Positions 1 through 39,925 of a stretch of DNA of 39,925 nt are shown here, piece after piece. The position numbers were made by a program, and so were the translations under genes. The notes below the pieces were generated by a model that ran no database searches, was not told the DNA's origin, and saw nothing but the letters and a program-made list of their open reading frames with translations. Each line of letters begins with the position of its first letter. Position 1 is the stretch's first letter. The stretch spans positions 1 to 39,925 of the IMG/VR virus record IMGVR_UViG_3300037450_000154, one strand, 5' to 3'. The DNA is from a virus.

Positions 1-51
1 CACCAGTATCGACCATTGCAGGCGGTGCGCCAATGAAAGGTTTTGATGCCT

Positions 52-114
52 GTCATTAATACAGCTAATAGCTAGGGTTATCATACACTTACACCATTAG
101 TCATTAGTACAGCT
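52..114 (+). repeat. Near-identical 15-nt direct repeat pair
   Basis: GTCATTA(A/G)TACAGCT occurs at 52-66 and 100-114, with one mismatch and 48-nt periodicity. An inverted partner of its left part (AATGACA) is at 135-141. Spacing and length resemble iterons or repressor sites, but with two copies no function can be assigned. Confidence 0.4.
56..84 (+). promoter_or_regulatory. Weak sigma70-like promoter candidate
   Basis: TTAATA (56-61, 4 of 6 matches to the -35 consensus) and TATCAT (79-84, 5 of 6 matches to the -10 consensus) are separated by 17 nt. The -35 box lies inside the first copy of the 15-nt repeat, which would suit a regulated promoter. No gene begins directly downstream, so it is only a candidate. 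Confidence 0.22.
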
Positions 115-148
115 TGGGGTACATCATGACATTCAATGACAGTGTGGG

Positions 149-191
149 TGTGCATGGGTAGCGTGCCCGTAGGCCTGCCCATGGGTGCACA
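149..191 (+). other. Imperfect hairpin
   Basis: TGTGCA + TGGGTAG (149-161) can pair with CTGCCCA + TGGGTGCACA (175-191), leaving a small bulge, one G-T wobble and a loop of about 13 nt. There is no T-run after it, so it is not an intrinsic terminator. It could be an RNA structure or a protein-binding site. Confidence 0.3.
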
Positions 192-438
192 GTTATGCTG
201 CTCAGAAGCTAACACGTAACCCCAGATGTAGGGCCTCGCGCGTGTGGGTGACACAATATGTAGTGGTCAAGGCCTTGCCTCATGTGCCCAGTAACCGGGT
301 ATCTGAGGGGCTGGACAAAACTGGATGAGGCCAGGGAAAAAGGGTCCCATCAACTCGGATATCGGGGTTCCGATCGGAGACGCCCTTGGACGCGCTCCCC
401 CTGTCATACCTCAATCTCAGAGGCAGAGCATTTTCCCA

Positions 439-474
439 CAGAGATCACGTATATGTAATTTCTGTAACTTTTTT
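439..474 (+). terminator. Weak intrinsic-terminator-like structure
   Basis: CAGAGAT (439-445) can pair with ATTTCTG (458-464) with one G-T wobble across a 12-nt loop, followed by a run of six T at 469-474. The stem is AT-rich and the T-run starts four bases after the stem, so efficiency would be low. It would end transcription entering from the left just before the promoter at 602-630. Confidence 0.25.
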
Positions 475-495
475 AATCACTTAAATGTGATACTC

Positions 496-560
496 AGTAC
501 CCCGGTAACCCAGATCCCGAGTACCCCAGAATGGGTACGATAGTTCCCAAATTGGGTACT
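496..560. promoter_or_regulatory. Operator-like array of AGTACCCC / GGGTAC elements
   Basis: AGTACCCC occurs at 496-503 and 520-527 (24-nt spacing). Its inverse GGGTAC(T) occurs at 533-538 and 554-560 (21-nt spacing). The four elements form two direct copies facing two inverted copies, about 40-105 nt upstream of the promoter candidate at 602-630. This is typical placement for an activator or repressor array; the binding protein is not known. Confidence 0.4.
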
Positions 561-601
561 GTGTTGATTTTTATAAAAATTTTTGGGAAAATTTCATGCA
601 C

Positions 602-630
602 TTGAAAAGGGTCCCTTCTGGTGGTACGAT
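602..630 (+). promoter_or_regulatory. Sigma70-like promoter with extended -10
   Basis: TTGAAA (602-607, 5 of 6 to TTGACA) is followed after exactly 17 nt by TACGAT (625-630, 4 of 6 to TATAAT). TGG immediately upstream of the -10 gives the TGn extended -10 motif. Transcription would start near 637 and run into the first gene at 752 with a leader of about 115 nt. It is the best host-type promoter seen by eye in the window and the natural candidate to drive the packaging and head genes. Confidence 0.45.
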
Positions 631-751
631 CGATCTGTCCTGATGGTCAATTCATTCTCCTGGTTGGCCATTGGTTCGGTGATAGTCCTTTGCCGGTCAT
701 ACGTTGGTAGCGGAGACCGGCTCTTTTACCAGGAGAAGAACCGGAGTGCAC

Positions 752-913
752 ATGGCCAACAGACCTGACAGACCACCGACTTTCAGGAAAGTCCAGATTC
801 GTGGACTGGTAATTGCGCTCGACGGTAAGGAGAGACCGTATGATGTTTACCGATTTGGCGGCGGCGTACGTAAGTACGAAAAGCCCAAGCACAACCCCTT
901 CAAAGACCTTTAA
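752..913 (+). CDS. Small basic protein of unknown function (53 aa)
   Basis: A 53-residue, lysine- and arginine-rich protein. The ATG at 752 is preferred over an upstream in-frame TTG at 704 because GGAG (743-746) sits five bases before it. The sequence contains FRKVQIRG, GKERPYDVYRFGGG and a lysine-rich tail ending KHNPFKDL, suggesting a compact basic fold. No family is recognised. It is the first gene after the leader and lies 10 nt ahead of the small terminase gene, so it is co-transcribed with the packaging genes. A DNA-binding accessory role is possible from the charge alone, but this is inference. Confidence 0.6.
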   Translation: MANRPDRPPTFRKVQIRGLVIALDGKERPYDVYRFGGGVRKYEKPKHNPFKDL

Positions 914-923
914 GGCATAGGGC

Positions 924-1685
924 GTGACCGTCGCCCACAGCAAAAAGCTTCCGAACCTCCCCCACGATGTGGAGGGAGAATATATCCCGTGCGGCACGAG
1001 AAGCAAGAAGAACAACATCTCCAAGACGGCGAAAGGCTCCAAGAATTCCCGCATCACTGACGCACAGTGGACGCATTGCATCGGCCTGGTCACCGAAGGC
1101 ACCTCGACCAAGAATGCCATCGAGCAGGCCAACATCCGTAAGTTTGCGATGGAAGCGCATCTGCGCACCGACCCCAAGGCCAAGGCCCAGTGGGAGGATG
1201 CCAAGCTCGCAGCGCTGTGGCGGAACTGGGACGTCGAGAAGGTAGAGAACATCCTGGCGGAGGTGGCCATGGGTGCCACGGTCAAGGATACGGTGGCCAA
1301 GTATACCTTCGAGGACGGCAACCAGGTCCAGATCCAGTTCTACCAGCTACTGCTCAAAGACCCCGTCGTCAAGGAGATGTACGACGCGGCGCGCGAGATT
1401 CAGGCCGAGAAGATGGCGATCGACGACATCCTGACCATCTCCGACGATGACTCGGATGACGTGACAGCCGACGGCAAGGGCAACGCCGCCAACGTGAACC
1501 GTTCAAGATTGAGAGTCCAGTCCCGCCAGTGGATAGCCGAGCGCATGAGCTTCAAGCGGTTCGGCGACCGCAAGCGCGTCGACCTGGAAGCGAACATCGT
1601 AGTAGACCACGCCGCACGGCTTGAAGAGGCCCGCCGGCGTAAAGAGCAAGCCCACAACAAACGTAAGGAGAAAAGTAATGACTGA
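924..1685 (+). CDS. terS: Terminase small subunit (TerS), Sf6-like
   Basis: Small subunit of the packaging motor; it recognises phage DNA and hands it to TerL. The product is 253 aa from a GTG start at 924, with AAGG eight bases upstream. Two similar helical blocks are visible, about residues 50-95 and 108-158; each has a Gly-Thr/Ala-Thr helix-turn-helix-like turn, then F and a DP-rich segment ending in a Tyr/Trp-x-x-Ala motif. The C-terminal half carries the signature of Sf6-type small terminases: AREIQAEKMAIDDIL (residues 156-170), an acidic linker (DDDSDD), then RLRVQSRQWIAERMSFKRFGDR (about 195-216) split as RLRVQSRQW plus KRFGDR. The tail is very basic. The gene lies four genes upstream of TerL, as expected. 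The duplicated N-terminal block is unusual. Confidence 0.85.
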   Translation: MTVAHSKKLPNLPHDVEGEYIPCGTRSKKNNISKTAKGSKNSRITDAQWTHCIGLVTEGTSTKNAIEQANIRKFAMEAHLRTDPKAKAQWEDAKLAALWRNWDVEKVENILAEVAMGATVKDTVAKYTFEDGNQVQIQFYQLLLKDPVVKEMYDAAREIQAEKMAIDDILTISDDDSDDVTADGKGNAANVNRSRLRVQSRQWIAERMSFKRFGDRKRVDLEANIVVDHAARLEEARRRKEQAHNKRKEKSND

Positions 1686-2046
1686 TATTATCTCAATGAC
1701 AGGCGACATCGAGGCGATGAACGAGATCATCGCTGGCCTGGACAAAGACTACAACACAGAGTATGTCAAGGGGTTCTTCATCATGATCCACCCCACCTTC
1801 GATCCGTCGGTGTTTTTGGAGATGGTGAACAAGGCCCCGATGGGCATCCCCATCATCATCGGCAGCGATGCGCACTCCGAGCGGGCAGCGGGGTTCTGCG
1901 GAGAACGGCTGGCGATCCTCGCCATAGGCGCCAGGTTCTTCGAACAGAAGATGGTCGCCACACTGGAAGGCACCCTGGCGAACTGCCCGGATGCGAAGTT
2001 TATCCAGTTCGAACTGCTGCATGACGAGCACAGCCTGGCGATATGA
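1678..2046 (+). CDS. Conserved-looking protein of unknown function (122 aa)
   Basis: A 122-residue acidic protein starting at ATG 1678, seven bases after AAGGAG (1665-1670), and overlapping the terS stop by 8 nt. Translation is therefore probably coupled to terS. It has predicted helix-rich N-terminal sequence (DIEAMNEIIAGLDKDYN), a hydrophobic stretch (GFFIMIHPTFDP), the segment GIPIIIGSDAHSERAAG, and a helix-strand pattern to the end. It has no signal peptide or clear membrane span, so it should be cytoplasmic. The family is not recognised. Position inside the packaging cluster suggests a role near the terminase or late regulation, without motif support. Confidence 0.65.
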   Translation: MTDIISMTGDIEAMNEIIAGLDKDYNTEYVKGFFIMIHPTFDPSVFLEMVNKAPMGIPIIIGSDAHSERAAGFCGERLAILAIGARFFEQKMVATLEGTLANCPDAKFIQFELLHDEHSLAI

Positions 2047-2204
2047 GCAGGCACACCACACGCAAAGAGGACTGGACCCGGTTCCTGAATGCCCTTCTGG
2101 GCATCGGGAACGAGGACCGGCACAGCAACCCGATCCTGAACTACATCCTGTCGATCGGCCACACGGGCAAGAACATCATTGTCGAGGAGCGGCGCCGGTG
2201 GTAA
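2043..2204 (+). CDS. Small basic protein of unknown function (53 aa)
   Basis: This 53-residue gene starts with an ATG that overlaps the preceding TGA stop in the ATGA arrangement, a strong sign of translational coupling. It reads MSRHTTRKEDW...ENPILNY-like: two short amphipathic helices (DWTRFLNALLGIG and PILNYILSIGH) and a C-terminal charged end EERRRW. It fills the gap between its neighbours completely and its own stop overlaps the next gene. No family is recognised. Short length and basic ends would fit a DNA- or protein-binding accessory factor of packaging, but nothing specific shows this. Confidence 0.6.
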   Translation: MSRHTTRKEDWTRFLNALLGIGNEDRHSNPILNYILSIGHTGKNIIVEERRRW

Positions 2205-2290
2205 ACCCAGCCGTAGGGGCCATCTTCGCCATCATCGTGGTGGTGACCTGGGCTGCGCTATTCGCGTCTGCAGCCGTGGGCTGGATATGA
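2198..2290 (+). CDS. Single-span membrane micropeptide (30 aa)
   Basis: A 30-residue protein from a GTG at 2198, eight bases after a good ribosome-binding site GAGGAG (2184-2189) located inside the previous gene. It overlaps that gene by 7 nt, and its TGA stop overlaps the TerL ATG (ATGA at 2287-2290). After MVNPAVG it is almost entirely hydrophobic (AIFAIIVVVTWAALFASA) and ends in AVGWI, so it should be a single membrane helix. It could be a holin-like or regulatory membrane peptide, or a leader whose translation sets TerL expression. The overlap at both ends and the ribosome-binding site support a real gene; function is unknown. Confidence 0.55.
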   Translation: MVNPAVGAIFAIIVVVTWAALFASAAVGWI

Positions 2291-3720
2291 ACGATTCGGA
2301 ATTCGAAGACGAGATCACAAAGGACATTGCGGAGTTCTACGACGACCCGTACGGTTTCGTCATGTATGCATTTCCTTGGGGAGAGAAGGGAACTTTCCTC
2401 GAGGATCACGATGGCCCGGACGACTGGCAGCGGGACCAGCTTAACCGGGTAGGGCAAAAGTTCAAAGACGACCCCGAATGCACAGTCCGTGAATCCATCT
2501 CCTCGGGTCACGGTATCGGTAAATCCGCTGAGGTGGCATGGATCGTACTGTGGGCCATGAGTACCAGGCCCCATCTGAACGCCGTTATCACGGCCAACAC
2601 CACCAATCAGCTCAACACCAAGACCTGGCGAGAACTGTCTGTCTGGCACAAGCAGATGATCAATAGCCACTGGTTCGTCTGGTCCGCTACCGCGTTCAAG
2701 CACAAAGAGCACCCTGAGACCTGGTTCGCCAACGCGATCCCGAACACTGAACACAACTCTGAAGCGTTCGCCGGACTGCACGCTCAGCATGTGCTGGTCA
2801 TCTACGACGAGGCCTCCGGTATCCCTGACAAGATCTGGGAAGTATCCGAGGGCGCCATGACCACGCCGCGGGCCATGTGGTTCAACTTCGGTAACCCCAC
2901 CAAGAATACCGGCCGGTTTGTCGACTGCCACACATCAGACTCCGCTCGCTGGGCGCACCACAAGATTGACTCGCGCACCTGTAAGATGACCAACAAGAAG
3001 GAAATCGCAGAGTGGGTCAAGATATATGGCGAGGATTCAGACTTCGTCAGAGTCCGCGTCCGTGGAGAATTCCCGCGCGCCGGCTCTATGCAGTTCGTTC
3101 CTTCGGATATCGTTGATCTGGCCATGGCCACAGAGATGCCGATCGAGACCTACATGCACCTGCCGGTCATCTTCGGCGTCGACGTAGCCCGGTTCGGTGA
3201 CGATAAATCCTGCATAGCTATACGACAAGGCAGGAAAATCCATGAAATCCGGAAATTCAGGGAAGCCAGTACGATGCAGCTGGTCACCCAGATCGTCGTG
3301 GCGATGCAGGCGTATGAGCCCGGTATCGTATTTGTCGACGGCGTGGGTGTCGGCGCCGGCGTGGTCGACCGACTTCGCCAGCTAGGTCATGAGGTTATGG
3401 AGGTCAATGCGGGCTCCACGCCTGACGACGAGATCCTCTACTACAATAAACGCATCGAAATGTGGGACCGGATGAGGAACGCCTTGAAAACTGGTATGGA
3501 TATGCCGTATGATGCAGAGACTAGGGGTGCACTTATTGGCATCGAGTACGGATACGACGACAAAGAGCGGATGCGCCTGGAGCGCAAAGCCGACATGAAG
3601 AAAAGAGGACTGGATAGCCCGGACGAAGGGGACGCAATCGCGCACACCTACGCCTACGAAGTTGGTAATCTGCATAAGAATTCGTTTGAGCCGGACGACT
3701 ACTTCGATCCGGACGAATAG
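2287..3720 (+). CDS. terL: Terminase large subunit (TerL), ATPase/nuclease
   Basis: The 477-aa packaging motor protein that translocates DNA into the prohead and cuts it. The start at 2287 follows the ATGA overlap with the micropeptide. Walker A is SSGHGIGKS (residues 72-80, Lys79). Walker B with the catalytic acid is VLVIYDEAS (169-177). A coupling-type motif FGNPT is at 201-205. The C-terminal RNase H-like nuclease starts at FGVDVARFGDD (296-306, first acid Asp299), continues with IVFVDGVGVGAG (348-358, Asp351), and ends with DEGDAIAH (446-453, Asp449). All three nuclease acids appear present, so it should be functional. Length is typical. It acts on the portal encoded at 4905-7145. Confidence 0.95.
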   Translation: MNDSEFEDEITKDIAEFYDDPYGFVMYAFPWGEKGTFLEDHDGPDDWQRDQLNRVGQKFKDDPECTVRESISSGHGIGKSAEVAWIVLWAMSTRPHLNAVITANTTNQLNTKTWRELSVWHKQMINSHWFVWSATAFKHKEHPETWFANAIPNTEHNSEAFAGLHAQHVLVIYDEASGIPDKIWEVSEGAMTTPRAMWFNFGNPTKNTGRFVDCHTSDSARWAHHKIDSRTCKMTNKKEIAEWVKIYGEDSDFVRVRVRGEFPRAGSMQFVPSDIVDLAMATEMPIETYMHLPVIFGVDVARFGDDKSCIAIRQGRKIHEIRKFREASTMQLVTQIVVAMQAYEPGIVFVDGVGVGAGVVDRLRQLGHEVMEVNAGSTPDDEILYYNKRIEMWDRMRNALKTGMDMPYDAETRGALIGIEYGYDDKERMRLERKADMKKRGLDSPDEGDAIAHTYAYEVGNLHKNSFEPDDYFDPDE

Positions 3721-3729
3721 GGGAATCAA

Positions 3730-3915
3730 ATGTTTCTAAATACCGAGGTATCCAGCAGAGAACGTTGCCGAGAATGCGGCAAGCCGCCGAAGATCAATAT
3801 CAGAGAGGTTCATCGAGTGGGAGCAGACGAGGTCACTCCTCTGTGCGCGAACTGTGCACTGCGGCTGTGGCGCGGCATCCTGGAATCCCTGCGTGACGCG
3901 GGGGTGCAGTGTTGA
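3730..3915 (+). CDS. Small zinc-ribbon protein (61 aa)
   Basis: A 61-residue protein starting at ATG 3730, nine bases after the TerL stop, with GGGGA just upstream. It carries CRECGK (Cys13 and Cys16) and CANC (Cys39 and Cys42), the two CxxC knuckles of a zinc ribbon, about 22 residues apart. The surrounding sequence KINIREVHRVGADEVTPL would form the ribbon strands, and the C-terminal helix LWRGILESLRDAG follows. Such proteins bind nucleic acid or protein; the partner here is unknown. Its last bases overlap the start of the next gene, which also has a CxxC pair. Confidence 0.7.
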   Translation: MFLNTEVSSRERCRECGKPPKINIREVHRVGADEVTPLCANCALRLWRGILESLRDAGVQC

Positions 3916-4193
3916 TCGCCCTGATCCACAGTCGGTGCCACCAGATCGCACTCTTCTACGAGCACATGCCGCGGGCTGGCGAGACGTTTGACATCGAGCA
4001 CGCGTACGATGTCAACGGGAACCCACTGAATTGGGGCGCCAGCCGGTATTGCGCCTCGTGCGGCATCGCCATTGAAACAAAGGATCTGGAGCCAGGGCCC
4101 CCTGTTTTGCGGACATTCGACATGACTTCTCCGCAAAATATGCGGGAATTCTACGACACATGTGAAGAATCACACTTTGAGGACATAGCATGA
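3909..4193 (+). CDS. Putative metal-binding protein with Cys pairs (94 aa)
   Basis: The 94-aa frame starts at GTG 3909, or at TTG 3912, which would give a 4-nt TTGA overlap with the previous stop; the choice is uncertain. Potential metal ligands are Cys10 and His11 near the start (HSRCHQI) and Cys49/Cys52 in CASCG. The segment IALFYEHMPRAGETFDIEHA resembles strand-rich zinc-ribbon proteins often seen next to each other in phage genomes. It is acidic at the C-terminus (CEESHFEDIA). It is coupled to the next gene through ATGA at 4190. No defined function can be given. Confidence 0.6.
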   Translation: MLIALIHSRCHQIALFYEHMPRAGETFDIEHAYDVNGNPLNWGASRYCASCGIAIETKDLEPGPPVLRTFDMTSPQNMREFYDTCEESHFEDIA

Positions 4194-4660
4194 GCGGATC
4201 ACGATTTGACAAAAATTCGGCCTCTGCGAGTATCTGGATGCCAGGGATGGGCAAAGAGCTTGTGGAAGATTACAACGAAATCCATTTGATGGAACTCGAA
4301 TCCGTCAAACAAGCCAAACTCGAAAGTTGGATGGCCAAAGGAGTCGGCACTTCGCTGATGAACGCCTACCCAAACCGGCAATGGGGCGTCATGGTGGATC
4401 TCGAAGGGCAGATGATATGTGTGACATGTCCGAGCCTTTCTATTGAAAAAGGCTATTATATCACCATGGTAGGACGGTCTCTTCATGATCTACAAGAAGA
4501 AGCCAAACGCGCCGCGGGTGAAATACTGGAGCGGTACAACCTGTCCCGCGAACGGCACTTCGACTCGGACATTATTGAAACCCTGGACAGGGACCTCTCG
4601 GATGAAGTAATATCATCAGATGCGGCACCGGAACCCATCACCAAGAGGATCATCACGTGA
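4190..4660 (+). CDS. Protein of unknown function (156 aa)
   Basis: A 156-residue protein with an ATGA start overlapping the preceding stop and a GTGA overlap with the next gene. The N-terminal third is helical and charged (VEDYNEIHLMELESVKQAKLE split by turns). The middle is strand-like with MVDLEGQMICVTCPSL and an isolated CVTC pair. A helix LHDLQEEAKRAAGEILERYN follows and the tail is acidic and probably disordered. No signal peptide or membrane span. The family is not recognised. It belongs to the coupled run of small genes between terL and the portal gene. Confidence 0.6.
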   Translation: MSGSRFDKNSASASIWMPGMGKELVEDYNEIHLMELESVKQAKLESWMAKGVGTSLMNAYPNRQWGVMVDLEGQMICVTCPSLSIEKGYYITMVGRSLHDLQEEAKRAAGEILERYNLSRERHFDSDIIETLDRDLSDEVISSDAAPEPITKRIIT

Positions 4661-4893
4661 CAGATAAAGTCGTACCGATCTCCCTCGATAGTGCGGAGCA
4701 GGCCAGGATGGTATCGAACAAGCACCTAGCCACGTCCGAGAATCTCGAGACCTTCGTGTCGATCGAGCTGTTCGGAGACAAAACGCCGCAGATCACGCAC
4801 AGCAAGGCGTCAGTAGAACGACTCTTGTTTGCAGCCAAGATCCTGGAGCAGTACGCCCTCGGGGCTATCGGCTCCGAGCCAGTCGACAGGTAG
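4657..4893 (+). CDS. Protein of unknown function (78 aa)
   Basis: A 78-aa protein beginning with GTG at 4657, overlapping the upstream stop as GTGA. It contains a helix-turn pattern (SAEQARMVSNKHLATSEN), a strand segment (TFVSIELFGDK) and a hydrophobic helix (ERLLFAAKILEQYALGAI). The compact helical composition suits a small globular cytoplasmic protein. It ends 11 nt before the portal gene and supplies the portal ribosome-binding site at its stop codon. No family is recognised. Confidence 0.6.
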   Translation: MTDKVVPISLDSAEQARMVSNKHLATSENLETFVSIELFGDKTPQITHSKASVERLLFAAKILEQYALGAIGSEPVDR

Positions 4894-4904
4894 GGAGATA
4901 GAGT

Positions 4905-7145
4905 TTGCCGAATAAAAGGGAAGAGGATTCGAGCTACGAGATCGTGGACAACCTGACCACGAACCCCTCGTACCCGGAATACCGAGATGATCAAGATCCG
5001 CCCGGCGAGAGCCCTGCAGACGGCGTGTCTACGGGCGACCTTCTCTCGGATGAGGAAGAGCCCAGCGCAGATCTGATCCAGACAGACGCATGGATGCTGT
5101 CCCGCGCGGAAGAAATCTACCGCACATCAACGGACTACATGGATGCCAACATCACCAACCAGTGGGAAAAGAACCTCTCCCACTTCAACAGTCAGCACGC
5201 CCCAGGTAGCTCGTACGACAAACAAAACTTCAAGCGCTCCAGAACCTTCCGGCCGAAAACTCGAGCCAACATCAAGACTCAGGAAGCCGGCATGGCAGCC
5301 GCTGCGTTCGCCACAAAAGAACTCGTTCAAATTACAGCACAGGACCCGACCGACGAAGTCCAGATCGCGTCCGCCAAGATCAGTAAGACAATGCTCCAGT
5401 ATCGACTGGAGAAGAGTATACCGTGGTTCTTAACCGTACAGGGAGCGTACCAGGACACCAAGAACTACGGAATTTGCGTGACCCATCAATACTGGAGCTA
5501 CAAGGAAGACACGGAAGTGCTTCCAGCTTTCGACGAGGCCGGAGCGCCTGTAACCGAAATGGACCAGGACGGGACTGAAACATCGATGGGCTATGAGGAA
5601 CGCACTGTCAGGGAAGACACCCTTAAAATCGACAACATCCCGCCGGAGAATTTCCGGTTTGACCCCATGTGCGACTGGAGAAATCCAGCCGAATCAAGCC
5701 CGTACATCGTTTGTCTATTCCCGATGTATGCGGGAGATGTCCTGGAAATGATGCAGAACGATGGTACCAAGGTAGGCCAGAACGCCTGGCGGAAGTACGA
5801 TCTGAATGCCATCTTGACGTCTCGCAGGGAAGAGTACAGCAGGACTCGCTGGGCCCGGGAAGGCCGAGATCGCACTGCTCCCGATAGGGATCAGGAAGGG
5901 AACGCCTTCACCACGGTGTGGGCGCACATGAATATCGTCAAAGTCAACGGAGAGGATGTTGTATTCTGGACCCTCGGCACCAACATGGTGCTGACTGACG
6001 CAATGAAACTGACGGAGGCATATCCGCACCTCAAAGCAGGGCAGCGGCCCTTCACAGTAGGCTTCAGCAACATCGAAGCGCACAAGAACTACCCTGCCGG
6101 CGACAACGAACTCGCCTCTGGTCTGCAGGTAGAGATCAATGACGTAGCTAACCAACGCCTTGATAACGTTAAGCTTGTTCTGAACAAGCGGTACTTCGTC
6201 AAGCGCGGAGCCCAGGTGGACCTGGACGCCCTGGTACGCAATGTGCCCGGTGGCGGCGTCATGATGGGAGACCCCGAAAAGGATGTCAATGTGGTAAACA
6301 CGCCGGATGTGACCGGCTCGAGTTATCAGGAGCAAGACAGGCTGTCTGTTGAAATGGATGAGATCGTTGGCGGCTTCAGCCAGTCCAGCGTCCAGAACAG
6401 CCGCAACCTCAACGAGACCGTTGGGGGTATGGGACTGATGGAACAGTCCGCAGGAGCAGTGGAAGATTACGCCATCAAGGTCTTTATCGAAACCTGGATG
6501 GAACCTTGTGTACGTCAGTGTGTACAGCTGGAGCAGTACTACGAGACCGATGAGGTAGTCATGACACTTGCAGCCAAGGATTCAGGCATTTGGCAGAGGT
6601 ACGGGACAAAGGAAATTCCCGACGGCGTGTTGCGCCAGGAACTGACCTGCCGGGTTGATGTGGGGATCGGCAACACCGATCCGGTGCGCAGAGTAGAGAA
6701 ACTCATCTTCGGTGTGTCTAAGACCGCGGAGATGCCAGGGATGGCAGCCAGGATTAAGCCCCAGCCGATCGCCGATGAAATATTCGGCGCGCTGGGCCAC
6801 AAGGATTCCAGTCGGTACTTCATGTCCGACGAAGAGTTCGCGCAGGAGCAAGAAGGCAAGGAACCTGACACTCCGCCAGAGATAGCGTTGAAGCAGCGTG
6901 AGCTGGAGATTCGCGAGGAAGAGAACCGGATGCGGGACAACAGAGAAGTCGCGCGGCTGGAACAGGATCGGGAGCTTGGCTTTGCCAAGATCGCGGCCGA
7001 CAAGGATCTCAAGCTGGAAGAGCTGTATCAAAAACTTGGCGTAGAACAAGACAAGAACAAGACTACACGTGACATCGCCGCGGTAAAAGAGGCGAACAAA
7101 TCCCAGGAGCTTTCAATCAAAAGGTCAACTGGATCAGGCATTTAA
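4905..7145 (+). CDS. Portal protein (head-to-tail connector)
   Basis: A 746-aa portal, the dodecameric ring through which DNA enters and leaves the head. The start is a TTG at 4905, chosen because GGGAG (4893-4897) lies seven bases upstream; no closer ATG fits. The N-terminal 60 residues are acidic. The body has the pattern of podophage portals, with IDNIPPENFRFDPMCDW (about 243-259), an ELASGLQVEINDVANQRLDN region (about 402-421) and LNKRYFVKRG, VPGGGVMM and TPDVTGSSYQEQDR. These precede a long helix with LNETVGGMGLMEQSAG. The last 90 residues (about 655-745) are heptad-like and highly charged, matching the barrel/coiled-coil crown of P22-type portals. It works with TerL and the adaptor at 11357. 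Confidence 0.85.
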   Translation: MPNKREEDSSYEIVDNLTTNPSYPEYRDDQDPPGESPADGVSTGDLLSDEEEPSADLIQTDAWMLSRAEEIYRTSTDYMDANITNQWEKNLSHFNSQHAPGSSYDKQNFKRSRTFRPKTRANIKTQEAGMAAAAFATKELVQITAQDPTDEVQIASAKISKTMLQYRLEKSIPWFLTVQGAYQDTKNYGICVTHQYWSYKEDTEVLPAFDEAGAPVTEMDQDGTETSMGYEERTVREDTLKIDNIPPENFRFDPMCDWRNPAESSPYIVCLFPMYAGDVLEMMQNDGTKVGQNAWRKYDLNAILTSRREEYSRTRWAREGRDRTAPDRDQEGNAFTTVWAHMNIVKVNGEDVVFWTLGTNMVLTDAMKLTEAYPHLKAGQRPFTVGFSNIEAHKNYPAGDNELASGLQVEINDVANQRLDNVKLVLNKRYFVKRGAQVDLDALVRNVPGGGVMMGDPEKDVNVVNTPDVTGSSYQEQDRLSVEMDEIVGGFSQSSVQNSRNLNETVGGMGLMEQSAGAVEDYAIKVFIETWMEPCVRQCVQLEQYYETDEVVMTLAAKDSGIWQRYGTKEIPDGVLRQELTCRVDVGIGNTDPVRRVEKLIFGVSKTAEMPGMAARIKPQPIADEIFGALGHKDSSRYFMSDEEFAQEQEGKEPDTPPEIALKQRELEIREEENRMRDNREVARLEQDRELGFAKIAADKDLKLEELYQKLGVEQDKNKTTRDIAAVKEANKSQELSIKRSTGSGI

Positions 7146-7175
7146 TCTAACTTCCCACCTAAGGGCGGAGGTATT

Positions 7176-7499
7176 ATGAGCAACGATCAAGATTTTTCCG
7201 GAATTACATTCGTAGACGAGACCGAACGCCTGCATTTTGCGCGCGCTCGACTCGGCCATGAGACCCTGACATTCCTCAGAGGGAATATAGGGAAGTACCT
7301 GCACGGGCGCGCGAAACAGGACCTCGAAGAGTCCATGGAAGCCATGTCCCGCTGCAATGTCGACAGCATGTTCGGCAGACGTAAGTATAAGAAACACCAG
7401 CAGAAAGCAGAACTTGCAAGGATGTTTATCCAGTACTGCACGGACATCATCACCGAAGGAGAATTTTCCAGTCAGGAGCTAGAGAACTACCGAGGATAA
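7176..7499 (+). CDS. Helical protein between portal and scaffold (107 aa)
   Basis: A 107-residue, mostly helical protein starting at ATG 7176 with the strong site GGAGG six bases before it. It contains RLGHETLTFLRGNIGKYLHG, a charged helix KQDLEESMEAM and a final helix QYCTDIITEGEFSSQELEN. Small helical proteins of this length are common between portal and scaffold in podophages, but their function is usually unassigned. It could be a head assembly factor. It is separated from the scaffold gene by four bases. Confidence 0.6.
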   Translation: MSNDQDFSGITFVDETERLHFARARLGHETLTFLRGNIGKYLHGRAKQDLEESMEAMSRCNVDSMFGRRKYKKHQQKAELARMFIQYCTDIITEGEFSSQELENYRG

Positions 7500-7503
7500 T
7501 ACT

Positions 7504-8694
7504 ATGACAGACGAAACCACCCAGCAGGGCGCTTCGGGCTTCAACGCCGATCCGCCGAAAGAACTTTCCTTCCCTCAGGGAGGGGTTGACAACGACGCGC
7601 GAGGCAGCGACAATAATGAGCAGGTAGATCCACGCGAAGAGTTGATGGCAGGCATTGAAGCCAAGATCAACGCGAAGCGACAAGCGGAAATGGCAGGACT
7701 CATCGACGAGGCGCCGTTACCCCTTGAGGAAGAACAGGAAGGGCAGAAGGAAGCTGCGAAGGAGCAAGATCCTCCCGCAGAAGATCCCCCGGCCGAAGGT
7801 GTGAAAAACGACCACCTGCCGGAGGAATTTCAAGATGACCCCCTGGCAGATTTTATCGTTATGGACGAGGCGAACAACACGCCCATGTTCGTAACCAAGG
7901 TGAACGGCGAAGAGAAGTACATCCCTCTCGACCGTGCACGGCAGCAACTGCAGAAGCACGAAGCCGCAGAGGTTTCACTGCAGAATGCCAACGAACGACA
8001 GAAGGTGCTAGATGCGCGCGAACAACAGATACTTGCTTCCGAGCAAGCTCTGAAAGCGAAGCTGGCAGCACCTGCTGAAACAAGCCCACCATCTGTGCCA
8101 ACAGTGCCGGACGTGAGCGATCAGGACCTCGAGAACGAGGCCCAAGGCATCGTCAGCAGTCTCTTTGCGGGGACCGAAGGCGAAGCAGTAGAGCACTTGG
8201 CGAAGGTGTTCAAGTCGATGAGGCCGCAGAGCAACGCAGCCCCGATCGATCAGAATGCACTCGTTGAGCAGGCCGCGAATCTGGTAGACAAGCGGCGTGG
8301 TGTGAAGAATGCGAAAGAGGACGCTGCCGCTGGACTCAAAAAGTTCAACGAAAGCTATCCAGATCTTGCCGCGGACGAAGCGCTGTTCGGATACGCAGAC
8401 AGCATGACTGATGTTATTGCGAAAGAGTGGACGGAGGAGGGTCGAGCCTTCAGAACCTCGGAAGTCATGATGGAAGCGGGTAAACGTACGACTGAATGGG
8501 TCCAATCGATGAAGTCCCCTTCACCCAAGCCGGCGGATACCACAACCAATGATCGACACGAACGTAAGCGCAAGCTTCGGCCCATGCCTACGACCCAGTC
8601 GCAGTCCGCCCCAACGGGAGTTGTGGAGGAACCTGCTCAGACACCGCGAGACGCAGTTGCTGAGATGCGAAAGGCGAGAGGCCAGGCGTTTTAA
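7504..8694 (+). CDS. Scaffolding protein
   Basis: A 396-aa acidic, low-complexity protein lying directly before the major capsid gene, the standard place for a scaffold. The N-terminal 115 residues are rich in Asp, Glu and Pro and likely disordered. Residues 140-190 form a coiled coil (RARQQLQKHEAAEVSLQNA and the following KVLDAREQQILASEQALKAKL). The middle is helical. A cluster of basic residues near 349-362 (RHERKRKLRP) is the kind of C-terminal basic patch by which scaffolds bind capsid protein. The scaffold would be lost before or during packaging. Assignment rests on composition and position, as scaffolds are poorly conserved. Confidence 0.75.
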   Translation: MTDETTQQGASGFNADPPKELSFPQGGVDNDARGSDNNEQVDPREELMAGIEAKINAKRQAEMAGLIDEAPLPLEEEQEGQKEAAKEQDPPAEDPPAEGVKNDHLPEEFQDDPLADFIVMDEANNTPMFVTKVNGEEKYIPLDRARQQLQKHEAAEVSLQNANERQKVLDAREQQILASEQALKAKLAAPAETSPPSVPTVPDVSDQDLENEAQGIVSSLFAGTEGEAVEHLAKVFKSMRPQSNAAPIDQNALVEQAANLVDKRRGVKNAKEDAAAGLKKFNESYPDLAADEALFGYADSMTDVIAKEWTEEGRAFRTSEVMMEAGKRTTEWVQSMKSPSPKPADTTTNDRHERKRKLRPMPTTQSQSAPTGVVEEPAQTPRDAVAEMRKARGQAF

Positions 8695-8732
8695 ACGGAG
8701 CTAATTTTAATTTAACAGGGAGGTAACACCCC

Positions 8733-9671
8733 ATGGCACAAGTATGGAGCACAAACTCGCTGGGTGGCTATATGTGGTCGCCCAATCTCAGCCGGAAGCT
8801 GCGCACTGCGCTGCAGCCGCTGGTTCGCTTCCGTCAGTTCTGCGATGCGAAAGAAGCATTCGGCACGGGCGTTGGCGAATATTTCAACTGGAACGTCTAC
8901 AGTGATGTAACCGACGAAGGTCGGGCACTGGAAGAAACTGAAACCATGCCCGAGACTGGCTTCACCATCAGTCAGGGTCAGGTCATCGTGACCGAGTATG
9001 GCAACAGCGTTCCTTACACCAAAAAGCTGGACGATCTGTCCGAGCAGCCGGTAACGGAAGTTATCCACAAGGTACTGAAGAACGACGCCCGTAAAGCGTT
9101 GGATCGCGCAGCCTACAACCAGTTCGTGAACACTTCGACTGGCATCGTGGCAACCTCCACCAGTGCAACTGCCGCCACCATCACGGAAAACGGCACGCCC
9201 ACAGTGGCCACCAACAAGCTGACCGCGGACCATGTCAAGATCATCGCTGATGAGCTGGCAGAACGCGAGATCCCGACCTATGACGGCAACCACTACGTAT
9301 CCGTCGGCCGGCCTCGTCCTCTCCGTCAGCTGAAGGACGACCTGGAGTCCATCCATCAGTATGTTTCTGAAGGTTGGCACGTCATCATGAACGGCGAGAA
9401 AGGCCGCTATGAAGGCATCCGCTTCGTGGAGCAGACCAACATCGCTGAAAACCTGCATAACAACGTCATTGGCGTTGACCAGGTGTTCTTCTTCGGTGCT
9501 GACACTGTTGTCGAAGCTATCGCGATTCCTGAAGAGGTCCGCGGTAAGATCCCGACTGACTACGGTCGTTCGCGCGGTATCGCATGGTACGCTGAACTGG
9601 GTTATGCCATCGTGCACCAGGCAGTTGCCCAGCAGCGGATAATCCGTTTCGACAGTGCTGACACGCCATAA
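8733..9671 (+). CDS. Major capsid protein, N4-gp56-like HK97 fold
   Basis: The 312-aa major capsid protein. It starts at ATG 8733 after AGGGAGGT, the strongest ribosome-binding site in the window, as expected for the most abundant product. The N-terminus (LRTALQPLVRFRQFCD) and the region GEYFNWNVYSDVTDEGRALEE with MPETGFTISQGQVIVTEYGN resemble the N4-gp56 capsid family. It continues with NSVPYTKKLDDLSEQPVTEV, and the A-domain-like segment NHYVSVGRPRPLRQLKDD leads to IGVDQVFFFGADTVVEA. There is no long N-terminal delta domain, which fits the separate scaffold gene just upstream. A hairpin follows the stop codon. Confidence 0.88.
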   Translation: MAQVWSTNSLGGYMWSPNLSRKLRTALQPLVRFRQFCDAKEAFGTGVGEYFNWNVYSDVTDEGRALEETETMPETGFTISQGQVIVTEYGNSVPYTKKLDDLSEQPVTEVIHKVLKNDARKALDRAAYNQFVNTSTGIVATSTSATAATITENGTPTVATNKLTADHVKIIADELAEREIPTYDGNHYVSVGRPRPLRQLKDDLESIHQYVSEGWHVIMNGEKGRYEGIRFVEQTNIAENLHNNVIGVDQVFFFGADTVVEAIAIPEEVRGKIPTDYGRSRGIAWYAELGYAIVHQAVAQQRIIRFDSADTP

Positions 9672-9690
9672 GCGGCAATAGCAGCTTGAG

Positions 9691-9725
9691 AGTCGGGGGC
9701 AACCCCGACTATCATTAAACTTTTT
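9691..9725 (+). terminator. Perfect 8-bp hairpin with GCAA loop after the capsid gene
   Basis: AGTCGGGG (9691-9698) pairs perfectly with CCCCGACT (9703-9710) across a GCAA loop (GNRA type). A run of five T lies 11 nt farther on at 9721-9725. The distance makes it a weak intrinsic terminator; an mRNA 3'-end stabiliser for the capsid transcript is equally likely. It lies 20 nt past the capsid stop. Confidence 0.6.
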
Positions 9726-9740
9726 GGAGGTAATTGAACT

Positions 9741-10115
9741 ATGAATAACTATCAGTACGACAAGCCGTTGCGTGAGACATACCAGTATCCCGCAGCTGCC
9801 CTGACAAGTGCTGCTGTCGTTGGCCGTTTCATCGGCCCCGAAGGCCGTAAAGGCCGCGTTGTCAACGTGTCTCACGTTGTCACCACGGACACTGACGACG
9901 CTGCAGTTGTAACCGTTGACACCAACGCTGGACTCGCTGTGCCCGTGACTGCGGACGTAGCGAATGCCCCCGGTCAGTATACCGGCGGCTCCACAGTGAA
10001 GGCTGACGTTGTTGGTCAGACTGAACTGCCGGCCGACACCGTGGTTGAAGTGCAAGCAGACGGCGTGCCGACTGCAGGCGCAGCTGACCTCACTGTCACT
10101 GTCGAGTGGTACTAA
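9741..10115 (+). CDS. Capsid decoration-like protein, copy 1 (124 aa)
   Basis: A 124-aa, strand-rich protein just after the major capsid gene, starting at ATG 9741 after TTGGAGGT. It begins NNYQYDKPLRETYQYPAA and has alternating hydrophobic strands (GRVVNVSHVVTTDTDD, AVVTVDTNAGLAVPV) ending TVTVEWY. It is paralogous to the 126-aa product at 10376-10756, sharing the N-terminal NNYQYDxPLRETY, an xFxGPxGxKGRVVN core and the last strand TxTxxWY. Position and beta-rich make-up suggest an outer-capsid decoration or stabilising protein; this is inference. No catalytic motif is present. Confidence 0.7.
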   Translation: MNNYQYDKPLRETYQYPAAALTSAAVVGRFIGPEGRKGRVVNVSHVVTTDTDDAAVVTVDTNAGLAVPVTADVANAPGQYTGGSTVKADVVGQTELPADTVVEVQADGVPTAGAADLTVTVEWY

Positions 10116-10166
10116 GCGAAAGCTTGGTCCAGTCTTAACCCTTAACGCCTTAGGAGGTATTTAACC

Positions 10167-10376
10167 ATGAGTGTTTCCCATCTCAAAGCAGGCAAGGCCA
10201 AAGACAGCGCCGGTGTAACCGGTGGCGTCAGCGTGCTGAAGCCTTTGAACCCTGGTAGCACTGCTCCCAGCGAGAGTTCCGACAGTTCCGCACCGGGTTT
10301 TAGCACCCAGCGGATCACCAAGAACCCCGCCGGGTCCAGCGCATCGAAGAACGGTAAGAACTTCGACATCTGCTGA
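10167..10376 (+). CDS. Ser/Gly-rich protein of unknown function (69 aa)
   Basis: A 69-residue protein with a strong ribosome-binding site (TTAGGAGGT) before ATG 10167. It is rich in Ser, Gly, Ala and Lys (KAGKAKDSAGVTGG, PSESSDSSAPGF) and probably mostly disordered. It ends in FDIC, a single cysteine at the C-terminus. Its stop overlaps the next ATG by one base (TGATG), coupling it to the second decoration-like gene. It sits between the two paralogous genes, so it may be a head component or linker; no family is recognised. Confidence 0.6.
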   Translation: MSVSHLKAGKAKDSAGVTGGVSVLKPLNPGSTAPSESSDSSAPGFSTQRITKNPAGSSASKNGKNFDIC

Positions 10377-10756
10377 TGTCCGGGAACAACTACCAGTACG
10401 ATAACCCTCTACGGGAGACGTACCGCTGGCTAGCAGAACCTTGCAACAGCGGCGTGTCTCTCATAGATGGGTTCGTCGGCCCCGCAGGAATGAAGGGGCG
10501 GGTAGTCAACATAGCCACCGTACGGGTTGCAGGGTTCGCCAGTGACACTACACTGGACGTGAAGGACGGCAATAACGATCTTGCTGTCTCCCACACGATC
10601 ACCGCGGGAGCGGGAGGCGGGTACAACGCCATCCCTCGAGCGGACCTGGCAAACATCCCTGAGTTGGCTGCCGACACCGGTGTCGCTTTCTGGAGTAACG
10701 GCGAGTCCGCCTCCGGCACAGCGAACATCACGTTGACTATCGATTGGTATAACTGA
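10376..10756 (+). CDS. Capsid decoration-like protein, copy 2 (126 aa)
   Basis: A 126-aa strand-rich protein coupled to the previous gene through TGATG at 10374-10378. It is a clear paralogue of the product of 9741-10115: both begin with NNYQYD, continue PLRETY, share GRVVN near residue 40 and finish with a T-x-T-x-D/E-W-Y strand. The middle part differs (this copy has KDGNNDLAVSHTITAGAGGG). The pair probably arose by tandem duplication around the small 10167 gene. The two could form mixed decoration or occupy different positions on the head. It is followed by a terminator hairpin. Confidence 0.7.
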   Translation: MSGNNYQYDNPLRETYRWLAEPCNSGVSLIDGFVGPAGMKGRVVNIATVRVAGFASDTTLDVKDGNNDLAVSHTITAGAGGGYNAIPRADLANIPELAADTGVAFWSNGESASGTANITLTIDWYN

Positions 10757-10760
10757 CAAC

Positions 10761-10792
10761 CCTGGGCCTCCGGGCCCAGGTTCTCTAATTTT
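10761..10792 (+). terminator. Intrinsic terminator with UNCG tetraloop
   Basis: CCTGGGCC (10761-10768) pairs perfectly with GGCCCAGG (10773-10780) around TCCG, a UNCG-type stable tetraloop. It is followed at once by TTCTCTAATTTT (10781-10792). Stem, loop and T-rich tail together make the best intrinsic terminator in the window. It lies at the end of the capsid/decoration genes with genes continuing in the same direction 12 nt later, so it is likely a partial terminator that sets a step-down in expression. Confidence 0.75.
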
Positions 10793-10803
10793 AGGAGGGA
10801 TCT

Positions 10804-11010
10804 ATGAAAGGCAAGAACGACAATGTTCTGTCCGTTGCAGGATGCTGCGGGGAGGTGGATTCCGAAGCTCCTCTGACCACAGACAGTTTCCAAGCGTCAG
10901 CTGACCTGGCCGATGGCCACAGCGGCGTACGTAAGATCGACACCCAGTACGAAGCGAACGATTACGAGTTGCTGAGAGGTGAGGTCGACAACCCCAACGC
11001 AGGAGATTAA
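10804..11010 (+). CDS. Small acidic protein of unknown function (68 aa)
   Basis: A 68-residue acidic protein starting at ATG 10804 after TTAGGAGG. It has a CCGE motif near residue 14 (VAGCCGEVDSEAP) and a run DLADGHSGVRKIDTQYEANDY. The adjacent cysteines could bind metal or form disulfides but stand alone. It is two bases ahead of the next gene. No family is recognised; its place between the decoration genes and the adaptor suggests a minor head protein. Confidence 0.55.
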   Translation: MKGKNDNVLSVAGCCGEVDSEAPLTTDSFQASADLADGHSGVRKIDTQYEANDYELLRGEVDNPNAGD

Positions 11011-11012
11011 CC

Positions 11013-11360
11013 ATGGCTACACCTCGCAATAAAGCGGACATGGATTTCAACAAGCCGTATGGCATCGTTCGAGGAGACCCCGGCGTGGCATACATGCAGG
11101 ACTACGACTTCTTCGACTCCAAAGGCGTGTTCCTCAAAGAAGCTTTGAACAAGCCAAAGCGGAAAGCTGCCCCGGCGCCGAAGGCGTCCCCGCGTGCCCG
11201 CAAGGTCAAGAACGCCAAGGGCGTCACTGTCGAGCCCAAGACCGCGCAGGAACGCATGATCCTGGAGGTTGGCAACATTAACTCTATTCCAAAGTCAGTA
11301 TTGGATGCCCGGAAAGAAAACCGTGCAGCCCTGGCAGCGGAGGAGAATACTGACGGATGA
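11013..11360 (+). CDS. Basic protein of unknown function, head module (115 aa)
   Basis: A 115-aa protein with a strongly basic centre (PKRKAAPAPKASPRARKVKN) flanked by a more ordered N-terminus (NKPYGIVRGDPGVAYMQD) and a helical C-terminus. AGGAG upstream of ATG 11013 supports the start, and its stop overlaps the adaptor start (ATGA at 11357). The Ala/Pro/Lys-rich segment looks disordered and could bind DNA or the portal. No family is recognised. Its position immediately before the adaptor fits a minor head or completion protein. Confidence 0.6.
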   Translation: MATPRNKADMDFNKPYGIVRGDPGVAYMQDYDFFDSKGVFLKEALNKPKRKAAPAPKASPRARKVKNAKGVTVEPKTAQERMILEVGNINSIPKSVLDARKENRAALAAEENTDG

Positions 11361-12037
11361 GCACTTTCATCGAATTGGTGCAGGAACTACACGAAGAAGT
11401 GGGGGCGGCAGGAAGCGCCCCCTCTACTGTGGTGGCGCAGCGCGGCGAAGCGAAGCGGTTCGTCAACTGGATCAGGCGTGCAGACAGATACGTCCAAAAC
11501 CTTTGGACGAACTGGAAGTTTCTGCGCTCGGCGTATGACGAGAATACGACAGCCCTTAGCGTGGACATGCCCATCCTGCAGGGCGCATCCTTCTGGGATG
11601 AGAAGACTTTCAAGCTCTACGACCCGGACAGCGGCGAGCCTTACTTCCTTGAAATCGTTGAGTATGATGCGATCAAGTCGGAAGAGCGCGACGACTCTGT
11701 GTCGACACCGTACCGCCTTATTGTTATGAATGACGGCACCTTGGAGGCTGAGCCTACCCCTGACCAGGTTTACCGGGTCACGGGTGATGCCTACTTGGCG
11801 CCTATTGATCTGGATCTAGACGCAGACGTGTCGAAGATTCCCGAGCAATTCCATGACGTTATCCTGGCCAGGGCGTTGATCCTGTATGCGAACCACGAGA
11901 ACGCGCCGGAGATCAAAACGCAGGGGCAGGAGATGTACACGGAGGTTCTGGAACGCTTGCAGAACAAGCAGTTACCAAACAAACACCAGGCCCAGTTCCG
12001 CACTGGAGGAAGTTTCGAAGTAATCGGTAGCCAGTGA
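11357..12037 (+). CDS. Head-tail adaptor, SU10-adaptor-like
   Basis: A 226-aa protein with the features of podophage adaptors that form the ring below the portal. The N-terminus IELVQELHEEVGAAGSAPST is followed by a conserved-looking RFVNWIRRADRYVQNLWTNW (about residues 34-53) and KFLRSA; this helix-W-x-x-W-FL pattern is typical of the SU10-type adaptor family. A beta region follows, then the helix FHDVILARALILYANHENAPE (about 166-186), split here as FHDVILARALILYA plus NHENAPE, and a basic tail. It would connect the portal (4905) with the nozzle protein encoded next, seven bases downstream. Confidence 0.75.
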   Translation: MSTFIELVQELHEEVGAAGSAPSTVVAQRGEAKRFVNWIRRADRYVQNLWTNWKFLRSAYDENTTALSVDMPILQGASFWDEKTFKLYDPDSGEPYFLEIVEYDAIKSEERDDSVSTPYRLIVMNDGTLEAEPTPDQVYRVTGDAYLAPIDLDLDADVSKIPEQFHDVILARALILYANHENAPEIKTQGQEMYTEVLERLQNKQLPNKHQAQFRTGGSFEVIGSQ

Positions 12038-12044
12038 GGGAATC

Positions 12045-14213
12045 ATGGCCGGAAGAGCTAACACAAAAACCGCCTACTTTCCTTTAGGGGGCGGACTTGA
12101 TATAGTTACACCTGCACTTAGTGTAGCGCCTGGGATGGCGCTTTCCCTAGTAAACTATGAGCCGTGGTTTAACGGAGGCTACCGGCGCATCTATGGTTAC
12201 GAGGTATTCGATGGCAGTCCCAGACCCAGCGAGCAAACATTCACAGGATTTGAAGTCTCAGATGCTTCAAGCCTGTCTCTCGGAGACACTGTTGACGCAG
12301 ACAGCACCTCCGCCTCTGGTATCTGCGTGGGTATTTGGATCGACGACGGAACGTATGGCACGGACTCGATCGCAGTCACAAAGCTCACTGGTGTGGACTT
12401 CGCCGACGGAGACGCGTGCAATACCGCGGCTTTTACAATCGATTCTGACCCGGTGCAAAGATTTGCTCCGGACGATGACATCGAAAGCACTTGGCTCCTC
12501 GAAGCCCAAGATAGCTACCGAGATGACATTGCAGTCGTTCCAGGTGAAGGCCCGGTTCGAGGAACCTGGCAACGTGGAGCTGCCAACTACGCTGTTAGAG
12601 ACGAAGTTGGAGGAGCTAAAGGAGTCCTTCATAAAGGAAGCGCTACTGGGTGGGACGACACACTCATCACAATGGGAGTCTACGTATACTTCGACCTGGG
12701 AGGTGGGACCACCAATGAGCCGCTGCCAGAAGAAGGCGACGTCATCTACGGGAACACGTCGACTGCCGTCGGAACTGTCCATCGGGTCATTCATATGGCG
12801 GGAGCCACATCGGCCAACGATGCCATCGGATACTTGGTACTGACCAGTGTTACAGGGACTTTCTCGGACAACGAAGAAATACGTGACGATGCTACGAAAA
12901 CGATTCATCTCATGGATGCCGACGGTGCCAGTGCGGCATTTGCCCTGTCTGACGGTGGAGTGTATCAGTTTGTCAATCATAACTTTTTTGGTGGTTCTGG
13001 TACTTATCGTACGTATGGGGTTAATGGCGTCGATTCGGCTTTCGAAATCGATGAAAACGACATAGTCAGCCCGATATTCCTGCCGACGTTCGCGCAGCTG
13101 AATGCAGGAGCCTCCGAGTACACAGGGTCCAGCCCTCCTGACACACTGACCCCGTTCCTTATCGAAGAGCACCGAAACCACTTGTTCATGGCGTTCCCTG
13201 GAGGGTCCATGGTGCAGTCCGTCGTCGGCATGCCGTTGCATTTCAACGGATTCCTCGGCGCTGCAGAGTTTGGCATGGGCGACGAGATCACCGGATTGAA
13301 CAGCGTGGTGGGTGGCGTGCTGGTCGTGACGTCAGAACGCGAGACAAAGGGCCTATTTGGCAAAACGATTGACGATTGGGAACTCAAGCTGGTCGGCGAA
13401 AAGACCGGCGGCAAGCTCTACACCTCTCAGAAGATGGACACGGTCTACGGTCTGGACGACCTCGGCATCACCAGCATATCGCGTACTGACGCCTTCGGCT
13501 CCTTCATGGGCGCCACCGTGTCTCAGCTGGTCCAGCCTCTGGTCAACCTCTACAAAGACCGGGCGACCTCGGCGAGTATCGTCCGAAGCGCCAACCAGTA
13601 CCGGCTGTACTTTGACGATGGCACCGGCCTGGTAATGTACATCCCGACTGCAGGGCAGGAACCCTCCAACCGTGCCGCAACTCGCACGAAAGTGGAGTTT
13701 TCGCAGCTGTCATACCCGATCACCATACAGCAGATGTATGACACCGAGGACGGAAGCGGCATCGAAAGGCACTATTTCACCTCTGATGATGGGTTTGTGT
13801 ATGAAAATGGGGTAGGAACCAACTTCAACGGGGCGGATATTCGCAGTACAGTCCGACTCGTGTATAATCAACTGAAGACACCGTCGATGCGGAAGAAGTA
13901 TCGCCGGGCGATTCTCGAGATGGAATCGCAAAAGCCCTTAACTCTCAAGATCATATACGATTTAACGTATGGCGGGTCCGAGACGAAGGCAGGAAACCAG
14001 GACTTCGTGATCAACGCAGGCGGTGGCTTGTGGGATGTCGACAACTGGGATGAATTTTACTGGGATGGGCAGACCGTATCGACGGCATCTGTCGGTCTTG
14101 GCGGATCAGGGACGAATATCAGTATGCTGATATTCAACGAATCAGCAACAGCGCGGCCTTTCATCATGCAAGGAGTCACGCTGCATTACGATCTACGGAG
14201 GCTGCAGAGGTAA
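12045..14213 (+). CDS. Tail nozzle / tail stabilisation protein
   Basis: A 722-aa protein directly after the adaptor, the usual place of the tail nozzle or DNA-stabilisation protein (P22 gp10-like). It starts with AYFPLGGGLDIVTPALSV and MALSLVNYEPWFNGGYRRI, characteristic of this group. The C-terminal half has strand repeats seen in propeller-type nozzles (EHRNHLFMAFPGG, ITGLNSVVGGVLVVTSERE, TKGLFG) and ends with HYDLRRLQR. Two stretches, about residues 66-126 and 228-295, look like inserted beta modules with a TS-x-A-x-G/TV and vTGxFxD pattern. The same module recurs in the protein at 32047-35154. The insertions would explain why it is longer than P22 gp10. Confidence 0.75.
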   Translation: MAGRANTKTAYFPLGGGLDIVTPALSVAPGMALSLVNYEPWFNGGYRRIYGYEVFDGSPRPSEQTFTGFEVSDASSLSLGDTVDADSTSASGICVGIWIDDGTYGTDSIAVTKLTGVDFADGDACNTAAFTIDSDPVQRFAPDDDIESTWLLEAQDSYRDDIAVVPGEGPVRGTWQRGAANYAVRDEVGGAKGVLHKGSATGWDDTLITMGVYVYFDLGGGTTNEPLPEEGDVIYGNTSTAVGTVHRVIHMAGATSANDAIGYLVLTSVTGTFSDNEEIRDDATKTIHLMDADGASAAFALSDGGVYQFVNHNFFGGSGTYRTYGVNGVDSAFEIDENDIVSPIFLPTFAQLNAGASEYTGSSPPDTLTPFLIEEHRNHLFMAFPGGSMVQSVVGMPLHFNGFLGAAEFGMGDEITGLNSVVGGVLVVTSERETKGLFGKTIDDWELKLVGEKTGGKLYTSQKMDTVYGLDDLGITSISRTDAFGSFMGATVSQLVQPLVNLYKDRATSASIVRSANQYRLYFDDGTGLVMYIPTAGQEPSNRAATRTKVEFSQLSYPITIQQMYDTEDGSGIERHYFTSDDGFVYENGVGTNFNGADIRSTVRLVYNQLKTPSMRKKYRRAILEMESQKPLTLKIIYDLTYGGSETKAGNQDFVINAGGGLWDVDNWDEFYWDGQTVSTASVGLGGSGTNISMLIFNESATARPFIMQGVTLHYDLRRLQR

Positions 14214-15671
14214 ATGGCTAACAGTTATTACACATTCGCATCAACGTTTGTCCCGGGCACCAAAGTCCGATCGGACGATATGAACAATGAACTGTCCGGC
14301 GTCACCGCAGGCTTTGACTTGTTGCCCACCGACCCCACTTCGATCGAGAAAGTAACTGCGCATCTCGGCACCGAGAGCGGCAGCGCGAACGCGTACGTGG
14401 TCACCCGCACGAACCCGGTCACCGCCTACGAGGACGGACTACGTGTCGGCTTCTTCGCGACACACGCGAACACTGCAGGCTGCACACTCAATGTGGACGG
14501 CGTTGGCGTCGTGTCCTTCGTAGCTCCTGACGGCGTAGCCTTCACGGCAGATGACATTACTGTCGGCGTGTTCTACGAGGCCGTGTTTGACAACAGCAAC
14601 AACCGTTGGCAGATGCTCAACCCCACGACCAGCTGGCTCGTACAGGGAGACCTGCGAGTGACATGGGCGGAAGAGTGGGCCAACAAGGCAGAAGACAGCT
14701 TGGTGTCGGCAGCGGCCGGCGGCGACGAGGTCGACGACTACTCAGCACTCCACTTCTCTATCAAGTCGTCTGACAGCGCAGCTGCAGCTCTTGTCTCTGA
14801 GAACGCCGCAGCGGCCTCCTACGACTCTTTTGATGACAGGTATCTCGGCGCCAAGGCATCCGATCCTACGCTGGATAACGACGGCGCAGCGCTGCTGACG
14901 GGCGCTATGTACTGGAACACCACCAACGATGTCATGAAAGTCTACAATGGCGCCGCTTGGGAGGACGTAGGGTCCTCGGCTGCCAACATCACCGAGTACA
15001 CTTCCACCGCATCGCAGACCGTGTACACCGGCGCGGACGACCACGGCGTGGTTCTCAGCTACCAGGCCGGGTTCCTGATGGTCTACCTGAACGGCATCCT
15101 GCTGGAGAACACCACAGATTACACGGCTACTGACGGCAGCACTATCACGCTGATCGTTGCTGCTAATTCTGGCGATATCTTGCAATCGTTTGGTTTTGGC
15201 ACCTTCGATGTTGCTGATGGCAAGTCGACACAGATCGTGAAAACGTCGGACGAAACACGGAATTCCACCTCGACATACGCCGTTGATGGGGAACTGATCC
15301 TGAATGGACTGGCCGCCTCGTCTGAGTATATTGTCGAAGGGCAGCTGATCGTGACCACCAGCGCTACGCCGGATATTAAGTTTAGACTTGGGGGTAATGG
15401 GACTTTTGTGGCTGCAGGTGGTACTTACAATGCGTCTCTATGGTGTGCCGGCGACGACATCGACGTACTCAGCAACAACCTGGCGTTCGACATTTTGTCG
15501 GGCAAGCGAGTCACCACTGACGGTACAGACTCCTTGTTTATCATCAACTTCAGAGGGACAGTGGAGACCAACACGGCCACCAGCATCCAGCTGGAGTGGG
15601 CGCAGAACACCTCGGATGCAGCAGACTGCATAGTCCATCTGGATTCGCACATACGTGCATTGAAGGTTTAA
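14214..15671 (+). CDS. Tail fibre protein A (485 aa)
   Basis: A 485-aa tail fibre whose ATG follows the previous stop without a gap. Residues 1-35 (FVPGTKVRSDDMNNELSGVT) look like a virion-attachment domain. Residues near 215-255 carry DDRYLGAKASDPTLDNDG and LLTGAMYWNTTNDVMKVYNG, a motif common in phage tail fibres. This N-terminal half is strongly similar to fibre B (18196-20883). The C-terminal half is strand-rich and different, ending in DAADCIVHLDSHIRALKV, and would form the distal shaft or receptor-binding part. It is followed by three small glycine-rich genes that may encode alternative or accessory tips. Confidence 0.8.
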   Translation: MANSYYTFASTFVPGTKVRSDDMNNELSGVTAGFDLLPTDPTSIEKVTAHLGTESGSANAYVVTRTNPVTAYEDGLRVGFFATHANTAGCTLNVDGVGVVSFVAPDGVAFTADDITVGVFYEAVFDNSNNRWQMLNPTTSWLVQGDLRVTWAEEWANKAEDSLVSAAAGGDEVDDYSALHFSIKSSDSAAAALVSENAAAASYDSFDDRYLGAKASDPTLDNDGAALLTGAMYWNTTNDVMKVYNGAAWEDVGSSAANITEYTSTASQTVYTGADDHGVVLSYQAGFLMVYLNGILLENTTDYTATDGSTITLIVAANSGDILQSFGFGTFDVADGKSTQIVKTSDETRNSTSTYAVDGELILNGLAASSEYIVEGQLIVTTSATPDIKFRLGGNGTFVAAGGTYNASLWCAGDDIDVLSNNLAFDILSGKRVTTDGTDSLFIINFRGTVETNTATSIQLEWAQNTSDAADCIVHLDSHIRALKV

Positions 15672-15672
15672 C

Positions 15673-16506
15673 ATGAGCATAGCCAGGACCATAGCTGCTT
15701 GGCTCACCGCAACAGAGACCACCAAAGGTCCTGTGGAGCTTGCCACGCAAGCCGAGGTAGACGCGGAGACCAGCACAGACACAGCCATAACGCCAGAGAC
15801 CCTGGTGGGCAAGCCCTCTGTCGGCAGACTTCTTGACGTGCAGGCTTTTATCAACTCCGGCACCTGGACGAAACCAGCAGGCACCCGGCTCGTTGAGGTC
15901 TTCGCCATAGGCGGAGGCGGCGGAGCGGCCAAGGTCACCGGAGGTACATCGGACTGGCGTATCGGAGGTGCCGGAGGGGGTGGCGGTTTTGGGTATGGGA
16001 TGTTCTTGGCTTCAGGATGGGGAGCCACTGTAGCGGTGACAATAGGCGCCGGCGGAGCGGCAGGCTCCGGAACCAACGGATCGGGCGGAACAGGAGGGGA
16101 CACAGAATTCAACGGAACCAGCAGCCCCTACGTCGAGGCCAAAGGCGGCAGCGGGGGCGGCGGAGCAGTGTCCGGGGACACAGTAGGGACTGCCGGACTG
16201 GGCAGATCGGCAAACGTTGTTGGTGAAATCGCCGACAGCGCGGTCATTATCGACGGCAACGATGCCTGGGGAGGGCATAAAACCGGCAGCACGCATTGCG
16301 GCATGGTCGGAGGCGGCTCGAACGGGCCGTTCGGATGCCCGTCGCCGCAGAACCGTTCAATAATTTCCGGAGGGCGCGACGGAGCGGCTACGGCCACCGG
16401 CGCCAGAGGAACAGGCGGCTCGGGAGCCGTAGCAGTCAACACCACATTCCCATATTTAGGCAAAGCCGGGCAAAAAGGCTGGCTCATGGTCAAGTCTTAT
16501 TCGTAG
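15673..16506 (+). CDS. Glycine-rich tail-tip adhesin, copy 1 (277 aa)
   Basis: First of three tandem paralogues. The N-terminal ~45 residues (IARTIAAWLTATE, GPVELATQAEVDAE) are shared and probably attach the protein to the fibre. Then comes the conserved SGTWTKPAGTRLVEVFAIG, followed by a domain with many glycine runs (GGGGGAAKVTGG, GGAGGGGGFGYG) and a final MVKSYS. The GTWTKPAG-plus-Gly-rich arrangement is known from phage adhesins such as those with polyglycine-II sandwich tips. Here it most likely recognises the host surface. Its attachment segment contains a stretch of 29 nt identical to copy 3 (see repeat). Confidence 0.75.
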   Translation: MSIARTIAAWLTATETTKGPVELATQAEVDAETSTDTAITPETLVGKPSVGRLLDVQAFINSGTWTKPAGTRLVEVFAIGGGGGAAKVTGGTSDWRIGGAGGGGGFGYGMFLASGWGATVAVTIGAGGAAGSGTNGSGGTGGDTEFNGTSSPYVEAKGGSGGGGAVSGDTVGTAGLGRSANVVGEIADSAVIIDGNDAWGGHKTGSTHCGMVGGGSNGPFGCPSPQNRSIISGGRDGAATATGARGTGGSGAVAVNTTFPYLGKAGQKGWLMVKSYS

Positions 16507-17431
16507 GAGAGAACAATGTCAATCTCACGAGACATCGCAACATGGTTGGCCAGTGAATCCCGAAAGGGGCCGGTCGAACTCGCCACACAGGCAGAAGTGG
16601 ATGCCGGCACAGACGCCGAAAGGATAGTCACGCCCGCCACATTGGGGGACGTGCTGGCTGCGGGAGGGCTTATCGACCAGCAGGTCTTCACGGCTAACGG
16701 GACCTGGACGAAACCGGCCGGATGCAAGCTGGTAGAAGTGCACGCCGTGGGAGGCGGAGGCGGAGGCGCAGGCGCGGGCATTACCGGCTCTGTGTTCCGT
16801 TTCGGGGGCGGAGGCGGAGGCGGCGGGTACTCTTCCGGCTACTGGCTTGCGTCCGGATGGGGCGCCACAGTGACCGTAGTAATCGGCAGCGGAGGCGCAG
16901 GCGGAGCCGCCGGGCAGAACGATGGTGCCGCCGGAGGGAACAGCACGTTCAATGGGCTTGTCTCGCCCTACCTTTCAGCAGTTGGGGGAGGCGCGGGCAC
17001 CAAAGCAGCGTCGGACGACACTTTCGGAGGCAACGGAACTGGAGGGTCGGCCAACCACGCAGGGCAGATAACAGATACCGCGCTGTCTGCTGTCGGGATG
17101 AACGGCTCACGGCACGGTTGCGTCGGCATCACATATCAGAACCTGACTGGCGGAGCAGCATCTGGTCCTTGGTCTGGCGCGCAGAACGTCGTAGCCGCGA
17201 AAGTAGACAGCGGGACATACGCAGACGCCGGCGACGACGGGCCTCGCCCAGGCTGTGGAGGCGGAGGCGCGGCTGTTAGAGGCGCGACGGGATCTGCGGC
17301 CGGCGGAGATGGCGCCGACGGAATAATTATTGTAAGGAGCTACGGATGACAATCGCACGAGATATCGCAGCTTGGATTTCAGCCTCAGAGACTGCTAAAG
17401 GCCCTGTGGAGCTTGCCACGCAAGCCGAGGT
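15730..17431 (+). repeat. 29-nt exact repeat between adhesin copies 1 and 3
   Basis: Positions 15730-15758 and 17403-17431 are identical over 29 nt (beginning CCTGTGGAGCTTGCC). They code for the shared PVELATQAEV segment. Copy 2 at the same place (from about 16569) is diverged at many codon third positions. Identity at this length between first and third copies points to recent recombination or gene conversion. Confidence 0.7.
16516..17349 (+). CDS. Glycine-rich tail-tip adhesin, copy 2 (277 aa)
   Basis: Second tandem paralogue, also 277 aa, ATG at 16516, ten bases after the end of copy 1 with AGGAGA upstream. It has the same plan: ISRDIATWLASES and GPVELATQAEVDAGTD at the start, TANGTWTKPAGCKLVEVHAVG near residue 56 (shown here only as landmark), a glycine-rich domain and the closing strand IIIVRSYG. 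The glycine-rich region differs from copies 1 and 3, which suggests different receptor specificity. Its stop overlaps the ATG of copy 3 by 4 nt, so the adhesins are co-translated. Confidence 0.75.
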   Translation: MSISRDIATWLASESRKGPVELATQAEVDAGTDAERIVTPATLGDVLAAGGLIDQQVFTANGTWTKPAGCKLVEVHAVGGGGGGAGAGITGSVFRFGGGGGGGGYSSGYWLASGWGATVTVVIGSGGAGGAAGQNDGAAGGNSTFNGLVSPYLSAVGGGAGTKAASDDTFGGNGTGGSANHAGQITDTALSAVGMNGSRHGCVGITYQNLTGGAASGPWSGAQNVVAAKVDSGTYADAGDDGPRPGCGGGGAAVRGATGSAAGGDGADGIIIVRSYG

Positions 17432-18203
17432 CGACGCAGGCACAGACGACACACGAGTTGTAACTCCAGACACCCTCGAAGCGGCTGACATCCCAGCAAC
17501 CGACGGAGGGCTCCTTGAGATCGAAGTCTTCAAGTCGGACGGCACATGGACCAAGCCTGCGGGGTGCAAGCTGGTAGAAGTGATCTGCCTTGGCGACGGA
17601 GGCGGAGGCGCGGGAGTGAGTGTCGGGTCCGACCCGCAATTCAAGGTAGGCGGCGCCGGAGGTGGAGGCGGGGGAGCATACGCGCTCTTCGACGCGGACG
17701 ACTTGTCCGCCACAGAGCCCGTAACTGTCGGCCAAGGAGGCGCGGCCGGCGCGGCCGGAGACAACGCCGGCAGCACCGGTGACTCAACTACATTTAACGG
17801 CTTTACGGGGACATACTTCTGCGCCGCCACTGCCGGAGGCGGGGGAGGGGTTGCGTCAGCGAACAACATCGGAGCCCCAGGTGCCGGCGGGAACGGAAGC
17901 GTGGGATCTGGCAGTCTGATCAATAACATATACACGACTTTCCGAGGTTCTCCTGGAGGGGGCGGATACGTTGCGTCCGGACAGTTGAGAGGAAGTGATG
18001 GAGGCGGCACGCCTTTTGGAGGCATGAACGCAGCGCATGGGGCTCCCGCCATACTCGACCACGGCGGATGGGTCGGGGGAGACGGCAGGGACTACGGGGT
18101 TGGCGGCGGCGGCGCTGTTGTTAAAGACCCGACATCCCCTCCTCAAACCAAAGTGGGTGTGTCCGGTCACCGCGGGTATTGCATAGTAAAATCCTATGGC
18201 TAA
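17346..18203 (+). CDS. Glycine-rich tail-tip adhesin, copy 3 (285 aa)
   Basis: Third tandem paralogue, 285 aa, starting with an ATGA overlap and overlapping the next gene by 8 nt. It begins IARDIAAWISASETAKGPVE, has SDGTWTKPAGCKLVEVICLG about residues 65-84, then glycine-rich runs (GGGGAGVSVG, GGAGGGGGGAYALF) and ends YCIVKSYG. The attachment part is closer to copy 1 at the DNA level than to copy 2. Like the others it should be a surface-exposed receptor-binding tip. Whether all three are displayed together or compete for one site cannot be seen. Confidence 0.75.
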   Translation: MTIARDIAAWISASETAKGPVELATQAEVDAGTDDTRVVTPDTLEAADIPATDGGLLEIEVFKSDGTWTKPAGCKLVEVICLGDGGGGAGVSVGSDPQFKVGGAGGGGGGAYALFDADDLSATEPVTVGQGGAAGAAGDNAGSTGDSTTFNGFTGTYFCAATAGGGGGVASANNIGAPGAGGNGSVGSGSLINNIYTTFRGSPGGGGYVASGQLRGSDGGGTPFGGMNAAHGAPAILDHGGWVGGDGRDYGVGGGGAVVKDPTSPPQTKVGVSGHRGYCIVKSYG

Positions 18204-20883
18204 TCCCTATTACAACTTCACGGACTCCTTCGTAGCCAACACGAAGGTACGCTCCGACGACATGAACCAGGAGCTGGACGGCATCACGGCCGGCTTTGAT
18301 TTGCTGCCCGGCGTGGGAGATGCTGTAACGCGAGGCGTTACGTACCTCGGCATCGAGAGCGGCTCCGGGAACACATACACCGTCACCATGCCTGACACGC
18401 GCACCGCGTACGCGGAAGGCGATCGCGTAGCGTTCCGGGCTACACATAACAACACTGGTTCTGCGGTCATTAATATCGACACGATCGGTGCCGTAACGGC
18501 CGTGCGCACAGACGATACTGCATTAGAGTCGGGTGATATACTCCAGGACGTATACTACGAGTTTATCTACGATAGCGTATCTTCTCACTTCCAGATGCTG
18601 AATATGCCTGGCAGTTGGATGAACGATATGGACAACCGAGTGGACTGGGCGGAGGAGTGGGCGATCAACCCAGAAGACAGCTTAGTGTCTACTTCAGCAG
18701 GCGGTAACGGGGTTAGTGACTACTCTGCTTTACATCATGCCACCAAAGCAGCAGCGAGCGATGCCTCTGCCGCTGCGACATATGACCTGTTTGACGACCG
18801 ATATCTGGGGGCCTTCGCGGCAGACCCAACACTGGACAATGACGGAGACGCACTGCTGACCGGCGCGCAGTACTTCAATACAGGGTCGAATCAGAACAGA
18901 ATATACAACGGAGCAAGCTGGCAGAATACCGGCGGCATGAATGCGCTGGTAGATGACACCAACCCGTATCTTGGCGGGCATCTCTTCACGAACGGATTCG
19001 AATTGAATCTGACCGGGGACGTGAACGGGAACTTCGTGTTCACCGGACAGCCCACTGTCAAAGCGACCGGAGGGTCTTTCATTGTTGCTCAAGCCATAGA
19101 CGTGGCGCACGACGCCGCGTTCCAAGGGCACCTAACCAAAGATAGCTCTGGCAATTCTGTAGGATTCTTTGGCTCTATACCGGGAGATGCTAACAGCCAG
19201 ATGGCGGCGTATACATGGGACACGGGAGCGGGACCTGCCGCGTGGAACAGAGTGTTTGGCGCGACTGAGGACGCGCTGGTGCTTCAGCTGACAAACACAG
19301 ACATCACTTACGACGGTGCATCTTTGATGCGGAACCTGGTGGAGGACCTGAGTCCTCAAGCAGGGGCCTCGATAGATATGAACGGCAAGTACATCAAGTT
19401 CGATGATAACACCGGCATCAATGATCATCTAAACAACGAACAGCTGATCTTCCAGGAGGTGACCACTCCGACCAACTTCTTCGAGATGACGCAGGCCGCG
19501 ACAACGAACCCTCCCATTTTGGGAGTGGCCGGCGACGACACCAACATCGACATGAACCTAGTGCCGAAAGGCACAGGGATCGTGCTGGTCCATGAGCTGC
19601 AGGTGGGACAGTGGTCGGGCAACTCGGACTACTCGGGGCTCTATCATGCCGACGGGGACGCCAACAACTACCTGCTGCTGTCTCAAGGCACCAGCACCTT
19701 CATAAGCGGCGCCATATCTACAAGCAACATTCACCTACGTCCAGGGGCGAACAGCAGCGCCATGGCGCTTTCGGTAAACATCGACGGCACACTGCAGCAC
19801 AAGGCTGAGTTATATGACGTGTTTACTGCAGAAGATCAAGTCCGAGAGAACATGTTCCACAACACACAGTTCAAGCTATGGCAGCGGCACGGCGGCAATT
19901 CCAAAACCAGCTGGACGCACGGAGAGTGGATCGCGGATCTGTGGCAGGCACTGGAGGTAGGGGCGTGCGTCCTGGACTCACAGTATACGAGTTCGAACCC
20001 AGTCATATCTGGCAGCGGGGCGCTCTACACCAAGACGCGTACGTCCGACGGGACCCTCAACAGTACGGACCACGTGGGGGTTCAATACCGGATCGAAGGT
20101 AACGAGTACTCGAAGTGTCACTTGCAAGAGTGCACCCTCTCGTATTGGATATACACCAACGTCGCGGGATATTACAGCGTGAGCATCACCATGCAGGGCG
20201 CTCCGCCGGCGTACAGCTACGTGCACGAAGTGAACGTCCCGGCGCTCACATGGACGAAGGTTGAGTTCCAATTCACCCCCGGAGGCACTGGCACTTGGTA
20301 CCAAGGGGAGAACTCAGAGGGCATGCGTGTGCGCTGGACATGGCGCGCAGGGAGCACTCTGCGGACGAGCAACAAAGACACCTGGACATCCGGGAACTAC
20401 TACGCCGGCAACAACCAGACACACACCTGGGGATCTAGCACGAGCCACTATGTCTACTTAGCTAGCCCGAAACTCGAAGTCGGCAGCTACGCAACGCTTT
20501 GCCGGAACGAGAGCATGGCGGAAACGTTAGCGTACGCCCAGAGGTTCTACGAGAAGAGCTACGACCCTTTAACAGCGCCAGGGAACACCACCACTGCTGG
20601 CAACGACTTCCTGTATTTAACGGGGATCGCCAGCGCGGCGCACGCCAGCGGGGTATTCACTAAATACAAGGTGTCTAAGTACCGAAGCCCGGACGTGACA
20701 GTGTGGGCCTCCGGCACCGGCACCTCGGGCAAGGTTCGAGACAACCAGCCCACGACCGCGGATCTCACCGCGACGGTCGACAACATAAACAAGCAGGGGC
20801 ATCGCGTTTACTGCGCGCAAGTAGCGTCGAAGACAACGGTAAACAACACGTGGCATTGGGCCGCGGAGGCAGGTATTGTCTGA
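18196..20883 (+). CDS. Tail fibre protein B with carbohydrate-binding-like C-terminus (895 aa)
   Basis: An 895-aa fibre. Its first ~240 residues parallel fibre A: FVANTKVRSDDMNQELDGIT, WAEEWAINPEDSLVST, DDRYLGAFAADPTLDNDG and LLTGAQYFNTGSNQNRIYNG. A long central strand-rich shaft follows. From about residue 555 it has the pattern of a jelly-roll carbohydrate-binding tail module (HNTQFKLWQRHG, EWIADLWQ, HVGVQYRIEGNE, LSYWIYTN, WTKVEFQFTPGG and YLASPKLEVGSYAT). The end contains AYAQRFYEKSYDP and WHWAAEAGIV. It should be a main receptor-binding fibre. No peptidase or autochaperone motif was noticed. Confidence 0.8.
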   Translation: MANPYYNFTDSFVANTKVRSDDMNQELDGITAGFDLLPGVGDAVTRGVTYLGIESGSGNTYTVTMPDTRTAYAEGDRVAFRATHNNTGSAVINIDTIGAVTAVRTDDTALESGDILQDVYYEFIYDSVSSHFQMLNMPGSWMNDMDNRVDWAEEWAINPEDSLVSTSAGGNGVSDYSALHHATKAAASDASAAATYDLFDDRYLGAFAADPTLDNDGDALLTGAQYFNTGSNQNRIYNGASWQNTGGMNALVDDTNPYLGGHLFTNGFELNLTGDVNGNFVFTGQPTVKATGGSFIVAQAIDVAHDAAFQGHLTKDSSGNSVGFFGSIPGDANSQMAAYTWDTGAGPAAWNRVFGATEDALVLQLTNTDITYDGASLMRNLVEDLSPQAGASIDMNGKYIKFDDNTGINDHLNNEQLIFQEVTTPTNFFEMTQAATTNPPILGVAGDDTNIDMNLVPKGTGIVLVHELQVGQWSGNSDYSGLYHADGDANNYLLLSQGTSTFISGAISTSNIHLRPGANSSAMALSVNIDGTLQHKAELYDVFTAEDQVRENMFHNTQFKLWQRHGGNSKTSWTHGEWIADLWQALEVGACVLDSQYTSSNPVISGSGALYTKTRTSDGTLNSTDHVGVQYRIEGNEYSKCHLQECTLSYWIYTNVAGYYSVSITMQGAPPAYSYVHEVNVPALTWTKVEFQFTPGGTGTWYQGENSEGMRVRWTWRAGSTLRTSNKDTWTSGNYYAGNNQTHTWGSSTSHYVYLASPKLEVGSYATLCRNESMAETLAYAQRFYEKSYDPLTAPGNTTTAGNDFLYLTGIASAAHASGVFTKYKVSKYRSPDVTVWASGTGTSGKVRDNQPTTADLTATVDNINKQGHRVYCAQVASKTTVNNTWHWAAEAGIV

Positions 20884-21206
20884 TGTATAAGATAATTGAC
20901 GATAAAGTAGTGCAACACATCGAGTCTACAACGTTCTTCTCGATTGAGCCCGGCGAAAGGGGATCTCACTCCGATGCGTTCGACGAATGGCTGGCGGACG
21001 GGAATGTCCCAGATCCACCAGAGATTCGCCCTTGGGAGGCCCCTCCTTCTAAAGCAGAGAGGCTGCAAGAGAGCGAGCCAGAGGCGGTCGAAGCGCTAGA
21101 GGATATCGTGGATCTTCTTGTTTCCAAAGGGATTCTTACAGAGGAGGAGCTGCCTGCGAAGGTCAAGAACGTCCTCAACAATCGGAAGGCTATCCGTGAG
21201 GAATAA
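20883..21206 (+). CDS. Tail-fibre-associated / chaperone-like small protein (107 aa)
   Basis: A 107-aa acidic protein whose ATG overlaps the fibre B stop by one base (TGATG). The segment FDEWLADGNVPDPPE (about residues 33-47) resembles a motif seen in small phage proteins encoded after tail fibres, with pattern Y/F-x-x-W-L-A-x-G-N-x-P. Those proteins are often called tail fibre assembly proteins. The second half is a charged helix (EAVEALEDIVDLLVSKG) ending KAIREE. The role in fibre assembly is inferred from position and this motif. Confidence 0.6.
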   Translation: MYKIIDDKVVQHIESTTFFSIEPGERGSHSDAFDEWLADGNVPDPPEIRPWEAPPSKAERLQESEPEAVEALEDIVDLLVSKGILTEEELPAKVKNVLNNRKAIREE

Positions 21207-21259
21207 CATTATGCTATACTCAAACGGACCCGGAATTTAACTTCAGGAGCAACAACTAC

Positions 21260-22291
21260 ATGGGCATGCTTGGTAAAGAAGCAGACAAAGACACCTCTCA
21301 GATCACCGCAGATGCGCCAGAGTCCATGGTAGGGCAGACCGGCGGCAGCGCTCCTGGGCTTGACGACTACTATGTGAAGAACCCTGGCGCTGCCCAGACG
21401 GAATCGATGGCGCCCACCGACGTGAAGAGCGCCACGGCCACCAGCTACGACGCCACCATGGGGGAAGTGGACCCCGCCCAGACATCAATGAATCTCGCCA
21501 ATGACTACATGGGCATGGATGGGCCCGTACAGCAGCGCGCGGAGCAGGAAGGGCGCAGGTTCTCTGCCAAGTCCGGCCTGCTGAACAGCTCGATTGCTGC
21601 AGGCAACATCGCCGGCGCGGTCGCCGACAGAGTCAACCCTCTCGCGCAGACTGACGCAGGACTCTACGGAGACCAAAGGCTTACGAATCAAAGGGCTACC
21701 AACGAAGCATCTCAATTCAACGCGGCCAACGAAACGGACGTGAGCAAGGCGAACGCCGCTGAAGCGAACCAAACTCTCCGGACGGACACAGCGGTAGAGG
21801 GCGACATCAGAATGTCGAACACTCGCGCTGAGAATGACATGATGAGCACTGTTCTCGGAGCGAATGCCAATATAAATCAACAGGCAATGGCGGATCTGGG
21901 GGCAATGCAGCGCACGCTTCTCGATATCGATGCCCGGAAGTACGCCACTGACTCAGCTAAAGGGGCGCAGGTCTACTCTGCCACCCTTGCTGCTATTGGA
22001 GATCTCTACAACAACCCGAACCTGAGCCCGGATGCCATCAAAAAGGCCTCGGAGCACCTTATGACGAATGCGAGAAGCACTCTGAATTTCTCTATGGGTA
22101 TGGATGCCCTGGACCTGGGAGGCACTGGAGACGGCACAGTGAGCCACACCGGCATGACGCCAAACGTACAGCCCGCTCCCGCTCCCGCGCCGGCGCCGGC
22201 CCCATCACAGCAGATGGTAGATGGACAGCACGATGCAAGCCTGCCGGGATACACTCCCCCGTACGCACGGAATTACTTTTGGTCTGACTGA
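21260..22291 (+). CDS. Internal virion / ejection protein candidate (343 aa)
   Basis: A 343-aa, Ala-, Asn- and Asp-rich, largely helical protein at the start of the ejection module. AGGAG (21245-21249) lies 10 bases before ATG 21260. The centre (about residues 95-245) is a long helical region with many Ala and Asn (SAKSGLLNSSIAAGNIAGAV, NAAEANQTLRTDTAVEGD). Residues 302-314 are an Ala-Pro repeat (APAPAPAPAPAPS) that would act as a rigid spacer. It lacks a signal peptide. Composition and place after the fibre genes match podophage internal head proteins. No sequence family is recognised with confidence. Confidence 0.65.
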   Translation: MGMLGKEADKDTSQITADAPESMVGQTGGSAPGLDDYYVKNPGAAQTESMAPTDVKSATATSYDATMGEVDPAQTSMNLANDYMGMDGPVQQRAEQEGRRFSAKSGLLNSSIAAGNIAGAVADRVNPLAQTDAGLYGDQRLTNQRATNEASQFNAANETDVSKANAAEANQTLRTDTAVEGDIRMSNTRAENDMMSTVLGANANINQQAMADLGAMQRTLLDIDARKYATDSAKGAQVYSATLAAIGDLYNNPNLSPDAIKKASEHLMTNARSTLNFSMGMDALDLGGTGDGTVSHTGMTPNVQPAPAPAPAPAPSQQMVDGQHDASLPGYTPPYARNYFWSD

Positions 22292-22303
22292 GGAGAAGTC
22301 GTG

Positions 22304-22729
22304 ATGCTAAGAGCCGCCAACCCCGGAGACACGGACGCGATCATAGAATTAGCACGGAAGCAAATGGAGAGATATCCGCTACGCCCGGATAAATACAAGT
22401 TAAAAGAACTGGTTAGAGAATCAATCAGTTCAGCAAAGCATTTCGCCCATGTCGTGGACGTGGGCGGCAGGGTTCAAGGGGTGCTGATTGCCTTGACATC
22501 GGACAACTTGTGGGCCCAGCGGCAAAACTGTAATATAGTCATCTGGGTATCTGAGGTACCGGGATATGGAGACAGACTCCTCCGGACGTTCCGAAGGTGG
22601 GTGGAGCCGCGCAGAGGCATCAAAGTTTCAGGCATGTGCCCAGATCTGGAGATCGATCCAAGGGCGCTGAAGTTGGCAGACCGAATAGGATTCAAGCGCC
22701 ATGGCGGCGCGTATCTACTCTATAATTGA
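22304..22729 (+). CDS. GNAT-family acetyltransferase-like protein (141 aa)
   Basis: A 141-aa protein with a GNAT-like layout. The ATG at 22304 is eight bases after AGGAG; a GTG at 22301 is in frame and also possible. The N-terminal helix (NPGDTDAIIELARKQME), strand VVDVGGRVQGVLIAL, the strand-loop-helix IVIWVSEVPGYGDRLLRTFR (acetyl-CoA pyrophosphate-loop-like G-x-G, around residues 82-101) and the end strand RIGFKRHGGAYLLYN follow GNAT order. It would transfer an acyl group from acyl-CoA to an amine on an unknown target. It lies between two virion-type genes, which suggests modification of a virion protein or ejection with the DNA. Function is inferred. Confidence 0.7.
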   Translation: MLRAANPGDTDAIIELARKQMERYPLRPDKYKLKELVRESISSAKHFAHVVDVGGRVQGVLIALTSDNLWAQRQNCNIVIWVSEVPGYGDRLLRTFRRWVEPRRGIKVSGMCPDLEIDPRALKLADRIGFKRHGGAYLLYN

Positions 22730-22738
22730 GGGAACGAC

Positions 22739-23518
22739 ATGGGATTGTTTAAGAGTATCAAGAAGATTGGCAAGAAGATCCTGAAGGGAGTCAAGAAGGG
22801 ATTCAAGAAAGTCAAGAAGTTTGTCGGGAAAATCGCAGGCAGCAAATGGGGCAAGATCCTCATGATCGCTGGAGCGGTGGTCCTCGGAGGTATTGCCGCG
22901 TACGGCGCATATGCCGCGGTGGCAGGCGCAGGGGCATCGGCAGCTCAAGCCGGTACGACCCTCTCATTCATGGGCAAGTTCGCAGCCGGCGCCAAAGGCG
23001 CAATGGGCGCGCTGGCCAGTCCGGTAGCAACAGCCAAAGCAGGGATGGGCGCACTGACAGCAGCCCCCGCGGGCGCAGGCGTGACAGTTGGCGCAGCCCC
23101 TGGAGCATTCGGTGGCGCCGCAGGCGTAGCCGCTCCGACAGCTTTGCCGGCAGCAGGAACAGGTGTAGCAGCAGGCGGAGCAGGTACCGGTGCTGGTGCA
23201 GGCGGCGGGTTCCTCTCGAAAGTAGGTACCGGGGCACTGAATTTCGCCAAGTCAGCAGGCGGCGCGCAGATCATATCCGGCGCAGTCAGCGGCATGGCCA
23301 AGGCCAAGGCAGCCGAGGAAGAAGCCAAGGCAGCCGAGAAGGTGCGCACTTGGCAGAGCGACGCCTGGGAGAAATCAGGCAGCCCGACAGGCGGTGGCGG
23401 TGGCGGCAGGGTGCAGTCCCGGCCAGGAGTCGACACAGCAGGAGCGTTGAGACGCGCGCAGCAACAGTACACGCCGGGATCTCGCGAAGATCTTGCGGCA
23501 TATGCGAGGGGATTCTAA
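22739..23518 (+). CDS. Cationic-helix, glycine-zipper membrane protein; pore-forming ejection candidate (259 aa)
   Basis: A 259-aa protein from ATG 22739 with GAGGGA five bases upstream. Residues 1-39 contain 15 lysines alternating with hydrophobics (FKSIKKIGKKILKG, GFKKVKKFVGKI), like a membrane-active antimicrobial peptide. Residues 40-68 are hydrophobic and glycine/alanine-rich (ILMIAGAVVLGGIAAYGAYA), a likely membrane segment. Residues 70-185 are low-complexity Gly/Ala sequence with GxxxG spacing. The C-terminal part is helical and charged (AKAAEEEAKAAEKVRTWQSD), then polyglycine and a basic end. It could line or anchor a DNA-ejection channel; a lysis role is an alternative. No family is recognised. 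Confidence 0.7.
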   Translation: MGLFKSIKKIGKKILKGVKKGFKKVKKFVGKIAGSKWGKILMIAGAVVLGGIAAYGAYAAVAGAGASAAQAGTTLSFMGKFAAGAKGAMGALASPVATAKAGMGALTAAPAGAGVTVGAAPGAFGGAAGVAAPTALPAAGTGVAAGGAGTGAGAGGGFLSKVGTGALNFAKSAGGAQIISGAVSGMAKAKAAEEEAKAAEKVRTWQSDAWEKSGSPTGGGGGGRVQSRPGVDTAGALRRAQQQYTPGSREDLAAYARGF

Positions 23519-24114
23519 TGGGAGCACTACAGAACGCATCGGGAGTGGACCTGGCAACTGCAGACACCACTTCGGCAGAAGTTTCAAACAACCCACAGAT
23601 TGATGCAGGCCCCGCTACCACGCAGGGCGGCGTGAATGCTTCCCGGCAGGCTGCCGACAGCACCACACAGGCCGGGGCCGAAGAAGAGGCGGCTACCGAC
23701 GAAGAGCAGGCCGCATATGACGAGGCAATGGCTGCCGCAGAAACAGTTCTGTATGAGAACGACAAAACCTCTGAGGCGCTGAGCGACTTGCTGCGTCCAG
23801 AGCAGAAGGTTGACGGCGCAGTGCAGGCCTCCCTTATGGCGATCACTCAGATCGATCAGCAGATCGATATGCCGGAAGAGGTCATAGCTCAGGTGTCCAT
23901 GGACATCACTGACATGATCATCGACATGGCAGAGGAAGGCCGCGGCATGCAGTTCTCCGAGCAGGAGACGCAGGCAGTGTGGGGTTCCGTATGGGAAGGC
24001 ATCATGGAAACATACGGCGTTGACGAAGACGAATACAACTCCTTCACTGGTGGTATGTCGGACGAAGACATCTCCGCGCAGGAGCAGGCACACAAAGGTT
24101 TCTTGGGAGAGTAA
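23518..24114 (+). CDS. Acidic internal protein candidate (198 aa)
   Basis: A 198-aa strongly acidic protein. The ATG at 23518 overlaps the preceding TAA by one base (TAATG). The N-terminal third is disordered (GVDLATADTTSAEVSNN), followed by helices EEEAATDEEQAAYDEAM and ETVLYENDKTSEALSDLLRP. The second half is helical with Met- and Ile-rich patterns (DITDMIIDMAEEGRG). Its charge is opposite to the cationic N-terminus of the neighbouring protein encoded just upstream, so the two could pair during storage in the head. That pairing is inference; no family is recognised. Confidence 0.6.
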   Translation: MGALQNASGVDLATADTTSAEVSNNPQIDAGPATTQGGVNASRQAADSTTQAGAEEEAATDEEQAAYDEAMAAAETVLYENDKTSEALSDLLRPEQKVDGAVQASLMAITQIDQQIDMPEEVIAQVSMDITDMIIDMAEEGRGMQFSEQETQAVWGSVWEGIMETYGVDEDEYNSFTGGMSDEDISAQEQAHKGFLGE

Positions 24115-24116
24115 TC

Positions 24117-24779
24117 ATGGGAGCACTATGGGGCGCCCTCGGTGGCGCAGCGGATGCAGCCAAAGAGGTTTATGGCAAGAAGCAGGACGCCGAGATAGCA
24201 GAGGCGAAAGCAACTGCGGACGAGGCACGCGCCATGCGGCTCGAGAGGATGCGGCAGAAGTACAGGACTTCGGAGGCCGGGGCAGAGCGTGAGTTCAAGA
24301 CAGGCGAACGCGAGTCAGAGCAGGAGTTCGAAGCCGGCGAGAGCAAGCTCGAGCGCGGGCATAAGTCCTTCCAGAAGGAAGCCGACCGCCAGCAGGACGC
24401 CGTGCAGACCGACAAAGAAATCGAAGGTCGGCAGAACGTAGCCGACACACGCGCAGAAGCGACAATGGCTGCCAGCGGCAAGACCAAAGCAGGCTTCAAG
24501 AGCGTCAAGATCAAAAGCAGCGTTATGACCGAAGATGGATTCGAGGAGAAGGAAGTTCCGATCGTGTTCCAGGAAAGCTCTGGGCGATACTTTCAGGACA
24601 ATGGCGGGCAGCTCGTCCCATACCAGCTTGAACAGCAACTCGAAGGCCCTCAGCTGCTGCTCTTCCAGCACGCAGGCAAGTGGCCCAAAGAGGCGCTCAA
24701 AGCGTACATGAAGACAGCGGAAGGCAAGCGCCTCGGAATCCCTGCATGGTATGAGTTGACCTATGGCAAACAGTCCTAA
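24117..24779 (+). CDS. Coiled-coil internal protein candidate (220 aa)
   Basis: A 220-aa protein starting two bases after the previous stop. The first residues MGALWGALGGAADAA form a small Gly/Ala-rich hydrophobic helix. Residues 20-115 are a long, highly charged helix rich in Glu, Arg and Lys (EIAEAKATADEARAMRLERM, ESEQEFEAGESKLERGHKSF) likely to form a coiled coil. The C-terminal 100 residues are a compact alpha/beta region with FKSVKIKSSVM and FQESSGRYFQDNGGQLVPY. It overlaps the 1440-aa gene by 17 nt. A role as an internal virion protein is inferred from its neighbours. Confidence 0.6.
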   Translation: MGALWGALGGAADAAKEVYGKKQDAEIAEAKATADEARAMRLERMRQKYRTSEAGAEREFKTGERESEQEFEAGESKLERGHKSFQKEADRQQDAVQTDKEIEGRQNVADTRAEATMAASGKTKAGFKSVKIKSSVMTEDGFEEKEVPIVFQESSGRYFQDNGGQLVPYQLEQQLEGPQLLLFQHAGKWPKEALKAYMKTAEGKRLGIPAWYELTYGKQS

Positions 24780-27700
24780 CTTCGACGAGATCTTTGGAGC
24801 ATATTACGACGACGAGGAGGAGACTCCCGCCGATCCGTACACTCCTGGCACCCCGTCCATTAATAATGAACAACCGGAAGCTGTGGACAACAGCATGCCG
24901 GATTTCGATCGTCTGTTCGCTGAGTCAGAGAACCCCACTGAAGTAGAAGAAACCCCTGAACTGGACGAAGAGGACGAACCCACCCTTCTGGACCACGGCA
25001 AGAACTTCGTAAAAGGGTTTGCCGAGGCGGGCGGCATGATCGCCGGCGCGGGCGAATATGTGCAAAGACAAGTTGGCAGCGACCTGCTTGCCGAATTGTA
25101 TGGCATCGGTCGCAAAGCCGCACAGGCAAGCTCCGAAGAGTGGGTGCAGTCCATGACCCCTGCAGCGCAGAGGGACCTGAAGAAAAAGTATGCATCCACA
25201 GGCGAGGACGCAGCCTGGAAAGATCTCGACTCCGTGATGTTCACGATAATCGGTTCGGCGCCATCCACTATTGCAGGCATGGGGCCCTCTGTAGTTGCCG
25301 CGAGGGCAGCCTTCGGTGCAGCCATAAAGCAGGGGGCCACAAAAGCCATAGCAGCGAAGGAGGCAGCGAAAGCCGCCGGAACCGCGGGCGCTATGGCAGA
25401 AGGCGGCATGGGTGCCGGCGGAGTGGCGGCAGACATTACCTCTCAGCTGGAGCAGATGAGCAGTGAAGAACTCCAAGGGATGGAAGCCTATCAGGATCTG
25501 CAGAAGAAGTACCCTGATTTAGAGGAGAGCGATCTTCGGTCGCTCCTTATCGCAAGCGCTACCCGGTACACCGCCATGGCCGCGGGCCTTGTCACTGCAG
25601 CCGTAGGCAAATTAGGCGGCAAGATGGAGGCCAAAGCATTCACCGGCGGGGGCAGCCGTATCAAAGCGGGCGCTGCAGGTGGTGCCGCAGAGACAGTTCA
25701 AGAAGTACCGCAGTCTGTCTCCGAGACAATGGCCACGAACGTTGGCCTAGAAAAGCCCTTGATGGAAGGCACGCTGGAATCGGGACTAGCAGGAGCCGTT
25801 GGCGGCGCCGGAACGGGTACCGGGATGGGCGTTATCGCAGGGCCCGGGGACGCGGCTCCCGAAAGCTCAGATCTGCTGAGCGAACTGGATCAGAACGAGA
25901 AAGACACAGAGCAGATGGGCCAGGACATCGACCAGCTCAAGGCGATGAACGGCGCAGAATTAGAGGAGTACCAACAGCAAGTCCGTGAGGATGTGGCAAG
26001 CAGAGGAGGCGACCAGCTTGAACAAGAGCTGGCCGCTGCTACCGCTGGCCGTGATGCTGGCCAGGTACTCGATTCAGAAGTAGAGAACCTTACTCGTCTA
26101 TGGAACCAGCGGCAGGCTGCTGACGAGGAAGCCCGTTACTTCGAGGATCAGCAGAAGGATGACGCTGCCCGCGAAAAGATACAGAGTGAGGCTGCAGAAA
26201 AATATGAAGCAGGACAAAAGCAAATCGCCGCCGATAAGCAGGCCGCTGACGACAAGGCGAGACTCGCTGAGAAAGTGGAGTCTGATCTTGCCCGGACGAA
26301 GAGAGTGCAGGACGCTCAAGCAACTCGAACAGAGGAGAAGAAAGCGGAGACCGTTAAAAAGCAGTCCGCCTCTGATAAAGCGGACGCGCAGCTACGGAAA
26401 CTACGAAAGCGTCGGCAGGAGCTGGGCCTCGAACCGAAGGGAGACCTGGAGGGCCAATCACCCTATCCGTCGGCACCGACGGTGGAAGCTTTTAAGGGGA
26501 AGAAACCGAAAAGCAATGCAATGGCGGAAGCACTTGCAAAAGCTACTCAGACCGCTGCGGATAAGTCAGCGGCTGAGGCAGAGTTAGGTACGGCGGGAGC
26601 TGCATCGAAAACTGAGGAGGTGATCCAAGGCAAGCCCCGAAAGGGAGGACGCAGTTCCCGCATCTTATTCCGTAAAGGCGAAGAGGGCGCAAGCAAGCGA
26701 CTCGTCGACGAGATCAAAACCAAGGAAGGTTTCACTGTCAACAATGACACAGGGCAACCAGTGACAAAAGGGTTCTCTGTGGGCCAGGGCATGGAAGAAG
26801 TTATCGAAGGCGAAGTCAGCGAGGCACAGCTTGACGCGTTCCGCGCGCAGCATGCAGAAGCACTGGCCGATCCGGCGAACGTTCTGGGTGCCTGGTACAA
26901 CAAGAAGGACGGCAAGACGTACCTGGATGTGTCCACGGTATTCAATACCCGCGAAGAAGCTATGGCGGCAGGCATCACCAACAAGGAGCTTGCCATCTAT
27001 GACTTGGAGAGTGGGCAGGAGATCAGCCTGGAATCCAAGGGCAACAAGTACTTCGACAAGAAAGCGCTGCAAGAACCCCATTCGCAGATCTCCCCTCAAG
27101 AATTCCTTGACATGGCGGAGACTCTGAAGTTCCCAGATCAGCAGAAACAGGGCGATCTGAGAACACTGATCGACAAGGACAGCACTCCGCTTAATTCCTT
27201 GCCGGTGCTCACTGTCAAGGACGGCAAGGTCGTCGGACACGAAGGGCGCCACCGTGCAATGGAGTTGATGTCTCGTGGAGTGAAGAGCATGCCCGTTCGC
27301 ATCATCGGCGGCTCGAGCGAAACACTGACAAGCCAGGACGGCAAGCGGCAGATGAGCACTCCGAAAGGGCAGGAAGGTCGCGACTTCGCCAAGTTCTTCG
27401 CCAAGATCACCAAAGGCCTGGCCGGCAAATCCACTACTGGCAAGGAATACGCCCCGGTCATAGGCGCAGTAGCACAGAATCTGTCGAATCCTGTGTCCGA
27501 TCAGGGCAGGTTTGCTGCAGTTTATTCCAAATTCAGGGGGAATTTCGATGACCATATCGCTTTTTCGATCCCTGGGTTCAAAGAAGTACAGGTTGCAGTA
27601 GGCGCTGCGATCGCTAAGGTTTATGGAAAAGGGGCCAACATTCTCGACATCGGCGCGTCGGAAGGATCTTTCGTCAAAGCCATAACGTCCACTAGGCAGG

Positions 27701-29085
27701 CGCACACCATTGCGCTGGACCCAAGTGAAGCCATGGAGGCAACCTTCAACGCCACCCCTGTTGAAGGTTCCGAGTACTCACGCACCGCTTTTGGCACCCG
27801 GGAGCAGGAGGGAGCACTAGCTTGGCCAGAGGATGACGATGGCCCCGAAACCACATACTTCGACCCACAAGGAGAGAAGTTCGATGTAGTACACGAGGCT
27901 ATGGTGTTTCAGTTCGTGTCGTCTGACCGTATAACGCAGATTAACCGGGTTAAGCAGCTCTTAAAAGCAGGCGGCGTGGCAATCTTCGAACAGAAAGTGT
28001 TCACCAACGCTAAAGAAGCGAACGAAACCAAGAAGAATGAGTACAAACGCCAATACTTCGAAGAGAAGGACATGGACCAGAAGGCCACGGAAATCCTCGA
28101 AGGCATGGAAGAGAACATGGTTCACCAGGAAAACCTGGAACAGGAACTGAAGAACAACTTTGCGCACGTCGTCCAGTTCTGGGACAGCGGGGAGTTCAAA
28201 GGATATGTGGCGTCTGACAGCAAGGCTGCCGCGGACACTCTGTCTTCAGCAATAGGTGATACTTCTTCTGAATTTTCCACGACCGCAACACCTCGGAAAG
28301 TTGAGTCTCCTCAGAAGGTTAGAGAGAAGATACAGCTGCGTAGGGTTGACAATAAACCCCGTAAGGTTGACAATCAGGCAGCCGGGTTCGTCGTAAGGGA
28401 TCTGAACGACAGGCTGCCCGGGCTGAAGGTCAACCTCCTGGAGTCTCCGTACAACCTGCCGGACACGCTTTTTGATAAGGTATCCAATGAGTTCGGAGCC
28501 ATGGGGATGGAAGCCCGCGGCATGATCGACTCGAAAACCGGAGAGATCTATGTGTTCTCCGACAATCACAGCTCGATAGAGGACCTGGTAACCACCGTCA
28601 TGCACGAAGGCGTGGGCCATAAAGGCCTCCGGGTGCTGTTCAACGAAGAGCAGAAGAACGAACTGCTGGATTCTGTATTCGCGAATGGAGAACGCGCGGC
28701 AATGAACCGGATCGCCAAGTCATACGGCCTGGACGGCAACGTCGTCAAGGACCAGCGTTTGATTGCAGATGAGTATATTGCTGAAATGGCTGAGAAAAAC
28801 ATCGATGCGCCTATAATGCAGCGCGTCATAGACAGCATCCGCCAGGTGCTGAAGAGCCTCGGCCTGCTGCAGACCTGGACAGACTCAGACATCAAGGCGC
28901 TGCTGCGCCGGACCCGGTCTGCCTTGAAAGATGGCAAGCCTTTAAGTAAAATCAAACTTCGCACGGAAGTAGAGGTCGAGGAAACAGGGGAGGTTGTGGC
29001 CGTTGAGCAGACTGCAAGTGTCGCGCTCCGGCAACTCGACAAGCGGATCGAAGTGTGTAAGAAACTGAAGGAATGTGTCGGATGA
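24763..29085 (+). CDS. Giant multidomain (polyvalent-type) ejected protein with methyltransferase and zincin-like domains (1440 aa)
   Basis: Seen in order: acidic N-terminus (1-75); Ala/Gly-rich hydrophobic region (85-370) like internal virion proteins; charged coiled coil (375-560); an alpha/beta module with GAWYNKKDGKTYLDVS (about 632-751); a ParB/sulfiredoxin-like segment with VVGHEGRHRA (823-832) then MPVRIIGG; a class I SAM-methyltransferase core with motif I ILDIGASEG (960-968), acidic loop IALDPSE (983-989) and FDVVHEAMVF (1040-1049); and a zincin-like motif HEGVGHKGLR (1281-1290) with possible third ligand in DEYIAEMAE (1336-1344). No N/DPPY motif is seen, so a DNA N6-adenine methyltransferase is unlikely. 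Family knowledge: polyvalent phage proteins, like P1 DarB, travel with the DNA. Inferred role: protecting incoming DNA or altering host targets. Confidence 0.75.
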   Translation: MANSPNFDEIFGAYYDDEEETPADPYTPGTPSINNEQPEAVDNSMPDFDRLFAESENPTEVEETPELDEEDEPTLLDHGKNFVKGFAEAGGMIAGAGEYVQRQVGSDLLAELYGIGRKAAQASSEEWVQSMTPAAQRDLKKKYASTGEDAAWKDLDSVMFTIIGSAPSTIAGMGPSVVAARAAFGAAIKQGATKAIAAKEAAKAAGTAGAMAEGGMGAGGVAADITSQLEQMSSEELQGMEAYQDLQKKYPDLEESDLRSLLIASATRYTAMAAGLVTAAVGKLGGKMEAKAFTGGGSRIKAGAAGGAAETVQEVPQSVSETMATNVGLEKPLMEGTLESGLAGAVGGAGTGTGMGVIAGPGDAAPESSDLLSELDQNEKDTEQMGQDIDQLKAMNGAELEEYQQQVREDVASRGGDQLEQELAAATAGRDAGQVLDSEVENLTRLWNQRQAADEEARYFEDQQKDDAAREKIQSEAAEKYEAGQKQIAADKQAADDKARLAEKVESDLARTKRVQDAQATRTEEKKAETVKKQSASDKADAQLRKLRKRRQELGLEPKGDLEGQSPYPSAPTVEAFKGKKPKSNAMAEALAKATQTAADKSAAEAELGTAGAASKTEEVIQGKPRKGGRSSRILFRKGEEGASKRLVDEIKTKEGFTVNNDTGQPVTKGFSVGQGMEEVIEGEVSEAQLDAFRAQHAEALADPANVLGAWYNKKDGKTYLDVSTVFNTREEAMAAGITNKELAIYDLESGQEISLESKGNKYFDKKALQEPHSQISPQEFLDMAETLKFPDQQKQGDLRTLIDKDSTPLNSLPVLTVKDGKVVGHEGRHRAMELMSRGVKSMPVRIIGGSSETLTSQDGKRQMSTPKGQEGRDFAKFFAKITKGLAGKSTTGKEYAPVIGAVAQNLSNPVSDQGRFAAVYSKFRGNFDDHIAFSIPGFKEVQVAVGAAIAKVYGKGANILDIGASEGSFVKAITSTRQAHTIALDPSEAMEATFNATPVEGSEYSRTAFGTREQEGALAWPEDDDGPETTYFDPQGEKFDVVHEAMVFQFVSSDRITQINRVKQLLKAGGVAIFEQKVFTNAKEANETKKNEYKRQYFEEKDMDQKATEILEGMEENMVHQENLEQELKNNFAHVVQFWDSGEFKGYVASDSKAAADTLSSAIGDTSSEFSTTATPRKVESPQKVREKIQLRRVDNKPRKVDNQAAGFVVRDLNDRLPGLKVNLLESPYNLPDTLFDKVSNEFGAMGMEARGMIDSKTGEIYVFSDNHSSIEDLVTTVMHEGVGHKGLRVLFNEEQKNELLDSVFANGERAAMNRIAKSYGLDGNVVKDQRLIADEYIAEMAEKNIDAPIMQRVIDSIRQVLKSLGLLQTWTDSDIKALLRRTRSALKDGKPLSKIKLRTEVEVEETGEVVAVEQTASVALRQLDKRIEVCKKLKECVG

Positions 29086-29432
29086 GAAAGATCTCCCAGA
29101 GCGAACTGGCCAGGTTGCATGCACGCGGTGACGTCCGTGGCACGCCGAAGAGTCTGCCACGTAAAGCTAAAGACGACACAGCAGAAAAAGCTAAGCCGGT
29201 CACCGACAAGGGCATGGCCTCTATGGCTGCCACCCAGCAGTTCCTGGCAGAGCAGTCCGCTGCACTGACGGAGACATTATCTATCAATTCCAAGAAAATT
29301 GAGGACTTTCGTGACAACATTGATACTGTCGTCAAGGCGGCAGGCAAGAGAGTAGCTTACGAATTTGAAGTCAAACGTGGCAAGAACAAGCTGATCGAGA
29401 AGATCATAGCCAAACCTCTGGAAGGAGACTGA
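29082..29432 (+). CDS. Basic helical protein of unknown function (116 aa)
   Basis: A 116-aa basic protein. ATG 29082 overlaps the stop of the giant gene (ATGA) and has AAGGA nine bases upstream; an in-frame ATG at 29073 has no room for a ribosome-binding site. The N-terminus is basic (KISQSELARLHARGDVRGTP), the centre helical and Ala/Gln-rich (QQFLAEQSAALTETLSINSK) and the C-terminus strand-like with FEVKRGKNKLIEKIIAKP. This end could be a small folded domain. It follows a giant gene and precedes a 95-aa gene by four bases. Function is unknown. Confidence 0.6.
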   Translation: MRKISQSELARLHARGDVRGTPKSLPRKAKDDTAEKAKPVTDKGMASMAATQQFLAEQSAALTETLSINSKKIEDFRDNIDTVVKAAGKRVAYEFEVKRGKNKLIEKIIAKPLEGD

Positions 29433-29435
29433 TCC

Positions 29436-29723
29436 ATGGTATACAAAGCGCGTGAACTCCGCCGTCTGTGGGAGCTGGTAGTCTACGTCGGCGACCCTGA
29501 TGCAGAGAAACCCAAGACGAAGAAGGAAACAGTTGTTGCGTTCAACCCTACGGATGCTGTCCGGCGTGCGGCTCCTCGCAAACTGGCAGTCCCTGCCGTT
29601 GCGCTGTGTTTCGTGACATGGCCGGAAGAGGCCGATGGCCCTGTATATGAGATCTACTCCACTGCAGGCCCCACCAACAAGAAGGTGAAACCCACTATCG
29701 ATCCGGAAGGCTGGGATTTCTAA
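29436..29723 (+). CDS. Protein of unknown function (95 aa)
   Basis: A 95-aa protein from ATG 29436 with AAGGAGA upstream. It has a helix-strand N-terminus (KARELRRLWELVVYVGDPDA), a lysine-rich turn, then hydrophobic strands (VPAVALCFVTWPEEADG and VYEIYSTAGP). It ends DPEGWDF, immediately before the GTG of the next gene. No membrane span is convincing. No family is recognised; it belongs to the operon of late structural genes. Confidence 0.55.
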   Translation: MVYKARELRRLWELVVYVGDPDAEKPKTKKETVVAFNPTDAVRRAAPRKLAVPAVALCFVTWPEEADGPVYEIYSTAGPTNKKVKPTIDPEGWDF

Positions 29724-32030
29724 GTGACAGTTCCAACACCAAGTCACAACCTTACTCGGCAGGAGGACTTCGAAGGTACTCCTGGCGGCACCTTTGGCAC
29801 CACGGGCGGTGGCCCGGGCGCAGCTGCGCAGGCCGGGTTACACTACGAAGCAACCCAATGCGCGGCCCGTCGTGTCGGTAGCACTGGCACTGACTTTGGT
29901 TTCGACTACGATCACAGTGATATAGGCGCAGTCGACATGACCGCGGCTGCCACCCGGGTGTGGATGAGCAAGGTGATGACAGCGCTGTCAGCTGTCTGCT
30001 CCAGCACGCAATGCGGCATCGGCGATGCTGACGGAAGCATGTACCTGTTCGAGGTAGGGGACGACGGCACAATGGGAGACGAAGCCGACTTTCAGATACC
30101 TGCGAAAGGCGGATACATTATCACGCCGATCGAAGCGCGGGTGAATGCTTGGCACAATCTAACCCGAGAATCAGGCGCAGATATCACAATAGCAGACGTT
30201 GTTCAGCTCACGCATAACGTGTCGGCAACTACTGGTGCCGGTACTTCTCAAGCCATGGACTCTATTGACTATACTACGGACGGCCTTTTCCTGGTCGCAG
30301 GAACAAGTACCGATCCTGACTGTTCGTTCCAGGACTTTGTCGACGCTGACGAAGGTTCGGGGCTGACAGGTGCTGGTCGTGCGGGGATCTGGGCTTCCGG
30401 TGCAGGTGGGTTTACGGCATATCTGCACAATGTAGTTGGGCGCACCGATGCGGGCACTTCGACGCTGACAGAGTTCACTGATGCTGGCACCTCGGTTACT
30501 TTCCCTGGAGGGTATGTGAGCGACGGCCGCAACGGTTTAGAGTTTGACTTAGCCACCAGCGGCACGACTGTCATCATGAGCGACGGCCGTATCGCCGGGA
30601 GTGATCGGCGTTTTGGTGGGCGATCGAAGATCAAACGGTATTTCGATACAGAGCTAGACGTCATCGGCGGCACCACCGACACCATAACCATCGTCGGGCA
30701 CGGCCTGTACACCGGAGATACGGTCATCTATTCGGCAGAGGGCGGCACGGAAGACATTGGCCCGGACGCAACCACAGGCGAAGCAGAGTTCAATAACGCC
30801 ACTGCCGGCGTGATAGGCACCGGGGCATACTGGGGCGTCGTCAAAGTTGATGACGACACCATCCAGCTCGCGACTACTCCAGCCCTCGCATATGCAGGCA
30901 CTGGCCGTACCATAACGCCCAGCACCACAGGCAACGGAGAGAATCACAGTTTAGAGCGGGCTCCGGATACTCGCCCGAACTTGCTATTTACCGGAACGAC
31001 AGGCACTGCAGATCTAACCCGTATGACTCTGAGCAAGTGCCGGGTGATCACGATGACGTCGGCAGTAACTATGACGGGCGGCGTTATCTCCCAGTGCCGG
31101 CAGCTTATTCTCGGTGACGGAACCCTGGATACCTGCATCATCGCACAGCCCACGACCTCGATCGGGGAGGCGTTCCTGCAGGCGATCCATGGGGAGGACC
31201 TTGATTTAATAGACAACAGTACCTTCACCTCTGGCGGGCTTGGGCACGCTATCGAGATCACAACCGACGGCACGGTAGACGAGGACATCGCATCACTCGT
31301 TGGAGTGGGCTTCAGTGGGTACTGGGAAGGGGACGACGACAACACAGGCGGCGTGGCCTTCGATCCGGACGAGACAGGCAACCCTGGCGACGTCAATCTG
31401 TCAACTGACGCCATCACGATCACCGGCCACCCGTTCACTGACGGAGATCCTGTCTACTATTCTGATGAAGGAGGCACGGCAATTACCGGGCTGACCGACC
31501 AGGGGCTGTACTACGTCAACTCGATTGACGCCAACACTATCTCCCTGCACGACTCAGAAACTGGAGCAACATCAGACACTAACAGGGCGAACATGACAGC
31601 CGCCTCGACTGATGCAGAGCACAAACTGTACAGTGCAAACGCTGCAATCTTCAACGATACTGGCACTGCCATCACTGTCAACGTGACCGGCGGGGACAGC
31701 CCGAGCGTGCGCAACAGCGCCGGCTCGACGACAACCGTCAACAATACGGTGACGCTGACCGTGCAAGTTAATGATTCTGATGGAGACCCTGTCAACCAGG
31801 CCAAAGTGCGCATCGAGAATACCAGCACTGGCGCCCAGATTGCGCAAGGAACTACAAACGCATCAGGCACTTACGTGAACTCTTCTTACAACTACGCTGG
31901 GGATCTGGGCGTCACAACGAAGGTCAGACTCAAGGGCTATAAAAACTTTCGCACTGGTGGTACTATTGAGTCTACCGGTTTAACTGTCGGCGTCACGCTC
32001 GCCGATGACAAAATAGTGGATTTACCTTAA
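29724..32030 (+). CDS. Large beta-rich structural protein with repeated modules (768 aa)
   Basis: A 768-aa strand-rich protein rich in Thr, Gly and Asp, starting at GTG 29724 directly after the preceding stop. The first 200 residues (QEDFEGTPGGTFGTTGG) look like a lectin- or jelly-roll-type region. Two copies of one module are visible: about residues 312-415 (TITIVGHGLYTGDTVIYS then EGGT) and 558-640 (AITITGHPFTDGDPVYYS then EGGT), each ending with a D-x-x-TI-x-L strand. Between them is a beta-helix-like stretch. Residues 685-750 form an Ig-like or carboxypeptidase-regulatory-like domain. The end, RLKGYKNFR and IVDLP, matches the end of the 1035-aa protein. Probably virion surface or fibre-like; exact role unknown. 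Confidence 0.65.
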   Translation: MTVPTPSHNLTRQEDFEGTPGGTFGTTGGGPGAAAQAGLHYEATQCAARRVGSTGTDFGFDYDHSDIGAVDMTAAATRVWMSKVMTALSAVCSSTQCGIGDADGSMYLFEVGDDGTMGDEADFQIPAKGGYIITPIEARVNAWHNLTRESGADITIADVVQLTHNVSATTGAGTSQAMDSIDYTTDGLFLVAGTSTDPDCSFQDFVDADEGSGLTGAGRAGIWASGAGGFTAYLHNVVGRTDAGTSTLTEFTDAGTSVTFPGGYVSDGRNGLEFDLATSGTTVIMSDGRIAGSDRRFGGRSKIKRYFDTELDVIGGTTDTITIVGHGLYTGDTVIYSAEGGTEDIGPDATTGEAEFNNATAGVIGTGAYWGVVKVDDDTIQLATTPALAYAGTGRTITPSTTGNGENHSLERAPDTRPNLLFTGTTGTADLTRMTLSKCRVITMTSAVTMTGGVISQCRQLILGDGTLDTCIIAQPTTSIGEAFLQAIHGEDLDLIDNSTFTSGGLGHAIEITTDGTVDEDIASLVGVGFSGYWEGDDDNTGGVAFDPDETGNPGDVNLSTDAITITGHPFTDGDPVYYSDEGGTAITGLTDQGLYYVNSIDANTISLHDSETGATSDTNRANMTAASTDAEHKLYSANAAIFNDTGTAITVNVTGGDSPSVRNSAGSTTTVNNTVTLTVQVNDSDGDPVNQAKVRIENTSTGAQIAQGTTNASGTYVNSSYNYAGDLGVTTKVRLKGYKNFRTGGTIESTGLTVGVTLADDKIVDLP

Positions 32031-32046
32031 TTAGGGAGCTTTAATT

Positions 32047-35000
32047 ATGCCAATTTCAGACGACTGGGATCTCGATTACGCCAACACAGTCCTTAGCCAC
32101 ATCGACGGCGTGTTGAGCTACGACACGGGTGCCGGTCGGCAAGCCGCGGTAGGCGAATACATTTACGGCGCCACCTCTGGTGCGACCGCGAAGGTTCTCT
32201 CCGTGACGGGCAACACCGCTTCCGGTACGCTCACCCTTACCAACGTCAACGGCCTCTTCGAAGACAACGAACTCCTTGAAGTCCTCTCCGAAGTCGGGTT
32301 TGAGAACGTCACTGACGCTGTCCCCACCGGGTTCGCAGTTGGAGACGTCATCACTGACCAGACCTCCGGTTCCATGGATGTCAAGGTTATCGAATACAAC
32401 ACTGGCGGACTTGGCACAGGTATTGCATACGGCATCAGCTTCGCTTCCTTCGCAGACACCGAGGCACTGGACATCACTGGTGGCCAGGCCGACGTTGCAG
32501 ACGCTGACACAGTCACCGCGAACAACAACAACGACAGTGCGCTTACCACTACTTTGGTTGCCGGCACACTCGCAGTACCGGGCACTGCCCAGACCAACGA
32601 CTCGGTCATCGTTCATTATGATGCCGGCACAGTCGCGATTCCGGAACAGGCCATTCTCCTTGACGCTACCAGCACCGCACAGGGCTTGGTAGAAAAAGTC
32701 TGGGGCGTAACAGCCACCGGCTCCATCCGCGTTGTCGACTACAACTCGACTGGCGGCTCCTGGGGCGACGGCAATAACCTTGAAGTTGACCAGGTCATCG
32801 GCTACAACAACCAGGTCGCCGGTCAGGTGTTCACCGTAGGCGACGTTATCGTCGGGGCAACCTCTGGCGCAACCGGTCGTGTATTGGCCGACACCGGCAC
32901 CCAGCTGATCCTGGCTGACGAGTCCGGCACATGGACCACTACAGAAGATCTGGAAGTTGGCGGCACCAAGATCGCAGATGCCAACGGCACGAACGACACC
33001 CTCGTATGCGCGGTTGTCAACATCCCTGATGGCGTCCGCATCGAGCAGAAAGCCAAAGGTGTCGGCGGCGGCGCAGGCCAGGGCGGCATATATGATGCTG
33101 GCGACTCGCTGAACATCGTCCGCAAGTTCAACAGTCTGTACACCTTCTCGCAGGATACCTTCGATGAGCTGGACCAGATGGACGACGACGAAGCACTTGA
33201 TGCGTCCGTCAAAGGCGGCGCGTACAGCTTGGTCTTCGGCTGGAGCTTCTCCGAAACGACTGAAGTTGATTCGACCCGGTTCCTCCGTCAAGGTGGTCTG
33301 GCCGATACTTCTGGCGCAAACGTTTGGGCCAACCCCCAAACCGTGGGCGTACTCAACAAAATCACTGACGAAGCGTACTTCTACAGTGCCTCGCAGCCCT
33401 ACCACATGCCTCAGCTCTACATCGAGCAGGATCAAAACAAGATCGAGCCTTGGTGGTTGGAAGGGCACATTGACGTACTCGTCAAGGTCCGTACCCGTAC
33501 CAATCCCAGCTACATCGCGCCGACGACTCCTGGCCTTGGCCAGTTGATCCCCGGCGGTGACCCGCAGGTCGACGGCGCTTACGCTGTTTACGCCCGCGAG
33601 TATCACGTGTCCACTTATGATACGACACAGTTCGCAGCGGCAGCCGGCGGTGTTAACACTGTTGCCCTGGGTACTGCAGATGACACAGCCTCTGATCGTA
33701 ACCCCAACGGCACGCACACCATGGACTACACTGCTGGTTCGGGTGCTACCTTGGTGGTCGGCGAAGAGTTCACTACCGTCGCTGGCGGCAACGACCAGAA
33801 AGTTGGTGTAGTTGTTTCCGACGATGGCGGCGCAGGCGCTACCGGTACTCTCGAATACGTGCTGAAGTCTGGCACCAACTTCGTGAACACAGACACATGT
33901 GTTGCTGAAGTGTCGGGCAAAACCTTTACCGCGCCAACTCCCACTACTGTTGTGGCGGGATACGTCGACGACATCGCCTTCCCGGTTGTGGACATCGAGT
34001 GCGACTCCACCTCTTCGACGATTGCGAGTGGCCCCTTCTACCCGGGCGAGCCTGTAACCCAGGCCTCCACCGGCGCGACTGGCCGCGTTGTTCTGGCGAA
34101 CGAAACCACTGACATCCTGTATCTGGAAACTACCACTGGTACGTTCTCCGGTCTGAACGTCATCACTGGCGACAACAGTGGCGCCACCTGGACCCCGACG
34201 ACTACGGCTACTTACAACACCATCAGCGCATTCAACGGCGACCTGAACAACGGCGACGGCGCAGTTCCTTTCACAGGCGCTGTCTCTGGTGACCTGACTG
34301 GCGCATCTCCTGAAACGGTGCTGAACATTTACCAGTATCAGAAGTACCTGTCCCGTCACGAGGAAGAAACCTACACCTTCAATGGTCCTGGTACTGCTGA
34401 CCTCGGCACGGTTGGCCGCTTCTACCGTAAGCTGGCTGACGCCTTCGCGGAAATCAAGCCTGGTTCGCCTGTCGCAACCTTCACCGGTTCGTTGACACTG
34501 GCACAGGGCTGGTTCCTTGATAGTGGATACATCGACGCTGGCGACATCCGTTCGTTCTCGGTCATCGATAACAACGGCGTGTCCCGCACACCGCCGAACC
34601 TGCAGGCCCTCACCGTGTCTGGTGTGGCTAACCTCTGGCGCGTAGCGGTCTACCGTTCCACGGGTGCTGGTCTGACGACCATCCTCCGGAACGAGTTCGA
34701 CGTACTGGCCCCCGGCTCCAGCCGTAACCAGTCTGCCGACACCATCATCAGGGTCGGAGCGAGCACCAGGACTGTGAGTCCTCTGCCCGCCGACGTTCCT
34801 GACTCCGGCGTGCTTCGAGTCCTTGACCCGAACGGCACCGGCAACTACCTGAGGTTCCCTTACTCCAGCGTGGATCGTACTCTTAACGACTTCACCTTGG
34901 CATCGGGCACCATCGGCGCCGTTACCGGTTCGCAGGATCTGGTCGAAAACGACAACGTGCATGTTTGCCTCATCGAGGAAACTGCGACTGGCGCCTCGGT

Positions 35001-35154
35001 GTCCAACACAATACAGTACTTGGCCGACATACCGCTGGTCTACAAGGCACGTCTGAAAGGGTTCAAGCCCTTCCGGTCTACCTCGTCCTTCGGTAGTGGC
35101 GGCGCAGCTCCGGGTGTCGTGCAGACACCGGATACTATCGTCGATCTGCCTTAA
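32047..35154 (+). CDS. Large modular beta-rich structural protein (1035 aa)
   Basis: A 1035-aa protein with ribosome-binding site AGGGAG before ATG 32047. It consists largely of repeats of a module with pattern G-D/E-x-V/I, A-T-S-G-A-T-x-x-V, a short strand and G-T/L-F/W. Clear copies lie near residues 35-80 (YGATSGATAKVLSVTG), 264-315 (VGATSGATGRVLADTG) and 666-715 (QASTGATGRVVLANE), with weaker ones near 97, 200 and 572. Such modules occur in large phage structural proteins. A globular region lies around residues 340-500 (DSLNIVRKFNSLYTFSQDTF). The C-terminus RLKGFKPFR to IVDLP resembles the 768-aa protein. It should be a major virion component; whether capsid appendage or fibre is not known. 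Confidence 0.65.
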   Translation: MPISDDWDLDYANTVLSHIDGVLSYDTGAGRQAAVGEYIYGATSGATAKVLSVTGNTASGTLTLTNVNGLFEDNELLEVLSEVGFENVTDAVPTGFAVGDVITDQTSGSMDVKVIEYNTGGLGTGIAYGISFASFADTEALDITGGQADVADADTVTANNNNDSALTTTLVAGTLAVPGTAQTNDSVIVHYDAGTVAIPEQAILLDATSTAQGLVEKVWGVTATGSIRVVDYNSTGGSWGDGNNLEVDQVIGYNNQVAGQVFTVGDVIVGATSGATGRVLADTGTQLILADESGTWTTTEDLEVGGTKIADANGTNDTLVCAVVNIPDGVRIEQKAKGVGGGAGQGGIYDAGDSLNIVRKFNSLYTFSQDTFDELDQMDDDEALDASVKGGAYSLVFGWSFSETTEVDSTRFLRQGGLADTSGANVWANPQTVGVLNKITDEAYFYSASQPYHMPQLYIEQDQNKIEPWWLEGHIDVLVKVRTRTNPSYIAPTTPGLGQLIPGGDPQVDGAYAVYAREYHVSTYDTTQFAAAAGGVNTVALGTADDTASDRNPNGTHTMDYTAGSGATLVVGEEFTTVAGGNDQKVGVVVSDDGGAGATGTLEYVLKSGTNFVNTDTCVAEVSGKTFTAPTPTTVVAGYVDDIAFPVVDIECDSTSSTIASGPFYPGEPVTQASTGATGRVVLANETTDILYLETTTGTFSGLNVITGDNSGATWTPTTTATYNTISAFNGDLNNGDGAVPFTGAVSGDLTGASPETVLNIYQYQKYLSRHEEETYTFNGPGTADLGTVGRFYRKLADAFAEIKPGSPVATFTGSLTLAQGWFLDSGYIDAGDIRSFSVIDNNGVSRTPPNLQALTVSGVANLWRVAVYRSTGAGLTTILRNEFDVLAPGSSRNQSADTIIRVGASTRTVSPLPADVPDSGVLRVLDPNGTGNYLRFPYSSVDRTLNDFTLASGTIGAVTGSQDLVENDNVHVCLIEETATGASVSNTIQYLADIPLVYKARLKGFKPFRSTSSFGSGGAAPGVVQTPDTIVDLP

Positions 35155-35191
35155 TAGTAAGGTAGGTCTTCCTTAGCAGGAGACTTACAGC

Positions 35192-36718
35192 ATGACCGAA
35201 CGCACGGACCTGACTACCTACTGGGAGGAGGGTCCGCGACTTATAGAGGTCGCGGACACCTCTTCCGAGATTACGATTCAGGATCTCCATGACACGTTGA
35301 AGTCCAATACTCAGCAGGCATCTGAAAACGATGACTCGCTCGATAACATGGACGACGACCCACTTATCGACTCCGCAGGTAAAGAGGACCTGGGTGGCGG
35401 TGTTTCCGTGGGCATCACCAGTACGTTGCAGTACTCCCAGGTTGCGTTTCAATCCAGATTAACGCCTACCAGTAGTGGTACAGTCACTACTCAAGACACA
35501 GGTGGCACGATACTCATCGACAACATTGCCACCTTCGAGGCCGACCTGGTCACTCGCGGTGCTGTCGTCATCAACTTTAGCGACGAATCAATCACTGAAG
35601 TCCTCGAGGTTGTGTCGGAAACCCAGCTAAGATGTCGCGTATTGCGCGCAGGCAACGGCAATACTTTCGAAATAGGTGATGACTATAAGATATGGAACAT
35701 AGTCCAGTGCAATATCGCAGGTGGTAACTTGGTTGCAGTTGACGACGTTGATGCAACCATCTCTCCGGTGTTCCCCACCGCATTCACTCAGGTTGTACGT
35801 ACATCCAGCTCGTCTGCAACGATATCTGGTTTGACTGGGGTTGAGGATGATTTGGCTGAGGTGTTACTCAACACGCAGACACTCATATACGGCAATCAAG
35901 TACACATCGATGTCAACGACGGTGCTGCCGGCACTGCGTTCCCTGTAGGGACGGTCGACACCCCGTCGAACAACTTGGCCGACGCACTCGTGATCGCGGC
36001 AGGGAGAAACATAGAAATACTCCACGTCACTGGAGACCTCACGATAGGTGCGACCGAGAACATAGACGGATACACCATGCAGGGGCACCAGGCACAGAAG
36101 ACCCAGATAACGTTGACGGCTGGATGCAGCACAGACCAAAGTCAGTTCATCGAGGTTACGATAACAGGTACCGCGGATGGGCCTATCATTATCCGCGAGT
36201 CGTTGATATCTGATTTCGCGGGCTTCTCCGGCATCGCCTTCCAGTGCGCCATATCAGGGTACATCCGGCCGATAGGAGCCCAGCCATCCTTGATTCTCCA
36301 ATGCTACGCAGAGGCGCCGGAAGTGCATTCGGAAATCGACATGTCCACATCTCAGGGCGGTATCGCTATACGAGACTGGAACGGCCCCATCAAATTCACC
36401 AACTCGACAGGCGGGCATCCGATATGTCTTGACTACAATTCTAGCCGCATTGTAGTCGACAGCACGGTGACCACCGGCAACGTGCACATTACTGGCAGCG
36501 GCGGGCTTGTAGACGACCAGTCAAATGGCACAGCAGTTGTGAATGTGGATGGCGCCATGACGACCGATCTGATGAAAGATGTATACACGGCCATGGGATT
36601 CAACATAGACGAGACCGTCACAATAACACCGACAGGGTTGGACAGCTCCGGTGGCAGCGTCTCTGTCGTATTCACGGGGGATGGTGTAACTTCTACCACA
36701 ATGACGAGGCAGCCCTGA
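35192..36718 (+). CDS. Beta-helix-like structural protein (508 aa)
   Basis: A 508-aa protein from ATG 35192 with AGGAG upstream. The N-terminal ~70 residues are acidic and helical (ITIQDLHDTLKSNTQQASEN). Residues 75-225 are strand-rich. The segment HIDVNDGAAGTAFPVGTVDT followed by PSNNLADALVIAAGRNIEIL (about 233-272) is a recognisable entry into a right-handed beta-helix-type domain seen in phage fibre-like proteins; repeated strands with short turns continue to about residue 440. The end (DLMKDVYTAMGFN then strands) closes the domain. No catalytic residues are identified. It is coupled to the next gene by TGATG. A tail- or head-surface role is inferred. Confidence 0.65.
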   Translation: MTERTDLTTYWEEGPRLIEVADTSSEITIQDLHDTLKSNTQQASENDDSLDNMDDDPLIDSAGKEDLGGGVSVGITSTLQYSQVAFQSRLTPTSSGTVTTQDTGGTILIDNIATFEADLVTRGAVVINFSDESITEVLEVVSETQLRCRVLRAGNGNTFEIGDDYKIWNIVQCNIAGGNLVAVDDVDATISPVFPTAFTQVVRTSSSSATISGLTGVEDDLAEVLLNTQTLIYGNQVHIDVNDGAAGTAFPVGTVDTPSNNLADALVIAAGRNIEILHVTGDLTIGATENIDGYTMQGHQAQKTQITLTAGCSTDQSQFIEVTITGTADGPIIIRESLISDFAGFSGIAFQCAISGYIRPIGAQPSLILQCYAEAPEVHSEIDMSTSQGGIAIRDWNGPIKFTNSTGGHPICLDYNSSRIVVDSTVTTGNVHITGSGGLVDDQSNGTAVVNVDGAMTTDLMKDVYTAMGFNIDETVTITPTGLDSSGGSVSVVFTGDGVTSTTMTRQP

Positions 36719-36972
36719 TGGGTATCAGTCCAATAACATTGGCGACTCAGGGAGTACTCGATAGCCCGCTTGCAGTAGCCGCGGCGAGGGGCCACTTGAG
36801 ATTGTTCACGGTCGTAACGAAGCCGGGAGGCGGGGGCCAGAAGGGTGGGCTGCAAGGAACAAAGCATTATACGGTAACGCCTGATAAATTAGACGACCTT
36901 AGAGCACAGCTCAAAAGGGAAGATGAAGAAATAATCGCCATAGTAATGGCAGCGATGGAGGTAATACAGTGA
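36718..36972 (+). CDS. Protein of unknown function (84 aa)
   Basis: An 84-aa protein whose ATG overlaps the preceding stop by one base. It contains a helix VLDSPLAVAAARGHLRLF, a glycine-rich turn (KPGGGGQKGGLQG), and two charged helices (DKLDDLRAQLKREDEEIIAI and VMAAMEVIQ). Its stop overlaps the GTG of the giant gene (GTGA at 36969). Short and helical, it may be an adaptor or chaperone for one of the flanking large proteins. No family is recognised. Confidence 0.55.
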   Translation: MGISPITLATQGVLDSPLAVAAARGHLRLFTVVTKPGGGGQKGGLQGTKHYTVTPDKLDDLRAQLKREDEEIIAIVMAAMEVIQ

Positions 36973-39925
36973 GTCTGTCAAAGTGCATACGCAAAGCAGG
37001 GAAAGTCCTTGACCGGGACGATGCTGCTGCGATCAAAGATATCTACACTGAGCTGACTCAGGGTGGAATGGCTGGGGACGTGGCTGCCCCGAAAGCTGTG
37101 GCAAACTACATCGCAGAACTTCAGGAAGAACAGCAAAGCATGATAGCGGATATCGAATCCCAAGGTGGAGACGTATCCAAGTTCCGCGCCGGCACCCTCC
37201 GCCTGGCTGCAGGCAATGTCGTGCAGGAAGTAGCGTCTGCGCTATCGATGGCTAAAGCAATTGACAAAGGCGGCAAGCTGCCTGGCCTGCCTGCGAAGGT
37301 CAACACTCGCTCGTTCGCTCAGTACCTGAGCAAGCGTGCGCGCAAGGCAAACCGTGGCAAGAAACTAGATGATACAACTCCTCGGAACAAGCAGATAATC
37401 TCCGAGGTTTTGGCACAGGAAACGGAAGCTGCTATGAAGCGCTCCGGCCATGCCGGCAACTGGTACTCAGACACACTGGGCGATGCAATGTCGATCGCTG
37501 CTCTGATGCATCCAGAATTGGAAACAGATGCCAATGCGAGGAACGCATTCTTAGTGGGCATGGCAATCTTATCGAACGGGCAGACAGTTGCCAAGAACAC
37601 AGAGCTGACAGAGAAGGCGTACGCCTACTACAAGAAGCACGGCAAGTTTGAGATCTTTGGCGAGGGCGCAGAGTCCGGTGCCATGAAGAAAGGATTCCAG
37701 CTGTACAATGACCTGGCTACGAAGTGGGGCAACAACAGACTGAATGAATTCCTCCACACTCAGTTCACCGTGGCTGAGCTGGATCTGCTGGGTCTCAATG
37801 TGTCTGGCGAGAACAAGGACACTGTCGTGTACGGCAGTGCTATCTTCGGGCCAAAGGTAGGGCAGGCATTCTTCCAGAACCTGAGCGGGAACTACTCTCC
37901 TCTGACGATGGATCGCTGGTGGATGCGCACCTGGGGCAGGATCGTAGGCAACCTGGCACCCGAAGGCAAGGCTGATCTGCAGGCCGGTAAGCTGCGGGAA
38001 CTCCTGCCGGCGGACTCCGATCTCCAGACGAACGACGCAAAGCTGCGCGCGTTCGCAACGGAAACCCACAACGAGTATAGACGAGGCGGGTTCAAGGACA
38101 AGTCAGAGATCAACAAGGCTGCGAAGAACTACGACAACGCACTCCACGAACCAGTAGTGGCGCCGAGGAACGGCGGCGAGCGCGCATGGATCAGGGAAGT
38201 TGTGGCTGACACACTCACCAAATTGAAAGACCGCGGCATGGATTTGAACTCTGCATCAATGCAGGCACTTCTGTGGTATCCTGAGAAAGAACTCTACATT
38301 AACAACGGAGTCGGCAATGAAAGATCGAAACCAACAGACTACTCAATCGAGTTCGGGAAGCTCGCGGAGCAGCACGGCATCTCTAAACAAAGAGTTGCGG
38401 GCGCAAGATCCCGGGCTGTCAACAGACGAAATGCAGCAGGCGTGGGAGCCCCCGGCGGGCCTACCAGCCAGCAAGGACGTGGACCAGGTCTTGCAAGGGA
38501 AGCGCGGCAGCAGCTCGTCCATGCCGCAGCAGCAAGACAGATTGCCGAGCTTGTCAAAGGGGCTTACTCCCAACAAGTACCAAAAGGCACTGACCGCACT
38601 GTAAACGGCGCGATGGTGGTGCAGGTGCACAAGCCTGCGATCAAGGCGAAGAACACCCTTGAGCGCGCAGGCCTGCCGGCACCCACCTTCTTGCAGCTGG
38701 CGCACAACGCCAAGACCGGCCAGGTTTTCAGGGCTGCAGCGAAAGCAGGCAACGCAGAGCAGGTATTCTCGGAAGAGCAGTACGAGATTACAAGGAACTT
38801 CATGACGCCTGACGGCATGGCTGGGTTTGCTTTGGATGGGGACGAGGTCGTATCCATCTTCAAGAATGGCAAGTCCTCGATGGAAGGCGTGGCGCAGGCC
38901 GCACTCCGCTTGGCTATCGAGCAGGGCGGCCGTCGTATCTCCACGGTCAATACGGCAATGCCGTATGTCTTCGCGATGCAGGGGTTCAAGGCAGTATCCC
39001 GTACCCCGAACACCGTTTATATGTCCTGGGACCGGCACTCAAATAATGAGTACGATCCTTCTCAGGGACAAGTAACTGATTCTGCTGCAGAAGCCCGTGC
39101 AATTTCCATATCGGAATCTGCGAATCTCACCACACGAAATGCTCCTGACGGCAGCATCTTGCTGCGGCTGGGAGAGGACATCAATGCGGTCGCAGAACCG
39201 ACTAACCCTCTGGCCCAGCTGCAGAAACTAGCGGCCACGCAAGAGGACATCGCCAAGCAGGCTCCGGCAGATGCCCGGGGTATCAAGGCCAAGCTTGCGA
39301 GCATGGCGCACGGCAAGAACGCTGGCAACATCCAGAAGTTCCTGTCAGTCATCCCTCGTCGGCACCTGTCCGACTTCGTATCCAAAACGGCGATGCCTTC
39401 TGTCTCACGTTATATCAGAAATGCCAACAGAATGGACGGCCGGCACAACGAGCTGCTGATCAAGCAAGGGGAAGTCAGCAAGCGCTGGAGCGACTACGTC
39501 AGTAAATTCAAAGAGATGGCCACCCTCATGGGTGAGCTGATGCACGGTGCCACTTTATCAGGAGTTGATCCTTCTCTTGCATATAAACCTCTGCGCACCG
39601 GGAAGATGACTCCGGAGCAGCGCAAGGCAGAAGTCAAGCGCATGAGCGACTACCGCATCCTCAAGAAGTGGTGGGATAAACTGGACACAGAGGGCCAGGA
39701 GATCTACGTAGAAGTACGTAACGAATACCTGAAGCAGCGCACCCGCGTGGAGAAAGCCCTGCGGGATCGCATCGCGAAGACAGAAGCCGACGACAAATCG
39801 AAGGTCCGGCTGATGGATCTGCTGCGTAAGCAGTTCGAGTCCGGCAGGGTAGAGGGTCCTTACTTCCCTCTGGCCAGGTTCGGGGAGCTGTGGGCCTCGG
39901 CCAAAGACAAAGACGGGAACACGGT
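36969..39925 (+). CDS. Giant multidomain virion-type protein, N-terminal part, runs off the window (at least 985 aa)
   Basis: An open frame from GTG 36969 (GTGA overlap with the previous stop) continues without stop to the window edge: 985 codons, 3' end missing. Residues 1-500 are mostly helical and charged (GGDVSKFRAGTLRLAAGNVV, HAGNWYSDTLGDAMSIAALM). About residues 460-545 are basic and Gln/Arg-rich. Residues 610-690 form an alpha/beta block with GFALDGDEVVSIFKNG, ALRLAIEQGGRR and YVFAMQGFKAVSR, resembling an acetyltransferase-like fold. Residues 800-975 form a long helical block ending in EGPYFPLARFGELW (about 962-975), a motif pattern I associate with domains of large polyvalent phage proteins. 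The full protein is probably much larger and may be ejected with DNA. A lyase or RNA polymerase identity cannot be excluded. Confidence 0.65.
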   Translation, partial: MSLSKCIRKAGKVLDRDDAAAIKDIYTELTQGGMAGDVAAPKAVANYIAELQEEQQSMIADIESQGGDVSKFRAGTLRLAAGNVVQEVASALSMAKAIDKGGKLPGLPAKVNTRSFAQYLSKRARKANRGKKLDDTTPRNKQIISEVLAQETEAAMKRSGHAGNWYSDTLGDAMSIAALMHPELETDANARNAFLVGMAILSNGQTVAKNTELTEKAYAYYKKHGKFEIFGEGAESGAMKKGFQLYNDLATKWGNNRLNEFLHTQFTVAELDLLGLNVSGENKDTVVYGSAIFGPKVGQAFFQNLSGNYSPLTMDRWWMRTWGRIVGNLAPEGKADLQAGKLRELLPADSDLQTNDAKLRAFATETHNEYRRGGFKDKSEINKAAKNYDNALHEPVVAPRNGGERAWIREVVADTLTKLKDRGMDLNSASMQALLWYPEKELYINNGVGNERSKPTDYSIEFGKLAEQHGISKQRVAGARSRAVNRRNAAGVGAPGGPTSQQGRGPGLAREARQQLVHAAAARQIAELVKGAYSQQVPKGTDRTVNGAMVVQVHKPAIKAKNTLERAGLPAPTFLQLAHNAKTGQVFRAAAKAGNAEQVFSEEQYEITRNFMTPDGMAGFALDGDEVVSIFKNGKSSMEGVAQAALRLAIEQGGRRISTVNTAMPYVFAMQGFKAVSRTPNTVYMSWDRHSNNEYDPSQGQVTDSAAEARAISISESANLTTRNAPDGSILLRLGEDINAVAEPTNPLAQLQKLAATQEDIAKQAPADARGIKAKLASMAHGKNAGNIQKFLSVIPRRHLSDFVSKTAMPSVSRYIRNANRMDGRHNELLIKQGEVSKRWSDYVSKFKEMATLMGELMHGATLSGVDPSLAYKPLRTGKMTPEQRKAEVKRMSDYRILKKWWDKLDTEGQEIYVEVRNEYLKQRTRVEKALRDRIAKTEADDKSKVRLMDLLRKQFESGRVEGPYFPLARFGELWASAKDKDGNT

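Follow-up and report, generated by a model that had tools for sequence, protein, structure and literature searches.

The 1440-aa protein P0001, encoded by a 39,925-base viral record from IMG/VR (the window, i.e. the whole stretch of DNA analyzed), joins a virion-type N-terminal region to a ParB/sulfiredoxin-fold domain, a CmoA-like methyltransferase and a zincin-like metallopeptidase. The explanation that best fits the whole, to which we assign a probability of roughly 0.6, is that P0001 is a polyvalent protein that would be packaged and ejected, with a SAM-using CmoA-like domain as cargo directed against host defence or at reprogramming the host. Polyvalent proteins are believed to count among the earliest tools at the disposal of a phage in the cell, and to our knowledge substrates have been assigned to only a few of their enzymes. 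The recurrent CmoA-like clade described here stays separate from the CmoA/CmoX pathway of DNA modification that was published in 2025, and it offers a defined, testable candidate for a counter-defence chemistry that would be both new and early.

Domain organization of P0001

The window encodes terminase, portal, major capsid and tail-nozzle-like proteins, and its kin are marine Vibrio phages, 1.232.O and D279 (38% identity for the portal, 54-56% for the capsid protein and 32% for the 722-aa gene at position 12045). A preliminary description of this DNA had noted three motifs, and all three were found in the one open reading frame where it placed them: HEGRHRA at residues 826-832, ILDIGASEG at 960-968 and HEGVGH at 1281-1286. 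The motifs are not chance occurrences, since each falls in a stretch conserved across many independent viral proteins (76 loci for the ParB-like domain, 62 for the methyltransferase and, for the zincin, 149 relatives, 80 of them kept) and since two of the three domains, the ParB-like domain and the methyltransferase, have confident AlphaFold models. The three modules first recognized thus stand, and a fourth conserved domain, at residues 647-765, had been overlooked (Table 1). A scan of viral contigs with the whole of P0001 returned a single weak relative, as each domain has an evolutionary history of its own; domain-wise alignments did recover relatives.

Table 1. Features of the P0001 gene and its neighbours, in window coordinates
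Feature	Position	Strand	Basis
Upstream neighbour, 422-aa ORF	22846..24114	+	adjoins the polyvalent gene also in sister phage G001 (48%)
Neighbour, 220 aa, overlapping the start of the polyvalent gene	24117..24779	+	equal position in G001
P0001 polyvalent protein gene, 1440 aa	24763..29085	+	one uninterrupted 1440-codon frame
N-terminal ~600 aa, presumed virion/ejection frame	24763..26562	+	PHROG matches, G001 identity, composition
Unnamed small domain, residues 647-765, GAWYNKKDGKTYLD	26701..27057	+	conserved in relatives
ParB/sulfiredoxin-fold domain, residues 767-850 (HEGRHRA, 27238-27258)	27061..27312	+	conservation, AlphaFold, PDB matches
CmoA-like methyltransferase domain, residues 866-1185	27358..28317	+	SAM motif ILDIGASEG, 960-968; motif IV HEAM, 1044-1047
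C-terminal HExxxH zincin-like metallopeptidase, residues 1197-1400	28351..28962	+	27-sequence alignment, Vibrio phage giants

The presence of these unrelated domains in one phage polypeptide bears out the reading of P0001 as a polyvalent protein, and a Pfam scan found no curated polyvalent or LPD domain in it. Like the known polyvalent proteins (P1 DarB/DdrB, N4 virion RNAP), P0001 has several unrelated enzymes behind a virion-type N-terminus, among them ParB-like and HEXXXH zincin domains, and its gene lies in a late or structural slot. It differs in having a CmoA-like methyltransferase where those proteins have an SNF2 helicase and an N6-adenine methylase; no helicase match was found in P0001. 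The earlier suggestion that the arrangement is undescribed holds for the order of the domains, which was found at no other locus, but not for the fusion of enzymes to a virion-type N-terminus, which was already described by Iyer et al. 2017 (PMC5512222). CmoA is absent from the main text of that paper, and in the open-access literature we found no paper that links CmoA with polyvalent proteins. A CmoA-like methyltransferase clade within polyvalent proteins appears to be undescribed so far; multi-enzyme proteins of this kind are known.

A conserved frame with exchanged enzymes

The nearest relative of the window is sister phage G001 (39,879 bases; capsid protein 80-81% identical), whose protein in the corresponding slot is 1743 aa long. 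It shares with P0001 the N-terminal region (36% identity over P0001 residues 229-585), the ParB-like domain (44%), the zincin (45%) and the 647-765 domain. It also carries an inorganic pyrophosphatase, InPase (PF18823, 1e-45), which is a polyvalent domain, and protein BLAST of this one protein gave no match to the CmoA-like domain. The frame, consisting of the N-terminal ~600 residues and the C-terminal HExxxH peptidase, stays constant, and sister phages differ in the enzymes inserted between its two parts; modules have been swapped inside an otherwise conserved virion-type protein. The gene that follows in G001 (21032-26065; L241:1032-6065) is a 1677-aa ORF with another polyvalent domain, LPD39, and the same place in the window, after P0001, holds ORFs of 119, 95, 768, 1035 and 508 aa.

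The N-terminal region and its gene slot

P0001 is Ala/Gly-rich from about residue 150 to 360 and charged from 360 to 600. Its N-terminal half had been called hydrophobic and coiled-coil; a coiled coil is probable at 360-600, but the region is not strongly hydrophobic. Hydropathy never rises above 1.5 in any 19-residue window, and a transmembrane N-terminus was rejected on this ground. PHROG profiles matched residues 76-601 (DarB-like, E 1e-20; N4 virion RNAP, E 1e-12), on low-complexity helical sequence whose composition may partly explain the matches. The P22-type ejection families phrog_2534 and phrog_770 did not match P0001 and have no detectable sequence similarity to it.

The place of P0001 corresponds to a slot in Vibrio phages D279, D274 and 1.232.O. 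D279 has P22-type ejection proteins there, matching phrog_2534 ('released from the phage upon host infection', 5e-24) and phrog_770 ('DNA transfer protein', 4e-127), in keeping with the ejection-type position first proposed; the slot precedes genes of 136, 524 and 1067 aa, with a few small extra genes interspersed. Elsewhere it is filled by giant proteins, of 3162 aa in D274 and 3292 aa in 1.232.O, the latter with LPD38, helicase and methylase matches, and the zincin region is common to P0001 and both giants. Downstream of P0001 the synteny is one of gene size and order only, because phmmer detects no homology between window genes 29073-36718 and their Vibrio phage counterparts. Judged by gene position only, P0001 most likely resides in the phage head and is expelled together with the DNA.

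The small domain and the ParB/sulfiredoxin-fold domain

Relatives of the 647-765 domain occur at L001, L013-L015, L081 and L242-L253 and in some actinophages. A first five-sequence alignment was too variable for searching and two mixed sets covering 647-870 misplaced the small domain; modelled without relatives, the domain gave a low-confidence structure from which no fold was identified.

For residues 767-850, AlphaFold returned a model with a pLDDT of about 93, whose top PDB matches nearly all belong to the ParB/sulfiredoxin superfamily (Srx, Noc, ParB, Osa and the free serine kinase SerK). Foldseek E is 0.02 and Z does not exceed 7.6, which are modest scores, but the list is coherent; together, model and matches support a ParB/Srx fold, as the ParB-like assignment in the preliminary description had predicted. 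Pfam gave no match over residues 634-887 at E up to 10, and among the ParB-like relatives one matches ParB_N and three match PFIN. A 1545-aa viral protein at L161:4429-9063 has two tandem ParB-like domains, both of which match that of P0001.

A CmoA-like methyltransferase domain

The AlphaFold model of residues 866-1190 (pLDDT 94, pTM 0.93) contains a Rossmann core, and the enzyme class proposed at the outset can be narrowed to CmoA-like. CmoA was nearest by NCBIfam, PDB sequence search and fold search alike (Foldseek 1e-11), and a profile made from the polyvalent members only matched CmoA at E 1e-8, with 99% in HHalign. The NCBIfam hit scored 25.7 bits; no ParB or zincin Pfam model was found in P0001, even at E 10. 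P0001 and CmoA (E. coli 4GEK/4IWN; phage SpCmoA, PMC12783734) share the fold over ~215 residues, the FDDHI..SIPG entry, the D-x-G-x-S SAM loop, the QF motif and lysines 165, 185 and 198. The Z score of the model against CmoA, 20.2, is tied with those against MM_2633 and the O-methyltransferases CysG/BelI, so the fold alone cannot name the reaction. CysG and BelI, which are of the 3-isopropylmalate type (9FCL, 9FCE), lie within Z 1 of CmoA and, like the perhaps small substrate considered below, theirs are small molecules; they differ in their low identity to P0001 (~17-19%) and in a His-His-Asp metal site that is theirs and is not established in P0001.

The domain had been said to have no N/DPPY motif, and motif IV indeed reads HEAM; a DNA adenine methylase of the DarB N6-adenine type was rejected for this reason. 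It is unlikely that the domain directly methylates DNA, RNA or protein, such as tRNA or the incoming DNA, to mark it against restriction or nucleases. The PHROG family matched over the domain, phrog_4752, is labelled 'tRNA methyltransferase', DarB-like polyvalent proteins protect DNA (PMC5512222), and nucleic acid could be bound by the adjacent ParB-like domain. Against these points, the PHROG label probably derives from the old name of CmoA, the lid of CmoA closes over the cofactor and blocks the site at which other methyltransferases bind RNA (PMC3663124), the N/DPPY motif is absent, and CysG/BelI, which are also close in fold, have malates as substrates (PMC11408123). Our best guess is SAM-dependent methylation of some substrate, perhaps a small one.

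Comparison with Cx-SAM synthases

A second alternative, quite improbable in our estimate, is that the domain, as a synthase of the CmoA type, would turn SAM into carboxy-SAM (Cx-SAM) on entry, either for nucleic-acid modification or to starve SAM-dependent restriction and BREX. The nearest solved structures and profiles are those of CmoA, and PMC12783734 asks whether phage CmoA might deplete SAM, but the P0001 domain falls far short of the NCBIfam CmoA cut-off of 193.3 bits. In E. coli CmoA, Arg199 forms a salt bridge with the Cx-SAM carboxylate (PMC3663124). K1107-A1108 of P0001 aligns with K198-R199 of that enzyme, and P0001 thus has Ala at 199; with Glu at 203, it also lacks the Arg203 of SpCmoA, a proven phage Cx-SAM synthase that has Glu at 199 and in which we infer that Arg203 may stand in for Arg199. 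Across the 37 polyvalent members aligned, Arg199 is present in eight and Arg203 in none, while 4 of 12 standalone phage CmoA proteins have no arginine at either position and yet have a CmoX-like gene in the record; the arginine test of Cx-SAM binding is therefore not clean and is suggestive only. These four proteins (L055, L057, L059 and L068) may have a different Cx-SAM chemistry or rely on some other residue for it. D62, S66, K165, K185 and K198 (CmoA numbering) are present in all 37 polyvalent members, as is a Glu at position 131 (P0001 E1045), which is also found in three plasmid relatives; outside the polyvalent clade this position is Leu in E. coli CmoA and Ser in the standalone phage proteins.

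Phage CmoA partners CmoX, a cytosine carboxymethyltransferase (PMC12783734). When 30 viral records were searched with SpCmoX, a CmoX-like match was present in all 14 with a standalone CmoA and in none of the 16 with a polyvalent domain (Fisher 7e-9), the scanned set being one of records other than the window that may be fragments, so that absence does not amount to proof. Supply of carboxymethylcytosine by the polyvalent domain in a CmoA/CmoX pathway is disfavoured by this contrast. In a phylogenetic tree, a branch with 100/100 support parts the polyvalent and plasmid proteins from all CmoA. The P0001 domain thus lies in a sister clade of CmoA, and its chemistry is probably different, given the separate branch and the CmoX survey. 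SAM itself is probably the cofactor, because the domain has an intact SAM loop, lacks the arginine for the Cx carboxylate and carries at motif IV a conserved Glu, preceded by His. Both 'tRNA methyltransferase', as in PHROGs, and Cx-SAM synthase are poor labels for the domain.

Distribution of the CmoA-like clade

The methyltransferase was of the polyvalent form at 43 of the 62 viral loci (on 43 contigs); 42 of these lie inside ORFs of ~760-5500 aa, several of them cut by contig ends, and the remaining one breaks off where its contig stops. In three of five records checked, the polyvalent ORFs have portal, tail or endolysin genes as neighbours. The capsid protein of the window gave one marginal match among 26 other records with a CmoA-like or ParB-like domain, and the CmoA-like domain is therefore spread over only distantly related phages. 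In Maribacter phage Panino a 40% identical domain likewise lies inside a large late protein (WZE63588.1, 1829 aa), which has no BLAST match to P0001 beyond the methyltransferase domain. The Panino protein (L003:10894-16383) is annotated 'tRNA methyltransferase' and is a polyvalent-type protein, so the label misleads; such automatic labels on giant proteins are unreliable. We tentatively suggest, with less than even confidence, that many unrelated phages carry this undescribed clade as exchangeable cargo of virion-delivered proteins, where it would perform a SAM-dependent chemistry of its own on a metabolite or defence signal before phage gene expression.

Cellular relatives are standalone proteins of ~340 aa, mainly from Rhizobiales and also from Pectobacterium, Klebsiella and Streptococcus (standalone loci: L008:7944-8894, L009:8076-9089 and L254-L333). 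They are homologous to P0001 over ~873-1170, including the motif IV Glu, but are free-standing cellular genes, and the three that were aligned lack the Asp and Ser of the SAM loop. The plasmid-borne ~340-aa proteins adjoin or neighbour MFS or LysE exporters, which suggests a biosynthetic or signalling role.

The zincin-like peptidase and a model for P0001

H1281, E1282, H1286 and E1337 are invariant among 27 viral sequences, and this HEXXXH motif with its downstream Glu supports the predicted zincin-like identity. The HEXXXH set is among the polyvalent metallopeptidases described by Iyer et al. 2017 (PMC5512222), and Pfam DUF6782, a putative metallopeptidase, was found in five of the zincin relatives. 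A weak match of the region to a YopJ-type acetyltransferase (E 0.02) fell short of its cut-off and was attributed to chance. It is very improbable that P0001 serves inside the virion in a structural role only, with degenerate enzyme-like domains: internal virion proteins do resemble its N-terminal half and its slot is structural, but the SAM motif and the HExxxH and Glu set are intact and conserved among relatives.

These observations provide the basis for a model of a packaged polyvalent protein. The N-terminal ~600 residues and the peptidase would form the stable frame, and the middle would be exchangeable cargo, comprising the small 647-765 domain, a ParB/Srx-fold domain predicted to act as a nucleotide-binding or nuclease domain, and the CmoA-like methyltransferase. 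P0001 would be packaged in the head and then ejected alongside the DNA, and the peptidase, by analogy with a proposal for P1 DdrB, would probably cleave P0001 itself before, during or after entry. The methyltransferase, probably with SAM itself, would then methylate a small or otherwise non-adenine target, probably to blunt host defence or reprogramme the host at entry.

Other features of the window

An antisense open frame of 968 aa (32056-34962, minus strand) spans nearly all of the 1035-aa gene at 32047-35154 and is probably an effect of codon bias. Two tail-fibre-like genes (14214-15671 and 18196-20883) both match one N-terminal region of related phages, and the short ORFs between them, at 15673, 16516 and 17346, look mutually related. 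In G001 the fibre N-terminus is likewise present in two copies.
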